Shown here piece by piece: positions 1-64,000 of a DNA stretch of 64,000 nucleotides. The notes under the pieces are model-generated. The model made no database searches and was not told the origin of the DNA. It worked only from the letters and a program-made list of their open reading frames with translations. The stretch covers positions 2,423,880-2,487,879 of the forward strand of contig NZ_AP028155.1 in NCBI RefSeq assembly GCF_033096445.1. The letters run 5' to 3'. Source of the stretch: Butyricimonas faecihominis. Lineage in GTDB: Bacteria > Bacteroidota > Bacteroidia > Bacteroidales > Marinifilaceae. The first letter of the stretch is position 1, and each line of letters begins with the position of its first letter. The translations under genes and the position numbers were made by a program.

Positions 1-455
1 CGCACGATAATATCCTCCACCTCTATTTCCTCGCTCATATCAATAATCCGGCGTTCCACCCGACGGCAAACCGTACGGGCAATATGACAAGCCGATACCT
101 CCGGCCGTCCTCCCGGCAAAACGAAATACTGCAGTGGCGGCAACTCCTCATCCATCTTGTCTATCGCCCTCTCCAAAAAAGCCACGTCCTCATCCGTGCA
201 AGGCAATTTCTTCTGCATATTACTCACCGCCGTGTCCGTTGCCAAGTTTGCCCCGACCACGAACAACACGTTTTGAATCTCGATCAACTGTTTCACGCTC
301 TCCTCATCAATCGGGTACGACCGAATCATCCCCAAATGACTGTTCAACTCGTCAACACCCCCGTAAGCCTCTAACCTCACGTTATTCTTTGCCACCCGGG
401 TTCCCCCGATCAAAGCCGTCGTCCCCTTATCTCCTGTTTTCGTGTAAACCTTCAT
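1..455 (-). CDS. PduO-type ATP:cob(I)alamin adenosyltransferase, C-terminus cut by window edge
   Basis: Transfers the 5'-deoxyadenosyl group from ATP to cob(I)alamin to make coenzyme B12. I translated the minus strand by hand from the ATG at 455-453; the frame stays open to base 1, so the C-terminal end lies outside. The N-terminus begins MKVYTKTGDKGTTALIGGTR, the ATP-binding signature of the PduO/MMAB family, followed by YGGVDELNSHLG. Near the cut end CHIARTVCRRVERR matches the conserved ARTVxRRxER cobalamin/ATP site. About 150 residues are visible; the family is usually 180-190. The methyltransferase-like gene upstream is on the same strand, 127 bases away. Cytoplasmic. The family call is firm; a specific gene name is not warranted. 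Confidence 0.9.
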   Translation of the reverse strand, partial: MKVYTKTGDKGTTALIGGTRVAKNNVRLEAYGGVDELNSHLGMIRSYPIDEESVKQLIEIQNVLFVVGANLATDTAVSNMQKKLPCTDEDVAFLERAIDKMDEELPPLQYFVLPGGRPEVSACHIARTVCRRVERRIIDMSEEIEVEDIIV

Positions 456-466
456 ACTAAATTAGA

Positions 467-512
467 TTTAATGATTTCCAATTAAGTGATTTAATGATTT
501 CCGATTAAGTGA
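467..512. repeat. two tandem 23-base units between two genes
   Basis: Two consecutive 23-base units (467-489 and 490-512) differ at one base and begin TTTAATGATTTCC. A looser inverted version follows at about 546-575 (AATCACCTAATCATTCAAT...). AT-rich intergenic repeats of this kind recur elsewhere in the window (58334-58368 and about 59993-60024). Function unknown; the inverted copy could form a weak hairpin in the transcript between the methyltransferase-like gene and the adenosyltransferase. Confidence 0.6.
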
Positions 513-582
513 TTTTCCCCCCACAACCTAACACGCTCTTTTTTTAATCACCTAATCATTCAATCGGCAATCACAAAATCTT

Positions 583-1203
583 TTAAATTATTACATTATA
601 CTTTCCCTTCTGCAATCTCGTGTCAAAGAACACGATCCCATACCACATCATGTCGATCGAAACCGTTCCCTCCTGCCTCAATTGTCTCCATGCCAAAGAA
701 TTGAAGCGTCCCTTGTAAATATCTTTAATCACGATGCATAGCGGGCCTCGCCTGCGCACTCGCAAAACCTCTTCCCAAGTTTCATCCCAATCCTCCTCGA
801 ACGCTCTCCCCAAGAAAACCATATCGATCTCGCGACCTTTCAAATCTCCCGGTTTCACCTGTTCCGTATATTCGGCTCCCGGACATGCACGTCCCCCGTT
901 CAACAACACCATCTGTTTCGAAACAGCCGCCAGGTACATGGAAGCCCACGGCGACCGCACCCCGACACACAGCACGTTCCGGTAAGAAAAATATTCTGCC
1001 AACCGAAAAAGTAAACGATACAACTTCCGCTCTTTCTCCCGAATATTTCCCTTCGATTCAATCCGCTCGAAATCGTAATAGATCGCTTTTTCCTTTATTA
1101 CATTCGTGATCAAATCAAAAACGAACGGGGAATGTACCCCGTATCCCCTTTTATGTCGAAAACGAATGGCATGTTTAAATCGTTGTTTTAAATAATTATA
1201 CAT
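583..1203 (-). CDS. class I SAM-dependent methyltransferase-like protein
   Basis: A 206-residue cytoplasmic protein. The N-terminal motif YGVHSPFVF (residues 21-29) is typical of a Bacteroidota family annotated as SAM-dependent methyltransferases, as are a Rossmann-like stretch (NVLCVGVRSPWASMYLAA) and a C-terminal strand (MWYGIVFFDTR). The expected glycine-rich SAM loop is poor: the usual GxGxG reads CVGVRSPW. Catalytic activity is therefore uncertain and it may be a degenerate family member. No membrane segment or signal peptide. The neighbouring recG is divergent. Confidence 0.6.
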   Translation of the reverse strand: MYNYLKQRFKHAIRFRHKRGYGVHSPFVFDLITNVIKEKAIYYDFERIESKGNIREKERKLYRLLFRLAEYFSYRNVLCVGVRSPWASMYLAAVSKQMVLLNGGRACPGAEYTEQVKPGDLKGREIDMVFLGRAFEEDWDETWEEVLRVRRRGPLCIVIKDIYKGRFNSLAWRQLRQEGTVSIDMMWYGIVFFDTRLQKGKYNVII

Positions 1204-1329
1204 CTCCCGGTAAACTGTCTGTCCAAATTATTTATTCCACGAAATTAAAATTTATTCCCGATATGCTCAACTAAAGTCATCTATTTTTTTTACTTTCGTT
1301 CGAGAAATGAACCATCGAAAACTTGTATT

Positions 1330-3429
1330 TTGGAACTGGCAGGACTGAACATAAAATTCGTACCGGGTGTTGGAGAGAAAAGAGCCTCGTTGCTGGAGCA
1401 GGAAATGGGCATCCAAAGCTACGAGGATATGCTCTATTACATCCCCTACAAATACATTGACCGGACCCGTGTCTACACGATCCGGGAACTTACATCAGAC
1501 CTCCCCTACATTCAGGTAAAAGCTAAAATCACGAACCTCACGTCCGTCGGCGCGGGCAAACAGATGCGCATGGTCGCCACGGCCTACGACGGAACCGGGG
1601 AATTGGAACTCGTGTGGTTCACGGGCCACAAATACCTCTCCAGCCAGATCACCCCTGACAAGGAGTACCTAATTTTCGGCAAGCCCACCATCTTCAACCA
1701 CAAGATGAACATCGTCCACCCGGAAATGGACCTGTACGAAACGAGTGCCAAGCAACTCGTGGGTTTCCAAGCCATCTACCCGACCACGGAGAAGATGAAA
1801 AAAAGTTACCTGACCTCCCGGCTGATCAACAAGATACAAGCAAATATTTTCAAAGCTATCAACGGCAGGATTCAAGAAACCCTCCCGGCATGGTTCATCA
1901 AAAAACACAACTTGATCTACCTGCACGAGGCTTTGTACAACATCCACTTCCCGGAAAACCCGGATATGCTCCGCAAGGCACAATACCGGCTTAAATTTGA
2001 AGAGCTGTTCTACATTCAGCTCAACATACTGAAACTGAAATTCAACCGCAAGGCAGCCTTCCAAGGCCATCTCTTTACCACGGTCGGGGATTATTTCAAC
2101 GATTTCTACCACAATCACCTACCCTTTCCCTTGACCGACGCGCAGAAACGGGTTATTAAAGAAATCCGTTCCGATTGCGGTTCCGGCAAGCAAATGAACC
2201 GCCTGTTGCAGGGAGACGTGGGAAGCGGCAAAACCCTTGTCGCCGTGATGTGTATGCTGATCGCCCTCGACAACGGTTACCAAGCCGCCATCATGGCCCC
2301 GACGGAGATTCTCGCCACCCAACATTACGAAACCATATCCGGGCTTCTGAAGGATACCCCGATTAGCGTCGGCCTACTCACAGGTTCCACCAAGAAAAAA
2401 GAAAGGGAAATCATTCACGAGGCCCTGTCCGACGGACGTCTGCAAATCCTGATCGGGACACACGCCCTACTGGAAGACGTGGTGAATTTTAAAAACGTGG
2501 GACTTGTCGTTATCGACGAGCAGCATCGTTTCGGAGTTGCCCAGCGAGCTAAACTGTGGCAAAAGAACACGATTCCCCCACACATGCTGGTCATGACGGC
2601 CACTCCCATTCCCCGGACTCTCGCCATGACCCTCTACGGTGATCTAGATGTATCGGTGATCGACCAACTTCCTCCCGGCCGGAAACCTATCACCACACAT
2701 CATGCATTCGAGGCAAGACGCCTGCAAGTCTATAAATTCATCCAGAAAGAACTGGAACTCGGCAGGCAGGCCTACATCGTGTACCCCATGATCTCCGAAT
2801 CGGAAAAGATGGATTACCGGAACTTGGAAGAGGGCTATGAACACGTGATGAGTTATTTCGCCCCCTTGGGATACACGGCGGACATCGTTCACGGGAAACT
2901 CAAACCGACAGAGAAAGAGGAACACATGAGGCGTTTCGTATCGGGAGAAACCCGTATTCTTGTGGCAACCACCGTGATCGAAGTCGGGGTAAATGTTCCC
3001 AACGCCTCTATCATGGTCATTGAAAGTGCCGAACGTTTCGGACTATCCCAATTGCACCAGCTGCGCGGGCGTGTCGGACGGGGAGCCGAACAATCGTATT
3101 GTATCCTGATGACCTCCTACAAACTGTCTAACGAGTCCCGTAAAAGGATCGAGACCATGACCTCCACGAATGATGGCTTTGAGATTGCCGAAGTCGATTT
3201 AAAACTACGCGGTCCGGGAGACATCGAAGGAACACAACAAAGCGGGCTAACTTGCAACCTGCGGGTAGCCAACCTAGGGAAAGACGGCCGCATCCTGAAC
3301 GAGGCTGCCCAAGCTGCCACGCTCATTCTGGAAGACGATCCTCTCCTACAAAAAGAAGAGAATCAAACCTTTGCCACCCAAGTAAAACGTCTTTTCAAAA
3401 CTAAAATCAACTGGCGATATATCAGTTAA
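1330..3429 (+). CDS. recG: ATP-dependent DNA helicase RecG
   Basis: Branch-migration helicase that remodels stalled replication forks and Holliday junctions. The 699 residues are the normal length. In order: an N-terminal wedge/OB-fold region (about 1-190, with FVPGVGEKRA near the start), Walker A GDVGSGKT (295-302), Walker B DEQH (396-399, in the RecG-typical DEQHRFGV), motif III TATPIPRTLA, and the C-terminal helicase lobe ending with the RecG pattern QLRGRVGRG. The start is TTG at 1330; an ATT codon directly before it is a second possibility. The only nearby ATG (1307) is in another frame and hits a stop after 13 codons. A -7-like TACTTTCG at 1291-1298 would give a 5' leader of about 25 bases, consistent with TTG. 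Confidence 0.97.
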   Translation: MELAGLNIKFVPGVGEKRASLLEQEMGIQSYEDMLYYIPYKYIDRTRVYTIRELTSDLPYIQVKAKITNLTSVGAGKQMRMVATAYDGTGELELVWFTGHKYLSSQITPDKEYLIFGKPTIFNHKMNIVHPEMDLYETSAKQLVGFQAIYPTTEKMKKSYLTSRLINKIQANIFKAINGRIQETLPAWFIKKHNLIYLHEALYNIHFPENPDMLRKAQYRLKFEELFYIQLNILKLKFNRKAAFQGHLFTTVGDYFNDFYHNHLPFPLTDAQKRVIKEIRSDCGSGKQMNRLLQGDVGSGKTLVAVMCMLIALDNGYQAAIMAPTEILATQHYETISGLLKDTPISVGLLTGSTKKKEREIIHEALSDGRLQILIGTHALLEDVVNFKNVGLVVIDEQHRFGVAQRAKLWQKNTIPPHMLVMTATPIPRTLAMTLYGDLDVSVIDQLPPGRKPITTHHAFEARRLQVYKFIQKELELGRQAYIVYPMISESEKMDYRNLEEGYEHVMSYFAPLGYTADIVHGKLKPTEKEEHMRRFVSGETRILVATTVIEVGVNVPNASIMVIESAERFGLSQLHQLRGRVGRGAEQSYCILMTSYKLSNESRKRIETMTSTNDGFEIAEVDLKLRGPGDIEGTQQSGLTCNLRVANLGKDGRILNEAAQAATLILEDDPLLQKEENQTFATQVKRLFKTKINWRYIS

Positions 3430-3835
3430 CCTCCCAAAAACAGCTACGCCTCTATTTTCACAATCGTCCAAGTTCCCCGCCCGTTCAACCCGACAATCCA
3501 AGCAGAACAAGCCTAAGACGATGGGAGTCAGCGACCAAGCAATGGCATATTTCATAATAATGAATAGATCTGTTCCGGACGAATACCGTCATGAACCTTA
3601 TAGATACCTTATAGAAACCTTATATGAACCTTATATATAATAAGGTTCATAAAGTATGTTTACAATTTAATTAAAATACTATATTCGGTATTCATCCGAA
3701 TTTTATCAGTTAGTATAAATGTATTCTTTATTCACGTCCCCATTTACAGGCGACGAATTCCCCCTTTACCTTCAACGTGCCGATACAAAAACAGCGAGCA
3801 GATTCCTGTTATCACGCGACAAAAGGACACAAAAA
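3430..3835. other. gene-free stretch between recG and the DUF3332 gene
   Basis: No convincing gene on either strand. Short open frames here (3555-3346 minus, 3719-3958 plus) overlap recG or the terminator and have no recognisable domain. The only structure seen is the palindromic repeat cluster at 3591-3650. No recG terminator with a T-tract was found directly after the stop codon. Confidence 0.6.
3591..3650. repeat. AACCTTATA repeats ending in a 10-bp perfect palindrome
   Basis: ATGAACCTTA occurs at 3591-3600 and again at 3624-3633. Related ACCTTATAGA units lie between them. The second copy faces its exact reverse complement TAAGGTTCAT at 3641-3650 across a 7-base loop. Transcribed, this makes a 10-bp hairpin that could end recG transcription, although no uridine tract follows. 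Confidence 0.65.
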
Positions 3836-3859
3836 AAAGGACGCCCGAAGACGTCCTTT
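3836..3859 (-). terminator. intrinsic terminator of the DUF3332 gene
   Basis: Read on the minus strand, AAAGGACG, an 8-base loop and CGTCCTTT make a perfect 8-bp stem followed directly by further T residues (plus-strand A run at 3831-3838). It lies 22 bases beyond the stop codon of the DUF3332 gene. Confidence 0.85.
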
Positions 3860-3880
3860 CATTATCTGAACCGAAAAAAA

Positions 3881-4363
3881 TTAGTTGATCGCTACAACAG
3901 CTTTCATCATCTTTTTCGTGTTTTTCATCAACTTAGCCTTGTTCTGACCATCCATTAAATACCAAGATTCTTCTTCCGGGAAATATTGGAATTCAGCAAC
4001 AGCATCAGTCTCTTCACTTGCAACTACCATCTTATTCAAAGATTTAGTTACATGGTAAGGATGTCCGGCGTACATTACCTGACCTTCTTCCACATCTCCA
4101 GCTTTCATGGCAACCGGATTTTGGCCACCCCAGAACTCGATAGAGTTGAAGATCAAAACATCACCCAAGCAGCACAACTCGTATGCCGGAAGGATACACA
4201 ATCCCAAGAATACTAACTCGTTCACGAATTTAGCGTTAGACACTTGTCCGTTCCAGTTATGTAACTTGGAAGTCAAAGAGAAAGAACCGTAACACCCTGT
4301 GAAAGCCACTGATGACACCGCGATCATCACAACAGCAATCATTTGATTAAAACTTTTTTTCAT
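3881..4363 (-). CDS. DUF3332 family lipoprotein
   Basis: A 160-residue predicted lipoprotein: basic N-terminus, hydrophobic stretch and lipobox ending at Cys24 (AFTGC). The following YGSFSLTSKLHNWNG and the cluster of hydrophobic residues and cysteines (LVFLGLCILPAYELCCLGD) match the DUF3332 family of short envelope proteins of unknown function. It has its own promoter (4393-4423) and terminator (3836-3859), so it is probably monocistronic. No biochemical role is known to me. Confidence 0.8.
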   Translation of the reverse strand: MKKSFNQMIAVVMIAVSSVAFTGCYGSFSLTSKLHNWNGQVSNAKFVNELVFLGLCILPAYELCCLGDVLIFNSIEFWGGQNPVAMKAGDVEEGQVMYAGHPYHVTKSLNKMVVASEETDAVAEFQYFPEEESWYLMDGQNKAKLMKNTKKMMKAVVAIN

Positions 4364-4392
4364 AACCTATGCTTTAAATTTAATTAGTTTTA

Positions 4393-4423
4393 CGAAGGTA
4401 ACGCTTTTTGTTACGAAACTAAA
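4393..4423 (-). promoter_or_regulatory. Bacteroides-type promoter for the DUF3332 gene
   Basis: On the minus strand a -7-like TACCTTCG (4400-4393, one mismatch to TAnnTTTG) follows a TTTA (3 of 4 to TTTG) after 19 bases. The start codon is about 30 bases downstream. It lies in the short gap after aspA, giving the gene its own promoter. Confidence 0.5.
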
Positions 4424-4433
4424 GCACTTTTTG

Positions 4434-5846
4434 TTATTTTTTCTTGTAGAATTTTTTCGGAGCAATCATTAATTCCGGGCGAAGCACGTTATCCAGCTCC
4501 TCTTTCGTCAATAATTTTTCTTCCAAAACCAAGTCATAAACACTTCTGTTTTCCGTTAAAGCTCTCTTGGCGATACGAGATGAATTTTCGTAACCTAAAG
4601 TCGGGTTCAAAGCAGTAACGATACCGATACTGTTCATCACCATATCTTTACAACGGTCAGCGTTAGCAGTAATTCCGTCAACACACAAAATTCTCAAACG
4701 ATCCATAACCTTGGTCAACATCTGCATGGAGTTGAACAAAGCGTAAACGATTACCGGCTCCATCACGTTCAATTCCAACTGACCAGCCTCGGCAGCCATC
4801 ATCACGGTCGTGTCATTACCGATCACGCGGAAACATACTTGGTTAACCACTTCCGGGATAACCGGATTCACTTTACCCGGCATGATAGAAGATCCCGGTT
4901 GCATCGGAGGCAAATTGATCTCGTTCAAACCGCATCTCGGGCCACTGGACAATAAACGCAAGTCGTTACATACTTTAGACAACTGAACGCAGAAACGTTT
5001 CAATTCTGAAGAGTAAGTGACACAAGCTCCGGTATCCGGGGTTGCAGCAATCAAGTTCGGAGCTAAAACAAACTCTTCACCACTGATGATGCGAAGTTCA
5101 CGAGCGCAGATTTCAGCGTATTCCGGTTCTGAGTTGATACCCGTACCGATAGCCGTAGCACCCATGTTTTCTACCAAGAATAATTTAGCGGCCTCGTTCA
5201 AACGCTCGATATTCTCTTCCAACGTGTAAGCATATGCCTCGAACTCTTGGCCCAAAGTCATCGGAACGGCATCCTGAAGTTGGGTACGTCCCATTTTCAA
5301 CACGTGTTCGAATTCTTTTGCTTTTCTTCTAAAAGAATCAACCAACAATTTAATTTCAGCAACCACTTCTTTATTGGTCAGGATAATTGCCAAGTGGAAT
5401 GATGTAGGATAAGCGTCATTCGTTGATTGAGAAAGATTCACATGATTATTCGGGTGGCAATATTGGTATTCACCTTTCTGGTGTCCCAACAGTTCCAATG
5501 CACGATTGGCAACAACCTCATTGATGTTCATGTTCGTGGAAGTTCCGGCTCCACCTTGAACCATATCTACCGGGAACTGGTCAGCCAACTTACCATCGAT
5601 GATTTCCTCGCAAGCAGCGGTGATGGCATTTGTAATATCAGCAGGAATCAATCCCAATTCAAAGTTTGCTTTCGCGGCAGCCCATTTTACCATGGCCAAA
5701 GCCTTCACGTAATTCGGAAACATTCCGATCGTGTAATTACTGATACCAGCAAAGTTCTCGATAGCTCTCAAAGTTTGAACGCCATAATACGCATCCATTG
5801 GCACCTCTTTGTTGCCTAGTAAATCATGTTCTATTCTTGTTTTCAT
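4434..5846 (-). CDS. aspA: aspartate ammonia-lyase
   Basis: Deaminates L-aspartate reversibly to fumarate and ammonia, feeding fumarate respiration in anaerobic Bacteroidota. The 470 residues fit the family. The fumarase/aspartase signature GSSIMPGKVNP lies at 318-328, with the catalytic serine (Ser320) in its mobile loop. Substrate-binding regions TSTNMNINE (102-110) and HVNLSQSTND (135-144) are intact. The aspartase subgroup is favoured over class II fumarase by overall sequence (KTRIEHDLLGNKEVP N-terminus), which is a judgement from memory. It has a strong promoter about 120 bases upstream and is probably transcribed alone. Confidence 0.95.
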   Translation of the reverse strand: MKTRIEHDLLGNKEVPMDAYYGVQTLRAIENFAGISNYTIGMFPNYVKALAMVKWAAAKANFELGLIPADITNAITAACEEIIDGKLADQFPVDMVQGGAGTSTNMNINEVVANRALELLGHQKGEYQYCHPNNHVNLSQSTNDAYPTSFHLAIILTNKEVVAEIKLLVDSFRRKAKEFEHVLKMGRTQLQDAVPMTLGQEFEAYAYTLEENIERLNEAAKLFLVENMGATAIGTGINSEPEYAEICARELRIISGEEFVLAPNLIAATPDTGACVTYSSELKRFCVQLSKVCNDLRLLSSGPRCGLNEINLPPMQPGSSIMPGKVNPVIPEVVNQVCFRVIGNDTTVMMAAEAGQLELNVMEPVIVYALFNSMQMLTKVMDRLRILCVDGITANADRCKDMVMNSIGIVTALNPTLGYENSSRIAKRALTENRSVYDLVLEEKLLTKEELDNVLRPELMIAPKKFYKKK

Positions 5847-5967
5847 AACTTTATAGATTAATTATTTCCAAATACGTTTGAATTTCTTTCAAGTTTCACC
5901 CGATCGTTAAAAACAATAACTAAATGTCTCTCGTCCATAACAAACGACCCGAAGAAAATTAATCCGG

Positions 5968-5999
5968 CAAAGGTATAAAGTTAATAGTATAAAGCCAAA
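5968..5999 (-). promoter_or_regulatory. full-consensus Bacteroides promoter for aspA
   Basis: On the minus strand a TTTG (5999-5996), exactly 20 bases, then TACCTTTG (5975-5968) match both the -33 TTTG and -7 TAnnTTTG boxes. Transcription would begin near 5961, giving an aspA leader of about 115 bases. Confidence 0.7.
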
Positions 6000-6130
6000 T
6001 TTTAACCCATAATTTACGTTCCATGCACGAAAACATATACTACTACAAATCAATTATATATATAAACATTTAACAAAATAAAGCTCGTTGCAATTCTTTT
6101 TTACAAACGTTTCCGGGAGAAGGGGTGAAC

Positions 6131-7768
6131 TTAACCCTCATCATCCGTAAAATTTATCACGATTTTCGCCAGAGACGAGCGGTATTTCTCCGCAACGTAC
6201 GGGCTGTGTATACTCTTAATGTCATACCAAATAACGGCTTCCCCGCCCACGTCTTTTGCCGGAAAAAATGTCATTTCACCCGATTCCGGGTTATATTTCC
6301 ATTTCCCGACACCCTTTTCTTCATGCTCGAATTGGCCGTCTCCCAGACAATGTTTCTCGTCCGTCCATATCCTGAAACTCGTTAAATCAAGGTTGTCTTT
6401 GCTGGCACCCGGTTGGTTGCCGACAAGCCGATAGGCGACATCGTTATCCAGCGGACGCACGATGACGGGACCGCGACGATGGTTGTAAATATCATCCTCC
6501 GCATTGGCACCGTACAAGGGAGTTATCCGCAGGTTCCGGATGATGTTCGTGTAGGAAGTAAGTTGCCCTGTCGATGCCATAAAACCTATAGCCAGTTTTT
6601 CCGGAGTCTTGAGGGCCAGTTCGGTTTGTGGCGGATTCGAGTAATAGGTAATCGTGGGGTATTCCCCGGGAATAAATTGGGCAGGAATACCATTCTCCGT
6701 ATATAACAAGGAAGAAGGATAGGTATAGTTCTCGATCACGACCGTCTTTTCCGTTCCGTGTTGGATGGTCACCGTGATCCGGAATCCACCCCCGATAGTG
6801 TTCGGTTCCAAAGCGATGATCGCTTTCCGATAAGCACTTTCATCTGAATGATAAAACAGCTTTCCCCCTGCAATACAGAAGGGGTTATCGATTCTTGGGA
6901 CAACATATTGTTCATACATTCCAGTCTGGGTGTTCAACATAAATCCGGCCTTGTTTCTCAACCCGTCGGAATTGGGATCTTCCAGTCCGGTCTTCTCATC
7001 CCATCCCGTGTGACGAGTAATGAGAACAGGATAACCCCAGCGACCTTCCGCTATCCGGTGAGTTTTGAGCGAAGTGGTTATCACCTTTTCGCCTCTTCCC
7101 GCGGCCCCCCGAATTGTCACGTTACTCCGGGTATTATATGTTGCCGATTGTACGTTCGCAATTCCAGCATCCCCGTAAGGAATCCCGTTCCGCATCTCAT
7201 AATTTTCGAAACGCCAATTTTTAAAATGCCCCTGATCCAAAGCCACGGCAAGATAACCTCCCTTCATCCCGGTGATCGAGGTCACGCCATATCTAATATC
7301 CGTGTGTCCGGAGCGGCGGTGCGTGTAACCAAACCCCGCACCCTCTGCTCCATATTTCAAGTTCGAACCGATATACTCGTTCGTGGTTGCATCGACAAGG
7401 AACATACAAATTCCATCAGTTATGCCAATTTCTTCCGCATTCGTGTACATCATGATATACTCGAATTCAATCAACAACCCGTCTTGCGTGGAAAAAATAT
7501 ATTCCGGCAAGTAAAACGCCCCGATCTCTTCCTTCCCTCTTGTCAACTGCAACCCCCACTGGTTCAAAACCGCCCGGTTTATTCGCTTATAATTCCCATC
7601 AGCCGCTCGCCCGGAAGCCCCGGGTTCATTCGGACCGGGGAAGGTTATTTTATTCAAATTTCCATCCAGAAATGACCGGAAGAAAGGGAGCGGCCCCTCC
7701 TGAGCCCGCACTGATAGACCGGAACACATTACCCATGCAAACAAACAAAAGAATAGTCTCTTTATCAT
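6131..7768 (-). CDS. L-type-lectin-like secreted protein, last gene of fimbrial operon; candidate tip adhesin
   Basis: A 545-residue exported protein with a signal peptide cleaved near residue 22 (VRAQ). Residues about 50-200 resemble a concanavalin A-like/L-type lectin fold: DGICMFLVD (118-126) and GGYLAVALDQ (170-179) correspond to the DGxxFxLxD and GGxLGVALD motifs of bacterial lectin-like adhesins. The last about 110 residues (KYNPESGEMTFFPAKD, then a Y-rich strand) resemble a CshA-type fibril repeat or other Ig-like module. No lipobox and no type IX sorting domain is evident. It follows four pilin-like genes, 21 bases after the previous one, so a role in ligand binding by the fimbria is inferred. 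Ligand unknown. Confidence 0.65.
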   Translation of the reverse strand: MIKRLFFCLFAWVMCSGLSVRAQEGPLPFFRSFLDGNLNKITFPGPNEPGASGRAADGNYKRINRAVLNQWGLQLTRGKEEIGAFYLPEYIFSTQDGLLIEFEYIMMYTNAEEIGITDGICMFLVDATTNEYIGSNLKYGAEGAGFGYTHRRSGHTDIRYGVTSITGMKGGYLAVALDQGHFKNWRFENYEMRNGIPYGDAGIANVQSATYNTRSNVTIRGAAGRGEKVITTSLKTHRIAEGRWGYPVLITRHTGWDEKTGLEDPNSDGLRNKAGFMLNTQTGMYEQYVVPRIDNPFCIAGGKLFYHSDESAYRKAIIALEPNTIGGGFRITVTIQHGTEKTVVIENYTYPSSLLYTENGIPAQFIPGEYPTITYYSNPPQTELALKTPEKLAIGFMASTGQLTSYTNIIRNLRITPLYGANAEDDIYNHRRGPVIVRPLDNDVAYRLVGNQPGASKDNLDLTSFRIWTDEKHCLGDGQFEHEEKGVGKWKYNPESGEMTFFPAKDVGGEAVIWYDIKSIHSPYVAEKYRSSLAKIVINFTDDEG

Positions 7769-7789
7769 ATCTCGTCGTGTTAGTGATTA

Positions 7790-10114
7790 TTAATAATCTT
7801 TGATACAGCGAACGGGAAAAGCGTACGAGCGATCGGCTGCATTAAAATCAACCCCACTTTTATATATGAAAAGATAATCGGTGATGTATCCGCCATTCAC
7901 CGGATAGGGCGTAGAAGCCCAGTAATAACCGTACGCACCGACATGTACCACATCCCCGTTACCATCCGGGTAACGTTGCCCGGATGCAGGCAGGAAGACC
8001 GTCCCCGACGGGGGTACCGCTCTATGGTCAGACGTTGCCGTTGTTCCCGCCACGTTTGCCCCTAGGAACCAACCGCTTTCAGAATCAAAGTTCCCGTGCA
8101 GGTAGTTTCCGGCATCCCGGTTCAGTTCGGCAGTCAGGTTGACGAAACCACCCATCGACACCGTTTTTATCCCAGTTTCTTCATACAAGAGTTCCAACTC
8201 GGCATTTGTTGGTAAACGCCATTTGCCCTCGACCCATCCTTTCCCACCCGGCCCACTGGAAATATAGCGACAAATATCCCCCACGCCCGCGCTTTCACTG
8301 AACCCGGTATTACCGGAATATTCCTCGAAAGCATCCACGTCCTCCCCAGTAGCGGAAGGCATGGAGAAGTTGAAATTCGAATGAGCATACGGGATTTTAT
8401 CCCACCCGGCCAGACCTCCTTTCCAATCCGAGGGGTTCAGGTGGGACGGGTAATAAACGGCTTGCACCTCCGGGTCATAAGGATTCCCGGCTGGAGCTAA
8501 CGCCACCAACGATCCCCATTTGAAAAACACCCCTTGCGACCAAGCGGGAATCTCCCGGTTATTCTCCGCGGTCACGGCAAAAGTCAGTACCCCGGAATTT
8601 AGCACGACATTGCTCCGGGCAAACATCTCCGCGATCGGGACCCTTCTCACGGTTAGGGTATCCCGCAGACGACCCGCCGTGAACTCGATCTGCCCCGTCA
8701 CGTAATCACGCCCGCCACCCGGGGAGAACACGGACGAAATCACCAGTTCCAAACCGCTCCCGTTTATATCCGTCCCGTTCGTGACCGGTTGTCCCCCGGC
8801 CAGCCGGAGCCAAGTGTTTGCATCCGAATCAATCACTCGCGCCTCCCATGCCCCGTGGTAATCGGAACTCACCCGGTAAGTAAGTTGCCGACTTATACCG
8901 TAAGGCAGGTCCAGCGTACGACGTTCCACGCCCATGAAGAATTGGCCGTCATAAACGATGTGATTTATTCCCTCCAAGTTCACGATCAAAATGGATGTCT
9001 TCAAGTTCGACAATACCCCGGATGCGTGAAGAGCCTCCTTAAAGGTTTTGTAACCGATACCCTCGGCATCGGTTATGGTAACAACATACTTGTGATTACG
9101 ATACAACGGCATACACACCACATCAGCCGCCTCTCCCGCAGTCCGCGTGAAGTCCACCCGGTAATAATAGTCCTCGCCCCTGTATTTGCCCTTGACAACC
9201 AAACAAACCCCGTTTTTCGGGTCAGCCGCCACGTTCTTAACAGCTTCGTAGGTGTAAATTTTCCCCGCCATCAAGGCTCCCGGGGCATTGGCGGCCTGTT
9301 TGTACCCGTACTTCATCGCCACCTCTTCCGTACCCGGCTGTTTTCCCGAAGGGACGGGAATCATCGGGTTCTTGTTTGCTGTATAAGGGTCCGGGACAAG
9401 CACACCGGTCGTCTCGTCCCATTTCGGGGCGATGTACCCGGACGTGTTGTAATTCACCAGAAATATCTCCTCCAGTTGGAAGACTTCCCCGCTAACCTTG
9501 TTTTCCACGTCCACACGAGCCAGCATCCGGGTCAAGGAGACGGAGACAAGATAGCCCGGCACGACTCCTTCCATGGCCATCTCGCCGTACATGGGAACCG
9601 GCGTATATCCCGGCGGGTTCACGTTCCATTTATACGTGTCATCCTTATCCTTGGAAGTACTGAAGGTCAAGGCCTTTAATAGCTCTTGTTTTTCGGCATC
9701 CGCCGGACTTCCCGCCAAGGCCCGTTCCACCGCATCCGAGGCATTCACGACAACCGCAATCAGGCTGACCTGATCGTCCTTGGCAAGATTCAAGCTAAAT
9801 TTCACTTTATAGTCCGAACCCGCGGGTTCTTGCTTAAAATCGATCACGCTCAGATGTTGGAGTAGTTTAGCGGACGGGGTTGACCGATCGAAAAATAAAA
9901 GGTCTATCGCCCGTACCGCGGCTTCCCCTTTGTCCCCTTCTATCGAGCGGGTCAAGGGAATCTCGAATCCCGGAATAACCAGTTCTATATCCATGACTTT
10001 CCCCGACGGGTCCGGCCCGTCCAGCTTATCATGTACACATCCCGCCAGTCCCGACAAGAGCAAGGCCATTATCAGGCTAAACCGTTTCGAACACCCTCTG
10101 AATCGTTTCATCAT
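7790..10114 (-). CDS. large fimbrial accessory lipoprotein with FISUMP-like C-terminus
   Basis: A 774-residue predicted lipoprotein (lipobox LAGC, Cys26). The N-terminal half is fimbrillin-like: a strand (MDIELVIPGF), a TRS motif at residue 56 that could be a trypsin-like processing site, then AIDLLFFD and later YRVDFTR. It may be a DUF4906-type protein. The C-terminal third holds WRLPTNAELELLY and ends with AFPVRCIKD, as in FISUMP (Fibrobacter major paralogous) C-type-lectin-like domains. It is probably an accessory or near-tip subunit. It is cotranscribed with its neighbours (gaps of 17 and 21 bases). Substrate unknown. Confidence 0.65.
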   Translation of the reverse strand: MMKRFRGCSKRFSLIMALLLSGLAGCVHDKLDGPDPSGKVMDIELVIPGFEIPLTRSIEGDKGEAAVRAIDLLFFDRSTPSAKLLQHLSVIDFKQEPAGSDYKVKFSLNLAKDDQVSLIAVVVNASDAVERALAGSPADAEKQELLKALTFSTSKDKDDTYKWNVNPPGYTPVPMYGEMAMEGVVPGYLVSVSLTRMLARVDVENKVSGEVFQLEEIFLVNYNTSGYIAPKWDETTGVLVPDPYTANKNPMIPVPSGKQPGTEEVAMKYGYKQAANAPGALMAGKIYTYEAVKNVAADPKNGVCLVVKGKYRGEDYYYRVDFTRTAGEAADVVCMPLYRNHKYVVTITDAEGIGYKTFKEALHASGVLSNLKTSILIVNLEGINHIVYDGQFFMGVERRTLDLPYGISRQLTYRVSSDYHGAWEARVIDSDANTWLRLAGGQPVTNGTDINGSGLELVISSVFSPGGGRDYVTGQIEFTAGRLRDTLTVRRVPIAEMFARSNVVLNSGVLTFAVTAENNREIPAWSQGVFFKWGSLVALAPAGNPYDPEVQAVYYPSHLNPSDWKGGLAGWDKIPYAHSNFNFSMPSATGEDVDAFEEYSGNTGFSESAGVGDICRYISSGPGGKGWVEGKWRLPTNAELELLYEETGIKTVSMGGFVNLTAELNRDAGNYLHGNFDSESGWFLGANVAGTTATSDHRAVPPSGTVFLPASGQRYPDGNGDVVHVGAYGYYWASTPYPVNGGYITDYLFIYKSGVDFNAADRSYAFPVRCIKDY

Positions 10115-10131
10115 ATCTTACTCGTTATTTA

Positions 10132-11547
10132 TCATGAGCGAGTAACCCGAATGATCTTAATCAGGTTTCCCGCTTTAATTTCAACCAAAGCGTAATATCC
10201 CGCGGGAACACTGCCCAAGCTCGCTTTTGCGATGAACTCCGCATTCCGGGATAAATCCCCGTCCGTTCCGGACATATTAACCACCAACCAATCCCGTCCC
10301 CCGGCAGTCGTTTCCAAGGGCCGATCATCTTTATCATAGTAGCTAATCTCACCCAACCGCACGCCCTTGGGGAACCCCCGGTCGCTCCTGTTATAGTTTG
10401 TCTCCACCGAAATCGAAACAACATCACCCACACGCCCCACATGAAGAACGTCCCGACTTACCCGCAAGTAGTACTGGGGATCGATAATTGTCCCTTGTTC
10501 CACCTCGGTCCACGGGAGTACGGCCTGTTCAAATTGTACCGTCTTTTCTTTCACCGTCCCGATGATCCGGTAAATATTATTCCGCCGAATTTCTGTAATC
10601 ACCCGCGGGCTACTTCCCCCTTCCGGGATAAACTCCGTGAGTGCGGTGCGGATGCCTCTCTCCCCTTCCGGAGAACTTAGTCCTCGTATATCCAAAAACA
10701 ATTTATTCCGGTCATCGGCAACCTCGTAAGTTCGTTCCGGCGTGTAGAACATACATATCCGTTGCGGGGCATCCGATAGTTCCAACACGTTTGCATCCCG
10801 GTAATTCCAAATGACGTGTTCGAAACCGGAAGTAGGAGTTTGTATATAACCGAAATTATTCTCGATCTCTAACCCGGTCTGGAAACGGGTTTTATCGGCT
10901 TCTGTCCCCGTCACCAGATAGCCCTTCCCGTAAGTATTCTCCAAGAGTACCCTAGAATTCATGGACGTGGAAAGCCGGGCGAAAGCGATTTCGTCGGCTT
11001 TCTTCAACCAGAGTTCGACACGGGCCACGGCCCGTTCAATCGTGATCTTCTCGTTGGTCGTGACGTTTTCCTCCACCACGATTTTCCGTTTCACCCCGGA
11101 CATCGGAATCCCGGACATCAAGGGTTGCACGTGATCAAAACTAAAGGTATCATCCATCCGGAAAAGCATCTCTTCCAGTTGTTCCGGGGCAATGACCGCA
11201 TTCAGTACACTCGTCATGACCTGAGGTTCGTTCACTACCACGACAAGCATTTTATCCGGATTCGTCTTCACTTCCAGAGTGGTTTTAAATCGGGTTGCAT
11301 CACGTTCCTCGTCACCCAAGGCTACTAACTCGTTTATGTCCAACGTCGGGGATACAGAGGCATCATCGAACACGACAAAACGAACCGTTCGAACAAAATC
11401 ATGTTCATCGGCCCCCCGCACGAGTATTTCCACGTCGATCTTTCCCCGCGAACCGAGAGATTCTCCCCCTCCATCCTCCGAACGCTCCCCGATGCAGGCC
11501 ACCAAGAAGAACAGAATCCAAACGATATGTAACATTTTGCTTTTCAT
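10132..11547 (-). CDS. FimA/Mfa-like fimbrial subunit lipoprotein
   Basis: A 471-residue lipoprotein (lipobox LVAC, Cys18). After a Gly/Ser-rich linker comes a fimbrillin-type strand (GKIDVEILVRG), then TVRFVVFDD and KMLVVVVNEP, the pattern of FimA/Mfa N-terminal domains in which a beta strand is followed by a vxvFD segment. The C-terminal region has Ig-like repeats of small beta strands (VLHVGRVGDVVSISVETNYN). Third gene of the operon, three bases after the Mfa2-like gene and 17 before the 774-residue protein. The position corresponds to the Mfa3/Mfa4 accessory pilins of Porphyromonas, but no one-to-one assignment is claimed. Confidence 0.7.
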   Translation of the reverse strand: MKSKMLHIVWILFFLVACIGERSEDGGGESLGSRGKIDVEILVRGADEHDFVRTVRFVVFDDASVSPTLDINELVALGDEERDATRFKTTLEVKTNPDKMLVVVVNEPQVMTSVLNAVIAPEQLEEMLFRMDDTFSFDHVQPLMSGIPMSGVKRKIVVEENVTTNEKITIERAVARVELWLKKADEIAFARLSTSMNSRVLLENTYGKGYLVTGTEADKTRFQTGLEIENNFGYIQTPTSGFEHVIWNYRDANVLELSDAPQRICMFYTPERTYEVADDRNKLFLDIRGLSSPEGERGIRTALTEFIPEGGSSPRVITEIRRNNIYRIIGTVKEKTVQFEQAVLPWTEVEQGTIIDPQYYLRVSRDVLHVGRVGDVVSISVETNYNRSDRGFPKGVRLGEISYYDKDDRPLETTAGGRDWLVVNMSGTDGDLSRNAEFIAKASLGSVPAGYYALVEIKAGNLIKIIRVTRS

Positions 11548-11550
11548 ACA

Positions 11551-12567
11551 TCAAACCTCTATGTCATTACGCCAAACGATCCACCCGTTGACCTCAATAC
11601 TCAAAGCCACGAAACCGGACGGGTTTTCCCCCTCTTTGTACAGGATCACCAAACGCCACTCGCTTTGCCGGTCGAGAAATTCCTGCACGGGGAGCGTACT
11701 CCCGTCCGGACGCAGCATCGGTTTTCTCGACTCCAAGAGTTTCATCAAATCATAATCCCATGCCCGCAATCCGGTCCGTGTATCATAGACGATCAGTTTA
11801 TAATCGTAATCCTCATCGTAAAGTAGCCTAACCGTATTCACGTGGCCTCCTGACAAGACTTCCGGCCCCTCGCCCGCCATCAGGGAATAGGGCATGTAAG
11901 TCACGGGTTCCTGCACCCGGGGAACGTTATCATGTCCGTAGACCGCTCCCTCGGGTGTCAGGATTTCAAAAATAAAAGCGGGACGGTCCGCACGTCCCGC
12001 ACTACTACCACCCACTTCAGCTAGTAACACGTGAAAATGATTCGTATTTTTAACCAAAGACACCGGGTACACGCCCCGATCCGCTTTATAATCAATCTCT
12101 ATCGTTTTCCCGATCCACAAAGGGGAAAATTCATGAGACACGGTCTGAGAGATCCGTTCTAAAGCGATCCGCACGTCCTCTAACATCGTTTCGCCCGGGG
12201 AAAGCGCATTCCCCCGCACATCCGATACCCGGAAATGATTGGTCAAACCTCCCACGGTCAAGATCTTGTAGTGTCCCACGGGTAGATTATCAGCCAGCAA
12301 CATTTGCTTTCCCCCGACGAGTTCTTCCCGCCGGGCATGTTTCGTAAAAAGAAAACGCTCATCAGTATCAAACACGAATATGTCAACCGTGTTGACCCAC
12401 GGATCGAACGAGTCGACATATTCCATATTATAATTATAGATAAATTCCAAGTACACGCCACAGTTGTCCGTATCTTCCTTCATCACGTCGCATGACCACA
12501 GAAACAAGCACGCCAGCACGCTTCCTATCCTTTGGCTCCAATCCCGATATAACCTTCCCGTGTTCAT
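11551..12567 (-). CDS. Mfa2/FimB-family fimbrial anchor lipoprotein
   Basis: Probable outer-membrane anchor and length regulator of the fimbria. From the Met at 12567 it has 338 residues with a lipobox at LWSC (Cys26). The family pattern follows: a conserved Cys in DNCGVYLEFIYNYN, DSFDPWVNTVDIFVFD, and later LPVGHYKILTVGG. An upstream in-frame Met at 12597 would add ten residues and nearly touch the shaft gene's stop; the downstream Met gives a normal lipoprotein signal and is preferred. It directly follows the Mfa1-like gene, as in Mfa and Fim clusters. Confidence 0.85.
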   Translation of the reverse strand: MNTGRLYRDWSQRIGSVLACLFLWSCDVMKEDTDNCGVYLEFIYNYNMEYVDSFDPWVNTVDIFVFDTDERFLFTKHARREELVGGKQMLLADNLPVGHYKILTVGGLTNHFRVSDVRGNALSPGETMLEDVRIALERISQTVSHEFSPLWIGKTIEIDYKADRGVYPVSLVKNTNHFHVLLAEVGGSSAGRADRPAFIFEILTPEGAVYGHDNVPRVQEPVTYMPYSLMAGEGPEVLSGGHVNTVRLLYDEDYDYKLIVYDTRTGLRAWDYDLMKLLESRKPMLRPDGSTLPVQEFLDRQSEWRLVILYKEGENPSGFVALSIEVNGWIVWRNDIEV

Positions 12568-12600
12568 ACGTTGAAATTTTATAATCCAGTTTCTCAATCA

Positions 12601-14196
12601 CTAAATATCGATCTCGTTTTCCCAGATAATCCACGGTGCGACCTCCACGGTGATTCCCAAATACCCGGTAGAAGTATCGATAGGATCATCCGGATCGGGA
12701 TCGCCGGGACCGGGATTATCAATATCCGGGAACCAAGGTGTACCGGGACCTTTCACTAAACCCAAGGTCAACTTATACCAGTTATTTCGCACGACACCAT
12801 ATTTCCCGAAAGCCATGTGTTCATCAGTATCATTATCATGACGAATCTCGTAATAATAGTAACAGAGGCCTTCTTGATACCACTGGATAACCGGGGTTTT
12901 CCCATTTTTAAGGACTTCCCCTCCATTCTTAACCTGCGCCAAATCGGATGTTTCCAAGGTTTTAAACGATGTCCCGCTAAGATTCACATCACTATGCTTA
13001 TCCGCATAAGATCGTATGCTAGAGTACATGGCCTCGCAGGCGGCCTTCAGGTTAGGCCCCGCGTCACTGGCATTGTACGCCGCTTTCAGGTCATCAAAAT
13101 TAGCATACGTTTTACCAGCAAAACTAAACCAATCTCCTGTCCCGACATGATTTTCAGGATAATATATCCCTTTGATCACGACACGGGTGGCATTCTCGAA
13201 TATCTGGGCATTGTCATTCATCGTGTTCTCGATGCAATAAATTCCGTTTGCAGCCGCCATCCAAGAGTAAGGGGCAACCAGTTCCGGTTCATACGTCGTC
13301 TGGTTGACCGAGGCATTCACGATCCCCGTGGCATCCGTGAAATTCGGGTCCTTGGTATAAAAATTACTGACGTAACTTCCCCCGGACGAATGAATCACGG
13401 TAAGTAGGGTTTTCTCGGCAAAAGGATAGAACGTACTGTTCACCACGTCAAGTGTCCAGTTTTTAAACGTGAAGGTCGCCCCGGTAGGTTCAACAACGAC
13501 GTTATCATTATTATCCCCTTTAAGTTTCAACTCCACTTTAGAGGCCAGACGTTCAATTTTCACGTCGACCCGGTTACCCTCTTTCTCGGCCTCTTCAATA
13601 GCATTCTCTTCTTTCAGGTCCTTCGACACCACTTGAATTTTACCGACAAGACTAATCAACGGATCGGTAATTTTATCCCCAGCTTGTTTCCCACTCTCAT
13701 TCCCGCTGTTGATCATCGTGAACCCCTTGGCGATAGCGTCCACCTTATCTGTAATCTCCGCCATGGTAACCTCTTTCACTGCCGCATTTATCGTGGAGAA
13801 GGTGGTTCGATCATTGATATTTTCAATCACATCCAACAGTTTATCTCCCGGATTGGCTATCACCAGTAGCTTTTCAGAGGCCGCCGAGATTTTGATGGCA
13901 TCCGGTTTCGAAGCGGCATTCTCGATCTTGGTATAATACTCTGTCGTCTTGGGTATACCGACCACTTTTTCCGTTTCGTCGAAAGTTATCAAGTAGAGAG
14001 TCTTCAAATCACTTTCATTCATACCCGCGTTTTCACCCGAGGAGCGAGCCTCGTTTTTTTCTGTTTTAACTTGAAGAGAAATGTAAGCCACGTCAGCCAC
14101 TCCGCCATCTACCGGCGACTTATCTTCCTTCTCATTCACACAACCGACAAAAACGATCGCCGCCAGTGTTAACATTAGAACCATTCTATTTTTCAT
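12601..14196 (-). CDS. Mfa1-family major fimbrial subunit
   Basis: Probable shaft protein of a type V pilus. 531 residues, lipobox FVGC (Cys19). A first strand (VAYISLQVKT) is followed by an exposed EARSSG with Arg51, close to where Mfa1/FimA precursors are cut to release the donor-strand groove. LKTLYLITFD and KLLVIANPG are typical N-domain strands. The C-terminal part has KYGVVRNNWYKLTL and a Pro-rich linker, then YLGITVEVAPWIIWENEIDI, the Mfa1-family end. First gene of the operon, with TACTTTTG (14236-14229) as a possible -7 box. The regulator at 14548 is divergent. Confidence 0.88.
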   Translation of the reverse strand: MKNRMVLMLTLAAIVFVGCVNEKEDKSPVDGGVADVAYISLQVKTEKNEARSSGENAGMNESDLKTLYLITFDETEKVVGIPKTTEYYTKIENAASKPDAIKISAASEKLLVIANPGDKLLDVIENINDRTTFSTINAAVKEVTMAEITDKVDAIAKGFTMINSGNESGKQAGDKITDPLISLVGKIQVVSKDLKEENAIEEAEKEGNRVDVKIERLASKVELKLKGDNNDNVVVEPTGATFTFKNWTLDVVNSTFYPFAEKTLLTVIHSSGGSYVSNFYTKDPNFTDATGIVNASVNQTTYEPELVAPYSWMAAANGIYCIENTMNDNAQIFENATRVVIKGIYYPENHVGTGDWFSFAGKTYANFDDLKAAYNASDAGPNLKAACEAMYSSIRSYADKHSDVNLSGTSFKTLETSDLAQVKNGGEVLKNGKTPVIQWYQEGLCYYYYEIRHDNDTDEHMAFGKYGVVRNNWYKLTLGLVKGPGTPWFPDIDNPGPGDPDPDDPIDTSTGYLGITVEVAPWIIWENEIDI

Positions 14197-14228
14197 TCGC
14201 TTACTTTTATAATATTATATTCTAAATA

Positions 14229-14236
14229 CAAAAGTA
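14229..14236 (-). promoter_or_regulatory. -7 box of the fimbrial operon promoter
   Basis: TACTTTTG on the minus strand matches TAnnTTTG and lies 33 bases before the Mfa1-like start codon. No good TTTG is found at the expected distance, so this promoter may need an activator, possibly the divergent HTH protein. Confidence 0.45.
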
Positions 14237-14359
14237 GGCCATCGAGATCGCCCGAAAAAGACAACTTTAGTCCATTGCCCCGCGGTAAATCATACATTTT
14301 TGCGGAATTTCTGCCATTTTTGATTTTATCCATACCATAAATAGACGTTGGCATTGCAT

Positions 14360-14410
14360 ATCCTCCATCTCAGAGGATTTACCATTTTGCCATTCTCCGA
14401 AACGGAGAAT
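14360..14410. promoter_or_regulatory. two short inverted repeats in the divergent fimbria/regulator gap
   Basis: ATCCTC (14360-14365) faces GAGGAT (14373-14378) across 7 bases; ATTCTCCG (14392-14399) faces CGGAGAAT (14403-14410) across 3 bases. Both share an AT-CTCC/GGAG-AT pattern and their centres are about 32 bases (three helical turns) apart, which suits paired operator sites. The rest of the 350-base gap (14197-14547) shows only promoter-like boxes. Confidence 0.45.
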
Positions 14411-14488
14411 CATTCAAGAGGAAGAATCTATTCTTAAAACAACCCGCGTTTTAACGTAATATTAAAAAAATTCCTCTGGATTTATGTT

Positions 14489-14496
14489 TATATTTG
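14489..14496 (+). promoter_or_regulatory. -7 box of the HTH regulator promoter
   Basis: TATATTTG matches TAnnTTTG. Transcription would begin about 14503, some 45 bases before the ATG at 14548. No clear TTTG box upstream. Confidence 0.45.
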
Positions 14497-14547
14497 ATTA
14501 TTGTTTCACAATTATCTGAATCGAGTATATGACTAAATAGAACCACC

Positions 14548-15525
14548 ATGAGAAAAAAAGATCTTCATGATAAATTCATCGAGGAACTACACAAAAGAAA
14601 TTCCAAGAGAGCTGAACTTATTAATCAGGTGTCGGACATACTGAAACTGGAAAAAGAGTCGGTCTACCGGAGGATGGCGGGTAAAGTAAATTTTTCCATC
14701 CGGGAAATGGGAATACTGGCCAAAATTCTGAATATCTCGCTCGATAGTCTTTTATACCAAGAAGAAGACATCCAATGGCTCCCATTCATACTGGAAACCC
14801 CGTTAAAATTTCACTCTATCGATACCCTATGTGACATGATAGACCTTAATTTTAAACATATCGAAGAGATCAACCGGGACGAACCCGGCACGAGCGGGAA
14901 TGTCTACCACTCGTTGCCTCTGGAATGTTTCATACATTCCCCGCTTATGATGAAATTCATGTTCTTTAAATGGGGGTACTATTTCGTGCAATCCGACGAG
15001 TATAACAATTTTTCCCAGTGGAAACTTCCCCCTAGGTTGTCGGCTATCGGTGAAAAATATCATCACGTGTATAACTTTCAACACGTTTTTTATATTTGGG
15101 ATAGCTCGCTAATTTGGGCATTATCCAAAGAGATAAGTAATTTTTACAAAACACATATTATTTCCGAACAGGAAAAAGAAGACATCAAAAATGAACTCAA
15201 ACTTATACTTTCACAATTAGAAAAGACACTAAACGGAACCCGTACTCCCCGCATTCCCTTACCATCCGAAACAGATTTTCTCGTGTCGTCAATCAACGTG
15301 GGCTTTTCCAGTAGTTATTTCTTTTCCGGCAACAAACATCTCGCCTTGCTCCAAACGAATTTCAGCTTTTCGATGATACAGGATTCGGAAGACAATTTCA
15401 ATAAGATAAAAGAATGGATTAACTCGCTATGCCATATTTCCACCCTTCTTTCTAGGAGCGGACGCATCGAGAGACGGTTGTTTTTCAACACGCAATACCG
15501 GATTATCGACGAAATATTGAAATAA
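14548..15525 (+). CDS. helix-turn-helix transcriptional regulator, probably controls the fimbrial operon
   Basis: A 325-residue cytoplasmic protein. Residues about 20-65 form a predicted HTH (VSDILKLEKESVYRRMAG, then REMGILAKILNISLDSLL) of the BetR/Cro type seen in Bacteroidota. The remaining about 250 residues are rich in aromatic and helical segments, with no domain I recognise; they may be a sensory or oligomerisation region. It is divergent from the five-gene fimbrial operon with two inverted repeats between, so regulation of fimbriae is an inference from context. Its last codons and its stop lie inside an inverted-repeat element (15514-15699). Confidence 0.7.
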   Translation: MRKKDLHDKFIEELHKRNSKRAELINQVSDILKLEKESVYRRMAGKVNFSIREMGILAKILNISLDSLLYQEEDIQWLPFILETPLKFHSIDTLCDMIDLNFKHIEEINRDEPGTSGNVYHSLPLECFIHSPLMMKFMFFKWGYYFVQSDEYNNFSQWKLPPRLSAIGEKYHHVYNFQHVFYIWDSSLIWALSKEISNFYKTHIISEQEKEDIKNELKLILSQLEKTLNGTRTPRIPLPSETDFLVSSINVGFSSSYFFSGNKHLALLQTNFSFSMIQDSEDNFNKIKEWINSLCHISTLLSRSGRIERRLFFNTQYRIIDEILK

Positions 15526-15699
15526 TAATGGGACTGTACAAAAAGTCAATTTTAAACAACTACCCCCACGAACTCCCCTTACATAGGGGGGGGGGGAACC
15601 GCTTGGTAATCAGCTCTCCCCCTATGCAAGGGGAAGTTGGAGGGGGTAGCTTGTAGATACTGGATAAGACTTTTTTGTACAGCCCCATTATTTCAATAT
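15514..15699. repeat. inverted-repeat element overlapping the end of the HTH gene
   Basis: The outer arms (15514-15547 and 15668-15699) are imperfect inverted repeats of about 32 bases: GGGACTGTACAAAAAGTC on one side, GACTTTTTTGTACAGCCCC on the other. The left arm includes the last codons and stop of the HTH gene. Inside lies a second inverted pair built on CTACCCCC...CCCCTTACATAGGGG. A related inner core recurs at 58212-58328. It lies between convergent genes, so it may act as a bidirectional terminator; the structure also suits a small non-autonomous mobile element. No transposase here. Confidence 0.7.
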
Positions 15700-15707
15700 A
15701 TTTTACA

Positions 15708-16220
15708 CTAAGCGTCTATCTCTGCCTCTTGTTCAAAATCGCCCAGCGGCTTTAAATTGGACGGGATTTCTTGCTCTGCGTCATCCGAGAAATAAGGGAA
15801 CACATCCATGATATTCGTATCGGTCAGAGAACTGATCTCGAAAGGCACCACGTAGGTTGACAAACTCTTCTGCAAATTAGCCAACGCCTTCTCAATATCC
15901 GCTGCCGCCACCAAATAATACTGGTGAGATTTTTTCTCCTTACCACTGATCTGGTCCGCATCAATAATCGCCACTTTTGCCTTGAACCATTTATCGTCAT
16001 TCCCGTCATTCGACTCCACCAACTCCGTGATGTTCGATTTCTTCAACCCCACGATATAAAAATCCCCTTGGATCATCTCCCGCAGATTTTCCGTGATCCG
16101 GCTCTCCGCCTCCGTGTAGGACATTGCATCTAACAAATACAACTCAGACATCTTTTTCTCTTTTCCATCCTCGCCCATTTTCACGTATTTTACCTTCGCT
16201 TCAAACCAATTTGCTGTCAT
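15708..16220 (-). CDS. DUF4494 family protein
   Basis: A 170-residue soluble protein without signal peptide. The N-terminus MTANWFEAKVKYVKMGEDGK and a second, similar block KWFKAKVAIIDADQISGKEK give an internal repeat, as in the DUF4494 family of Bacteroidota. Acidic tail. Possible -7 box TACTTTTG at 16261-16254. Function unknown. Confidence 0.8.
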   Translation of the reverse strand: MTANWFEAKVKYVKMGEDGKEKKMSELYLLDAMSYTEAESRITENLREMIQGDFYIVGLKKSNITELVESNDGNDDKWFKAKVAIIDADQISGKEKKSHQYYLVAAADIEKALANLQKSLSTYVVPFEISSLTDTNIMDVFPYFSDDAEQEIPSNLKPLGDFEQEAEIDA

Positions 16221-16327
16221 TTCTTCTCTATTTTTATGTGTTTAATTCTACAGCAAAAGTAAAATAATCTCCCCAAAATTATTCCACGAGTTACAAAAAT
16301 ATTCCGCATACAACACGTACGAATCAT

Positions 16328-17144
16328 TACCTTGTTGACGAATACGATAAACCCATGTTGCAAGCGATCAATAATGACGAGTTGCAACGGCTGAAACCAT
16401 TTTACGGGGCTTTGAAAACCATGGACGGGGACATAAAATTTGCCTTAGGAATTCGGTAGCTACTAGTTCGAAACAGGCACTTTCTCCTACTTAGTCGAAT
16501 TATTGAAACAAAATCATTATAACCTCGAACAGATGTCTCATGAAGAGACAAATTCCGAGGTACTCAACAGTATTTATGCCGACGAAAGCCCTATCCCCGT
16601 GATTTATCAAAGCGGGTATCTCACGATTAAGGATTACGATCCCCGATTCGAGAATTATATTTTAGGATTTCCGAACCGAGAAGTAGAGGAGTGATTTATC
16701 AAATTCCTAATGCCCTTCTACACGAACGTGAACAAAGTGGAATCCCCGTTCGAGATACAACAATTCACACGAGAGATTGAATCCGGCCAACCGGATGCCT
16801 TCCTGCGTCGCCTGCAAAGCTTCTTTGCCGATACACCTTACGAGTTGATCCGGGATTTGGAAGTACACTATCAAAACGTACTTTTTATTGTTTTTCGTCT
16901 TGTAGGTTTCTATGTGAAAGCGGAATATCACACATCCGAGGGCCGGGTGGATCTCGTACTGCAAACCGACCGTTACATCTACGTGATGGAATTCAAACTG
17001 GAAGGTTCTGCCGAAGAAGCCTTACAACAAATCGAAGCGAAACATTACGCCCGACCATTTGAAGCGGATTCCCGACAGTTGTTCAAAATCGGGATTAACT
17101 TTGATAATAATACTCGGAATATCGAGAGGTGGATTGTGGAATAA
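16328..17144 (+). pseudogene. decayed AAA-ATPase / PD-(D/E)XK nuclease-like protein (DUF1703 type)
   Basis: Remnant of a family with an N-terminal AAA-ATPase and a C-terminal PD-(D/E)XK domain. In one frame from 16328, YLVDEYDKPMLQAINND (the Walker B region) runs to a TAG at about 16456. The rest resumes in another frame at 16467 (FETGTFSYLVELLKQ), with the intervening 100 or more residues absent. That frame has an in-frame TGA at 16692-16694, where the family usually has Gly (EVEE-stop-FIKFLMPFYT), then continues to a normal stop at 17144 (nuclease-like VYVMEFKLEG-type core). The Walker A half is missing. So: 5' loss, internal deletion with frame change and a nonsense codon. Members of this family are numerous in Bacteroidota. 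Confidence 0.8.
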
Positions 17145-17169
17145 CTTATCTATATTGGCTAAAAGAATT

Positions 17170-17201
17170 ACATCCCATTCGATCAATCTCGAATGGGATG
17201 T
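17170..17201 (-). terminator. 13-bp hairpin terminator at the end of locus A
   Basis: ACATCCCATTCGA and TCGAATGGGATGT form a perfect 13-bp stem with a 6-base loop. On the minus strand it is followed by AATTCTTTT. It lies 20 bases beyond the stop of the last locus A gene (17221) and may also stop readthrough from the pseudogene on the other strand. Confidence 0.8.
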
Positions 17202-17220
17202 GTTGAACAAATAGATTTAT

Positions 17221-19050
17221 TTATTGTACAATTAAACTTAGCTCTGCAGGCGGCATACACATTTGATCATTACAACTTTGGTATTCAATGACACAAGTCA
17301 CGTTCCCCGTTCCTAGAACTTCTTGAGTAAATATCGCCTCTTCTTCCACGACAACAGTTCTGGTACCATTATACGCCCGTCCTAAAGGTCGCTTTAACTC
17401 TCCCACCTTTTCAACTCCTTTCGGTAAAACAAAAGTTATTGTCGTGGGAAGATAAGGATCACTTTTATCCACTTGGGTATAAATTCGATATCCCGGATGG
17501 ATTTTCATCCGAATTGTAATCAACCGATTCCCATTCGACATTTTCTTTGTGAAAGCCTGTACTTTTACAGGTTCCTTTTCATCCGTATCCTCTTCTTTCA
17601 ACGTTTTTTCCTCGATGGGTTCTTTAATTGATTCCGTACACAAAACACGATAATCGTTTCCCGGCACATTTTTATCCCGAGTGTTTACTAAAAAGAACCA
17701 TCCTCCGGATTCCGTAAAAAATAAGCGAGATTTATTTGTTTCAAACCAAGTACGCCATTCTGCCGGAGTCTCGAAACGACAAAGCGTGTATCTTTTTAAC
17801 AAACGGTGTCCTTTCGCCACGTCTGTTCCCTCTTCCAACAAACGGATCGCCTCATCTAAAAGACGAATGTCATGATTAGAGATTCCCAGACTTCTTGCAT
17901 CCTCATCCAAAAGAAAAGAGACCCGGCCCGGTCGAGGCATAAAATAACCAGCATTATTCATATAATAATCCTTGTACGCTTTTTCATCCGTACCAAATGA
18001 AAAATACAATTCCGGGAACATACTTTTTAAATACTCTCCATAAGTCGATTCTTCTTTCCCGATCCTTTTTAATGTAGAAACCCGCTCTTCGTACGCAGCA
18101 CGAGTTGCCCGTAAAATCGTTGATTTTAAGTGTTTCTCGGTCACGATAAACGGATTGAACTTCCTAGCTATCGGGGCCTGTCCTGCAAATTGGGAAATAT
18201 AGACAATCGCGTTGGCAAATACTGATTTTGCCTCCTCCGTCATCTCTTCCGGTGAGGCTGAAAATCCCCAATGCAAGAAATTCCCATGTCGTCCGATGGC
18301 CACTTCCTCCAAGCCTTTTGCAGACACGCCACCTGAAATAAATTCTACATCAGGAGAATCCAGAAAACCGGCAGACTTGGAGATCATCCCCGGGCGTATG
18401 GCTTTCGTTGTATATCCTTCTTTTTGCACTCGCCACATCAAAATGGAATCAGGCACGACCTCTCCTTCGGATTTCGCAATAGATTTAGCACTTTCCGGTG
18501 TAGGTTTCATTACCATACTCATTTTAACGGGGAATGGTCCTTTAAACATAGGATGTTCTGTACGTATGTGATGAGCATCAGCATCCAAGCACAGACAGCA
18601 CCAGTCCGTTTTCAACCCAAGACGAGCACCAATTAAACTACTCAATTCTGCAATCAACAACATGGGTCGATCAAAATCCTGTGGTAAATATCCTTCTCTT
18701 TTCTCCCCGTAAAACCGTCCAAAGGGATCTTCTTGCATAGTCGGAGGAACTATCGGTTGAGGCAATCCGTCCATCACGGTAACATCGTAATCCTCAGACA
18801 ACACTGGCTGGTAGTCTTTCGCATCAATAGCCGTTACATATTTAAAATATTGTTTCAGCAGTTTTTCGAAGGCCACAGTCCGTTTTTTAGCCCCTTCCAA
18901 CAATAATACAGAATCCACCTTGCCTCTGTTTATATTAGCGTACACGTCCGAAGATCCTCCAACATAAAGCACTTTCAGTTTACTTTTCCTTATCCCTGCC
19001 TGCAAATCAAAACATAACAGAAATAACAAGCCTAATAGAATTATTTTCAT
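17221..19050 (-). CDS. exported protein with ThuA-like region and C-terminal DsbD-alpha-like domain
   Basis: A 609-residue protein with a signal peptide (to about residue 18). Residues about 24-300 (LKVLYVGGSSDVYANI, DYDVTVMDG, and GNFLHWGFSASPEEM followed by a conserved-looking IVYISQF) resemble a ThuA/class I amidotransferase-like fold, tentatively. An acidic linker at about 490-510 leads to a beta-rich C-terminal domain ending YQSCNDQMCMPP (Cys593, Cys598), the redox-active motif of DsbD N-terminal (alpha) domains. So it probably takes part in periplasmic thiol exchange. It sits 9 bases after a TlpA-like gene, the last of locus A. Confidence 0.6.
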   Translation of the reverse strand: MKIILLGLLFLLCFDLQAGIRKSKLKVLYVGGSSDVYANINRGKVDSVLLLEGAKKRTVAFEKLLKQYFKYVTAIDAKDYQPVLSEDYDVTVMDGLPQPIVPPTMQEDPFGRFYGEKREGYLPQDFDRPMLLIAELSSLIGARLGLKTDWCCLCLDADAHHIRTEHPMFKGPFPVKMSMVMKPTPESAKSIAKSEGEVVPDSILMWRVQKEGYTTKAIRPGMISKSAGFLDSPDVEFISGGVSAKGLEEVAIGRHGNFLHWGFSASPEEMTEEAKSVFANAIVYISQFAGQAPIARKFNPFIVTEKHLKSTILRATRAAYEERVSTLKRIGKEESTYGEYLKSMFPELYFSFGTDEKAYKDYYMNNAGYFMPRPGRVSFLLDEDARSLGISNHDIRLLDEAIRLLEEGTDVAKGHRLLKRYTLCRFETPAEWRTWFETNKSRLFFTESGGWFFLVNTRDKNVPGNDYRVLCTESIKEPIEEKTLKEEDTDEKEPVKVQAFTKKMSNGNRLITIRMKIHPGYRIYTQVDKSDPYLPTTITFVLPKGVEKVGELKRPLGRAYNGTRTVVVEEEAIFTQEVLGTGNVTCVIEYQSCNDQMCMPPAELSLIVQ

Positions 19051-19059
19051 ATCCGAATT

Positions 19060-20265
19060 TTATTTATTCCGAATCAACTCTTCAATTTTATTTTTTAAAG
19101 CCTGATCACGAAGATTATCTTCAACGACAATACCATTTTCATCCACCAAAATAAACATCGGGATCGCCCTACCGTCAAACTTTTCTGCAAAAACATTTTC
19201 CGTATCAATTAAACAAGGCCAAGGTAATTGTTCTTCGTCAAGAGCTTTCAACCAATCAGCATTACTCTTATCGATTGAAATACTGATTATCTCCAATCCT
19301 TGATCAACAAGGTCCTGATACATTTTCTTCAAGAATGGAATCGACTTGCGACAAGGTCCACACCACGAAGCCCAAAAATCAATCAATACGCATTTCTTTC
19401 CCTTACTCAATTCTTTCATTGAATATACCTTTTCATTCCGATCAGGTAAAGAAAATTCCGGAACTGACTTTCCTTTCAAAGTCTTGGGAAATATTTGTTT
19501 CTTCAAAGCCTGACCGTAAAAACTATTCTTCGCCTCTTCCGAAAAACCATTGAATAGTTCCTTAGCTTCTGTATCATTTGACGAGAAATAAGCCCTGTTA
19601 TTCAGCAACAAAAGAGGTCCCCAAAATGAATCTCCGTTTGCCGCCACGCTATCATGAATGACTTTTTCAATCGTTTGGAAAGCCTCTCTTTCAGCTTTCA
19701 CCAGATTCTTATAATCATCTGTCTGCATAAAATCAGTTATCACTTTTCGATCTCCATTTTTCCTTAATTCCGATATTTTCTTTATCGTCCCTGCATGTGC
19801 CTCCCGATAATCGACAAACATTTGATCTAACTTTTCACGAAAAGCCATCTTCTCTCTGAAGATTTGATCCGTCACAGAGCCTTTCAATTGAACATCTTTC
19901 AGTTCCACGTATGGCCTTCCTTCTTGTTGTTCCCCTCTCACCGCAGAAAAAGTAATATCACTATTTTCCAGCATAAACCCGTAAGTACCCCGTACTCCTG
20001 TCGGTTCTTCGATTGTCAACATATAATAACGAGGTTCCACCAATTTTCCTACAAATGTGAATTTCCCATCCTGTACAGTTGTTTCCATCTCCTTTTTCTC
20101 ATCTTGATGCGTGGCTGCCAATGTCAGGCTAACTTTCGTATTGTCGGCAAAACCATAGAGCATTCCGGTGATTTTATAGTTGTCAGATTTCTCACATCCT
20201 CCTCCAATAAATAACAGGATAAGAACAACAGATATATTAACATACTTAAAACACAAATATCTCAT
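19060..20265 (-). CDS. TlpA-like thioredoxin lipoprotein with DUF4369-type N-terminus
   Basis: A 401-residue lipoprotein (lipobox GGGC, Cys24). Residues about 30-130 form a beta-rich DUF4369-like domain (YKITGMLYGFADNTKVSLTL). A helical spacer follows, then a thioredoxin domain from about 265 with CGPC at 302-305 (FWASWCGPCRKS) and the cis-proline loop AIPMF (Pro369). Predicted periplasmic thiol reductase or oxidoreductase, membrane-attached. It lies between the second TlpA-like gene and the DsbD-alpha-like protein, 27 and 9 bases away, so the three are very likely cotranscribed. Substrate unknown. Confidence 0.88.
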   Translation of the reverse strand: MRYLCFKYVNISVVLILLFIGGGCEKSDNYKITGMLYGFADNTKVSLTLAATHQDEKKEMETTVQDGKFTFVGKLVEPRYYMLTIEEPTGVRGTYGFMLENSDITFSAVRGEQQEGRPYVELKDVQLKGSVTDQIFREKMAFREKLDQMFVDYREAHAGTIKKISELRKNGDRKVITDFMQTDDYKNLVKAEREAFQTIEKVIHDSVAANGDSFWGPLLLLNNRAYFSSNDTEAKELFNGFSEEAKNSFYGQALKKQIFPKTLKGKSVPEFSLPDRNEKVYSMKELSKGKKCVLIDFWASWCGPCRKSIPFLKKMYQDLVDQGLEIISISIDKSNADWLKALDEEQLPWPCLIDTENVFAEKFDGRAIPMFILVDENGIVVEDNLRDQALKNKIEELIRNK

Positions 20266-20292
20266 AACTAATATTTTAAAACACTATTTCTT

Positions 20293-21732
20293 TTAATTCT
20301 TTTTTTCACGTGCCATCTCTATCATTTGAGATAATTCGGCCACGATCTCATCATCACTCCCTGCAGCCCCAGTCACGTGAAACCGGATTTGTCCTTGTGG
20401 ATCGATCACAAATTTTGAAGGAATCCCGGTTACGCCATAACTCTTCACGACTTCATTCGCTTTCGTTTTCGGGTCTTTTAAATCCATCAACAAACGAAAC
20501 GAATAATCGTTATCTTTCAAATATTTCACGGCCTCTTCAGTCGCATTGTTCTCTTTTTCCCACGTGTGGATGAACAAAAATACCACATTCGGATCATCTC
20601 GATATTTCTCTACGGTCTTTTGCATCGCTGGGAACGAACGCTTACACGGGCCGCACCAAGTAGCCCAAAAATCCAACACGACAACTTTTCCACGCAAGTC
20701 TGCAAGTTTTACAACCTTTCCCTCCGCATCAGGCAATGTGAAATCCGGGGCAGACCGGGAAATCATACTCTTAATGATTTCCTCGTTTCGTTGATCAGCA
20801 CGAGCTTTCCGCAATCTTCCGATATAAGTATCACACCCTTTCTCACTACCGTTTAGTTGTATATAAAGTTCCTCTATTTTATGGTTCACTTCTTCGTCTG
20901 CCTGTCCCGCTTTGATCATATCCGCTAAACACAAAAATGATTCCAACGGTCGTCCGGCTTCTGCCATTAACAAAGCGTAAGATTTATCACGTCTATGGGG
21001 AGGCATTTTTTCCATAGTCGCTAACGCCTCTGAATGCAAACCCGCCTCGTAACAAGCTGTTGCATAATTAGACAAATACGAGGGATAACCTCTCATCGCG
21101 ATGGCAAAACTTGCCTTATCACCCTCTTTTTGCAATTGTTCGCAGTTATCCACGGCAAGCTTGTAAAACATAAGAGCATGTTCCATATCCCCGCATTTAC
21201 TTAAAGCACCCGCAACCACAGAACACGGTTCTCCCAACCATCCCTTCGTAACGATCCTATCAATATACTCCTTTGCCTTTTGCCAATTACCATTTCTCGC
21301 GTATGTTCCCGCCACGCTACTCCGGGCATAATCATACACGATACTTTCTCCCAATTTTTCCGGAGGAAAACGTTTCATCCATTTTTTGAATAATACCTCT
21401 TGTTTCTCCGGATTCATTTCCGAGTAGATATAGGTGTTTAAATAGCGATTTCTGGCTAAAACCCCATGAGGGAATTTTTTTACAATCACATTTTGTATTG
21501 AATCAAATGTAGCCTCCATTCCCAAATAATAGAAACACTGTGCCACGTCCGAATAGACACTTTCCTCTTTTCCTTTAAGCTTATAAAGAAGTTCCGATTT
21601 AAAACGAGCCAACGTCTCGCCTCCGGCTTTTTGAGCCTCTAACGCTTTTTTCTGATTTTCATTCATCGGCCGCTGAGCCATAGCACACAAAGCCAAAACG
21701 ATATATAATATCGTCAATACAATACTTTTCAT
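20293..21732 (-). CDS. TlpA-like thioredoxin protein with helical-repeat N-terminus
   Basis: A 479-residue exported protein, signal peptide cleaved near residue 20 (AMAQ). Residues about 25-310 are alpha-helical repeats with a TPR-like pattern (e.g. CGDMEHALMFYKLAVDNCEQL). The C-terminal thioredoxin domain (about 325-475) has CGPC at 360-363 (FWATWCGPCKRS) and a cis-Pro loop (VTGIPSKFVID). No lipobox seen, so periplasmic or OM-attached by other means. The start is the Met at 21732, 66 bases after the PKD-like gene's stop. A role in reducing imported cargo is inferred from locus context only. Confidence 0.88.
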   Translation of the reverse strand: MKSIVLTILYIVLALCAMAQRPMNENQKKALEAQKAGGETLARFKSELLYKLKGKEESVYSDVAQCFYYLGMEATFDSIQNVIVKKFPHGVLARNRYLNTYIYSEMNPEKQEVLFKKWMKRFPPEKLGESIVYDYARSSVAGTYARNGNWQKAKEYIDRIVTKGWLGEPCSVVAGALSKCGDMEHALMFYKLAVDNCEQLQKEGDKASFAIAMRGYPSYLSNYATACYEAGLHSEALATMEKMPPHRRDKSYALLMAEAGRPLESFLCLADMIKAGQADEEVNHKIEELYIQLNGSEKGCDTYIGRLRKARADQRNEEIIKSMISRSAPDFTLPDAEGKVVKLADLRGKVVVLDFWATWCGPCKRSFPAMQKTVEKYRDDPNVVFLFIHTWEKENNATEEAVKYLKDNDYSFRLLMDLKDPKTKANEVVKSYGVTGIPSKFVIDPQGQIRFHVTGAAGSDDEIVAELSQMIEMAREKKN

Positions 21733-21798
21733 AACAATACGAATTAAATTTATGAATGAAGGCGCCTAAGAAATTCTTAGGCAACCTTCAATAGCTGA

Positions 21799-23358
21799 TT
21801 ATTGAGCTATAAAATCAAAATCGGCAATACGACCGTCAAATTCATACACGGCAACCGGCTCCGCACCGAGTACCCCACTGGAAATATCCGACTCGATCAC
21901 ATAAATTTTACCTTTACCCGACGAGTTGTAAGTTGCCACAAGCAAATACTTATCCTTTGTACTATTTTCCAGATTCAAACCTGCATTCTTGAAAAATTCG
22001 ATGCGTGTAATCACTTCCCCGGCAGCAGGAGTCCAAACTGCAGTTGCACTTGAAGTTGCGTCATCCACATTGTAATTCATTCGATATACGTTAGCGTCAG
22101 TAGCATAAAAAACAACCGGACCACGTTCCCCCGTCGCAAAACTATTGGCCAAAGCGATGTCCGGACAAGCACTTATATCCATCGCACACTTAGAAGTATA
22201 GGCACTGGCTGTCGATTTATCCGCAACAAATACATACATATAACGTTTGCCGTCGTCAACGGGATTTTTGAAGAAACAATAATTTATCTGATTGTCACTT
22301 TGCCAATAACCGTTTGACCAATGAATCAAATCCTTTCCCACGTTACCAAAATCAAAATGTGCAGCCGAATTAATAACCGGGTCAATTTCAGCACTCCACA
22401 TTTTGGAGAAAATAAACCGACGATGCAGACCATCGTAAAACAACGAATTCACTTGCCAAGTTGTATTTCCGGCCACTGCATAATAATCATCATTTTTCAT
22501 GGCCATCGGCGTTAACTGTAAACCTCCCGAATTCGCTTTATAAGCCACACCGTTATTGATAAAGAAAGTATTATAGTTACGAACAAAAATTCCGTTCAGA
22601 TCTTTAACAGCAGGAATCTTCCCGGCAAAAAGTCCATCAAACTCATCTGCAATACTCATATCTATTGACGAAAGACGAACCACGTCCTCCCCGGATGTCA
22701 TATATAAATAATAAAGATCATAAGAAGCATATATTGCACTCACCAATTCTTTTGGTTCTCCGGTAAGCGGGCGGGTGGGATTTACCGTAGAATAAGTATT
22801 ACGATTATAAGAGGTCTCTGTTAACGAACCATTAAATAGCGGAGAGTACACAATATCAATATCACTTCTCCCTGCATTTTTATATAATACAGCTAACCCG
22901 GAACCAATCACACCCTCTACCGTCAATCGCCAATCCATTGTGGTTTTCAATCCACTCGTCGTATCAGTAGCTGTAAATACCAAATAATACGCACCCGGTA
23001 TTGCCTCGATCTTCACGTCCAATTCTCTCTCGGTCGAAATCGTGTAATCCGGATAGTCATCACGTGTATAATCATGTGAATAACCGGTTCCGTATGACGA
23101 AGGCCCTATATATGGCTCATCCGATTTGTAGAGTTCCCATTTATACTTGAGTACACTTTTATCCCCATCATAAATAAACTTGGGTGTCAACGCGAAAGAA
23201 CTAAATTGCTTGATCGTATACGTATGTTGTATCCCCACCGTATCCACGTAAAAATTTCCGAGGTCGGCATAATTATAATTTCCCTCGTCATCCAAACATG
23301 CCGTTAGTCCGAAGACAAACAACAGAATAATAACTTTTATCGATGTATATTTTTTCAT
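21799..23358 (-). CDS. PKD-like family surface lipoprotein
   Basis: Start chosen at 23358: the codon follows GGAGGAG by 8 bases on the minus strand, one of few good Shine-Dalgarno sites here; an upstream Met (23376) would overlap it. 519 residues, lipobox LTAC (Cys21). Residues about 40-160 form a PKD-like beta sandwich (KFIYDGDKSVLKYKWELYKS), as in lipoproteins that accompany SusCD. The rest is beta-strand rich and could be a propeller-like fold (repeated YVF/FYDGL segments), which I cannot confirm. Probably a SusE-like surface lipoprotein of locus A. It overlaps nothing and starts 20 bases after the DUF4843 gene. Confidence 0.8.
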   Translation of the reverse strand: MKKYTSIKVIILLFVFGLTACLDDEGNYNYADLGNFYVDTVGIQHTYTIKQFSSFALTPKFIYDGDKSVLKYKWELYKSDEPYIGPSSYGTGYSHDYTRDDYPDYTISTERELDVKIEAIPGAYYLVFTATDTTSGLKTTMDWRLTVEGVIGSGLAVLYKNAGRSDIDIVYSPLFNGSLTETSYNRNTYSTVNPTRPLTGEPKELVSAIYASYDLYYLYMTSGEDVVRLSSIDMSIADEFDGLFAGKIPAVKDLNGIFVRNYNTFFINNGVAYKANSGGLQLTPMAMKNDDYYAVAGNTTWQVNSLFYDGLHRRFIFSKMWSAEIDPVINSAAHFDFGNVGKDLIHWSNGYWQSDNQINYCFFKNPVDDGKRYMYVFVADKSTASAYTSKCAMDISACPDIALANSFATGERGPVVFYATDANVYRMNYNVDDATSSATAVWTPAAGEVITRIEFFKNAGLNLENSTKDKYLLVATYNSSGKGKIYVIESDISSGVLGAEPVAVYEFDGRIADFDFIAQ

Positions 23359-23378
23359 AATAACTCCTCCTATCATGA

Positions 23379-24134
23379 TTAATTCGTTAAACCCGTTCCG
23401 ATTTCTAGCGGATCCCCGTTATCATTCATATAAGGTTCATCGTGAGTAGCATTGTACTCGTTCAATAAATCGATCAATTCTGCAATAAAAGCATATAACT
23501 TATTATCATCATCCGAACGACCGGAATTCGGATCAATCATGCCCAACTCGAACAAATCCACATCACCGTAATAATCCAAGATAAATTTATAACGTGCTTG
23601 AGTGAAAGGACCTGCAACGTTCGTAAAACCAGACTGCCACCAAGCCGGTTGAATCAAATAATCACACCAAACAAATTTATAAACAGCATTTTCTTCCGGT
23701 CCTTCCTCAAAATTCTCATTTGCCTTTACCCGAACAGTCAACGAAGCTACTTGTTCAGAAAGGTCCATACCCTCCACCTTACGTTTTACCGTGACAGGCA
23801 ACGTCGCATAATAAGCTCCAGCAGGGATCTCCATATCTCCCAACGTGTAATCGTTGGAAGAAACATTCGTTCCGTCCTCCAACACTTCTAAAACAAAAGT
23901 ACGCGCTCTATCAGAAACCACCCCGGTTACATAAACCATCAGATTCAAATCATAAGATTGTACCGCATCATCATATTTTTTGAACGAGAAGATAACGGAG
24001 TCTGCCGTTGCATTCTGTTCTTTATCACCTCCAATGTAAATTGACGGATTATCGCTGAAAGTATTTTTCTCATTCTCGCAGGCGAACAGGGTCATCAATA
24101 TCGCACCAAGAATTACATATTTAAATATTTTCAT
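23379..24134 (-). CDS. DUF4843 family surface lipoprotein
   Basis: 251 residues with a lipobox at LFAC (Cys19). The pattern NPSIYIGGDKE, then DSVIFSFKKYD and VCDYLIQPAWW matches the DUF4843 family, which is found next to susD in many Bacteroidota loci. The start codon overlaps the susD stop by 4 bases, so it is translationally coupled to it. Likely an outer-membrane surface lipoprotein in the SusCD complex; ligand unknown. Confidence 0.85.
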   Translation of the reverse strand: MKIFKYVILGAILMTLFACENEKNTFSDNPSIYIGGDKEQNATADSVIFSFKKYDDAVQSYDLNLMVYVTGVVSDRARTFVLEVLEDGTNVSSNDYTLGDMEIPAGAYYATLPVTVKRKVEGMDLSEQVASLTVRVKANENFEEGPEENAVYKFVWCDYLIQPAWWQSGFTNVAGPFTQARYKFILDYYGDVDLFELGMIDPNSGRSDDDNKLYAFIAELIDLLNEYNATHDEPYMNDNGDPLEIGTGLTN

Positions 24135-25618
24135 AACTCATTTTCTTTATTTCTGTTTCCAAATTCGATCTCTTCTTCCGGCATTGGCCATACATATTTG
24201 GTCTGATCCATAGCCATCGAATATGAATATCCATAACTTAAATAAGGAATACTTTTCTTATTCAGCCTTTTATAATAATACCACATGAGTCCTTCGCCAT
24301 AAAACTCCCGACGATACTCGTTTAAAATCTCATCCAACACCTGTGTTTCAGTTGAGGTTGCTAAAAATTCTTCCGTAATTCCCCGGTGAGAACGTATTTC
24401 ATTAATAATCTCAGCACCTTCAGTGGTAGGATTACATTCAGCCACAATCAGTTTCATTTCTGGGAACCGGATGATCGGCATCAAATTTTTGAACTCGGCA
24501 GGCATATCCTCATATTGCCAAAACTTATTCGGCAAACGATAAATAGAGGAAGAATTAAGTCCCAAATTCTCACTCCATCCGTAACGAGTATTCCAACCGC
24601 GCCAGTCTGTCGTATGCGGATAAATTATTGCCGCATCCCGATCCATCACTGAAAATGAATACCCGGTAGCCCATGCCATTATTGTTGAGAACGTATATTC
24701 AATATTCTTTTCCATCTCCTCAACCCTTAATCTGAAAATATGCTCCGGAGTAAATGTATGATCCCGCTTTTCCTCGGCTATTGCAATGTCATCAATCGAA
24801 GTCCACTTACAACCACTATCCGAAATAACCTCTTTTGCTTTTAATGCCGCATTAACCTTATCCCCCTTCCACATATACACCCTTGCCATCGTCGCCACCA
24901 CGGCATAATAATTAAATCTAAACGTACGATCAAGCAAATAACCATTATCATCGGAAGTCGTGATCGTTCGTCCGGTACAAAGCGGATCCGCCACTTTCAA
25001 AAGAGTTGCAGCATCTTCCAAATCTTTCAATATAAGATCTATCGTCTTGCTGACAGTCTGTACCTCCGTGATATTGTAATCAAAATGATCCACGTAAGGA
25101 ATCCCTTGGGCTTCAGGATCATCTGCATACGCAGGAGCAAAAAGCCTCAGCAAATCAAAATGAAGAAATGCCCTCAAACCCAAAGCCTCTCCATAAATAA
25201 CATTATAATTGTCTTTTGAAAACATTGCCGGATCTGCCTCTTGAATATTACCAATGATATTATTCACGTTAGCTATTGTCGTGTAAGTCTTTTGCCAAAC
25301 ATCGTTAATCAATGATTTAGCCTTCGTACTCGTATAACTATACGTACTGAGAGGATATTGAGTAGCCGACGTCCCGACACGGGAATAAATTTTTGCCATG
25401 GCATCCAATGACACCGTCATGTTTAACCCGTACATTGATTTCTGTACCATCAACGTGTAAACACCCCAAAGAGCATCTTTATAACCGGCTTCATCTTTCA
25501 GTAACTCCGATGACTCAACCTGAGTTTTAGGTTTCACATCAAGCCAATCATCGCATGAAATAGAGAAAAGCGAGATGATGATAAAAGAAAGAATAATTTT
25601 TATTGTTTTCATTGTCAT
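24131..25618 (-). CDS. RagB/SusD-family lipoprotein of locus A
   Basis: 495 residues, lipobox SISC (about Cys22), then DDWLDVKPKTQVESSELL, the SusD N-terminal pattern. The central helical TPR-like region and the C-terminal RREFYGEGLMWYYYKRLN with the final VWPMPEEEI are typical of the family. It forms the lid on the SusC barrel and binds the substrate. A Met two codons later is an equally good start. 10 bases after susC. Confidence 0.95.
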   Translation of the reverse strand: MTMKTIKIILSFIIISLFSISCDDWLDVKPKTQVESSELLKDEAGYKDALWGVYTLMVQKSMYGLNMTVSLDAMAKIYSRVGTSATQYPLSTYSYTSTKAKSLINDVWQKTYTTIANVNNIIGNIQEADPAMFSKDNYNVIYGEALGLRAFLHFDLLRLFAPAYADDPEAQGIPYVDHFDYNITEVQTVSKTIDLILKDLEDAATLLKVADPLCTGRTITTSDDNGYLLDRTFRFNYYAVVATMARVYMWKGDKVNAALKAKEVISDSGCKWTSIDDIAIAEEKRDHTFTPEHIFRLRVEEMEKNIEYTFSTIMAWATGYSFSVMDRDAAIIYPHTTDWRGWNTRYGWSENLGLNSSSIYRLPNKFWQYEDMPAEFKNLMPIIRFPEMKLIVAECNPTTEGAEIINEIRSHRGITEEFLATSTETQVLDEILNEYRREFYGEGLMWYYYKRLNKKSIPYLSYGYSYSMAMDQTKYVWPMPEEEIEFGNRNKENEL

Positions 25619-25628
25619 GCGGTTTTAA

Positions 25629-28600
25629 TTAAAACATTACCTGAAGCGAAAACGAGAACGTACGTGCAAACGGATAGGAAGTTCCTCGTTCTATTTTCAC
25701 GGACTGCATTCGTCCGAAATCAGCCATATCAAACGAAAGTCGAAGACGTTCCATCCCGATACGTTTAATCGCTTCAATTCTCGTCAACTCGTAAGAAAGA
25801 TTAAGAGATGAAATCACAAACTGATCATCATCCTCGACAAAGCGGGAAGTTGCTTGAGTCGTCTCTTCATTCTTTATATTTTTATACAAACTCACGTCTC
25901 CCTTCTTTACCCAACGATCAGAAAAGATTCGACGATCAACATTGTTTTCCAAGTTCGCATTTTCTACCTTATCAACCAATGTCTGGTTATACACTTGTCC
26001 TCCGAACTGATAACGGGCAGTCACATTCAAACTAATTCCCTTGTAATCAAAATTAAATCCAAGATTCCCTTGAAGTGTCGGTTCTGTATCCCCACAAATC
26101 TGAAGATTATCGGAATCCCATTCATACGTGCGTGTTCCCTCCGATGTTATAAAAAGTTCATCTCCACACGCGGGATCGATTCCCATCGATTTCACCGCCC
26201 AAATCGCTGACATAGACTGCCCTTCCTCATAACGAGTAATCGGTTTATTGGAAACAGAGGACGTTTGGGTATCGTTATACGTCTGCAAAAAGTTAGAAAT
26301 CTGTTTGATCGTATTTTTATTATGTGATGCGGCCACAAATATATTCAGGAAAGCATCCTTCGACTGCTCCTGCCAAACCCGGTATTTAAGACTGATTTCA
26401 TAACCAATATTCTCCACTTTTCCCAAATTCTCTTTATATGAAGTAAATCCAGTAGAAGAAGGAATCGTTACATCGGTTAATAAATCGTCTGTAACTGTCG
26501 AATAGTAATCAAAACGCCCCTGTAACCTCCCGTTAAACACACCAAAATCAACCCCGAGATTCCGATCATATTTTCTTTGCCACTTCAAACGAGAATTAGG
26601 CATCCCAGCCAAGACAGCTCCGATATTACCGTTGTAAGCACTGGACGTGTAGTAGGAATAAGTTGCAATCGACTGGTACGAATTGAAATTTTGTGAACCC
26701 GTGTATCCCAAAGAACCACGAAGTTTCAACTGTGAAAGGATACCTGAATCCGTCAATGAATGAAAGAATTTTTCTTGATGCAGATTCCATCCTAAACCTA
26801 ACGACCAGAATGTACCCCAACGATTATCACTACCGAATTGAGATGAACCGGACAAACGAAACGACGCATCAAAAAGATATCGATTATCGTAAGAGTAGTT
26901 CGCAGCACCGACAAAACCAATATCACGAGTAGTAGATTCGGAGGCTGAGGGACGTCCATCTTTATAATACTGTCGTGCAAAAGCTAAATTATCAAGTTTA
27001 TCATTAGAAAATCCTTCTGCTTTAAAGGTCACCGACTCCGATGTAGAATTATTCAAACTCCATCCCACGTTAGCAAAAATCATGTGTCTTTCACCTAGCT
27101 GCACGGAATAGTTTGCCAGCACGTCTGCTGACACCGCAAAAGATTTTCCGTCACCATAGATATAGCTACCGCGTCGATAAATCTTTTCTTCATCCTCTTC
27201 CCAACCGATAAAATCCGTGTGTGATGCAGGATGAAATATTTCACTACCCGTATCGCTCTTGTTCAAACTCACCCGTCCGGTAAATTTAAATCCTCGTGCA
27301 GGCGTCCATTCCACGTAGAAATTATTTACAAACTGCGTGTATTCGGAAAAATCCTTCGTGTTGATCGTGGCGTTCCATACAGGATTATAAACATTCGTAT
27401 TTTGATATGTACCAAGACGTTCTCCAAGTATTTTTATAACGTTACCATCATCATCCCAACAACGATAATAAGGATTCATCGAGGTATATTCACTAAATGA
27501 ACCATACGGAGAATTCTCTCCCTTATTATAGGTTACTGAAAAACTATTCTTTAGCATGATATTATTATACCGGTATGAAAGTGTCACACCTCCAGAAAAC
27601 GTGTTCCGATTAGAACCTTTCATCACACCAACCACATTATTATATGAAACATCCAGACCATACCGGAAAAAATCATCCCCTCCTTCAAGGTAGATAGCAT
27701 GTTTCTGCCCGATACCATTTCGTAACGGTATCGACTTCCAATCGGTATTAACCCCGGCAATTACCTCTTTCATCAGTCCGTTATAGACCTGATCCCATGA
27801 ATATTGTTCAACCGGATTTCCCCATATAGACGAACCGTTATCCCTGAAATAGGTATATTTCCCTGCATTGAATTCTACTTCCAACTTTTCTGCTGCATTA
27901 CAAAGATCATAACTGGTCAAATCTGGAAGTTGAACGTTCATTGTGCCCGTGTAACTCACTCTCAATTTTCCCTTTTCCGGCTGTAACGTTTCAATAACTA
28001 CCACCCCATTGGCAGCTTTCGATCCGTATATGGCCTTGGCCGCAGCATCTTTCAAAAGTGTCACGCTAGCCACACGATTCATATCCATATCCATCACATA
28101 AGTTAGCGATTGCTCAAAACCGTCAACAATAAATAACGGATTATTAGGATTCGATGAATATTCTCCTTTCAAATCTGGGAAACCGGACTGCCCACGCATC
28201 GTGATCTCGTATTGCTGATTCGGATTCGAACCGTTCGCAAGACTTTCTGCGATACGAAAGGAGGGATCAAGATTCTTGATACTCTGCAATACATTCGTAT
28301 TTCCTACCCGACGAATTTCCTCCCGAGAAAACGATTGGGCTGCACCGGTAAAACTATTCGCTTTGCGCGTAAACATACCGGTAACCACGACCTCATCAAC
28401 TTCTGTAACATCTTCTTCCATCACAATCCGTAAAGTATCTCTCGTGTTGGCTGTAAAATTTACTTTTTGCGATTTATAACCAACAAAAGAAAACTCTAAA
28501 GTTCCCGCATTCGCAGGAATATCCGGCAATTGAAACCATCCGTCCATGTTAGTTGCAGTCCCGATAGAAGTTCCAACTAACTTAACCGTCACGCCCGGCA

Positions 28601-29030
28601 TAGGTTGTTTTTTCGTGTCTGATACAAAACCTCTAAGTTGAAGTCCCTTTTGATTCTGCGGGATTTCAGTTTTTGGGGCTATCACGATAGTCTTACCGAC
28701 AAATTGATAGGTAAAATGTTCTCCAAGAACCAAACGCAAAACGTCTTCCACATTCACTGTTAAATTTGGGAGCCGAACCACCTTAGCCACGTCAATCTCA
28801 TCATCGCTGTAGAAAATGTCGTATTTCAACTGCGTGGTTATCGTACTAAACACTTGATCAATCGTCAGACTCTTCTTCTCGAAAGCCACACTCTCGGCCT
28901 GACCATAAGCGGTTGCATGCACTTGCATCAACCCGACTAGAATCCAAAAACAAATCAGCTTCATAAGCAATAACATTTTTTTTATTCTACTTTTCCAGTA
29001 AAATAAACCTACATCCTCATTTTTTTCCAT
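25629..29030 (-). CDS. SusC/RagA-family TonB-dependent transporter with STN domain, locus A
   Basis: 1133 residues, outer-membrane barrel that imports a ligand using TonB. The N-terminus has a hydrophobic export segment (about 17-44, ATAYGQ), an STN domain (about 47-120, signal transduction to FecR), a CarboxypepD_reg-like domain (about 130-215, GFVSDTKKQPMPGVTV), then the plug (VDEVVVTGMF) and a barrel ending FARTFSFSLQVMF with a terminal Phe. Alternative starts lie among the first 24 residues. The STN plus a nearby sigma/FecR pair indicates transcriptional signalling from the surface. Ligand unknown; no digestive enzyme is encoded in the locus. Confidence 0.95.
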   Translation of the reverse strand: MEKNEDVGLFYWKSRIKKMLLLMKLICFWILVGLMQVHATAYGQAESVAFEKKSLTIDQVFSTITTQLKYDIFYSDDEIDVAKVVRLPNLTVNVEDVLRLVLGEHFTYQFVGKTIVIAPKTEIPQNQKGLQLRGFVSDTKKQPMPGVTVKLVGTSIGTATNMDGWFQLPDIPANAGTLEFSFVGYKSQKVNFTANTRDTLRIVMEEDVTEVDEVVVTGMFTRKANSFTGAAQSFSREEIRRVGNTNVLQSIKNLDPSFRIAESLANGSNPNQQYEITMRGQSGFPDLKGEYSSNPNNPLFIVDGFEQSLTYVMDMDMNRVASVTLLKDAAAKAIYGSKAANGVVVIETLQPEKGKLRVSYTGTMNVQLPDLTSYDLCNAAEKLEVEFNAGKYTYFRDNGSSIWGNPVEQYSWDQVYNGLMKEVIAGVNTDWKSIPLRNGIGQKHAIYLEGGDDFFRYGLDVSYNNVVGVMKGSNRNTFSGGVTLSYRYNNIMLKNSFSVTYNKGENSPYGSFSEYTSMNPYYRCWDDDGNVIKILGERLGTYQNTNVYNPVWNATINTKDFSEYTQFVNNFYVEWTPARGFKFTGRVSLNKSDTGSEIFHPASHTDFIGWEEDEEKIYRRGSYIYGDGKSFAVSADVLANYSVQLGERHMIFANVGWSLNNSTSESVTFKAEGFSNDKLDNLAFARQYYKDGRPSASESTTRDIGFVGAANYSYDNRYLFDASFRLSGSSQFGSDNRWGTFWSLGLGWNLHQEKFFHSLTDSGILSQLKLRGSLGYTGSQNFNSYQSIATYSYYTSSAYNGNIGAVLAGMPNSRLKWQRKYDRNLGVDFGVFNGRLQGRFDYYSTVTDDLLTDVTIPSSTGFTSYKENLGKVENIGYEISLKYRVWQEQSKDAFLNIFVAASHNKNTIKQISNFLQTYNDTQTSSVSNKPITRYEEGQSMSAIWAVKSMGIDPACGDELFITSEGTRTYEWDSDNLQICGDTEPTLQGNLGFNFDYKGISLNVTARYQFGGQVYNQTLVDKVENANLENNVDRRIFSDRWVKKGDVSLYKNIKNEETTQATSRFVEDDDQFVISSLNLSYELTRIEAIKRIGMERLRLSFDMADFGRMQSVKIERGTSYPFARTFSFSLQVMF

Positions 29031-29077
29031 AAATTTGTAGTTACATTAAATATTTATTAATCCATACGGGTTAAGAT

Positions 29078-29106
29078 AAGAACGGGAGCCGCAATCTCTC
29101 GTTCTT
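29078..29106 (-). promoter_or_regulatory. RNA hairpin between fecR and susC of locus A
   Basis: AAGAACGGGAG and CTCTCGTTCTT form an 11-bp stem (one G-U pair) with a 7-base loop. It lies 16 bases past the fecR stop and about 48 bases before susC. No T run follows on the minus strand, so it is not a classical terminator. Loci B and C have comparable hairpins at the same place. Confidence 0.65.
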
Positions 29107-29122
29107 TTGATCTCGTATATGT

Positions 29123-30250
29123 TTATCTATTTTTCAAACTTGCCGTTACCACATTTCCTTTCACGTTAAATTGTACATCTGAAGTCATCTGAAGAAATTT
29201 AAACATTTCTTCTAAAGGTTGGTACTTGTTAACCACTCCCGAAAAACGTCGAGTTTTAATCTCCTCGTTCATGTAAAACATTTTAAAATCATACCACCGC
29301 TCTAATTTCTCGACCAATTCTTCAAACGTGTATGCTTTAAAATAGAATTTCCCATCTCGCCAAGACGTGTACAATTCCGGCAAAACTTCTCTCAGTCCAG
29401 CTTTTCCGGTTCTTACATCAATCTGGTATTGCTCGTTCGGTTTCAGTAAAACTTCTTTTTCCTCTTGATTAATCATCACGGAACCTTCAACCAAAGTAGT
29501 CTGCCAAAAACGATCATTCGAATACGCACACACGTTGAAAGCTGTCCCTAATACCCGAACTTTTCCCACCTCCGTGTGTACATAGAAAGGTCTGTTCGCA
29601 TCTTTTTTCACCTCGAAATAAGCCTCTCCTTCCAAAAATACCTCTCGTCGATTGGAAGTAAATTTCTCCGGAAAACGTAAAGAAGATTCAGAATTAACCC
29701 AAACCACCGTTCCATCTGGTAATTCTAAAGAATACTCCCCACCTTTCGGAACAATCAAGGTATTAAAAACCAAAGAATCTTCCATTCCTGTCTTATTTAC
29801 ATGATAGGAAACTTTCCCCGTCACTGTGTCATTCACGATCTCCACTCCCGCATTTCCCGAGGAATAAACTCCTTGATGCTCGTTTAATGCTAACCGTACT
29901 CCCGTTCCCAAACGCAATTCTGCCTGTAACCTACCGGGTTTTATCACTTCAGCACGTACAATTTTTTCTTCCGGCTCCGGACGAGTAACGACATAAACCA
30001 AAGAAACACCCAATACAACCATGGCCACATATTTACAAACCGACAACATCCATTTTCTACCCCTTTTCGGTTGTATTTTCCGCCACGCGTTATCCACGTC
30101 ATAACGATGGGGGTCCAAGCCGTGCATGGCCTGCCGGATTTCGAATTGTTGTTGCAATATCTTTTTTTCCTCCTGAGATAGCTCTCCTTCCTCCGGCCTT
30201 CGCCACAAAGAAGTCAAGCGCTCCCAATTATTTTCCAGAAAATCGTTCAT
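29123..30250 (-). CDS. FecR-family anti-sigma factor, locus A
   Basis: 375 residues with N-in topology: a cytoplasmic region of about 65 residues that would hold the sigma factor, one membrane helix (about 70-88, VAMVVLGVSLVYVV), and a periplasmic FecR domain (YSLELPDGTVVWVNSESSLRFPEKF, then VFLEGEAYFEV). The C-terminal domain (SDVQFNVKGNVV) is of the DUF4974 type that meets the STN domain of SusC. It is transcribed after the sigma gene (132 bases apart). Confidence 0.93.
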   Translation of the reverse strand: MNDFLENNWERLTSLWRRPEEGELSQEEKKILQQQFEIRQAMHGLDPHRYDVDNAWRKIQPKRGRKWMLSVCKYVAMVVLGVSLVYVVTRPEPEEKIVRAEVIKPGRLQAELRLGTGVRLALNEHQGVYSSGNAGVEIVNDTVTGKVSYHVNKTGMEDSLVFNTLIVPKGGEYSLELPDGTVVWVNSESSLRFPEKFTSNRREVFLEGEAYFEVKKDANRPFYVHTEVGKVRVLGTAFNVCAYSNDRFWQTTLVEGSVMINQEEKEVLLKPNEQYQIDVRTGKAGLREVLPELYTSWRDGKFYFKAYTFEELVEKLERWYDFKMFYMNEEIKTRRFSGVVNKYQPLEEMFKFLQMTSDVQFNVKGNVVTASLKNR

Positions 30251-30382
30251 TTCGTATCTATTTTCCTATACGACAATCATCCTTCAAAAGAAGGTGAGTT
30301 AAAAATGAACTTTTTTCAAGAAAAATATCACACATTTAAAAACGATCTGATTATCAAGACCTATATATTCAATTCATGTCAT

Positions 30383-30949
30383 CTATCTTTGGCCTTGTAA
30401 AGCAATAAAAAGCAATACGGAAGTGTGTTCTCCACCTACCCTAGCTCGAATATTCCGATACGCTTTCATCACGTGAGACTTCACGGTATTCACCGATATC
30501 CCCAATTCATCCGCAATCTCCTTGTATTTTTTCCCGTCTAAACAACTCATCGTGAACACCGTCCGGCATTGCGCAGGTAAAGTTTGCAGAATCTCTTTTA
30601 TTTGCTCCACACGTTGCATCTCCTCTTCCGAGTAATCAGAATTTTGTAGATCTTCAATAAACGCCATCAATGACGCTCCATGTTTTCGCTCTATCATTTT
30701 ATGTTTCAATACATTTAAAGCCCGGAAACGTACCGAAGTAAAAAGATAAGATTTCACGGACTCCTGCACCCGAATCTCCTGCCGACTTTTCCAGAGATAC
30801 GTGAAAAGATCCTGCACGACGTCCTCTGCCTCCGCCTGATCACCAAGAATCATGACTGCATAATCGCACAATGGCATATAGAACATCCGAAACACTTGTT
30901 CAAATGCCCCTTGGTCTCCATTCTTTATTTTAGAGAAAACTTCTTCCAT
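30383..30949 (-). CDS. ECF RNA polymerase sigma factor, locus A
   Basis: Start placed at 30949 (MEEVFSKIKNGDQGAFEQVF), giving 188 residues; upstream Mets at 30988 and 30970 lie at or before a likely -7 box (TAAGTTTG, 30983-30976), so they would not be transcribed. Region 2 has AEDVVQDLFTYLWKSR. Region 4 (LPAQCRTVFTMSCLDGKKYKEIADELGISVNTVKSHVMKA; quoted in part by its key KYKEIADELGIS) is a classic HTH. Presumed to direct transcription of locus A when FecR releases it. Unlike loci B and C, it is on the same strand as fecR. Confidence 0.93.
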   Translation of the reverse strand: MEEVFSKIKNGDQGAFEQVFRMFYMPLCDYAVMILGDQAEAEDVVQDLFTYLWKSRQEIRVQESVKSYLFTSVRFRALNVLKHKMIERKHGASLMAFIEDLQNSDYSEEEMQRVEQIKEILQTLPAQCRTVFTMSCLDGKKYKEIADELGISVNTVKSHVMKAYRNIRARVGGEHTSVLLFIALQGQR

Positions 30950-31036
30950 GATACAATTCTCACCACTCATGGAGACAAACTTACACAAAAATCCGGATTC
31001 TCGAACGATCAGATGGAAAAAATAATATCACGAAAA

Positions 31037-31072
31037 ATGATCGGGCAGAGCCATTCGCTCCCACCCGATCAT
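31037..31072 (-). terminator. intrinsic terminator of locus B
   Basis: On the minus strand ATGATCGGG, an 18-base loop and CCCGATCAT form a 9-bp stem followed by TTTTTCG and later T runs. It lies about 20 bases beyond the last locus B gene (stop at 31091). Confidence 0.75.
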
Positions 31073-31090
31073 ACAATTCACGTATCGTTA

Positions 31091-31633
31091 TTATCTCACG
31101 ATAATCGTAAAACAGTTATTCACATCTTTTGACCTGCCCTCATTCCAAAAGTTTAAAGAAATACTATACCTTCCCCGAGGAACATCATTCTCCACCGGAA
31201 CAGAAAGGACACCATTCCCCCGGACAGAAATACAAGCGGCTAATTTATCAGCATCCCCGCCCTCCGAAGTAATTGATTTCACCTGACACCAGATCGGGTT
31301 ACTTCCCTCTATTCCTTCAATTGGGGTACTTGTCCAAGGCATACCATAAGTCACCCGCAGCCAATCTTCTCCACCCCCAACTAACATTGTCGGGTAAATT
31401 TGAAAAAACATCGCAATTTCTTCCGGGCTAAATCCCATATCCAAATACATTTGATATTCAGGATTCGATACCTCTTCTGGGGGTGTTGCATCCAGTTCAT
31501 AATTTATTACTAATGAATCTAAACTATACCCGGCATACTCCGTAATCAAATATCCGATTTCAATATCCTGACATCCTATATTAACCATCGAGAATGGGAT
31601 AGTCAGCATAAAAAGTATTATTAGCGTTCTCAT
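31091..31633 (-). CDS. lipoprotein of unknown family, last gene of locus B
   Basis: 180 residues, lipobox NIGC (Cys21). I do not recognise a domain. The protein is a paralogue of the last gene of locus C (39983-40711): both begin CQ-[DE]-x-[ET]-IGYL and both have a PWTSTPIEG/PWSTSTIEG motif and an end with a NxG and a C-terminal FTI strand. The middle differs: here a short PEYQMYLDMGFSPEEIAMFF region, in locus C a longer acidic coiled coil. Likely a surface or periplasmic beta-sandwich lipoprotein working with the fasciclin-like one, 11 bases upstream. Confidence 0.6.
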   Translation of the reverse strand: MRTLIILFMLTIPFSMVNIGCQDIEIGYLITEYAGYSLDSLVINYELDATPPEEVSNPEYQMYLDMGFSPEEIAMFFQIYPTMLVGGGEDWLRVTYGMPWTSTPIEGIEGSNPIWCQVKSITSEGGDADKLAACISVRGNGVLSVPVENDVPRGRYSISLNFWNEGRSKDVNNCFTIIVR

Positions 31634-31644
31634 CTTCTAAATTT

Positions 31645-32304
31645 TTATATTTTTCCAAAATTATAACTGTAATTTAATGCATGTACAACACCATTTTTGG
31701 GCTGTATATCCGGTGAAGCCACAGGGATTTCCCCGTGCTCCATAGAATAAAGATTAAGTGTCACGGCCCCAGCCTCTGCAACTCCGGCCCATGAAGACCC
31801 TCGTAAATAAGCTCGAATCTTGTTGCCTCCGATACAAGTCATATCCGTTCCCCCATCTTGTTTCTCTTCGTTGATAAAATAATCTTTATTAATGTAAGCA
31901 ATATCCGACTTCAAATATTTCTTGCTCACCACATGTTTCAACAGGAACGTCCTGCACAATTCTTTAGGCATATCCGAAATTTTCGTATAAATCTCACCGG
32001 GAACCGCAGCTTTCTGCGACTCCAGCATAAACCGCAAAATAGAATAGGCAGGCGGAGCCCAGAACGTAATTTCCGGACAAGTATCCACCTGTCCCTCGAA
32101 TAAATCCGTCAAATCGGCATGCTCAATCATCTCCACCGTCAGATCCCAGTTTTTATCATTCGAACGTAAATAATCCATAATTGTCCCGTCAAAATAAGGA
32201 TTAGAAACACCCGTATCAATCACCTTTTGTTCCGTGTCACAAGCCCAAACAAGAGCAATAATTCCCCATAATAGCCATATCTTTTTCATAAACTTATTTT
32301 TCAT
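31645..32304 (-). CDS. fasciclin-like (FAS1) lipoprotein, locus B
   Basis: 219 residues, lipobox VWAC (Cys22). The pattern ITFWAPPAYSILRFML, then LCRTFLLKHVVSKKYL and near the end PKNGVVHALNYSY matches the FAS1 fold (conserved ITxFAPtdxA, LxxxLxxHVV, NGVVHxid). It lacks the usual first half's clear H1 motif, so the domain may be divergent. FAS1 domains act in adhesion and ligand binding. Position directly after susD suggests a surface partner of SusCD, in place of SusE. A paralogue occurs in locus C. Confidence 0.7.
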   Translation of the reverse strand: MKNKFMKKIWLLWGIIALVWACDTEQKVIDTGVSNPYFDGTIMDYLRSNDKNWDLTVEMIEHADLTDLFEGQVDTCPEITFWAPPAYSILRFMLESQKAAVPGEIYTKISDMPKELCRTFLLKHVVSKKYLKSDIAYINKDYFINEEKQDGGTDMTCIGGNKIRAYLRGSSWAGVAEAGAVTLNLYSMEHGEIPVASPDIQPKNGVVHALNYSYNFGKI

Positions 32305-32320
32305 GATTCAACAAATTAAT

Positions 32321-33886
32321 TTACAAACGTCGATGCCAATACGTATTTTGTCGCAGCAAGGGATTCTGGCTGAAAGCCCCGTCACCAATCATCAAAAACA
32401 AAGCTCCATCTTTCAAATCCTGATTGGTTACCGTTTGGTAATTCCCTTTCAATTCCATTCGGACATAATCATTCCGAATAATATCATAATAGCGTTGTCC
32501 CTCCAACAACAGCTCTTTTTCCCGTTCCTTAAAAATTGCGTATCTCAAATCTCCCCCATACTCCGAGGCATCGTAGAGTTTAGCATTGGCACGCTCTCGA
32601 ATTTTATTCAAATCATCAATCGCCCCCTCCATGTAATTACCTCCTAAACGGGCTCGACATTCCGCACGCAACAAATAAATATCCGCCAAACGCCACCAGA
32701 TTTTATTCTGATCCAAACCGCGTACCATGATATACCCGTCGTCCGTCCTTTCCGTGTAAAATTTGCGAAACTTGTACAAATAAGCATACCCTCCGGTCAC
32801 AGGTAATAACGTATCATGGCTCATGGAATCCAATTTATAAAAATAAGCTTCCCGACGTAAATCATTTTGAAGATACATCTCCTTCATGGAAGAGGCCTTT
32901 ATACGACAAACATTATACGCAACAGACGAAGGCTGTATTGTCGGAATTATTGGCCATCCTGCATAGTCCTCTACAATATGTTTAGGCCCCATAGGAAGTC
33001 TCTCCTCGTTCCAAAAATTACGTGTAATCGTTTCATAAATACTCTCCCGACTATCCCCTAACAACACGCTTGCGCATACTTCTTCCGGATTTGCCGCCAA
33101 ACCATACTGGCCGGAAGTAATAACCCGTGTACACGCCTCTTCAGCCTTTTTCCATAACTCCATTTCATCATAAGCATCATCGTGAGCAAAATATTTCCCT
33201 CCCGCTTTCCAAGCGCAGAGATGTGCCAATAAAGCATTTGCACTTCCTTTGCAAGGGGTGGATTTATACGTTGCCACATTCCCGTTTGCCATTCTGATTT
33301 TATCAAACTCGGGTAATACCTCAGCAGCTTTCGTTGCTAGATCAATCGCGTAATCAGCCACCTCATCCCAATTCGTCTTCGCCGTCGGCAATAGCTCGAC
33401 CTGATCTCGAATCAACATACAATCTCCCCATTGACGGATAATTTCCAAATATAATAAAGCCTTATAAAACCAAGCCTGTCCTTTGTACAAATTACGCTCC
33501 TCTGAAGATAAATCTGCCACGTCCGCATAAGCGAGCACGACATTTGCATTAGCTATCGGTTGATAATATATCTGCCAACTCCGGGTATTCCAATATGAAA
33601 GTTCAGAAGAAGGAAAACTTAATGTCTGGGACCATTCCATTTCAGAATCATCGTAATAGTCATCGACATACACACCTTTCTTTATTTGAAGATTCGGTTC
33701 ATTCGTGTAAGTCAACACTTTTAGAGCTTTATCCACCCCATTGATAAAGGATTCGAAATCTTTCGGAGTACTCAAACCGTTTTCATAGGTGAGTGAATTT
33801 TCTGGCTTCACGGTCAACGCATCCTCACATCCACACAATAAACATAAACCGAAAAGCATTATTACAAAATATTGTATTTTACACAT
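32321..33886 (-). CDS. RagB/SusD-family lipoprotein of locus B
   Basis: 521 residues, lipobox LCGC (about Cys20), then EDALTVKPENSLTYENGL. Central TPR-like helices (WFYKALLYLEIIRQWGD, a SusD hallmark) and C-terminal KEREKELLLEGQRYYDIIRN are diagnostic. It starts two bases after the susC stop. The paralogue in locus C is 41366-42937. Confidence 0.95.
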   Translation of the reverse strand: MCKIQYFVIMLFGLCLLCGCEDALTVKPENSLTYENGLSTPKDFESFINGVDKALKVLTYTNEPNLQIKKGVYVDDYYDDSEMEWSQTLSFPSSELSYWNTRSWQIYYQPIANANVVLAYADVADLSSEERNLYKGQAWFYKALLYLEIIRQWGDCMLIRDQVELLPTAKTNWDEVADYAIDLATKAAEVLPEFDKIRMANGNVATYKSTPCKGSANALLAHLCAWKAGGKYFAHDDAYDEMELWKKAEEACTRVITSGQYGLAANPEEVCASVLLGDSRESIYETITRNFWNEERLPMGPKHIVEDYAGWPIIPTIQPSSVAYNVCRIKASSMKEMYLQNDLRREAYFYKLDSMSHDTLLPVTGGYAYLYKFRKFYTERTDDGYIMVRGLDQNKIWWRLADIYLLRAECRARLGGNYMEGAIDDLNKIRERANAKLYDASEYGGDLRYAIFKEREKELLLEGQRYYDIIRNDYVRMELKGNYQTVTNQDLKDGALFLMIGDGAFSQNPLLRQNTYWHRRL

Positions 33887-33888
33887 AA

Positions 33889-36800
33889 CTAGAATTTTAC
33901 AGTTAGACCTAAAGTAAACTTCCGGGCTAATGGATAACTCATTCCGTCATCTACCCCGTTTACAATACTCACAACTTCAGGATCCATCCCTGAATAATTG
34001 GAAAAAGTCAAAAGATTTTCTCCACTCACAAATACCCGTAATTGCTCCATTCCCCATTTAGAGATCAACGATTTGGGCAGATTATAACCAACAGTCAATG
34101 TTTTCAATTTCAAATAATTCACCTTTTCTACTTGTCTGTCTAAGACATACCCCTCACTCCCAAGACGTAATTGGGCATAATCCGAATCATCCCCTTCTTG
34201 CTGCCAGAAAGTCGTTTTATTTATATCCACGAATACGGGATGCTTGTAATATTTCTGGGACGGATCAGTTGAGAATGCCAAAGATATGGAAGGTAACTGA
34301 TTCACCATGTGCCGCCCGATGGAATAATGCATGGAAAAATTCAAATCAAAGTTTTTCCACCGGAATTCATTTACAATTCCCCCACTTATAATAGGCAAAG
34401 CACTTCCTAAAAATACACCATCATTAAAAATCACACCATCACCATCCACATCCACGTAATAATAATCTCCCGGACGATAAAAAGAAGAATAGGAACCTCC
34501 CATTAAAGAATATGGATAACAACTTTCACCTTGTGCCGTGAAATATAGAGGAAGATCCTCCTGTTTTTGCACGTACCCATTCGTTTTATATCCTGAGATT
34601 CGATTCAATGGCTTACCTGTAATTCCAAATCCCAAATCTTTGCCATTATATGATTTTTCAATCCTGTTCCAATTTCTAGCTCCATTTACAGAAATTTTCC
34701 AATACAAATCAGAACGACGGAATATTTCATATTTAATCAACAATTCAAGTCCTTCATTCGACAAAGCGGCCGCATTCGCCCATTGGGACATAAAACCATT
34801 ATAATCCCCGGGAAGTCCGACCTGATACAACAACTTATCCGTATATCGATAATAATAATCAAGAACAATACCTAATCGGTACTCAAAGAGATCAACATCT
34901 AAACCGAAATCATACTGATCGGTTTCTTCCCAAGAAAGATCTTCATTATAAAGTCCTCCATTATACACTGGTTCCAAAGTCGGATTCCCTTGATGTGAAA
35001 ACTCTCCGGGACCCACCAAACCGTAAGCCAAATAAGGGTATTCGAACATTTTACCGGAACGTCCCCAACTAGCCCGCAACTTCCCGAACGAAAGCCAACC
35101 CAAATTATCTTTAATGAAAGGCTCCTCTGAAAAGCTCCATCCGGCAGCCACAGAGGGAAAAGTTCCCCATTTATTATTCCGCCCGAACACGGAACTCCCA
35201 TCTCGACGGAAACTCAGAGACAACAAGTATTTCAAGCGATAATTATATTCCAAACGTCCAAAATAGGAGTATAGTTTCTGTTCCTCCATATTTGACTGGT
35301 AATGCTGAAAAGCCACCGGGACCGTTTCTCCCGACCATTCATTTACTTCCTGTCCCAAATCCGGCAATCCACTCGGTGCATAATAAATCTTATCACTTGG
35401 AGAATTCTCAGCCGTTCCCCCGTTATATTCCATCTGATCATATTGATAAGAGAATCCAGCGAGAAAATCAAAAGTATGATCTTCGCCTATCGTTTTTCGA
35501 TAGGATAACAAATTTTCGTTCAACACCATCAGGTTTATCCCCGTTTCACCCAAGCTCATCGAATACCCTTTACCACTCAAGTAAGAAGGTTGAAAATAAT
35601 TTCTACGATGGATAGAATAATCTGTTGCCAAGGAAGTTGAAACACTTAATCCTTCAATAATCTCGTACCCTATTTTAAAATTAGTTCGTAAACGAACAGA
35701 ACGGTTCTTTTCTTTTGTTCCTTTCAATTTATCAATCGTAGCCTCCCAAGCCTCAGTTCCTTTACCCGGCAATAACGTACTCTGCCAGAAAGGATCACCC
35801 GGTACTCCTTCGACCATTGGGGCCGTACCAAAACCCTCCACCTTTTCCCCGCGGTCCCGATTCGTCAATGTTGCATTAAAACGTAAATCCACGTTTACCC
35901 GATTGACCGGCATTACATTCAAAGAAGAATTCAAATCCATACGATTATATCCGGTTCCGACAAATACCCCTTTTTCATTATAATACCCCAAACCAATCCC
36001 GTAAGTCATCCTTTCCCCTCCACCATAAGTTTGAATATTAGCATTTGTCACTTTCCCTGTTCGGAAATAAGCCGGGAAAAAATTCGTTGCATTATTATAA
36101 AAAGCATTCAGACTATCTTGATAAATCAATGTTACGGGATTGCCCGGCTGGGCAGAAAAGAAATAATCATAAGATGCATGTTGATCATTCCAAAAAACTT
36201 CCTCATTGGACAAGGGATATTTATATCGCTTGGTCGTCTTATCTAAATAAGCTAATTGCGTTCCTTCAAGCGTTTTAAAACGCAGATCACGTTCCCCTTT
36301 TCCAATAACCATCGTGGGAAATTCAGCAACGATACCCCAAGATTGAGATGCGTTGATCGAAAAGGTTGCTTTTTGATTCTTCTTTCCTTTTTTAGTTGTC
36401 ACGATAATCACCCCGTTGGCAGCACGAGAACCATAGATAGAAGCCGAAGAAGCATCCTTCAATATCTGAACCGATTCAATCATATCCGGATTAATGTCTG
36501 CCAGTAAATTAGTACCGGTAATCGGAGAAGCAAAAGAATTTAACGGAACCCCATCAACCACCCACAAAGGATTAGAAAACCGCCGTCCTTGCTCCACATC
36601 CAAAGAATTGTATCCCCGAATCGTGATAGCTGTTCCACCACCTCCCGGTGCCCCGGACATATTCGTAATATCCAAACCGGCAACCCGTCCTTGTAAAAGA
36701 GAGGCTATATCCGAAGCCGGTATTCCTTGTAACTCTTCGGCCTTGACAACTGACACGGCCCCGGTCATTTCTCTTTTATTCGTCGTTCCGTAAGCCACCA

Positions 36801-37437
36801 CAACTGCCTCATCCAATGCCTGAATATCTTCCACCATCACGATACGAAGCGTATCTTTCGTTCTTCCGGTAAAATTTACTTTCTGAGATTTATACCCGAC
36901 AAAAGAAAACTCCAATGCTCCTTGCGCCATGGGTAAAGTTAAAGAAAATTGCCCTTTAGCATTCGTCGCCGTTCCAATGTTTGTACCAAAAATTTTCACG
37001 GTAACTCCCGGCATCGGTACTTTTTTCTGGTCTGTAACAATACCGACAAGCGTTTTTTTCTCCTGTTTTTGTTCTTCCATTCGTCGCACGACAATCACGC
37101 CATCTAGCACCTCGTAAGAGTACCCATGATCCTTCAGTACCTTATCCAACACTTCATTCAAGGTGGCATTCTTTAAGACCACCGTAATTTTCTCCGTCTC
37201 AGATACGATTCCCTTTTGGAAAAAGAATTGATACCCTGTTTGCATTTTCAAGTAATCAAGCACCGACACGATCAATTCATTCTCGAACTTCACATCCAGC
37301 TTCTGATCCTGAGAATAAGTCGTGGCACTTAACGTGTGAATGCAACATAACAAAATAAAAAGCTTCAACTTCATAATCAATAAAATTTTTCGCCATTTTC
37401 CTTCCGGAAAATGTTCACATCCGATCTTTTTTTTCAT
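33889..37437 (-). CDS. SusC/RagA-family TonB-dependent transporter with STN domain, locus B
   Basis: 1182 residues from the Met at 37437 (MKKKIGCEHFPEGKWRK), chosen because earlier in-frame Mets (37479, 37464) would be read through a hairpin at 37466-37486. An STN domain (LDVKFENELIVSVLDYLK onward, about 60-130), a CarboxypepD_reg-like domain (VGIVTDQKKVPMPGVTVK), then VVVAYGTTNKREMTGAVS, a plug and LQGRVAGLDITN. The barrel ends LARKFTLGLTVKF. Closely similar in layout to the locus C protein. Ligand unknown. Confidence 0.94.
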   Translation of the reverse strand: MKKKIGCEHFPEGKWRKILLIMKLKLFILLCCIHTLSATTYSQDQKLDVKFENELIVSVLDYLKMQTGYQFFFQKGIVSETEKITVVLKNATLNEVLDKVLKDHGYSYEVLDGVIVVRRMEEQKQEKKTLVGIVTDQKKVPMPGVTVKIFGTNIGTATNAKGQFSLTLPMAQGALEFSFVGYKSQKVNFTGRTKDTLRIVMVEDIQALDEAVVVAYGTTNKREMTGAVSVVKAEELQGIPASDIASLLQGRVAGLDITNMSGAPGGGGTAITIRGYNSLDVEQGRRFSNPLWVVDGVPLNSFASPITGTNLLADINPDMIESVQILKDASSASIYGSRAANGVIIVTTKKGKKNQKATFSINASQSWGIVAEFPTMVIGKGERDLRFKTLEGTQLAYLDKTTKRYKYPLSNEEVFWNDQHASYDYFFSAQPGNPVTLIYQDSLNAFYNNATNFFPAYFRTGKVTNANIQTYGGGERMTYGIGLGYYNEKGVFVGTGYNRMDLNSSLNVMPVNRVNVDLRFNATLTNRDRGEKVEGFGTAPMVEGVPGDPFWQSTLLPGKGTEAWEATIDKLKGTKEKNRSVRLRTNFKIGYEIIEGLSVSTSLATDYSIHRRNYFQPSYLSGKGYSMSLGETGINLMVLNENLLSYRKTIGEDHTFDFLAGFSYQYDQMEYNGGTAENSPSDKIYYAPSGLPDLGQEVNEWSGETVPVAFQHYQSNMEEQKLYSYFGRLEYNYRLKYLLSLSFRRDGSSVFGRNNKWGTFPSVAAGWSFSEEPFIKDNLGWLSFGKLRASWGRSGKMFEYPYLAYGLVGPGEFSHQGNPTLEPVYNGGLYNEDLSWEETDQYDFGLDVDLFEYRLGIVLDYYYRYTDKLLYQVGLPGDYNGFMSQWANAAALSNEGLELLIKYEIFRRSDLYWKISVNGARNWNRIEKSYNGKDLGFGITGKPLNRISGYKTNGYVQKQEDLPLYFTAQGESCYPYSLMGGSYSSFYRPGDYYYVDVDGDGVIFNDGVFLGSALPIISGGIVNEFRWKNFDLNFSMHYSIGRHMVNQLPSISLAFSTDPSQKYYKHPVFVDINKTTFWQQEGDDSDYAQLRLGSEGYVLDRQVEKVNYLKLKTLTVGYNLPKSLISKWGMEQLRVFVSGENLLTFSNYSGMDPEVVSIVNGVDDGMSYPLARKFTLGLTVKF

Positions 37438-37465
37438 AACTTTGTTTATGATTTTATTTAACATT

Positions 37466-37520
37466 ACATCTGCTGTCAACAGATGTTTTCAAATCTTGGG
37501 GGAAGCTGTCAAATTCCCCC
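37466..37520 (-). promoter_or_regulatory. pair of hairpins with the same loop between fecR and susC of locus B
   Basis: Hairpin 1: GGGGGAA (37498-37504) pairs with TTCCCCC (37514-37520). Hairpin 2: ACATCTG (37466-37472) pairs with CAGATGT (37480-37486). The two loops hold GCTGTCAAA and CTGTCAA. Hairpin 1 is seven bases beyond the fecR stop. No T run follows. Comparable structures occur in loci A and C. Confidence 0.65.
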
Positions 37521-37527
37521 GATTTTT

Positions 37528-38622
37528 TTATATACTCACGACAACTGTTTGCCCTTGAACATCAAATTTTACATTACTACTCTTTTCTATCACCTGTAAT
37601 ATCGATTTAAAATTACTGTATTTGGGTAAATTCCCTTTAAACTCGATCGCTTTAGCACCTTCATTTTGAAAAAACACCATCACATTATACCAACGAGCCA
37701 ATTTCAACATGATTTGCTCCAAATTCTGATTTTCAAATACAAACACCCCCTTTTTCCAAGCTGCCACCTGTTGTACATCAACCTTTTTAACCGTAAAATT
37801 TCCTCTATCCACATGACAAACAGCTTGTTCCCCCGGCACAAGGATCTGTTCATTTCCTTGTTTCTCAACAGATACAGCCACACTTCCGTGTACCAATGTT
37901 GTGTAAATATCTGCCTCATCCGGATAAGCATACACGTTAAATGCCGTTCCTAACACCCTCAATGATTGTACGCCTGTTTCCACCCAAAAAGGACGATTCG
38001 TGTCTTTTGCCACTTCAAAATATGCCTCACCTTCCAAAATTACCCGACGTTCATTACCGGGAAAAACAACCGGGTATTTCAACCGGGAGTCTGCATTCAA
38101 CCACACCCGCGTACCGTCTTCCAGCACTACATCATACTCCCCACCTCTAGGCACTTCTAGCGTGTTGTAAACAACTTCCACAGAATGAACGTCCTCTTTA
38201 CCCGAATGTTCATAAGTTAAAACCCCATTGGCCTTTTGAATCGTAACCCCTGCCTCCTGAATAACAGTTCTTCTTAAGGACAAAGTATCTAAAAGGACAT
38301 TTTCTCCCGTCGCTAAAATAAGCTTGGCTTTCATCTCTCCCGGAGTAATCTCTTGAACCTGAATCACCGGAACAGCGTGGTCAACTCTCCCCCGCACTCC
38401 CCAAATTATACCCACCACCACGATCACGACAATAACTGCAGCGTATCGACTCAATAAAATAAATTGCCGGCGACGGGCTCTGCGATTCACGGGTTCCACG
38501 ATTTTACGGTAACCTTTCGCTTTATCCACAGCCCGCATTTGCATGAAAATATCTAATGTTTCCTCCAATCGGGCTTCATCATATTCCGTGTCATTCTTCT
38601 CGATTTGATCTTTCTCTCTCAT
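37528..38622 (-). CDS. FecR-family anti-sigma factor, locus B
   Basis: 364 residues from the Met at 38622 (MREKDQIEKND); an upstream in-frame Met at 38670 gives an unlikely N-terminus. A cytoplasmic sigma-binding region, a membrane helix (YAAVIVVIVVVGIIWGV), and the FecR domain (EYDVVLEDGTRVWLNADSR, VILEGEAYFEVAKDTNRPF). The C-terminal domain ends with SSNVKFDVQGQTVVVSI (DUF4974 type). It is divergent from the sigma gene at 38760. Confidence 0.92.
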   Translation of the reverse strand: MREKDQIEKNDTEYDEARLEETLDIFMQMRAVDKAKGYRKIVEPVNRRARRRQFILLSRYAAVIVVIVVVGIIWGVRGRVDHAVPVIQVQEITPGEMKAKLILATGENVLLDTLSLRRTVIQEAGVTIQKANGVLTYEHSGKEDVHSVEVVYNTLEVPRGGEYDVVLEDGTRVWLNADSRLKYPVVFPGNERRVILEGEAYFEVAKDTNRPFWVETGVQSLRVLGTAFNVYAYPDEADIYTTLVHGSVAVSVEKQGNEQILVPGEQAVCHVDRGNFTVKKVDVQQVAAWKKGVFVFENQNLEQIMLKLARWYNVMVFFQNEGAKAIEFKGNLPKYSNFKSILQVIEKSSNVKFDVQGQTVVVSI

Positions 38623-38728
38623 ATTTTTCTTCTCTTTATATAACCAAGACAGATCAAGTAAAAAATACACGTAGTCACATTCTCGAAAAAATTACATTTT
38701 TATTTTATCAATATCAAAATATTAATTC

Positions 38729-38736
38729 TAAATTTG
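38729..38736 (+). promoter_or_regulatory. -7 box of the locus B sigma gene
   Basis: TAAATTTG matches TAnnTTTG, 24 bases before the ATG at 38760. No clear TTTG at the correct distance upstream. Confidence 0.45.
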
Positions 38737-38759
38737 TTTTGATGTAGGAAACCTGATGT

Positions 38760-39299
38760 ATGATAAACATAGAGAAAAAGACGTTCGAATCCTTATTTAA
38801 CCTGTACTATTCAGGATTAATCGTGTATGCTAATCGTTTCACGAACCAGATCGAGATCTCGGAAGACATCGTGCATGACGTTTTTATCACTCTTTGGGAA
38901 AAAAAAGATTCACTCCTCATGGAATCTGCGAAAGCCTACCTCTTCTCATCCGTCCGCAACCGTTGCCTGAATCACTTGGAACAATTAAAGGTACGCAACG
39001 AGTACCAAGAGCAACTTTTACAAAAAGGGGACATTACCGGATTACTCACTTGGGAATATTACGTGGAATCAGAACTTCGGGAACATATTGAAAAGGCAAT
39101 CCGTCAACTTCCCCCTCAATGCCAAAAGATTTTCATTATGAATCGTTTCGATGGTAAAAGTATCGCCCAAATTGCCGAAGAATTGGAAATCTCTCCCCGC
39201 ACGGCAGAGAAACACATCGAAGTTGCCTTGAAAAAACTCCGCCAAGAACTGGCAGATTACCTTCCGACTGGTTTATTATTCTGGCTATTAAATATTTAA
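38760..39299 (+). CDS. ECF RNA polymerase sigma factor, locus B
   Basis: 179 residues. Region 2: ISEDIVHDVFITLWEKKDS. Region 4: LPPQCQKIFIMNRFDGKS then IAQIAEELEISPRTAEKHIE, an HTH. It is transcribed away from its fecR (divergent gap 137 bases), unlike the locus A sigma. Presumed to activate the locus B operon after a surface signal. Confidence 0.93.
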   Translation: MINIEKKTFESLFNLYYSGLIVYANRFTNQIEISEDIVHDVFITLWEKKDSLLMESAKAYLFSSVRNRCLNHLEQLKVRNEYQEQLLQKGDITGLLTWEYYVESELREHIEKAIRQLPPQCQKIFIMNRFDGKSIAQIAEELEISPRTAEKHIEVALKKLRQELADYLPTGLLFWLLNI

Positions 39300-39354
39300 C
39301 ACAAAAAAAAAGAGACTCGTTTCCAAGCCTCTTCCCTTCAGAATATATAATATC

Positions 39355-39681
39355 TTAATATCTTCTGTTTGAATTATAACCTCCGCGACTTCCGCCACCT
39401 CTGTTATATCCTCCGCGACCTCCACCGTTTGATCTTTCTTCTCTCGGTTTAGCCACGTTAACGTTAATTACCTTACCGTCATATTCAGCACCGTTCAATT
39501 CATCGATTGCTTTTTGTCCCATTGCCTCGTCAGCAATCTCAACAAAACCGAATCCTCTTGATCTACCAGTTTCCCGGTCCATAATAACTTTAGCTGAAGT
39601 AACTTCACCGTATTCAGCAAACAATGTGTTTAAATCTGCGTCATCAACGCCATAGCTTAAATTTGAAATGTAAATGTTCAT
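39355..39681 (-). CDS. RRM-type RNA-binding protein with Arg/Gly-rich tail
   Basis: 108 residues from the Met at 39681 (a Met three codons earlier is possible). One RRM: RNP2 IYISNL (3-8) and RNP1 RGFGFVEI (42-49), followed by a tail of RGG/YNRGG repeats. Such small glycine-rich RNA-binding proteins are common in Bacteroidota and are thought to act as RNA chaperones, sometimes cold-induced. A promoter about 125 bases upstream gives an unusually long leader. It is convergent with the sigma gene; a weak hairpin with AAGAG/CTCTT arms (39311-39334) lies between. Confidence 0.93.
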   Translation of the reverse strand: MNIYISNLSYGVDDADLNTLFAEYGEVTSAKVIMDRETGRSRGFGFVEIADEAMGQKAIDELNGAEYDGKVINVNVAKPREERSNGGGRGGYNRGGGSRGGYNSNRRY

Positions 39682-39806
39682 CAAGTACAATTTTTGATTA
39701 ATTAATAAAAACGATTGAGATTGGACAATGATAGAAAGTCTACTTAACGATACAAATACATGCTAGGAAAGAGATTTAAATACAAATGATTCAATTCAAT
39801 CTGAGA

Positions 39807-39836
39807 CAAAGGTACGCTTTATTTCGGATATACAAG
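39807..39836 (-). promoter_or_regulatory. promoter of the RRM gene, long leader
   Basis: On the minus strand CTTG (39836-39833), 18 bases, then TACCTTTG (39814-39807), a full TAnnTTTG match. The start codon is about 125 bases downstream, so the mRNA has a leader long enough for regulation. Confidence 0.5.
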
Positions 39837-39925
39837 CGTTTTTGAAAATTTATTTCAAATTATTTTCTTTCATATGCGATTTTACATACGTATTGTAAAG
39901 CAAACAGCCTTATATACAAGAAGAA

Positions 39926-39959
39926 GGACTGCCTAACTCCAAACTTGGTTAGGCAGTCC
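39926..39959 (-). terminator. terminator of locus C
   Basis: GGACTGCCTAAC and GTTAGGCAGTCC form a perfect 12-bp stem with a 10-base loop, 23 bases beyond the last locus C stop (39983). On the minus strand it is followed by TTCTTCTTG, a moderate T-rich tail. Confidence 0.75.
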
Positions 39960-39982
39960 ACACCACATCGAAATACGGTGAG

Positions 39983-40711
39983 TTAATCTATTATAAACGT
40001 AAATACATTATCCAAACGATGGGAATATCCCTCGTTTTCTATAATAATTGCAATACGATAGGTTCCTTTGGGAGCTTTACAGGCAAACGGAAGTTGCATT
40101 CGCCCACCTCCTTGCATCACAAGTTCTTCTTTAAAAAGGTCTGCATTACCATCTGTCGAAGTTACATCTGCAATCGAATACATAATAGGTTGTGTTCCCA
40201 GAACACCCTCGATCGTAGAAGTTGACCAAGGAATAGCATCTTCAATCTTAGTTATTAACCCAATATATTCATCACATATCGGATCAATGTCATCGTATCC
40301 TTCATCCCAAAACACGTCCATGCCATTACCGTAAATACCATCCAACTCATCATAATGATAGAACCATTCATCAATCTCACCCAACCGGGTATATATCTCT
40401 TCCATCCGCCCCGCATCAGTCTCTTCGTCCAAAGATGCCAGTTCCTCCTCCAAAGCATCACTCTCCGCATATATACCATCCATTTCCTCCTCCAAGACGT
40501 TCAATTCACGATACGCCAAAGCCATCTCTTTCAACTCCGGCGGGTACTGTAATTCCATTGCCTCAATCTGTTCAAGAATACTTCTTTCGCCAACATATAA
40601 CGTATCAATAGAATACTTGGCATGTTCCGTTTTCAAATAACCAATTGTAACCTCTTGACAACTAGTCATGCACAAACCAGCAAAAGCTATCAATAAATAT
40701 ATTGTTCTCAT
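39983..40711 (-). CDS. coiled-coil lipoprotein of unknown family, last gene of locus C
   Basis: 242 residues from the Met at 40711 (lipobox TSC, Cys18). The start (CQEVTIGYLKTEHAKYSIDTLY) and the last about 80 residues (PWSTSTIEGVLG, then KGTYRIAIII and DNVFTFII) are homologous to the last protein of locus B. Between them is an acidic, heptad-like stretch (LNVLEEEMDGIYAESDALEE...) of about 75 residues likely to form a coiled coil, then a Tyr/Asp-rich piece. The insertion is not in the locus B paralogue. Function unknown. Confidence 0.6.
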   Translation of the reverse strand: MRTIYLLIAFAGLCMTSCQEVTIGYLKTEHAKYSIDTLYVGERSILEQIEAMELQYPPELKEMALAYRELNVLEEEMDGIYAESDALEEELASLDEETDAGRMEEIYTRLGEIDEWFYHYDELDGIYGNGMDVFWDEGYDDIDPICDEYIGLITKIEDAIPWSTSTIEGVLGTQPIMYSIADVTSTDGNADLFKEELVMQGGGRMQLPFACKAPKGTYRIAIIIENEGYSHRLDNVFTFIID

Positions 40712-40721
40712 CGTATACACT

Positions 40722-41384
40722 TTATAATCCTTTTAGACTAAAACCATAACTCAAGGCGTGTACCACCCCGTTATTCATTTGAATATCGGTTGACACACTT
40801 CGGTTGGCATCACTATTACCGGAGCCATGTAGATAGATATACAAACCAATCTCTCCCTTTTCCGGGATATAATTATAATCCTCCCGGTAAGTATAGACGA
40901 ACATCTCTCCCTCAAGCGTCTTACAAACTCTTCCTTCTACTTCAGTATAACCACCCCGAATCGCCTCCAAACGTCCTCTCGGAATATCCTCAACCACCAA
41001 GCGTTGAGGGATAATAAGTCGTTTCAGTATGTGACGACAGGTCTCTACCGGAATATCCCGTACCATCTTCCACGGTTTTGTCGGATGTGCCTCCTTATAA
41101 TCAAGCATATATGCCAATATACTTAAATTTGTAATCCCGAAAAAAGTAATTTGTTCATTCTGCCTTGAGCCATCAAAATACTCTTTCATCCCGGCGTGTT
41201 CGATCATAATAATCGTGGAATCCCAATCATCTGGCTGACTATGCAAATATTCCCACACGGTACAATCATGCTTACCGTTTGCCAAACCGGTATCAACATA
41301 TTGGTAATCCGTACAGGCACCCAGAACAACAAGAGTGGCCACGACCAAACACCTGAAAAATACATTTACCTTCTCCATAACCAA
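40722..41384 (-). CDS. fasciclin-like (FAS1) lipoprotein, locus C
   Basis: 220 residues, lipobox LGAC (Cys24); a Met two codons downstream (41378) is an equally good start. ITFFGITNLSILAYML, CRHILKRLIIPQRL and NNGVVHALSYGF correspond to the FAS1 pattern and to the locus B paralogue (both also share YVDTGLANG/VIDTGVSNP at the N-terminus and a WD..IxMIEHA motif). The 5' end overlaps the susD stop by 19 bases. Presumed surface partner of SusCD. Confidence 0.7.
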   Translation of the reverse strand: MVMEKVNVFFRCLVVATLVVLGACTDYQYVDTGLANGKHDCTVWEYLHSQPDDWDSTIIMIEHAGMKEYFDGSRQNEQITFFGITNLSILAYMLDYKEAHPTKPWKMVRDIPVETCRHILKRLIIPQRLVVEDIPRGRLEAIRGGYTEVEGRVCKTLEGEMFVYTYREDYNYIPEKGEIGLYIYLHGSGNSDANRSVSTDIQMNNGVVHALSYGFSLKGL

Positions 41385-42937
41385 TATTTATTTTGTGTCA
41401 TCAATTCATTATTATTAAAAGACCGTTGAGCAACAGGCCTATACAAAGCGCCATTTTCAATATCCTTAGCTGTGAGTTGCTGATAAGCTTCCGAAAGCCG
41501 GTCTAAATACCCGTTACGAATAATATCAAAATACCGTTGCCCTTCACCGAACAGCTCCCGGTCACGCTCGTTAAATATCTCCCGACGCAAATCCTCGCTA
41601 TCTGTCGATCCGGCATATGGCCCCAATCCGGATCGTTCTCGCACATCATTCAAATCTTCCACGGCTGTCGACAGCCCCAAGCGGGCCCGGCTCTCCGCTC
41701 TCAATAATTTCAAGTCTGCCAGTCTCCAAATCACCTTATTCCCTTCCACATTTTGAACAGCTCCTTGATCACCTTCTATTTTAGAGCGAATCACATCATG
41801 CCATTTATAAAAGTAAGCGTAATCGGAGATGACTTTAACAGAATCAATCGGATTACCATCATCGTCACGTTTCGTAATTTTCCACCAAAATACATTTCCC
41901 AAATCATACCAATATAACTCTTTACGTGCATCATCCTCTTCCGGGAACATATTTTCCACGGTTTCAACCGAGATTCGTGCCGCCAAATAACGGGGAAAAC
42001 CTGTTTCCGCAAGCTCCGGGCTAGAATCAAATTCCGGGTAAGTACACAATAAAATCCCCGGATAAAGATATTGTAGCCATCCTATTTGCATATAATCCAT
42101 ATCTTTATCAGAAACCTCTATTGAAAAAATGGTTTCGTCACTCTCTCGTACCCTTCCAAGCGTACGCTCTAACAACAAGGCGATCGTTGGTTCTAGTTTA
42201 TAAAAGCCGCATTTACCATCAATCACATCCGAAGCATACCTTTCTGCCTTCTCCCAATAACTTTCCTCACCGTAAAGTCCTCCCATCCAAGCATATATAT
42301 TAGCTAGTAATGTTTTCACCGTTCCCAAGCTGGCATATTGCTTTGAGGTTAACTTGTTACCATACGAATCGACCAACTTTTCATGCGTTGGCAAAACCAA
42401 CGCTTTCTCGGCACATTCAATCGCTTTTCCCAACACCTCTTTCACGGGACTCTTCGCTAAAGGTTCGGTAGCCGTGGAATTAGGCGGAATCGGGGCATCT
42501 CCCCAGTTACGGGCAATATTAAAATAACAAAGTGCTTTTATAAAATTAGCCTGAGCCAACCAGAATTCTTTCCGCTCTTCTGTCATTCCTCCAAAGCGGA
42601 AACTATTATCAATTAACAAATCAGCATGTCCAATGATCGAATAATAACCTCCCCAAGACACGCCTTCCATGATCGAGAATGCTGTCAAGGCCAAATTCCT
42701 TTGGTCTTCATTCCAATATTCATCACATGGTAACGCTGCAATATCAAATACATCGACGTTCATAACAGATCCCCACATATCAATTTCCATCGCCATCATA
42801 GTCGTAATAACAGCTTCCACATCCTGTTCCGTCTTGAAATAACTATAATAAGTCACGTCATTCTCCGACTCTACTGTCAAAAAATCATCGCAAGCGAACA
42901 ATGGTAGAAAAAATAAATACATCCATATCTTCTTCAT
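41366..42937 (-). CDS. RagB/SusD-family lipoprotein of locus C
   Basis: 523 residues, lipobox LFAC (Cys16), then DDFLTVESENDVTYYSYFKT. SusD hallmarks: FIKALCYFNIARNWGDAPI, a TPR-like core, and FNERDRELFGEGQRYFDIIRN near the C-terminus. It begins 11 bases after the susC stop. Paralogue of 32321-33886. Confidence 0.95.
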   Translation of the reverse strand: MKKIWMYLFFLPLFACDDFLTVESENDVTYYSYFKTEQDVEAVITTMMAMEIDMWGSVMNVDVFDIAALPCDEYWNEDQRNLALTAFSIMEGVSWGGYYSIIGHADLLIDNSFRFGGMTEERKEFWLAQANFIKALCYFNIARNWGDAPIPPNSTATEPLAKSPVKEVLGKAIECAEKALVLPTHEKLVDSYGNKLTSKQYASLGTVKTLLANIYAWMGGLYGEESYWEKAERYASDVIDGKCGFYKLEPTIALLLERTLGRVRESDETIFSIEVSDKDMDYMQIGWLQYLYPGILLCTYPEFDSSPELAETGFPRYLAARISVETVENMFPEEDDARKELYWYDLGNVFWWKITKRDDDGNPIDSVKVISDYAYFYKWHDVIRSKIEGDQGAVQNVEGNKVIWRLADLKLLRAESRARLGLSTAVEDLNDVRERSGLGPYAGSTDSEDLRREIFNERDRELFGEGQRYFDIIRNGYLDRLSEAYQQLTAKDIENGALYRPVAQRSFNNNELMTQNKYWLWRR

Positions 42938-42948
42938 AACTCTTTGTA

Positions 42949-45900
42949 TTAGAAATTAACACTCAACCCGATCGTAAACTTACGTGGTAGCGGATAAGAT
43001 CCCAATGCATCAATTCCGTCAAAAATACTCACGATCTCCGGATCCAATCCTGAATAATTGGATAGTAAAAATAGATTCTCAGCCGTCACGTAAATTCGAG
43101 CACTCGACAACCCGAATTTTTTCGATACATTCTCATTCAAATTATATCCTAAAGTCAACTGTTTCAATCGCAACAAATGTATATTTTCGATATCACTATC
43201 ATAAAGCCCGACAAATTGGTCTCCATTATTCTTATAAGATTGCAAACGGGGATATTTCGGATTCTTTGTATTCTTATTCTCCCACGCATGAACCTTACGT
43301 AAGTCCACCCGGATAGAGTTTTCAGGAGTTTCCCACGGCTGCAAACTATAATCATCGTATACCCGCAATATATGTCTGCCTAACGAATAATTAAATGCCA
43401 TGCTTAAATCAAAATCCTTCCATCGTAAATCACAAAAGATTCCCCCGTGCATTTGTGGCAGCGGGCTGGATGCAAAGTACTGGTCATCCTCCGTAATCTG
43501 CCCGTCACCGTTTAGATCCAGAATTCGACGAGTCCCCGGATAAAAGATTCCTTCATTTATTCCCATGTCATACAAAGGTTGTTTCACCCCACTCGCCAAG
43601 TAAATATAAGGAACTTCATCCATAGTATTATAAAAACCGTCAGTCTTGTAGGCCCGCATTTGATATAACGGCTTCCCGATAACCTGTTCTTTATAATCCA
43701 TACCCGTGTAACTCTTCTCGAAACGACTCCAGTTACGGGATGCTGTCAACTTCATCCGCCATTTCACGGCAGTCTCGCGCAAAATATTAGCCTGCAACTC
43801 CAGCTCGATCCCCTCGTTAGAAGTTTCCAGTACATTCTGCCATTGCATATCGAACAAATAAGTATCACCCGGCAAATCAACCTGATTCAACTGATCCTTC
43901 GTGTAACGATAGTAGTAATCGAGAACCATTTTAAAACGATAGTCCATCAAGTCCAAATCCAACCCTAAATTATACTGGTCGGTTGATTCCCAAGACAACT
44001 TCCGGTTAATCAGCCCGCCTTTCTTATTTGCGGTCATACCGTATTGCCCGAGAAAAGTATACGCGTAAGCCGAAAACAGCCCTTGCGCCAAATAAGGTTG
44101 GGAAAATTTTTGCCCGGAGGTTCCCCAACTACCGCGAAGTTTACCGAAACTCAACCAATAAAAACGTTTCATAAAAGGTTCTTCTGAAAATGCCCACCCC
44201 GCAGACACGGACGGGAATGTTGCCCAACGCACCTTTTCTCCAAAGACAGAGGATCCGTCCCGCCGAATCGTACCTTCCAAAATATATTTCTCCTTATAAT
44301 TATAAGACAACCGACCGAAATAACTACACATGGTCTCCTCAGTCAAAGAAGAGCCATAAGTATACGCCCCCTTAGCATACCCTCCGGAATACACGATATT
44401 AGAAGCACCTCCCCAACCTTTTCCCACGTAATGCACATAATCATTCGGCCCTTTCAACCCGGATCCGCTATTATTGAACTTTTGGTCTTTTTCGAAAGAA
44501 AGCCCAAGCAAGACACCGAATTGGTGATCATGTTTTATCTTGAATTTATAATTCAACAAATTCTCATTCAGCATCATAATGCTTCGTGAAATATCACCTT
44601 CCGATTTTGAAAAGTGATTCTGCCGATCTAACGTACTGGGAGTAAATTTATTCAAATTCTGTTGATTAAAATCAAGAGAACCGGAAACAGACAAATGCAA
44701 ATCACGAATAAATTCATAATCCAGTTTTAGATTCAAACGTGCCGTGTAACTGTTATTCTTCTCAATCTTGGAATTCAAATCTTCCATCATGTACTCCTTC
44801 ACGTAACTATCCCCCGGCAATAGCGAAGAAGTCCGGTTCGGATCAACCGATATTCCTTGTATCTTGGAACTCAGTCCTCTTTCTGCCTCCCCTCTACTAC
44901 GGTCGCTATACGTGAAAGTACTCATAAAATCCATCTTCAAATGTCTCATCGGCTTAGATGAAATATTAGCGGATAACGTGGCCCGTTGAAAATCAGAGCT
45001 GATGATAATCCCTTCCTCTTTAAAATAACCAACTCCCACGATATATTGCATAGCCTCGTTTCCCCCGGACATCTGTAAATTTGCATTTATCACCTTAGCC
45101 GTACGGTACATATACCGCCACCAATCCGTGGAATTATTAAAGAATGGATTCAAACTATCTTGCAAATAAGGAACCTCCGGAGCAATCTTATCTCTACCAC
45201 CCCAAAAATAATTATAGACCGGTCCCATATCTTTCCCCACCAGATTGTACACCTCCTCGTAAGAAGTCGGTACTTTCCATTCTTTGGTTTTCACATCATA
45301 ATAAGGCTCAACCGTACGTTTCAAAGCGTTAAGCGCATACATACGTTCCCCGTGTCCCCCGGTAACTTCAGGAGTCTTGGGCAGCCACGAAGCTGAATAA
45401 GAAAATTTTGCCGAAAGTTGGCTTTTACCGACACGTCCTTTTTTGGTCGTGATCAGTATGACCCCGTTCCCTGCACGAGAACCATAAAGTGCCGCCGCTG
45501 CCGCATCTTTCAACACTTCTATCGACTCGATCATTGCCGGGTCAAGATCGGCAATCGTGTTAGCCCCGGTAACCGATGACGTAAAGGATTGAATAGGCAC
45601 TCCGTCAACCACGTACAAAGGAGTTCCGTATTCCCGATCCTCACCCTCTCCCTTTGCCCCGATACTCGTGTATCCCCGAATAGCCACGATAGACCCGCCA
45701 CCACCGGGAGCGCCGGAGAGATTATTCACCTCCACTCCTGCCATCCGTCCCTGCAACAAACTCTCCAGACTATGCGTCGGCAATTCCTGAATCTCGCTCC
45801 CCTTGATCGAGGAAACGGCACTTGTCATCAATCTCCGTTTCTGGGAACCGTAGGCAACCACCGTCACCTCGTCCAGATCCGACACATCTTCCTCCAGAAC

Positions 45901-46494
45901 CACCCGAATCGTATCCCTCGTCGCGGCACTGAAATTCACTTTCTTGGTCTTGTAGCCCACAAAAGAGAACACAAGCGTTCCCTTTTCCATCGGCAACGAC
46001 AAGCGGAACATCCCGTTCACGTCCGAGGCCGTCCCTACCGTCGCACTATCCAGTCGCACGGTCACCCCCGGCATCGGTATTTTCTTACCATCCGTGACTT
46101 TTCCCAAGATAATTTTCCCTTTCTGCGGTTCGGCCGGGAGTGCAGAAAGGATGATAAATTCATCCATCAACTCGTAAGTCAACCCGGTTCCCTCCAATAT
46201 TTCACGCAACACCACGTCCAAACGAGTATTCTTGAAATTCACATTCAAGCGGTAATCACTATTCAAACGGTGATTATTATACACCACCGTATAACCGGTC
46301 TGTTTATGAATCTCGGAAAAAATTTCCTTGAAACTCAACTGGCTCCCCGTGACGGTCATCGTCTTCTGGGCTAACGTGCCGGCCGTTACATTCGTGATAA
46401 ACACGACCATCAAAAAAACGCCTAACTTCATAACCTGACAAATTTTTGACAACTTGTTGTGTCCAACAAGCCTGTTTCTTCGTTTTTTATTCAT
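42949..46494 (-). CDS. SusC/RagA-family TonB-dependent transporter with STN domain, locus C
   Basis: 1181 residues. Export segment (about 20-42), STN (SFKEIFSEIHKQTGYTVVY, about 50-120), CarboxypepD_reg-like (LGKVTDGKKIPMPGVTVR), then VTVVAYGSQKRRLMTSAV and LQGRMAGVEVNN. The barrel ends LPRKFTIGLSVNF with the outer-membrane terminal Phe. Layout and the SGAPGGGG plug segment match the locus B protein closely, so the two arose by duplication. Ligand unknown. Confidence 0.95.
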   Translation of the reverse strand: MNKKRRNRLVGHNKLSKICQVMKLGVFLMVVFITNVTAGTLAQKTMTVTGSQLSFKEIFSEIHKQTGYTVVYNNHRLNSDYRLNVNFKNTRLDVVLREILEGTGLTYELMDEFIILSALPAEPQKGKIILGKVTDGKKIPMPGVTVRLDSATVGTASDVNGMFRLSLPMEKGTLVFSFVGYKTKKVNFSAATRDTIRVVLEEDVSDLDEVTVVAYGSQKRRLMTSAVSSIKGSEIQELPTHSLESLLQGRMAGVEVNNLSGAPGGGGSIVAIRGYTSIGAKGEGEDREYGTPLYVVDGVPIQSFTSSVTGANTIADLDPAMIESIEVLKDAAAAALYGSRAGNGVILITTKKGRVGKSQLSAKFSYSASWLPKTPEVTGGHGERMYALNALKRTVEPYYDVKTKEWKVPTSYEEVYNLVGKDMGPVYNYFWGGRDKIAPEVPYLQDSLNPFFNNSTDWWRYMYRTAKVINANLQMSGGNEAMQYIVGVGYFKEEGIIISSDFQRATLSANISSKPMRHLKMDFMSTFTYSDRSRGEAERGLSSKIQGISVDPNRTSSLLPGDSYVKEYMMEDLNSKIEKNNSYTARLNLKLDYEFIRDLHLSVSGSLDFNQQNLNKFTPSTLDRQNHFSKSEGDISRSIMMLNENLLNYKFKIKHDHQFGVLLGLSFEKDQKFNNSGSGLKGPNDYVHYVGKGWGGASNIVYSGGYAKGAYTYGSSLTEETMCSYFGRLSYNYKEKYILEGTIRRDGSSVFGEKVRWATFPSVSAGWAFSEEPFMKRFYWLSFGKLRGSWGTSGQKFSQPYLAQGLFSAYAYTFLGQYGMTANKKGGLINRKLSWESTDQYNLGLDLDLMDYRFKMVLDYYYRYTKDQLNQVDLPGDTYLFDMQWQNVLETSNEGIELELQANILRETAVKWRMKLTASRNWSRFEKSYTGMDYKEQVIGKPLYQMRAYKTDGFYNTMDEVPYIYLASGVKQPLYDMGINEGIFYPGTRRILDLNGDGQITEDDQYFASSPLPQMHGGIFCDLRWKDFDLSMAFNYSLGRHILRVYDDYSLQPWETPENSIRVDLRKVHAWENKNTKNPKYPRLQSYKNNGDQFVGLYDSDIENIHLLRLKQLTLGYNLNENVSKKFGLSSARIYVTAENLFLLSNYSGLDPEIVSIFDGIDALGSYPLPRKFTIGLSVNF

Positions 46495-46537
46495 ACTTTT
46501 GTTTCGAGTTAGTTAATATTTACGGTATTACTAAACC

Positions 46538-46568
46538 TCCCGGAGCGTGGTCGCAACACGTTTCGGGA
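46538..46568 (-). promoter_or_regulatory. RNA hairpin between fecR and susC of locus C
   Basis: TCCCGGAGCGTG and CACGTTTCGGGA form a 12-bp stem (two G-U pairs) with a 7-base loop, three bases past the fecR stop and 44 before susC. On the minus strand it is followed by GGTTTAG, so not a typical terminator. Confidence 0.65.
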
Positions 46569-46570
46569 TT

Positions 46571-47758
46571 TTATTTTTCATATATTTTAATCTGATCTCC
46601 GAAATCGACAAACGAAATATCCCTCGTCTTCTCGATCATTTTCAACACGTATTCCAGATCCCGGTATCTCGTCACGGCCCCGGTAAAACGCATCTGTTTC
46701 ACCTTCTCGCTGGCAAAAGTGAATTTCACTTGATACCAGCGTTCCAACTTCACGACCAACTCTTCCATCGACATATTCTCGAAATAAAAATACCCGGTAC
46801 GCCAAGCGCTCACCCGACTGACATCCTCTTTCGTGAGAACGATCGAAGTACTCGCCTTGTCCATACGGACCACCTCACCCGGCACCAACGCACGAGTCTG
46901 TCGATTCCGTGTATCCTCGAATTTCACTTTCCCCTTTAACAATGCCACTTCAACCTTCGCCTCATCCGTGTAATTCATCACGTTAAACGACGTCCCCAAC
47001 ACCTTGACATTTACCTCCGCCGTTTTCACCACAAAAGGCTTTAACGAATCGGAAGTCACTTCAAAAAAAGCCTCCCCTTCCAAATAAACGGCTCGTTGAT
47101 TCCCGACAAAATGAAGAGGGAACTTCAACTTCGAATCGGAATTCAACCACACGTTCGTTCCGTCTGCCAGCGTCAGATTATACTCCCCTCCCCGGGGAAC
47201 AATCACCGTGTGATATTCCTCTGTCATCACGTCCTTCCCGCTCTCCGGTTGAGGGAACAGATTTTTCACTGAATCACTCTTCAAGACAATCCCTTCCGCC
47301 AATGGCACGGTTCGATCATTCTCTCTACCCAGCATGACCTCGTTCCCTGATGGAAATTGCAAAATAGCCTCTCTCTCCCCGTGCTTACTCTCCAACAAAC
47401 TGATTTTAGGCAATGTCTCCGGCACCGGTTCTTTCCGGTTCGTGTAGTACACGTGGAAAATACCCACCAACAGTAAGACCGCCGCCGCGGACGAGATCAC
47501 GCCCCACACGAATCGTCTCCGCCGTTTCAACCTTTCTTCCCGCCATTTTTCCTGTATCCGGGTCTTCATCCCCCCTGCCCGTTCCTCACGTGAACTTAAC
47601 CGCAACCGTTGACACATCTTCAGGGTTTGTTTAAAGCATTGCTCTTGCCCCGGAGTCTCCTTCACCCATCTCTCCAAATCCATCTTCTCTCGCTCGGAAA
47701 TATCTCCCAAGTAAAAATCAATAATCCGTTCTATTACATCATCCGAAATTCGGTTCAT
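46571..47758 (-). CDS. FecR-family anti-sigma factor, locus C
   Basis: 395 residues. A cytoplasmic N-terminal region, a membrane helix (about 85-105, VISSAAAVLLLVGIFHVYY), then FecR domain: EYNLTLADGTNVWLNSDSKL and AVYLEGEAFFEV. The C-terminal TRDISFVDFGDQIKIYEK is the DUF4974-type end. Divergent from the sigma gene at 47912. Confidence 0.93.
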   Translation of the reverse strand: MNRISDDVIERIIDFYLGDISEREKMDLERWVKETPGQEQCFKQTLKMCQRLRLSSREERAGGMKTRIQEKWREERLKRRRRFVWGVISSAAAVLLLVGIFHVYYTNRKEPVPETLPKISLLESKHGEREAILQFPSGNEVMLGRENDRTVPLAEGIVLKSDSVKNLFPQPESGKDVMTEEYHTVIVPRGGEYNLTLADGTNVWLNSDSKLKFPLHFVGNQRAVYLEGEAFFEVTSDSLKPFVVKTAEVNVKVLGTSFNVMNYTDEAKVEVALLKGKVKFEDTRNRQTRALVPGEVVRMDKASTSIVLTKEDVSRVSAWRTGYFYFENMSMEELVVKLERWYQVKFTFASEKVKQMRFTGAVTRYRDLEYVLKMIEKTRDISFVDFGDQIKIYEK

Positions 47759-47863
47759 ATCATTTCATTTTGCCTCTAAGACGGGAAAAGCAAAAAACGG
47801 GTGAATCAACAAACACATTATTTTTCAAAAATCAACAATTATCCACTTTACAAGCTACATACG

Positions 47864-47895
47864 ATTGTTTTATTCAATAAAATATTTTAGATTTG
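47864..47895 (+). promoter_or_regulatory. promoter of the locus C sigma gene
   Basis: ATTG (47864-47867, 3 of 4 to TTTG), 20 bases, then TAGATTTG (47888-47895). The start codon is 17 bases further on. Confidence 0.55.
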
Positions 47896-47911
47896 CACGA
47901 TAAATAAATTC

Positions 47912-48454
47912 ATGAAAAATCAAAACGATCTCGACCACGATTTGCAGCACATCTTCGATAAATACGCGAAGAACTTGTGTCTTTACGCCCTCAATTACTT
48001 GGAGACAGAGGCCGATGCGGAAGACATCGTGCAGGATGTCTTCATTCGTTGTTGGGAAAAAAGAGATATTCTGTTATCAGACGAAAAGGTGATAAAAACC
48101 TATCTTTTCAATTCTGTCAGAAACGCTTGCTTGGACAAAATAGAGAAAAAAGATGTCATGCGTTACCACATCGACATTATAAAGCAAGAAATTATTGACG
48201 AGGAAACCATCACGTTTGACGAAAAACTCCTTCTGGAAATCAGAGAAGAACTGGCACAAATGCCCGATCAAACCCAAAAAGTCATTACCCGTGTATTCAT
48301 GCAGGATATGAAATACCAAGAAGTCGCCGACGATCTCCACATCTCGATCAACACCGTCAAAACCTTGTTACGCAACGGGATCAAACACCTGCGTTCCCAC
48401 TTCTCTCAACACCTAGAACTCTTAATTTTCTATCTCCAAAAAGCGACACGATAA
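47912..48454 (+). CDS. ECF RNA polymerase sigma factor, locus C
   Basis: 180 residues. Region 2: AEDIVQDVFIRCWEKRD. Region 4: MPDQTQKVITRVFMQDMKY then QEVADDLHISINTVKTLLRN, a clear HTH. Divergent from fecR (153-base gap). The GH29 gene 95 bases downstream has its own promoter, so it is not clearly part of the locus. Confidence 0.93.
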   Translation: MKNQNDLDHDLQHIFDKYAKNLCLYALNYLETEADAEDIVQDVFIRCWEKRDILLSDEKVIKTYLFNSVRNACLDKIEKKDVMRYHIDIIKQEIIDEETITFDEKLLLEIREELAQMPDQTQKVITRVFMQDMKYQEVADDLHISINTVKTLLRNGIKHLRSHFSQHLELLIFYLQKATR

Positions 48455-48492
48455 ACAGGCTTTCAGTCCTTTACCGTTTTATTTATTAAACA

Positions 48493-48524
48493 TTTGATCA
48501 TTTTCTTCACATTTATTACCTTCG
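48493..48524 (+). promoter_or_regulatory. promoter of the GH29 gene
   Basis: TTTG (48493-48496), 20 bases, then TACCTTCG (48517-48524, one mismatch to TAnnTTTG). The ATG is 25 bases further. Confidence 0.6.
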
Positions 48525-48548
48525 TAAAAATTTAATCTAATCCTTAGC

Positions 48549-49844
48549 ATGAAAAATACATTCATTACTACGCTCTTATTATTAACCGTCGTATTTTGCT
48601 CTGCCCAAGAGAAATACGTTCCTTCACAAGAAAACCTTATCAACCGGGAATGGTTCCGGGATGCCAAGTTCGGTATGTTCATCCACTGGGGAATATACAG
48701 CATGCTGGCTGACGGCGAATGGGTGTTAACTAATAAAAGCCTGAACGAGGCGGAGTACCAAAAACTGGCTGACGGGTTCTACCCTTCCAAATTCAATGCC
48801 GACGAGTGGGTTCGTATCGCCAAGGACGCCGGCATGAAATACATCTGTTTCACCTCCCGCCATCACGATGGATTCTCGATGTTCGACACGAAACAATCAG
48901 ATTACAATATTGTCAAGGCTACCCCTTTCAAACGGGATGTTATCAAGGAATTGGCCGAGGCCTGCCAGAAACACGGGCTTAAATTATTCTTCTACTATTC
49001 CCATATTGACTGGCACCGTCCGGATTATTACCCGTGGGGACGCACGGGACGGAACACGGGTCGTACCCCTTCCGGCACGTGGGAAGATTACTTGAAATTC
49101 ATGGATGCCCAGTTAACCGAATTACTTACCAATTACGGCCCGATCGGTGGTATCTGGTTCGACGGTTGGTGGGATAAACCCGACGCGGACTGGCAACTGG
49201 AAAGACAATACACCTTGATCCACCGCCTTCAACCGGGATGCCTGATCGGGAATAACCATCACAAAGCCCCTTTCGACGGGGAAGATTTCCAAATGTTCGA
49301 ACGGGATCTACCGGGACAAAACAAAGCCGGGTACTCTGCCGATGCAGAAATCAGCGCCCTACCGTTGGAAAGCTGCGAGACCATGAACAACACGTGGGGC
49401 TACAACATCAACGACCGGAATTTTAAATCCACGAAACAACTCATCCACACGTTGGTGGGTGCCGCCGGGAACAATGCAAACTTATTATTAAACGTGGGTC
49501 CCCGTCCGGGTGGAGATTTCCCCGAAGGATCAGTTACGCACTTGAAAGAAATCGGAGAATGGATGCGCACCTACGGTGAAACTATCCAAGGAACCCGTGC
49601 CGGAACCATCCCTCACCAAGACTGGGGAGTCACAACCCAAAAAGGAAATAAACTCTACGTTCACATTCTAAATTTGAATAAAGACCAGCTTTTACTCCCG
49701 ATCACCAATAAAAAAGTGAAGACCATCGTGCATTTCAAGGACAAAACTCCGGTGAAATACACCAAAACAAAAGAAGGAATCTTGCTACAACTGGGAAGAG
49801 TCCCCACGGACATAGATCATGTTGTTGAAATCACTTACCGATAA
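48549..49844 (+). CDS. GH29 alpha-L-fucosidase
   Basis: A 431-residue exported enzyme (signal peptide to about Ala19-Gln20) predicted to remove alpha-linked L-fucose from glycans. Motifs: FGMFIHWG (41-48), RHHDGF (104-109) and GGIWFDGWW (200-208), with the probable catalytic nucleophile Asp205. A short C-terminal beta domain follows (about 360-431). Family GH29 is firm. It lies alone between the locus C sigma gene and a convergent GH3, with no SusCD cotranscribed. Confidence 0.93.
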   Translation: MKNTFITTLLLLTVVFCSAQEKYVPSQENLINREWFRDAKFGMFIHWGIYSMLADGEWVLTNKSLNEAEYQKLADGFYPSKFNADEWVRIAKDAGMKYICFTSRHHDGFSMFDTKQSDYNIVKATPFKRDVIKELAEACQKHGLKLFFYYSHIDWHRPDYYPWGRTGRNTGRTPSGTWEDYLKFMDAQLTELLTNYGPIGGIWFDGWWDKPDADWQLERQYTLIHRLQPGCLIGNNHHKAPFDGEDFQMFERDLPGQNKAGYSADAEISALPLESCETMNNTWGYNINDRNFKSTKQLIHTLVGAAGNNANLLLNVGPRPGGDFPEGSVTHLKEIGEWMRTYGETIQGTRAGTIPHQDWGVTTQKGNKLYVHILNLNKDQLLLPITNKKVKTIVHFKDKTPVKYTKTKEGILLQLGRVPTDIDHVVEITYR

Positions 49845-49916
49845 TAGCGGTCAAAAAACCTGTTCATCGGAAAGAATATAACATGGGATTACCCCAAAAC
49901 TCCCCTTGATTCATGA

Positions 49917-50050
49917 TTGGGCTATCCTTTCGCTATATCATAAACATAGCATCAACATAACAATAACACAGCATAAACACATTCTTATATTTATGCCGTG
50001 TTATTGTTATGCCAAAAGAGTACCTTTGATGGAACGCAAAGATAGCCCAA
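49917..50050. repeat. nested inverted repeat between convergent GH29 and GH3 genes
   Basis: The outer arms TTGGGCTATC (49917-49926) and GATAGCCCAA (50041-50050) enclose an inner stem of 22 positions with one mismatch (49956-49977 against 49990-50011, containing CATAACAATAACAC) and a 12-base loop. It could terminate both genes or be a small dead mobile element. No coding region. Confidence 0.75.
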
Positions 50051-50079
50051 GGAATAAGAACGATGAAACCAAGAGGCGA

Positions 50080-52473
50080 TCAATCTATTCTAAATCTAGT
50101 CCTTTGCCGAATATCTTGTGATGAAGCCCCGATCATCACCGTGAACCATCCCGGCTCAACCCGCCAGTTCAGCGAGGCATCAAGCACTCGTAAATGTTCT
50201 CCTGTAAGGACAAATTCAACCCTTCGGGATTCTCCCGAAGTCAAATGAACCCGTTGAAAAGCCTTGAGCTGCATGAAAGGAGTAACCACCGATGCCTGTT
50301 CGTCCCGCAAATACAATTGAACCACCTCATCTCCAGCACGTCCTCCCACATTCTTCACATCTACCGAAACCCGAACCGAATCCCCCTCGACACGCACATC
50401 AATCCCCTCGTAAACAAAAGTCGTGTAACTCAACCCGTACCCGAAAGGATATAATGGGGCAGCAGTTCCCTCCACATAATCATGTCGTCCGGCAGATTTA
50501 TGATTATAATACACGGGTAATTGCCCCACGTGACGAGGATAAGACAAGGGGAGCCGTCCGGCAGGGTTATAATCCCCGAACAACACGTCCGCAATGGCCC
50601 GACCACCCTCACCGCCCGGATACCAAGCCGTTAAAATCGCCGGGATATGTTCCGCGGCCCAGTTCAACTCCAAGGGACGCCCCTGAATCATGACCAGCAC
50701 GACGGGCTTACCCGTGGCATATAACGTTTTCAATAATTCCACTTGTTTGCCCATCAGCGACAAACCAATCCGGTCAAACCCCTCTCCTGACTCCATGTCA
50801 CTCTCCTTGCGTTCATTCGCAACGGCAGCCCCTGTCTCCAAGAAATCCGTTTCAAAATCCCGTGCGCTAGACCCCCCCAAAACCACCACAACAACATCGG
50901 AATTTTTTGCAGTCTCACAAGCCTCCCCGATCGACGTGTCCAACGTGTCCCGCACGGCACACCCTTTCACGTAACAGACTTCCGCACCGGGCAACTTTTG
51001 CCGGATACCTTCGAGTACAGTAATTACCGAACCGGGTGCCTGTGGTGCCGTATAGTCTCCCAACTGATTATAAACATTATCTGCATTCGGCCCGATAACC
51101 GCTACCCGTTTCACCTCCTTCGACAAGGGTAACAATTGATTTTCATTTTTCAGCAACACAACAGACTGGCGAGCCACTTCCCTCGCCACCTCCCGATGCC
51201 CGGGCGTGCCGATCAGCTTTTCTGCCTTCTTCACCTTCACGTATGGATTATCAAACAATCCCATTTTAAACTTTAACCGTAAAATACGACTCACGGCCCG
51301 GTCAATGTCAGCCTCGGCCAATCGCCCCTCCCGGCAAGCTTTCACCAAATCGGTACTAAAACAATTTCCACCCAAATCGGAATCCACTCCCGAACGTAAA
51401 GCTAATATCCCGGCCTCTTCCCGGCTGGCTGCCACTCGCTGCGATATCAACCCGTCTATCGAGTAGAGATCCGAAACCACGAATCCCGCAAATCCCCACT
51501 GATCCCGTAAAAGCTGATTCGTCAGGAATGGATTCGCCGTACAAGGAATCCCATCCACCTCGTTATAGGCCGTCATCAATGATAACGCCCCCGCTTTCAC
51601 TGCCATCTCGAAAGGATAGGACAACTCTGTCAACAATTCCCGCACTCCCACATGAGCCATCCCGGCATTATGCCCGCCTTCAGGCACCCCGTAAGCCGTG
51701 AAGTGTTTCAACGTGGCTATAACATTTTCGCCACTCCCCACGTTTCCTCCCTGTAACCCCCGGACATAAGCACTTCCCATACTCCCACTCAAGAAAGGAT
51801 CTTCCCCGTATCCCTCTTCCACCCGAGACCAACGCAATTCCCGGGCAACATCCAGCACAGGCCCGTAACCGATATGTCCCCCTTGTAAACGGGCCTCCAA
51901 TGCCACGATTTCGGCCACTCGCTCCTCCAGTTCCGTGTTCCACGTACTTGCCCTCCCGATAGCCGTGGGAAACACCGTCGTCCCGATAGCCATATGCCCG
52001 TGCGGACACTCTTCCGCCAAAAACAAGGGAATTCCCAAACGAGTGCTATCCCGTGCGTAACGCTGCATGGCATTCGTCATCTCTGCCGCCTCCCGCGGGG
52101 ACAAGCCCGTCCTTAAAGTCTTTCGGGTCCACGGGTCAGCCCTCAGCGTTGCCCAAAAACACCCGATATAACGATTTTTCAGATCCGACCGAAACAAGTC
52201 CGTCAACCGAACCTGACCATTTTCATCCTTCTCGTAATAATTCCAGCCTAAGGTATGAACCAACTGTCCCACTTTTTCTTCCAGCGTCATTTGCCGGAGT
52301 AAGTCCTGCAAACGCACCTCCACGCTCTCTGCCGGATTCTCGTAAGGATCCAGCTTGCCATTCTTGTTCAGGTCCCGAAATCCCTTCCCACTCTTCTTGT
52401 AAACCCCATCCCCACAAACGGAAATCACCGGGAGAAAAAACACGAGAAATAACCAAATCTTTTGTTTCCGCAT
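50080..52473 (-). CDS. GH3 family beta-glycosidase
   Basis: 797 residues with a signal peptide (to about Gly21). An EF-hand-like loop DLNKNGKLDPYE lies at 34-45. The GH3 N-terminal domain has KHF (256-258) and the nucleophile Asp335 in VVSDLYS. The GH3 C-terminal domain and fibronectin-III-like end (VYEGIDVRVEGDSVRVSVDVKNV, cut here: VEGDSVRVSVDVKNVGGRAG) complete the beta-glucosidase/xylosidase layout. Specificity cannot be read. It is convergent with the fucosidase and has two possible -7 boxes upstream. Confidence 0.92.
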   Translation of the reverse strand: MRKQKIWLFLVFFLPVISVCGDGVYKKSGKGFRDLNKNGKLDPYENPAESVEVRLQDLLRQMTLEEKVGQLVHTLGWNYYEKDENGQVRLTDLFRSDLKNRYIGCFWATLRADPWTRKTLRTGLSPREAAEMTNAMQRYARDSTRLGIPLFLAEECPHGHMAIGTTVFPTAIGRASTWNTELEERVAEIVALEARLQGGHIGYGPVLDVARELRWSRVEEGYGEDPFLSGSMGSAYVRGLQGGNVGSGENVIATLKHFTAYGVPEGGHNAGMAHVGVRELLTELSYPFEMAVKAGALSLMTAYNEVDGIPCTANPFLTNQLLRDQWGFAGFVVSDLYSIDGLISQRVAASREEAGILALRSGVDSDLGGNCFSTDLVKACREGRLAEADIDRAVSRILRLKFKMGLFDNPYVKVKKAEKLIGTPGHREVAREVARQSVVLLKNENQLLPLSKEVKRVAVIGPNADNVYNQLGDYTAPQAPGSVITVLEGIRQKLPGAEVCYVKGCAVRDTLDTSIGEACETAKNSDVVVVVLGGSSARDFETDFLETGAAVANERKESDMESGEGFDRIGLSLMGKQVELLKTLYATGKPVVLVMIQGRPLELNWAAEHIPAILTAWYPGGEGGRAIADVLFGDYNPAGRLPLSYPRHVGQLPVYYNHKSAGRHDYVEGTAAPLYPFGYGLSYTTFVYEGIDVRVEGDSVRVSVDVKNVGGRAGDEVVQLYLRDEQASVVTPFMQLKAFQRVHLTSGESRRVEFVLTGEHLRVLDASLNWRVEPGWFTVMIGASSQDIRQRTRFRID

Positions 52474-52518
52474 AGCAACACATTATTCGATTAAACACAA
52501 CAACACAAATTTTAAACC

Positions 52519-52536
52519 CAAATATAGACAAAAGTA
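52519..52536 (-). promoter_or_regulatory. two overlapping -7 boxes for the GH3 gene
   Basis: On the minus strand TACTTTTG (52536-52529) and TATATTTG (52526-52519), both matching TAnnTTTG, lie 10 bases apart, 45-60 bases before the start codon. One, or both, may be used. No clear TTTG -33 box. Confidence 0.45.
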
Positions 52537-52594
52537 TCTTTTCCCCTTCTTTTTTTTCGTAACTTAGCACCCGTATAACTAAAATACATAGATT

Positions 52595-53272
52595 ATGTTT
52601 TCACAAGATGAATTTAAAAAATATGCCACCAAGCATAAAGGGATTAGCAGCTTGAACCTTCACCGGTTCGAATCTGCCGTCTCCAGCTATATAAACCCGA
52701 CCATTATCGAGGAACGCCAGCTAAACGTGGCAAGCATGGACGTGTTTTCCCGGTTAATGATGGACCGGATCATTTTCCTCGGAGTACCTATCGATGACGA
52801 TGTAGCCAACATTATCATGGCGCAATTACTCTTCTTGGAATCGGCAGACCCGACCAAGGACATCCAGATTTATTTCAACACGCCGGGCGGTTCCGTTTAT
52901 GCCGGATTAGGTATTTACGACACGATGCAATATATACAATGCGACGTGGCAACCATCTGTACCGGAATGGCCGCATCCATGGGTGCCGTGCTGATGACAG
53001 CCGGGACAAAAGGTAAACGTTCCGCGTTGCAGCACTCACGCATCATGATTCATCAACCGATGGGCGGGGCTCAAGGGCAAGCCTCCGATATTGAAATCAC
53101 GGCTCGCGAGATTATGAAATTAAAAAAAGAACTTTACCAGATCATCGCTGATCATTCCGGGAACCCGATCAAGAAAGTAGAGAAAGACTCTGATCGCGAC
53201 TACTGGATGACCGCGGCCGAAGCCAAAGAATACGGGATGATTGACACAGTATTAATTCGGGAACACAAGTAA
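52595..53272 (+). CDS. clpP: ATP-dependent Clp protease proteolytic subunit
   Basis: Serine protease of the ClpXP/ClpAP complex. 225 residues with the catalytic triad visible: Ser128 in GMAASMG, His153 in MIHQP, and Asp202 in DSDRDYW. The N-terminal about 25 residues extend beyond the E. coli protein and may be a propeptide. Stop TAA shares its last base with the ATG of clpX (53272), so the two are translationally coupled. A weak -7-like TAACTTAG is at 52560-52567. Confidence 0.97.
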
Positions 53273-54489
53273 TGCAAGACAAATGTTCATTTTGCGGAAG
53301 ATCACGCAGTGAGGTTGATCTTCTGATTTCCGGGGTAGACGGTTTTATCTGTGATATGTGCGCACAACAGGCGTATGACATTGTACAGGAAGAACAAAGA
53401 GGCCATTCTACCCCCCTTGATATGGATCATATCGAAGTCAAAAAACCGATAGAGATCAAACAATTCATGGATCAATATGTAATCGGACAAGACGAGGCGA
53501 AAAAGCACCTCGCCGTGGCCGTTTACAACCATTATAAACGATTGACACAGAAACATTCTAATGACGACGTGGAGATCGAGAAGTCAAATATCATCATGGT
53601 AGGACGTACGGGAACCGGGAAAACCCTGTTGGCCCGCACTATCGCCAAGATGCTCCACGTCCCTTTCACCATCGTCGATGCCACCGTGTTGACGGAAGCC
53701 GGCTACGTGGGCGAGGACATCGAATCCATCTTGACCCGCTTGCTACAAGCTGCCGACTACGACGTGGATGCCGCTGAAAAAGGGATCGTCTTCATCGACG
53801 AGATCGACAAGATTGCCCGTAAAGGAGACAACCCGTCCATCACGCGTGACGTGAGCGGTGAAGGAGTGCAACAAGGATTATTGAAACTACTGGAAGGTTC
53901 TATCGTGAACGTTCCTCCACAGGGCGGACGTAAACATCCCGACCAGAAGATGATCCCCGTGAACACGAAAAACATCCTGTTCATTTGCGGAGGAGCCTTC
54001 GATGGAATTGAAAAGAAAATCGCCCAACGCATGAACACGCAGGTAGTCGGGTTCACGGCAAGCAAAGAAACGGCCGTTCTTGACCGGGACAATATGTTAC
54101 AATATATCGCACCGCAAGACTTGAAATCTTTCGGGTTGATTCCCGAAATCATCGGTCGTCTCCCGGTACTAACCTATCTGGAGCCGCTGGACCGTCAAGC
54201 CCTGCGGAACATCCTGACGGAACCCAAGAATGCTATTATCCGCCAGTACGTGAAACTATTCGAGTTGGATAATATCACGCTGAACTTTAATGAAGAGGTT
54301 TTCGAATATATCGTGGACAAGGCTGTTGAATTCAAACTGGGAGCCCGCGGACTACGTTCCATTTGCGAGGCCATCATGACAGACCTGATGTTCGAGATTC
54401 CTTCACAAAATTGCGAATCGATCACGATCACCAAAGAATACGCCGAATCCAAGATGGACCGGCTGACTGCACAAAAGCTAAGAGCTTAA
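53272..54489 (+). CDS. clpX: ATP-dependent Clp protease ATP-binding subunit
   Basis: AAA+ unfoldase that feeds ClpP. 405 residues. Zinc-binding Cys5, Cys8, Cys27, Cys30; Walker A GRTGTGKT (111-118); pore loop GYVG (144-147); Walker B FIDEID (174-179); and sensor 2 GARGLRSI near the C-terminus. The ClpP-docking loop reads VGF (259-261) where E. coli has IGF. First base shared with the clpP stop. No trigger factor gene upstream, unlike in many bacteria. Confidence 0.97.
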   Translation: MQDKCSFCGRSRSEVDLLISGVDGFICDMCAQQAYDIVQEEQRGHSTPLDMDHIEVKKPIEIKQFMDQYVIGQDEAKKHLAVAVYNHYKRLTQKHSNDDVEIEKSNIIMVGRTGTGKTLLARTIAKMLHVPFTIVDATVLTEAGYVGEDIESILTRLLQAADYDVDAAEKGIVFIDEIDKIARKGDNPSITRDVSGEGVQQGLLKLLEGSIVNVPPQGGRKHPDQKMIPVNTKNILFICGGAFDGIEKKIAQRMNTQVVGFTASKETAVLDRDNMLQYIAPQDLKSFGLIPEIIGRLPVLTYLEPLDRQALRNILTEPKNAIIRQYVKLFELDNITLNFNEEVFEYIVDKAVEFKLGARGLRSICEAIMTDLMFEIPSQNCESITITKEYAESKMDRLTAQKLRA

Positions 54490-54493
54490 AAAA

Positions 54494-54530
54494 GGGGGAG
54501 GGTGTCAAAAGTCATTTTATCACCCCCCTC
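54494..54530 (+). terminator. terminator of clpPX
   Basis: GGGGGAGGGTG (54494-54504) can pair with CACCCCCCTC (54521-54530); a T-rich tail (ATTTTCTTTATTT) follows. Five bases after the clpX stop. The remaining gap to 54745 holds only weak inverted bits (CTCGAAGAT and ATCTTCGAG). Confidence 0.75.
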
Positions 54531-54745
54531 ATTTTCTTTATTTACTAAAGAGAACCCCAAGAGAACCTACCAAAATTTAATAGAAATACTTTCACTTATT
54601 CGAAACTCTCTCGAAGATTCCTCAGAGATCCGACATTACATAATATTTAAGCCACGACTAATCTTCGAGTAATCTCTGAAAAAGCGAGATTATCTGGGTT
54701 AATTTACTTCTTTATTTGGGTTGGATTTGTGTAAATATAATGTCG

Positions 54746-55462
54746 TCAAATCGGATTCGTAATATCCCGGATCACCACCGAGGCACAGAAACACCCAAAC
54801 AAAGGTGGCATATAAGAAATTGTCCCAACATTCGACTTTTTATTCTCACTCTCGCTTAAAACAACAGCTTCCGGGTCAACTTCTTCGGGGGAAAACACGA
54901 CTTTTACTCCTTTATAGACACCCAGTTTATGCAGCCTTTTCCGTAACATCCGGGCTAGATTACAATTATAGGATTTGGAAATATCGGCTATCCGGATTTG
55001 TTCGGGGTCCATCTTGCCCCCGGCTCCCATGGAACTCACGACCCGATACCCCTTTTGCAAACTATGGTATATTAAAAATATCTTGGGCGCCAATGTATCA
55101 ATAGCATCCACCACGTAATCATACTTCGCCATTTCCAGAATATCAATCATGCGGTCATCCTTGATAAAATCATTGATCACGTGCAATTGAATATCCGGAT
55201 TTATATCCCGAAACCGGATCGCCATGATCTCGGCTTTCGCCTTACCGATATTACTATCCAACGCCGGAAGTTGACGATTTTTATTCGTCACGTCCACACA
55301 ATCCCCGTCAATAATCGTCATCTCTCCGATTCCGGCCCGACATAATTGTTCGGCAGCATACGCCCCGACACCTCCCAATCCTGCCACCAACACGTGAGCT
55401 TTCTTCAACAAACCCAACCGTTCTTCACCCAGAAGCAACTCCGTTCTACTCAGCCAATCCAT
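54746..55462 (-). CDS. tcdA: tRNA threonylcarbamoyladenosine dehydratase
   Basis: E1-like (ThiF fold) enzyme that converts t6A37 in tRNAs to its cyclic form. 238 residues. ATP-binding GLGGVG at 28-33; IIDGDCVDVTNKNRQ (about 54-68) is the ThiF/MoeB pattern with the conserved Arg for ATP; VDAIDT follows. The TcdA-like RIADISKSYNCNLARMLRK distinguishes it from ThiF and MoeB. Begins one base after the tatD stop, last in a three-gene operon. Confidence 0.93.
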   Translation of the reverse strand: MDWLSRTELLLGEERLGLLKKAHVLVAGLGGVGAYAAEQLCRAGIGEMTIIDGDCVDVTNKNRQLPALDSNIGKAKAEIMAIRFRDINPDIQLHVINDFIKDDRMIDILEMAKYDYVVDAIDTLAPKIFLIYHSLQKGYRVVSSMGAGGKMDPEQIRIADISKSYNCNLARMLRKRLHKLGVYKGVKVVFSPEEVDPEAVVLSESENKKSNVGTISYMPPLFGCFCASVVIRDITNPI

Positions 55463-55463
55463 A

Positions 55464-56138
55464 CTATTTTCTAAAAACTTGATTACAATTATTCCTCGTT
55501 ATTTCTTTCAACGCCTCTACATCTACCCCTAGAATGGCAGATGCCGCCTCGTAAATAACCGAAATCTCTACCTCTTTATCATCATTCTCTAAAAACAACC
55601 TTCCCACCGGGATCATCCGCAATAACTGAAAAGCATTCGAACGTGAATTCAGCAAAGCCGCTCCCACGGAAATATAAAATCCGTGATCCAACAACTGCCG
55701 CAATATCTGTTCATTATTGTTATACCCGTGAATAATCCAAGATACGGAAGAACCTGTTCGTTTCTTCACGGCAATCAATTCCGAATACGCCTTCACACAA
55801 TGGATAATCAACGGCTTACGCAACTCTTCCGCCAAACCGACTTGAACGTCCAGTATCTCTTCCTGCGTCTTCATACAAATAGGAGAGCGACGGTCCAAAC
55901 CGCACTCTCCTATCGCTATTACTTTTTCCATCCGTACCGTATCCTCTATCCCCGTAAAAACATTCTCTCCCAGCCCGGCTAATTTCATGGGATGAACCCC
56001 CACGGAATAAAACACCTCCTGCCCCTCCACCGATTTCCGTTTTTCTTCTCCTTCTACCCACGCCTTTCCTTCACCAACATCCAGAATGTTAATTCCTTCA
56101 CCAACATGATGCGTGTGTATATTTACGTACGAATTCAA
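55464..56138 (-). CDS. TatD-family metal-dependent hydrolase
   Basis: 224 residues, TIM-barrel hydrolase/nuclease family. N-terminal NIHTHH metal ligands, AIGECGLDR with a conserved Glu, LIIHCVKAY (His ligand), WIIHGYN (His), and VGRLFLENDD (Asp near the C-terminus). Short for the family (about 250-260), as in many Bacteroidota members. Substrate not known; DNase or peptidase quality-control roles are described for TatD elsewhere. Nine bases after the cyuA-like gene. Confidence 0.9.
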   Translation of the reverse strand: MNSYVNIHTHHVGEGINILDVGEGKAWVEGEEKRKSVEGQEVFYSVGVHPMKLAGLGENVFTGIEDTVRMEKVIAIGECGLDRRSPICMKTQEEILDVQVGLAEELRKPLIIHCVKAYSELIAVKKRTGSSVSWIIHGYNNNEQILRQLLDHGFYISVGAALLNSRSNAFQLLRMIPVGRLFLENDDKEVEISVIYEAASAILGVDVEALKEITRNNCNQVFRK

Positions 56139-56147
56139 TTCTTTCTA

Positions 56148-57428
56148 TTATTTCTTATTGCACATGATATTCAAGATCGTCTTATCCGTCTCCTCCATAC
56201 CCTTCGTTCCGATCAAACCCACGTTCCGAATGGTACGTTCAATATCTTCCTCCACGATTCCATCATTATTCGTCTTGATTCCTCTCATGGACAACAAAGC
56301 GGCCTGTACGGCAGCCGATACCCCGGAATATACCTTCAAAGCACATCCCTGTTTTGCCCCGTCACACATCATACCCGTCAAATTAGAACACATCGTCTTG
56401 ATCGTGTTCACCATGTTATCGTAAGTTCCTCCCATCAAATAGGTGATTGCGGATGCCGCACCAGTTCCGGCAATCAGAATACCACAAAGAGCTGAAAGGT
56501 GTCCCATGTAATGGTGAATATGCACGGCAATCAAGTTACTCAATGCCAAAGCACGAGCCAATTGTTCACGGGATGCCCCAAATTTCTCGGCAGCCACCAC
56601 CACCGGCAGATATACCGTGATTCCTTGATTACCACTACCGGAGTTCGTCATCACCGGTTTCGGGCATCCATCCATACGGGCATCCGATGCTGCCGTAGCA
56701 CGAATCAACGTGCGGTTTAGCAAGTCATCTTCCAACAACCCCTTATCTATATTTTCTTTTAATGTCTTACCAATCTGTAACCCATACTCCGAGTTCAATC
56801 CCTCGGCTGAGATTGCCTTGTTCATCTCGGCACCCTGCAACACGAACTCGATGTCCTTCACGTCCACTTCATGCACGAAATCCCAGATACGCTTCACGCT
56901 CAATTCCGGTCCTTTATCTTCCGGTTTTGACGTATCCAGACGGAATTCTCTTTTGAAAATCTCTTCCCCGTTCTTCTCCACCAAAACGATATTAGTATGC
57001 GTGTGAGCAATAATCACCTTCACCGTATCATTTCCTTTCGTGGCCAAAGCCTCGGCATACAATTTATCCGGCGCATCCTCTTTCAAAGAAACCGTCACCT
57101 GACCTAACATATCTTTCGCACGCTGCAAGTTATCCCCCACGTTCACCTCTTTCAACACTTCCAACCCGTACTCCGATTTTCCACAAACAGCGCCCAAAGC
57201 GGCAGCAATAGGCAACCCGACCATTCCTGTTCCCGGAATGCCAACACCCATACCATTCTTGTAAATATTACCACTAACCAGTACGTCCAAACGCTCGGGC
57301 ACACCCCCCAATACTTCTTTACACTTTGCACACGCCAAAGCACAGGCTACCGGTTCGGTACACCCCAAGGCCGGAACGGCCTCTTTTCTCAATATTTCAA
57401 TGATTTGTTGATCTGTTACTTGATTCAT
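56148..57428 (-). CDS. CyuA/YhaM-like L-cysteine desulfidase family protein
   Basis: 426 residues. EAVPALGCTEPVACALACAKC at the N-terminus (in part: VPALGCTEPVACALA) and TMCSNLTGMMCDGAKQGCALK near the C-terminus carry the conserved cysteines that bind an Fe-S cluster in the UPF0597/serine dehydratase alpha-like family. Its members release sulfide from L-cysteine in anaerobes. A -7 box TATTTTTG lies at 57481-57474. First gene of an operon with tatD and tcdA. Enzymatic specificity is inferred from the family. Confidence 0.88.
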   Translation of the reverse strand: MNQVTDQQIIEILRKEAVPALGCTEPVACALACAKCKEVLGGVPERLDVLVSGNIYKNGMGVGIPGTGMVGLPIAAALGAVCGKSEYGLEVLKEVNVGDNLQRAKDMLGQVTVSLKEDAPDKLYAEALATKGNDTVKVIIAHTHTNIVLVEKNGEEIFKREFRLDTSKPEDKGPELSVKRIWDFVHEVDVKDIEFVLQGAEMNKAISAEGLNSEYGLQIGKTLKENIDKGLLEDDLLNRTLIRATAASDARMDGCPKPVMTNSGSGNQGITVYLPVVVAAEKFGASREQLARALALSNLIAVHIHHYMGHLSALCGILIAGTGAASAITYLMGGTYDNMVNTIKTMCSNLTGMMCDGAKQGCALKVYSGVSAAVQAALLSMRGIKTNNDGIVEEDIERTIRNVGLIGTKGMEETDKTILNIMCNKK

Positions 57429-57473
57429 CTTATTATTCCTTTTTCATGTAGAACGCTAAATTTTTGCGACTAC

Positions 57474-57481
57474 AAAAATAG
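57474..57481 (-). promoter_or_regulatory. -7 box of the cyuA-like operon
   Basis: TATTTTTG on the minus strand matches TAnnTTTG, about 46 bases before the start codon. No TTTG at the usual distance. Confidence 0.4.
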
Positions 57482-57523
57482 TGTTATTTATCTATTTTTC
57501 TACCACAAAAAGACAAATTATAC

Positions 57524-57531
57524 TATCTTTG
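57524..57531 (+). promoter_or_regulatory. -7 box of the SPOR-domain gene
   Basis: TATCTTTG on the plus strand matches TAnnTTTG, about 45 bases before the ATG at 57576. It is divergent from the cyuA-like promoter with about 42 bases between. Confidence 0.45.
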
Positions 57532-57575
57532 TCGATTGAAGTCGAATTAGTTGAACGCACGATAGAGATTTACCC

Positions 57576-58094
57576 ATGAAATTAACACTCGTCATATTAT
57601 CACTTTTCATCACGTCCCTCGCTTGGGCGCAAACAGATTCTATTCCCCCGGTCAAAAAAGAGATTGACTTCGTGAAACAACTCTCGGAAACAGATTCTAT
57701 TACCGGAGGTAAAGTGATCATTCATGCCGATCCGAAAATCGAACAACTATTAAAACTGAATATTTCCGTGAACCGGAAAGAACAGCTTTTTCAAGGGTAT
57801 CGCATCCAAATCCTATCCCGTAGTTCATACGGTACGAACGTGGACACGCTGAAAAGCTATACCAAACGATTCGAAGAAGAGTTCCCGGACATTCCGGCAT
57901 ACCTGCAATACACTGATCCTGATTTTAAAATCCGGGTAGGTAATTTCCGCACCCGCATCGAGGCAATCCCTGCCTTGAAACGAATCCGTAAAAAGTACTC
58001 AGGTGCTTATCCGGTAAAAACGACTATTTACCTACAAGAATTGAATCCCGTAGTGGAGCAAGACACGGTTACGGCACCACCCGTGGGATTTTAG
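57576..58094 (+). CDS. secreted SPOR-domain protein
   Basis: 172 residues with a signal peptide (to about Ala18-Gln19). A spacer of about 50 residues precedes a SPOR domain (about 72-155: FQGYRIQILSRSSYGTNVDT ... KIRVGNFRTRIEA), which binds glycan strands of peptidoglycan stripped of stem peptides. Short tail. Probably acts at cell-wall division sites, as do other SPOR proteins. Confidence 0.88.
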   Translation: MKLTLVILSLFITSLAWAQTDSIPPVKKEIDFVKQLSETDSITGGKVIIHADPKIEQLLKLNISVNRKEQLFQGYRIQILSRSSYGTNVDTLKSYTKRFEEEFPDIPAYLQYTDPDFKIRVGNFRTRIEAIPALKRIRKKYSGAYPVKTTIYLQELNPVVEQDTVTAPPVGF

Positions 58095-58211
58095 ATTTTA
58101 GATTCCCACCGCACAAACCCTATGCAATTTCAGATGCTAGCCCGGATTCGCCTTCGGCGGGTTACAGGTTTCTTCAACTTTCATCTTTTAGTTTTTATCC
58201 TTTAGTTTTCC

Positions 58212-58328
58212 AACTACCCCCTCTAACTCCCCCTTACACAGGGGGAGGATACACTACATTGAAACATCGTGAAGCCTTCTTGCGTTCGTCTCTCCCCCTG
58301 TGCAAGGGGGGAGCCGGTGGGGGTAGTT
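58212..58328. repeat. second copy of the CTACCCCC inverted-repeat core
   Basis: AACTACCCCC begins the left arm and GGGGGTAGTT ends the right. Each arm of about 36 bases contains ACTCCCCCTTACACAGGG or its complement, so it can form one long GC-rich hairpin. The same core lies in the element at 15514-15699, but without the TGTACAAAAAGTC outer arms. It sits between convergent genes (SPOR and GSCFA) and may act as a terminator for both. Confidence 0.75.
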
Positions 58329-58333
58329 CTTTC

Positions 58334-58368
58334 ATTCTAAATTCTAAATTCTAAATTTTAAATTCTAA
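58334..58368. repeat. five tandem ATTCTAA heptamers, running into the GSCFA gene
   Basis: Units at 58334, 58341, 58348, 58355 (ATTTTAA) and 58362. The last units are the end of the GSCFA coding sequence: its final residues SLEFKI and the TAG stop (58351-58353) are written in the repeat. Confidence 0.8.
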
Positions 58369-59340
58369 ACTTTTTAATTTTTCCTCTTCCGCCGAGAAAT
58401 TAATCATCGGGTAGGAATGGGAAATCATGGCAATTTCAGCCAACATTTTCTTTACCAAACGCTGATAATCCTCGGACTGCGGGTCGAAAGGACGATGCGC
58501 CACCCCTTTATTAATCCGTCCGATCTGGTTCATCAACCCCAACACATCGGGAGTAATGAAACTATACAGAAAACGTTCCCAAATGTAATCCACCGTAAGA
58601 CCGGACATATGTAACATATCATCTGCATAAAAACGATAGTCCCGTAATTCATCCAACACGATCTCGTAAGCCGGAAAATAATACACGTGATCCAATTTCT
58701 CCCGCAACTGATCAATCGCCAACAACAACGTGGCCTTGCTCAACTGGTTCCCGTGAGCGCCATCCTTCCAATGGCGGATCGGGCTTACCGTGAACAATAC
58801 TCGAAGTCCCGGATTAATCTCCCGTAAACGCTCAATCAACTCCACGTATTCCTTCACAATATCCTCCACGCTTAACCGACTACGCTCAAACTCCTGCGAA
58901 GGGATCTTGTGACAATTCGACACGATCATATTTTCCCCCATATGCTTGTACACCCACGCTGTCCCCCAAGTGATTACCAATAAATCTAAAGAACGAAGTT
59001 CTCTCGTGGCCCTCTCCAAACGCTCGTTTATCCGACGCAAACACTCTTCCGGATCAGTGGACGAGAATGCCCCGTGATGATACAAACTCACCCATTTCTC
59101 ACCGACTTTCCTTAAATCATCCTTCCCGAACGGCTTTCCTTCCATAATCAGACGCAACACGTTTGCCACGGACAACGGGTTATAAATAATCCCGCAAGGA
59201 TTCACATCCACGTCAAACTTGTAATACGAGAACTTACCACCCATATTTTCCGCAAAACACGATCCCAACATCATCAGCTTGGAATTATAATCTATCGAAA
59301 AATCCGGTGCCGCAATTGTAATCTTCGTCTGTAAATTCAT
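58351..59340 (-). CDS. GSCFA-domain protein
   Basis: 329 residues, no signal peptide. MLGSCFAENMG with the naming motif GSCFA at 26-30, then WGTAWVYKH and FTVSPIRHWKDGAHGNQLSKA (in part: TVSPIRHWKDG). It resembles an SGNH/GDSL hydrolase-like fold; catalysis is not shown. The C-terminus is encoded in a tandem repeat (58334-58368). Upstream TAACTTTG (59383-59376) is a likely -7 box. Divergent from mntP. Confidence 0.88.
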   Translation of the reverse strand: MNLQTKITIAAPDFSIDYNSKLMMLGSCFAENMGGKFSYYKFDVDVNPCGIIYNPLSVANVLRLIMEGKPFGKDDLRKVGEKWVSLYHHGAFSSTDPEECLRRINERLERATRELRSLDLLVITWGTAWVYKHMGENMIVSNCHKIPSQEFERSRLSVEDIVKEYVELIERLREINPGLRVLFTVSPIRHWKDGAHGNQLSKATLLLAIDQLREKLDHVYYFPAYEIVLDELRDYRFYADDMLHMSGLTVDYIWERFLYSFITPDVLGLMNQIGRINKGVAHRPFDPQSEDYQRLVKKMLAEIAMISHSYPMINFSAEEEKLKSLEFKI

Positions 59341-59375
59341 ATCTATACTTATTATAAATAATCTCTCTATCTTTA

Positions 59376-59383
59376 CAAAGTTA
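59376..59383 (-). promoter_or_regulatory. -7 box of the GSCFA gene
   Basis: TAACTTTG on the minus strand matches TAnnTTTG, 36 bases before the start codon. In the same 81-base gap the plus strand has TACTTTTG (59417-59424) for mntP. Confidence 0.45.
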
Positions 59384-59416
59384 CATTTTTTACGCTCATT
59401 TCCTCCATCATTTTTA

Positions 59417-59424
59417 TACTTTTG
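59417..59424 (+). promoter_or_regulatory. -7 box of mntP
   Basis: TACTTTTG matches TAnnTTTG. Transcription would start about 59431, nine bases before the ATG at 59440, so the upstream TTG at 59422 cannot be the start. Confidence 0.5.
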
Positions 59425-59439
59425 TCAAAAATTTCATGC

Positions 59440-59994
59440 ATGGGAATCATCTCCATTTTATTGATCGCCGTAGGCCTCGCCATGGATAGCCTTGCCGTAA
59501 GTATCAGCGGTGGAATTGTCATGCGCCCTTTCTGCATGCGGCAGTCTTTACGTCTGGCCCTTACCATGGGAATTTTTCAAGGAGGGATGACCTTGCTCGG
59601 TTGGCTCATGGGAGTCAGCTTCAGCTCGTACATTACCGCCTTCGACCACTGGATTGCCTTTATCCTTCTTGGTTTTCTAGGTGGTAAGATGATCTACGAA
59701 TCTTTTGGGGAAGAAGAAACCACCATCTCGTCCTTTTCCACCAAAACCTTGCTCACACTGGGAGTTGCCACCAGTATAGATGCCCTTGCCGTCGGAGTCA
59801 GTATGGCCTTCCTTAAAACAAGCATCTATTTCCCTGCCTTCATCATCGGTTTCGTGACATTCGCCCTCTCCCTGATCGGAGTTATCAGTGGTTACCGTTT
59901 CGGAAAAATCAAAGGCATCAACGTCGAATTATTCGGGGGAATCATCCTCATCGCTATCGGAGTCAAAATCCTCATCGAGCATCTGATGGAATAA
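59440..59994 (+). CDS. mntP: manganese efflux pump MntP
   Basis: 184 residues, six predicted membrane helices in two repeated halves. AVGLAMDSLAVSISGG in the first helix and ATSIDALAVGVSMAF in the fourth each hold the conserved Asp of the MntP family; GFLGGKMIYE lies between. Start at the Met of MGIISILLIAVG (59440) rather than the TTG at 59422, since the promoter -7 box overlaps the latter. No Mn riboswitch fits in the short leader. Confidence 0.92.
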   Translation: MGIISILLIAVGLAMDSLAVSISGGIVMRPFCMRQSLRLALTMGIFQGGMTLLGWLMGVSFSSYITAFDHWIAFILLGFLGGKMIYESFGEEETTISSFSTKTLLTLGVATSIDALAVGVSMAFLKTSIYFPAFIIGFVTFALSLIGVISGYRFGKIKGINVELFGGIILIAIGVKILIEHLME

Positions 59995-60031
59995 TTTTCA
60001 ATTTTCAATTCTCCATTTTCAATTATATTCG

Positions 60032-60039
60032 TATCTTTG
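60032..60039 (+). promoter_or_regulatory. -7 box of the tmRNA gene
   Basis: TATCTTTG matches TAnnTTTG. It would give a short precursor of about 10 bases before the mature 5' end at 60055. Confidence 0.5.
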
Positions 60040-60054
60040 CATCCACATATCTAT

Positions 60055-60456
60055 GGGGTAGACGTGGATTTGACAGCATGAAGAATAGGTATGTAAGCAT
60101 GTCGGGCGTAGTGAAGCCGGCCCGTAAATCCCGGACGCAAAATTTTAATTGGCGAAAGAAATTACGCTCTTGCTGCCTAATCGAATCATAGTAGATTGAG
60201 GCTTAATCTCCGCTCAAGGTAGTGGAGACGAGACATCCCGCTGGCGGTCCCACCTTGTGCCAACCAGCATCCGGGGTGCAGGCAATACGAGGTTAGTCAA
60301 CATCTTGTTTCGTGGTGCTGATGAAATAACAGAAACTAAGGTATAGTTTGGGTGCTTTTTTCCGGGCTATATTCGAAAACCAACAAAAAGCTAAGCATGT
60401 AGAAAGCATATGGATTCCGTGTTTGGACTGGGGTTCGATCCCCCACTACTCCACCA
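60055..60456 (+). ncRNA. ssrA: transfer-messenger RNA
   Basis: Rescues stalled ribosomes and tags the nascent chain for proteolysis. The 5' end GGGGTAG pairs with CTACTCC before ACCA at 60453-60456, making the tRNA-like acceptor stem. GGGTTCGATCCCC near the 3' end is the T-arm. The tag frame (60151-60180) reads GGC GAA AGA AAT TAC GCT CTT GCT GCC TAA, that is GERNYALAA. The length of about 402 is within the range for Bacteroidota. ClpXP, encoded at 52.6-54.5 kb, is the expected protease for tagged proteins. Confidence 0.96.
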
Positions 60457-60458
60457 TC

Positions 60459-60493
60459 AAACAGAAAGAGGCTAAAAAGCCTCTTTTCTGTTT
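60459..60493 (+). terminator. terminator of tmRNA
   Basis: AAACAGAAAGAGGCT (60459-60473), a 4-base loop AAAA, and AGCCTCTTTTCTGTTT (60478-60493) form a stem of about 15 bp with one bulged T. It ends in T residues. Two bases after the CCA end. Confidence 0.85.
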
Positions 60494-60517
60494 ATCTTCA
60501 AACGGGAATGTATTACA

Positions 60518-61291
60518 TCAAAAATTCAACCACAACTTAAATGCTGTAATCTTTTCCTCGCTAATAATAATCTGTGATTTATAGGGTGGTTTCACGAAAA
60601 CCACAATTCGACCGTTAAAATAAGGTTCCACATGACTAATAGCTTTCACGCAAAGCAATACTTGTCGATTAGCTCGGAAGAACAGATCTGGGTCCAATTG
60701 TTCCACCAACTTATTCAAAGAAAGGTCAACAATATGTTCCTGCCCGGTATAGGTCACCGCAAATGTGATTTTATTCTCGGAATAGAAATAAGCCACGTCA
60801 CTCACTTCCAACGGACGGAAACGTTCCCCTCCCGCAATGAGAAAGCGAGTACGATAGGCTTTCTCCCGATGCCGGAGACTATCAAGGATAACATCCAAGT
60901 AACCGTTTTCCGGAGATGTATTTGCAGCAACCAGTGTTTCATATTTCACGATCGCCTCAAGCAAACGTTTCTCATCCACGGGTTTCAGGATATAGTCTAC
61001 ACTATTTACCGTGAAAGCCCGAATTGCGTACTGATCATAAGCCGTGGTAAAAATAATCACGGAAGAAGGGCGAGCAGATGTCAGAAAACTGAACGAATCT
61101 CCATCCGATAACTGAATATCCAGAAACAATAAATCCGGATGCGGGTTCTCGGCAAACCATTGCACCGCCTCTTCCACGCTCCCCGGCAAAACCATAACCT
61201 CCCAAGCGGGACGCAATCGCCGGAGCATAGAGTGTAGCAAACGGGCTGCCGGCACCTCATCTTCAATAATGGCTACTTTCAAATTATTCAT
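60518..61291 (-). CDS. LytTR-type response regulator
   Basis: 257 residues from MNNLKVAIIEDE; a Met two codons earlier is possible. Receiver domain 1-120 with acidic pocket Glu10-Asp11, phospho-acceptor Asp58 (LFLDIQL) and KPVDEKRL. The C-terminal LytTR domain (about 150-257: YRTRFLIAGGERFRPLEVSD) binds DNA. Its 5' end overlaps the stop of the kinase gene by 8 bases, so the two are a pair. No target promoter can be read here, but the RND pump upstream is a candidate. Confidence 0.93.
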   Translation of the reverse strand: MNNLKVAIIEDEVPAARLLHSMLRRLRPAWEVMVLPGSVEEAVQWFAENPHPDLLFLDIQLSDGDSFSFLTSARPSSVIIFTTAYDQYAIRAFTVNSVDYILKPVDEKRLLEAIVKYETLVAANTSPENGYLDVILDSLRHREKAYRTRFLIAGGERFRPLEVSDVAYFYSENKITFAVTYTGQEHIVDLSLNKLVEQLDPDLFFRANRQVLLCVKAISHVEPYFNGRIVVFVKPPYKSQIIISEEKITAFKLWLNF

Positions 61292-62315
61292 CAGCAAAAG
61301 GTATTTTTACTGTAAATGCACCTAATTTATCAACTATTTCTATCTCTTTACCTGTAATCAACTTACAGCGGTTTGCCAGATTCTGAAGCCCGATTCCGGA
61401 AGACTGGACATCCTTCCTAGGGTGAACCAAATTACTCACTACCAGAAAATTATCATCAACCCAAATGGCAATCCTCATCGGATGAGTGGCAGAAATCGAA
61501 TTATGCTTGATCACGTTCTCCGCCAGCAATTGCAACGTCAGCGGTGGCACCATCCGTTCCCGGCAATCATCCGGCACTTCAATATCGCAGGTAATACAAT
61601 CTCCCAATCTCACTTTATGCAAAAACAGGAAAGCATCCAGAAAATCTAGTTCATCTCCCAACGTCACAAGAGTCTTATCCTGACATTGCAACACGTAACG
61701 ATAAACATTCGAAAGATTCCGGGTAAACTCCACGGCATTACGAGGATTATACTCGATCTCGGCAATCAGCGTGTTGAGACTATTAAACAGGAAATGCGGA
61801 TTCACTTGATTCTGCAAAGCCACGTACCGCGCCGTATTATTCTCTTCCTGCAAAGCCGCAGTATGTTGCTGTAACCGCAACATCTCTCGTATAGCCCTGA
61901 AAGCCAGCAACAACCCCAAGATAACTAATTCCACCAACCAAACGAGAACCAGTACGAACTTTCCCCCGGCATAGAAAGTAAAAGGACGCGATGCCCCCGC
62001 CAGTAACTTAGCCGAAACTAGTAAACCATAGTTCAGCAAAAAGAACATCAACATCACCAACAAGTAAATCACAACGATCCTCCACCTTCTCCGGATATTC
62101 AAAGCGTAGCTCACGTTCAGCCACGAGCTGATACGCATTGTGAAATACCCTAAAATATTAAATGCAAGAATACAGAACAGACAAGCCCCGAAAGAATACA
62201 ACTCTTCCTGTACCAATGGTGAAAAACCGGAATAACTCACTAACAGGAGATATGAAAATACCCCCAACCCGGAAAATAATCCGGCATACAGCAAAATATC
62301 CAGTTTCTTAGTCAT
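61284..62315 (-). CDS. LytS/YehU-type sensor histidine kinase
   Basis: 343 residues from MTKKLDILLY; an upstream Met at 62339 is less likely, since the TolC gene ends at 62352. Four hydrophobic membrane segments in residues about 5-145, no periplasmic sensor domain of note. The His_kinase domain has NQVNPHFLFNSLNTL (phospho-His in PHFLFN). The HATPase region follows (LLAENVIKHN, SSGIGLQNLANRC). Partner of the LytTR regulator downstream. Signal unknown, perhaps membrane stress or a substrate of the efflux pump encoded upstream. Confidence 0.92.
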   Translation of the reverse strand: MTKKLDILLYAGLFSGLGVFSYLLLVSYSGFSPLVQEELYSFGACLFCILAFNILGYFTMRISSWLNVSYALNIRRRWRIVVIYLLVMLMFFLLNYGLLVSAKLLAGASRPFTFYAGGKFVLVLVWLVELVILGLLLAFRAIREMLRLQQHTAALQEENNTARYVALQNQVNPHFLFNSLNTLIAEIEYNPRNAVEFTRNLSNVYRYVLQCQDKTLVTLGDELDFLDAFLFLHKVRLGDCITCDIEVPDDCRERMVPPLTLQLLAENVIKHNSISATHPMRIAIWVDDNFLVVSNLVHPRKDVQSSGIGLQNLANRCKLITGKEIEIVDKLGAFTVKIPFADE

Positions 62316-62351
62316 ATTATACTCCAATCTATTCAGCAAAGTTAGTCTAAT

Positions 62352-63647
62352 TTACAAAGATTCGTACGCGTTCAAGGCTTTTATTAACCCGGAATAATAG
62401 CTCTGCGCCTCCGTTTTAGCCTGCACGTAATTAAGTTGCGAATTCTCCCGATAGGTCTGAGCATCGATCACTTCCAATATAGACGTTTTTCCCTCCCCAT
62501 ACCGCTCCAACGCTTTCGTCTCATTTTCTTTGGCCTTCTCCAACGAATTTCCCGTCAATTTCACCTGTTCCAGTGCCTGTAACAAATTCAGCCGTGCCGT
62601 CTGTACTTCCAGTGCCACGTTGTCTTTCACCCGGTTCAACTGATCGGAAGCCATACCGACTTGCCCCCGGGAAGCTCTCTTCTCACTTCGCCGCTTTCCC
62701 CACTCAAACACCGGGATGGATACTTTCGCATACGCCACGTAATTCGGGTCCATATCCGTGCGGAAATTATACCCCGGAGAAGAATAACTCCCGTCAACCC
62801 CGACATAGACCTGTGGCTTATACTGCGCATCATTCAATCGCAACGCACTTTCCGCCATCCTCACCTGTTCCTCGGCCATCCTGATCTCCGGCCGATTACT
62901 CCCGTTTCCCCGAAGAACCGAATCCTCAACCAGCAATAAAGGAACATTCTCTTCTATCATGGTCGGGTTAGACAACTCCAACCCGATAATCGAATTTAAA
63001 GCCATACGCCCCGTCTCGAAATTACTCTTTGCTTGCAACAGACGGTACTCCGCCTCGTTCAGTTGCACCTCCGCCATCAATAAATCCTGCGGGTCCACCA
63101 ACCCGGCATCCACTCTCTCCCGGATCGTTTTTACCAACGAGGACATCGAATTTCGAAAATCCGTGGCCACGCCCACGATCTCCTGCCGGGCCACCGTGTT
63201 CCAATACTGAATATCCGTCTGGTAACACACGGCATTCTTCACCACCTCCGCCTGTTGTGCCGCCACGGCTTGCCGTGACTGGGCCATCCGAATCGATTCA
63301 AGCACCCATCCCCCGGTATAAAGCGGTTGCATGAGCGACATCGACACCCCGTATTTCATATTTTTTCCCTTAAACCCCACGGAACGTCCCAACGAAGGCA
63401 CATCTACCGATAGTTCCATGGGATTTCCCGTGTACTGAAAATTTCCTCCCGCCTCCACTTTCGGCTTCAAATCGGCACGGGCGGATTTCTCCAGTTCCAT
63501 ACTCACCGAAATATTCTTTTCCGCAGCCTTGAGATCATGGTTATATTCCAAAGCCATGTTCCGGTATTTCTCAAGAAGAGAGCTTTGTTGGGCGGACACG
63601 GTAAACGCACCCGCCAGCATACAACCTAATACAAATATCTTTTTCAT
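62352..63647 (-). CDS. TolC-family outer-membrane efflux protein
   Basis: 431 residues with a signal peptide (about 19, SAQ). Two TolC repeats with long helical hairpins: YNHDLKAAEKNISVSM near the N-terminus, DPQDLLMAEVQLNEAEYRLL in the first half and a second half ending ALERYGEGKTSILEVIDAQTY (in part: YGEGKTSILEVIDAQ). Forms the outer-membrane channel for the RND permease. Its ATG overlaps the permease TGA (63647-63644), so the two are coupled. Confidence 0.93.
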   Translation of the reverse strand: MKKIFVLGCMLAGAFTVSAQQSSLLEKYRNMALEYNHDLKAAEKNISVSMELEKSARADLKPKVEAGGNFQYTGNPMELSVDVPSLGRSVGFKGKNMKYGVSMSLMQPLYTGGWVLESIRMAQSRQAVAAQQAEVVKNAVCYQTDIQYWNTVARQEIVGVATDFRNSMSSLVKTIRERVDAGLVDPQDLLMAEVQLNEAEYRLLQAKSNFETGRMALNSIIGLELSNPTMIEENVPLLLVEDSVLRGNGSNRPEIRMAEEQVRMAESALRLNDAQYKPQVYVGVDGSYSSPGYNFRTDMDPNYVAYAKVSIPVFEWGKRRSEKRASRGQVGMASDQLNRVKDNVALEVQTARLNLLQALEQVKLTGNSLEKAKENETKALERYGEGKTSILEVIDAQTYRENSQLNYVQAKTEAQSYYSGLIKALNAYESL

Positions 63648-64000
63648 CGTTGATTTTCTTTTACATTATAAAATATAGCATAAAGAGCCGGGGTAACAAA
63701 CAGCGTCAATAGCGTGGCAAATGTCAACCCGAAAATAATCGTGGCTGCCATCCCCCCGAAAGCAATATCAAACAACAAAGGAACCATCCCGAAGATCGTG
63801 GTTGTTGCAGCCATCAAAACCGGACGGGTACGTACAACCGTGGCCTCCACGATACAAGTGTACAAGTCCACCCCGTTCCCGTGCTGCACGTTGATCTCAT
63901 CAATCAACACAATCACGTTTTTAATAATCATACCCAATAATCCCAGCCATCCCGCGATAGGGAAGAACCCGAAATCAAATCCCGTGAGCAACATCCCGAC
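63644..64000 (-). CDS. RND-family efflux permease, C-terminal part, cut by window edge
   Basis: Open at the right edge; only about the last 118 residues are in view. They carry the end of the AcrB/CusA-type transporter: GMIIKNVIVLIDEIN (helix near the functional loop), ATVVRTRPVLMAATTTIFGMVPLL and a final helix FATLLTLFVTPALYAIFY. RRP-like TRPVLM is an RND hallmark. Specificity (drug or metal) cannot be read from this part. Overlap with the tolC-like gene is 4 bases. Confidence 0.93.
   Translation of the reverse strand, partial: VGMLLTGFDFGFFPIAGWLGLLGMIIKNVIVLIDEINVQHGNGVDLYTCIVEATVVRTRPVLMAATTTIFGMVPLLFDIAFGGMAATIIFGLTFATLLTLFVTPALYAIFYNVKENQR

Follow-up and report, generated by a model that had tools for sequence, protein, structure and literature searches.

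Pairs of the outer-membrane transporter SusC and the lipoprotein SusD are usually interpreted as glycan systems and, to our knowledge, the cargo of most of them has not been established. The operon described here shares with polysaccharide utilization loci its sigma/FecR regulation, its SusC and SusD, and its extra surface lipoproteins, and differs from them in that a redox module replaces the glycosidase or peptidase among its nine genes. The peptide importers RagAB and BT2261-2264 resemble it as well in combining SusC and SusD with surface lipoproteins; in the available excerpts of PMC7782687, oligopeptide ligands are mentioned for both and, unlike in the operon here, no TlpA or DsbD-alpha partner is mentioned. 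Searches of the open-licence PMC literature found no paper that names both DsbD and SusD, and none in which SusC, thiol-disulfide and polysaccharide utilization loci all occur. In the excerpts returned, mentions of DUF4843 apparently do not concern SusCD, the one paper on SusD plus TlpA does not connect its TlpA and Trx genes with SusCD, a paper on S24-7 places thioredoxins under oxidative stress rather than with SusCD, a review of TonB names no redox partner, and nothing else bears on a SusCD-redox pairing.

Organization of the operon

The window, a stretch of 64,000 nucleotides from Butyricimonas faecihominis, contains nine open reading frames in a single minus-strand block (17221-30988), in which ORF calls and Pfam names agree with the gene set recognized in an earlier note on this DNA. 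The order is that of an ECF sigma-70 factor (Sig70_bacteroi1; 30383..30988; TIGR02985, 158.5 bits, cut-off 126.4), for which an ATG near 30949, chosen by eye, is the more likely start, a FecR-type anti-sigma factor (29123..30250; FecR and FecR_C above the Pfam cut-off), SusC, SusD, two further lipoproteins, two TlpA-like thioredoxins and, finally, a protein here termed G17 that ends in a DsbD-alpha tail; the gaps from SusC through the last gene are 10, -4, 2, 66, 27 and 9 bases. The SusC/RagA TonB-dependent transporter (25629..29030; CarbopepD_reg_2) scores 597 bits with TIGR04056 (cut-off 368), and the N-terminal STN domain that the earlier note assigned to it is weak (E 0.0062; 16.8 bits, below the 28.4-bit cut-off). 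Together with the adjoining SusD/RagB lipoprotein (24131..25618; SusD-like_3 and SusD_RagB above the Pfam cut-off), 10 bases away, it makes up a SusCD/RagAB pair with the putative function of a TonB-driven ligand importer. The lipoproteins that follow, with the Pfam domains DUF4843 (23379..24134) and PKD_2 (21799..23376), are probably both exposed at the cell surface, judging from the acidic residues after their lipoboxes; sequence searches of solved structures returned no relative of either at E <= 1.

Both thioredoxins carry AhpC-TSA/Redoxin domains above the Pfam cut-off with a CGPC motif, in line with their initial reading as TlpA-like proteins. The first (20293..21732; AhpC-TSA, 83 bits; C360-C363) has a helical, TPR-like N-terminal part, and the second (19060..20265; Redoxin, 79 bits; C302-C305) a DUF4369 domain (37.4 bits) behind a GGGC lipobox, read by eye, that makes it a probable lipoprotein. 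They share domain and motif with the TlpA/ResA/DsbE oxidoreductases and differ from these in their long extra N-terminal modules and in scores that lie below the NCBIfam cut-offs, far below in the case of ResA (ResA, 87.3 and 82.3 bits, cut-off 170; TlpA, 66.6 and 47.1 bits, cut-off 230). As the earlier note suggested from their different N-terminal modules, the two may act in turn. The CGPC motifs and the DsbD-alpha tail suggest reduction, a direction assigned by analogy.

A terminator (17170..17201, minus strand; -21.8 kcal/mol over 17160-17206) marks the 3' end of the operon. The earlier note listed this one alone; two further strong minus-strand hairpins were found. One (31037..31072; -22.8 kcal/mol, z -4.1 over 31018-31072) is terminator-like, has a T-run and would close the upstream operon; the block conserved in another genome of the genus stops at 31026. 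The other (21757..21790; -20.8 kcal/mol, z -5.4 over 21745-21800), between the PKD_2 and first TlpA genes, lacks a good T-run; it is a possible attenuator or processing site and could make the redox genes less strongly expressed than susCD. Gaps able to form a hairpin were also seen, without a shuffle control, at the equivalent place of some further loci in the genome. A generic terminator scan returned 14 sites, about as many as in shuffled sequence (14.4). Promoter-like sites numbered 63 (46.1 expected, sd 6.8), and the Bacteroides-type promoter motif matched once in the window (2.0 expected) and nowhere within the locus.

All nine genes are present in that other genome of the genus, at 94.6-99.8% amino-acid identity, which excludes chance as the origin of the set. 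The dN/dS ratio between the two genomes is 0.015-0.19 for eight of the nine genes; for the second TlpA it is 0.56, but with a dS of merely 0.021.

Coupling of SusCD loci to thioredoxins

The complete genome encodes 42 DUF4843 genes, and the view of the locus as singular had to be abandoned in the face of the many DUF4843-thioredoxin loci among them. A thioredoxin-cluster gene is present in 24 of the 41 tabulated DUF4843 loci, contrary to the absence from most related loci that would have spoken against the proposed coupling, and is lacking in the other 17. An AhpC/TSA match lies within 7 kb downstream of 20 of the 42 DUF4843 genes, where 2000 rotations gave 2.0 on average and never more than 9. 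Of the 86 AhpC/TSA matches, 62 fall at most 9 kb downstream of a SusD, compared with an average of 8.6 and a highest count of 23 under the null (1000 runs). CxxC occurs somewhere in the sequence of 71 of the 79 thioredoxin-cluster genes of the genome. That SusCD is coupled to thiol-redox genes is well borne out by this census and by the wider collection of G17 loci described below, and the coupling reaches further than the earlier note supposed. Pfam names no degradative enzyme (no glycosidase, lyase or peptidase) among the nine operon proteins, as first noted, and this is not the exceptional trait it had seemed, hydrolase-free DUF4843 loci being common in the genome.

Thioredoxin presence follows the phylogeny of the transporter: on a tree of 40 SusC proteins of DUF4843 loci (without that of L066, which is too short, and with one of the near-identical copies L048 and L075), it changes 7 times against 13.3 expected, and none of 500 shuffles was as low. 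This tree was used instead of one of 56 SusC proteins, some of whose rows had been chosen for carrying TlpA, which biases the TlpA fraction. The clustering could also mirror common descent of whole loci.

These data bear on the idea that the thioredoxins and G17 serve maintenance, reducing, isomerising or repairing cysteines in the locus's own envelope proteins rather than in a cargo. TlpA/ResA-like proteins commonly serve as maturation factors, SusC, SusD and the PKD_2 protein contain 5, 4 and 4 cysteines, and an AhpC/TSA gene follows SusD both with DUF4843 (20 of 41) and without it (26 of 70). The cysteines of these surface proteins are few, however, and none forms a CxxC; thioredoxin presence varies among SusC clades of equal architecture, and peptidases adjoin the thioredoxins in some loci. 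We regard maintenance as unlikely, albeit the strongest of the competing explanations.

Several neighbors of the thioredoxins were recorded in the same genome: in one locus (L036) an S9 peptidase gene comes after TlpA, another has TlpA beside a subtilase (L083), and an RND efflux pair follows the DUF4843-TlpA locus L053, which can be read for or against a metal cargo. Two DUF4843 siblings encode a beta-galactosidase, an MGH1-like hydrolase and an M28 peptidase (L049), and a fucosidase and an M13 peptidase (L055).

Given the glycosidases in these last two loci, the clade of transporters does not serve peptides exclusively. They also favor the possibility that the operon imports a glycopeptide or glycan and that its redox proteins are generic accessories gained by a proliferating SusCD family, as does the distribution of DUF4843, matched in 6 of the 119 genomes drawn from the order, of which only two, both of the same family as B. 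faecihominis, list at least 27 each. Yet hydrolase loci and thioredoxin loci are mostly distinct and group by transporter phylogeny, L036 being an overlap, and DUF4843 is found in only 2 of 79 G17 loci. This explanation, too, appears improbable, slightly more so than maintenance.

The G17 protein family

The last protein of the operon (17221..19050) combines an N-terminal domain, a helical middle part and a C-terminal DsbD_N (DsbD-alpha) domain (residues 498-603; 17242..17559; 28 bits, cut-off 25) with the cysteine pair C593/C598. The tail had been recognized at the outset; what had been missed is that the first ~290 residues form a separate, unnamed domain, which matches no Pfam or NCBIfam family. 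A separate AlphaFold model of this domain (residues 20-295; 18166..18993) has a pTM of 0.92, and Foldseek relates it, as a distant match, to the class I glutamine amidotransferase-like superfamily, with E-values from 2.8e-4 (8hx6) to 5e-3 (1t0b), TMq of ~0.34-0.42, and probabilities of 0.91-0.94 for the ThuA-like 1t0b, PuuD (6vtv) and GGP1 (9k7i) and up to 1.00 for other members; the top rank went to a GH42 enzyme (E 1.6e-4). The ThuA family of Pfam is not among the 14 families matched by any of 68 N-domains (E <= 1). By sequence, solved structures gave nothing for the single G17 protein at E <= 10, a G17 profile retrieved DsbD-alpha, a profile of the N-domain retrieved nothing meaningful, and a library of viral structures gave no match at E <= 0.001. 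G17 is the element that is new here, a fusion of an amidotransferase-like domain to DsbD-alpha in a family without a name.

The predicted fold is shared with class I amidotransferases, from which G17 differs in the presumed nucleophile, residues 134-135, placed by eye without coordinates: these are mainly A/G and E/S/D, with no Cys among the most frequent letters, in an alignment of 79 rows (the window protein and 78 proteins from 77 of 79 loci, with L182 and L215 omitted and L157 present twice). This speaks against catalysis without being decisive, given the assignment by eye, and the reading of the domain as a gamma-glutamyl hydrolase, like some of its structural neighbors, was set aside because of it. 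A CxC motif is found in the strand that follows the presumed nucleophile. CxC, K147, R254 and H255 are invariant in 17 G17 sequences found by whole-protein search; in the wider set, whose members were recruited with patterns that include portions of CxC and HGNF, invariance of these motifs is partly selected.

Sixteen of the 17 family members match DsbD_N, the remaining one having no tail, and both DsbD-alpha cysteines are present in 78 of the 79 rows of the alignment, all except a truncated copy. The domain and its cysteines are thus like those of DsbD and ScsB, whereas the membrane and thioredoxin-gamma domains of these proteins are absent (no DsbD_TM or thioredoxin family is matched in the 17 members) and alpha is fused behind the amidotransferase-like domain. 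The likeness to ScsB, a copper-tolerance protein, raises the question of whether the operon takes up a metal or metalloid bound in a thiol complex, to be handled by the CxC and the DsbD-alpha tail. In fold, the tail matches ScsB (6c29; E 6.9e-5), but the sequence match is not significant (E 2.4); the invariant CxC would suit metal binding, and the operon has a FecI/FecR-type regulator. Nevertheless, ECF/FecR pairs accompany SusCD loci widely, including ones that are not iron loci, no metal gene was found among the subset of neighbors scanned with Pfam, and extended versions of the locus carry peptidases; a metal cargo is, in our estimate, the least probable of the explanations considered.

The distribution of G17 is patchy: full-length copies occur in five of six genomes of the genus (including that of B. 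faecihominis), in 6 of 29 other genomes of the family and in none of 24 outside it. SusC and SusD lie on the same strand as G17 in all 16 loci from relatives (the contig-end fragment L135 excluded), in an unbroken run in 15. The complete order from susC to the DsbD-alpha gene, whose conservation had been proposed as a test, is rare, being found among these 16 only in L125; L141 has the same order, but its last protein has no DsbD tail. A wider set, mostly labelled Bacteroidota, comprises the best-scoring 79 of 170 relatives, hence the closest ones and not a random sample, and seven of its loci seem to duplicate ones from the relatives (L127/L193, L128/L179, L129/L208, L130/L165, L132/L159, L133/L202 and L134/L195). 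Here SusC/SusD lie within 10 kb on the same strand in 77 of 79 loci (76 by gene calls, L216 by tblastn), and L221 has no SusCD within 10 kb of G17. G17 directly follows SusD in 42 loci, and the run includes a TlpA in 41, with CxxC somewhere in the sequence of 98 of the 99 TlpA genes. As 38 G17 loci and the 17 DUF4843 loci counted above lack a TlpA or thioredoxin, this partner is not obligatory. In 42 of the 79 loci the run extends to the locus end; genes in fetched loci were called with a simple caller from the first start codon, which overlooks genes in some contigs and makes overlaps upper bounds.

Proposed import and reduction of disulfide-bonded cargo

In three loci of the same genus (L137, L138 and L140), the order is SusC, SusD, lipoprotein, two Met-zincins, G17, TlpA and S9 peptidase, the peptidases being named by Pfam on L138, to whose last gene those of L137 and L140 are 77% and 72% identical. 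In five other loci (L182, L194, L197, L200 and L201), a gene for a DsbD-like protein lies upstream of SusC and in its orientation; the L194 copy, the one scanned, matches DsbD_TM and Thioredoxin_7 in Pfam, and the other four are 55-99.9% identical. The nearness of G17 to Met-zincins and an S9 peptidase and the membrane-DsbD-like genes upstream of SusC lead us to favor the import of disulfide-bonded peptides. Among the three cargoes initially suggested, a disulfide-containing peptide has gained ground from sibling loci that join thioredoxins with peptidases, and nothing specific has emerged for a thiol-metal complex. Speaking against this proposal, none of the nine operon proteins is itself a peptidase.

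We infer, as a proposition about evenly balanced between right and wrong, that the operon imports peptides or proteins whose disulfide bonds need opening before use, with reduction following in the periplasm. SusC, SusD and the DUF4843 and PKD_2 lipoproteins would capture and import the cargo, and the two CGPC proteins and G17 may form a periplasmic reducing relay, in which a membrane DsbD would be the electron donor for either TlpA or the DsbD-alpha tail of G17. The amidotransferase-like domain with its CxC might bind the cargo or join in thiol exchange, and the reduced cargo would be digested by peptidases encoded elsewhere in the genome or, in some relatives, in the same operon. More speculatively, and on balance doubtful, G17 may represent a new type of periplasmic disulfide reductase, an amidotransferase-like cargo binder with CxC in place of the catalytic cysteine, powered in cis by DsbD-alpha, and may supply the reduction step in a class of SusCD systems, present across Bacteroidota, for importing, reducing and digesting disulfide-bonded peptides.

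Being one soluble protein, open to expression and assay, G17 makes the question directly testable. If the proposal holds for a large class of SusCD pairs, an unnamed protein family would be added to periplasmic redox biology, and a reduce-and-digest route for disulfide-bonded proteins, possibly mucin domains, host defence peptides or plant storage proteins, would help explain why so many SusCD loci of this genome are accompanied by thioredoxins.

Gene content and conservation of the locus

The minus-strand locus extends from 30988 to 17221 and consists of nine open reading frames which, as named by Pfam and NCBIfam, encode in order an ECF sigma factor, FecR, SusC, SusD, a DUF4843 protein, a PKD_2 protein, two AhpC-TSA/Redoxin proteins that each contain CGPC, and a last protein in which a DsbD_N domain is C-terminal. 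The set described in the earlier note, with two CGPC thioredoxin-like proteins and a DsbD_N tail, is thus borne out, as is the absence of a degradative enzyme: under this naming there is no hydrolase among the nine proteins. The transporter, described there as an STN-containing SusC, is indeed named as SusC, but its STN domain scores under the cut-off. The gaps are, as claimed, mostly short (10, -4, 2, 66, 27 and 9 bases from SusC to the last gene), and a hairpin with a T-run is present at the locus end (17170-17201). This proposed terminator is not the only hairpin, however, as another with a T-run lies upstream of the locus (31037-31072) and a strong one without a good T-run lies in the gap between the PKD gene and the first TlpA gene (21757-21790).

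The block 16447-31026 has 97.5% nucleotide identity in one other member of the genus (genome G001), and this match stops at 31026, adjoining the upstream hairpin. The dN/dS values range from 0.015 to 0.19 in eight of the nine genes, the second TlpA gene having too few silent changes to judge. Directly upstream of the locus is a second SusCD-like set (31091-37479), where two small proteins (31091-31633 and 31645-32304) have no Pfam family; since this set is absent beside the orthologous block in G001, it has been gained or lost in one of the two genomes. A 144-residue open reading frame at 16710-17144 matches the PD-(D/E)XK nuclease family PF08011 over nearly the whole profile and presumably corresponds to the end part of a larger ATPase-nuclease protein, of which it is possibly a remnant. 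The locus also adjoins a gene for a fimbrillin protein (12601-14196; Fimbrillin_C, FimA), a probable part of a fimbrial gene set.

SusCD loci with thioredoxins in Butyricimonas faecihominis

The complete genome of 4.85 Mb contains 42 DUF4843, 38 PKD_2, 86 AhpC-TSA, 111 SusD-like_3 and four DsbD_N matches, with SusD upstream of DUF4843 in 41 of 42 cases and PKD_2 downstream in 38. An AhpC-TSA match follows within 7 kb downstream for 20 of the 42 DUF4843 matches, whereas 2000 rotations gave a mean of 2.0 (sd 1.6, maximum 9). The association extends beyond DUF4843, as 26 of 70 SusD matches without it also have AhpC-TSA within 9 kb, and 62 of the 86 AhpC-TSA matches follow a SusD at a distance of up to 9 kb (1000 rotations: mean 8.6, sd 4.8, maximum 23). 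When genes were clustered by BLAST, a thioredoxin-cluster gene was found in 24 of the 41 tabulated DUF4843 loci (L070 being left out), so that the locus is one member of a large set of SusCD loci with thioredoxins in this genome. Its exact gene order from susC to the DsbD-alpha fusion, the conservation of which the earlier note proposed to test, is uncommon: among 16 loci of relatives it is complete in L125 alone, and it is present in L141 with a last protein without the tail.

About half of the 17 DUF4843 loci without thioredoxin have nothing recognisable past PKD; the contents of others include ABC exporter genes, S9 peptidases, a Met-zincin, glycosidases with M28 or M13 peptidases, a sugar kinase and a MatE gene. 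Five loci (L040, L049, L055, L057 and L058), none of which has a thioredoxin-cluster gene, carry an ABC ATPase cluster gene at the position that thioredoxin takes in other DUF4843 loci, and four of them add an ABC_transp_aux cluster gene (Pfam was run on the L040 copies), which we take to be GldG-like. One genome carries a DUF4843 SusCD locus in two near-identical versions, L048 and L075 (end branches of 0.001-0.002 on a tree of 56 SusC proteins), the L075 copy being followed by a MatE-cluster gene. In two sibling loci a lipoprotein-like family of about 300 residues is encoded between PKD and TlpA (L045:7734-8657, L047:7681-8682); the L045 copy has no Pfam match.

When 40 SusC proteins from DUF4843 loci were placed on a tree, thioredoxin presence required 7 changes, compared with a mean of 13.3 after shuffling, and none of 500 shuffles was as low. 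The SusC of the locus falls in a supported group of five, all with thioredoxin. Such clustering would be expected from a link between cargo and redox module, but shared ancestry of entire loci would likewise produce it.

The G17 family

The last protein (17221-19050) defines a family that we call G17. A confident AlphaFold2 model (mean pLDDT 91.8, pTM 0.78) predicts an alpha/beta N-domain followed by a helical middle part and a tail of beta-strands. By fold, this tail resembles DsbD-alpha structures as well as ScsB, and its cysteine pair is intact in 78 of 79 aligned rows, the exception being truncated. The N-domain, which has no Pfam or NCBIfam family, was also modeled alone (pLDDT 93.5, pTM 0.92), with structural matches in the class I amidotransferase-like superfamily (aminodeoxychorismate synthase, GMP synthetase, PuuD, GGP1 and ThuA-like proteins) at E-values of 2.8e-4 to 5e-3; the top-ranked structural match is a GH42 enzyme (E 1.6e-4). 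At the presumed nucleophile position, placed by eye, the aligned sequences have no common cysteine. All 79 rows share C152 and C154, which form a CxC, and K147, D149, W150, R254 and H255, some of these residues being contained in the recruiting patterns; in 17 sequences retrieved independently of the patterns, there is likewise no variation at the CxC, K147, R254 and H255. The CxC may take part in thiol exchange. A signal peptide read by eye suggests that G17 is periplasmic, and a lipobox-like motif in 16 of the 79 rows suggests that anchoring may differ among members.

The whole protein was searched in 59 genomes (its own, five of the same genus, 29 of the same family and 24 of other families of the order). 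Twenty match at E-values up to 0.001, several in the DsbD tail only; ten other genomes have a match that covers most of the protein, namely four of the five in the genus and six of the 29 in the rest of the family, and none of the 24 from other families of the order has one. All 16 relatives' loci inspected (including the tail-less L141) have SusC and SusD on the G17 strand, 15 of them in an unbroken run. G17 comes directly after SusD in nine, after DUF4843-PKD in four and after two Met-zincins in three, and TlpA is in the same run in ten.

A wider set comprised the best 79 loci of 170 relatives, out of 243 pattern matches in bacterial and archaeal genomes. Its labels include Bacteroides, Prevotella, Phocaeicola, Odoribacter, Alistipes, Muribaculaceae, Pedobacter and Sphingobacterium, among others, and a few that, as labelled, are outside the phylum (Paenibacillus, Opitutaceae MAGs). 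SusC or SusD lies no more than 10 kb from G17, on its strand, in 77 of the 79 (76 by gene calls, L216 by tblastn); for comparison, a same-strand SusD is about that near for 22% of random points in the B. faecihominis genome. Of the remaining two, L215 starts at the edge of its contig, which leaves L221 as a true exception. G17 directly follows SusD in 42 loci, TlpA in 14 and FecR in nine; TlpA is in its run in 41 and, by distance, at most 5 kb away in 38 and at most 10 kb away in 49. As DUF4843 is near G17 in just two of the 79, the unit that is conserved consists of SusCD and G17, frequently joined by TlpA, and the DUF4843 set is not part of it. In L127, whose contig equals that of L193 in length, genes for subunit I and, probably, subunit II of cytochrome bd oxidase (L127:5652-8356) lie just upstream of sigma-FecR-SusCD-G17, and genes similar to these by BLAST clustering lie near G17 in L165.

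Redox partners, peptidases and a candidate cargo

SusCD, TlpA, DsbD-alpha and the amidotransferase fold are each already known, and in the parts of the open-licence literature covered we found no paper on the pairing of SusCD with DsbD or TlpA redox genes, one that names both TlpA and SusD apparently not being about it; within that literature, therefore, the combination of SusCD with a redox module and the G17 family are new. A DsbD-like protein is encoded upstream of SusC, SusD, G17 and TlpA in L182 (2154-4217), and upstream of small TlpA, SusC, SusD, G17 and TlpA genes in L194 (2317-4335), L197, L200 and L201 (2250-4271). The L194 copy, on which Pfam was run, has DsbD_TM and Thioredoxin_7 and shares 55 to 99.9% identity with the other four. 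Such proteins may feed electrons into a predicted relay, whose direction CGPC and DsbD-alpha would, by analogy, make reductive. As a tail, DsbD-alpha seems portable, since in two SusCD-DUF4843-PKD-TlpA loci of the same genus DsbD_N follows a different N-terminal part made of FG-GAP repeats (L142:11993-15882, L143:13799-15604).

Peptidases recur beside these genes. In L137, L138 and L140, G17 and TlpA are flanked by two Met-zincins and a gene which in L138 encodes an S9 peptidase of the DPP-IV type, the L137 and L140 copies being 72 to 77% identical to it. Within the B. faecihominis genome, L036 has the order SusC-SusD-DUF4843-PKD-TlpA-S9 peptidase, and L083 has a subtilase among TlpA-cluster genes. 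Peptide ligands are described for the SusCD pairs RagAB and Bt2261-64 (PMC7782687). The DsbD-like genes and the Met-zincin, S9 and subtilase neighbours give grounds for a model in which the cargo would be a peptide: disulfide-bonded peptides would be imported, reduced and then digested.
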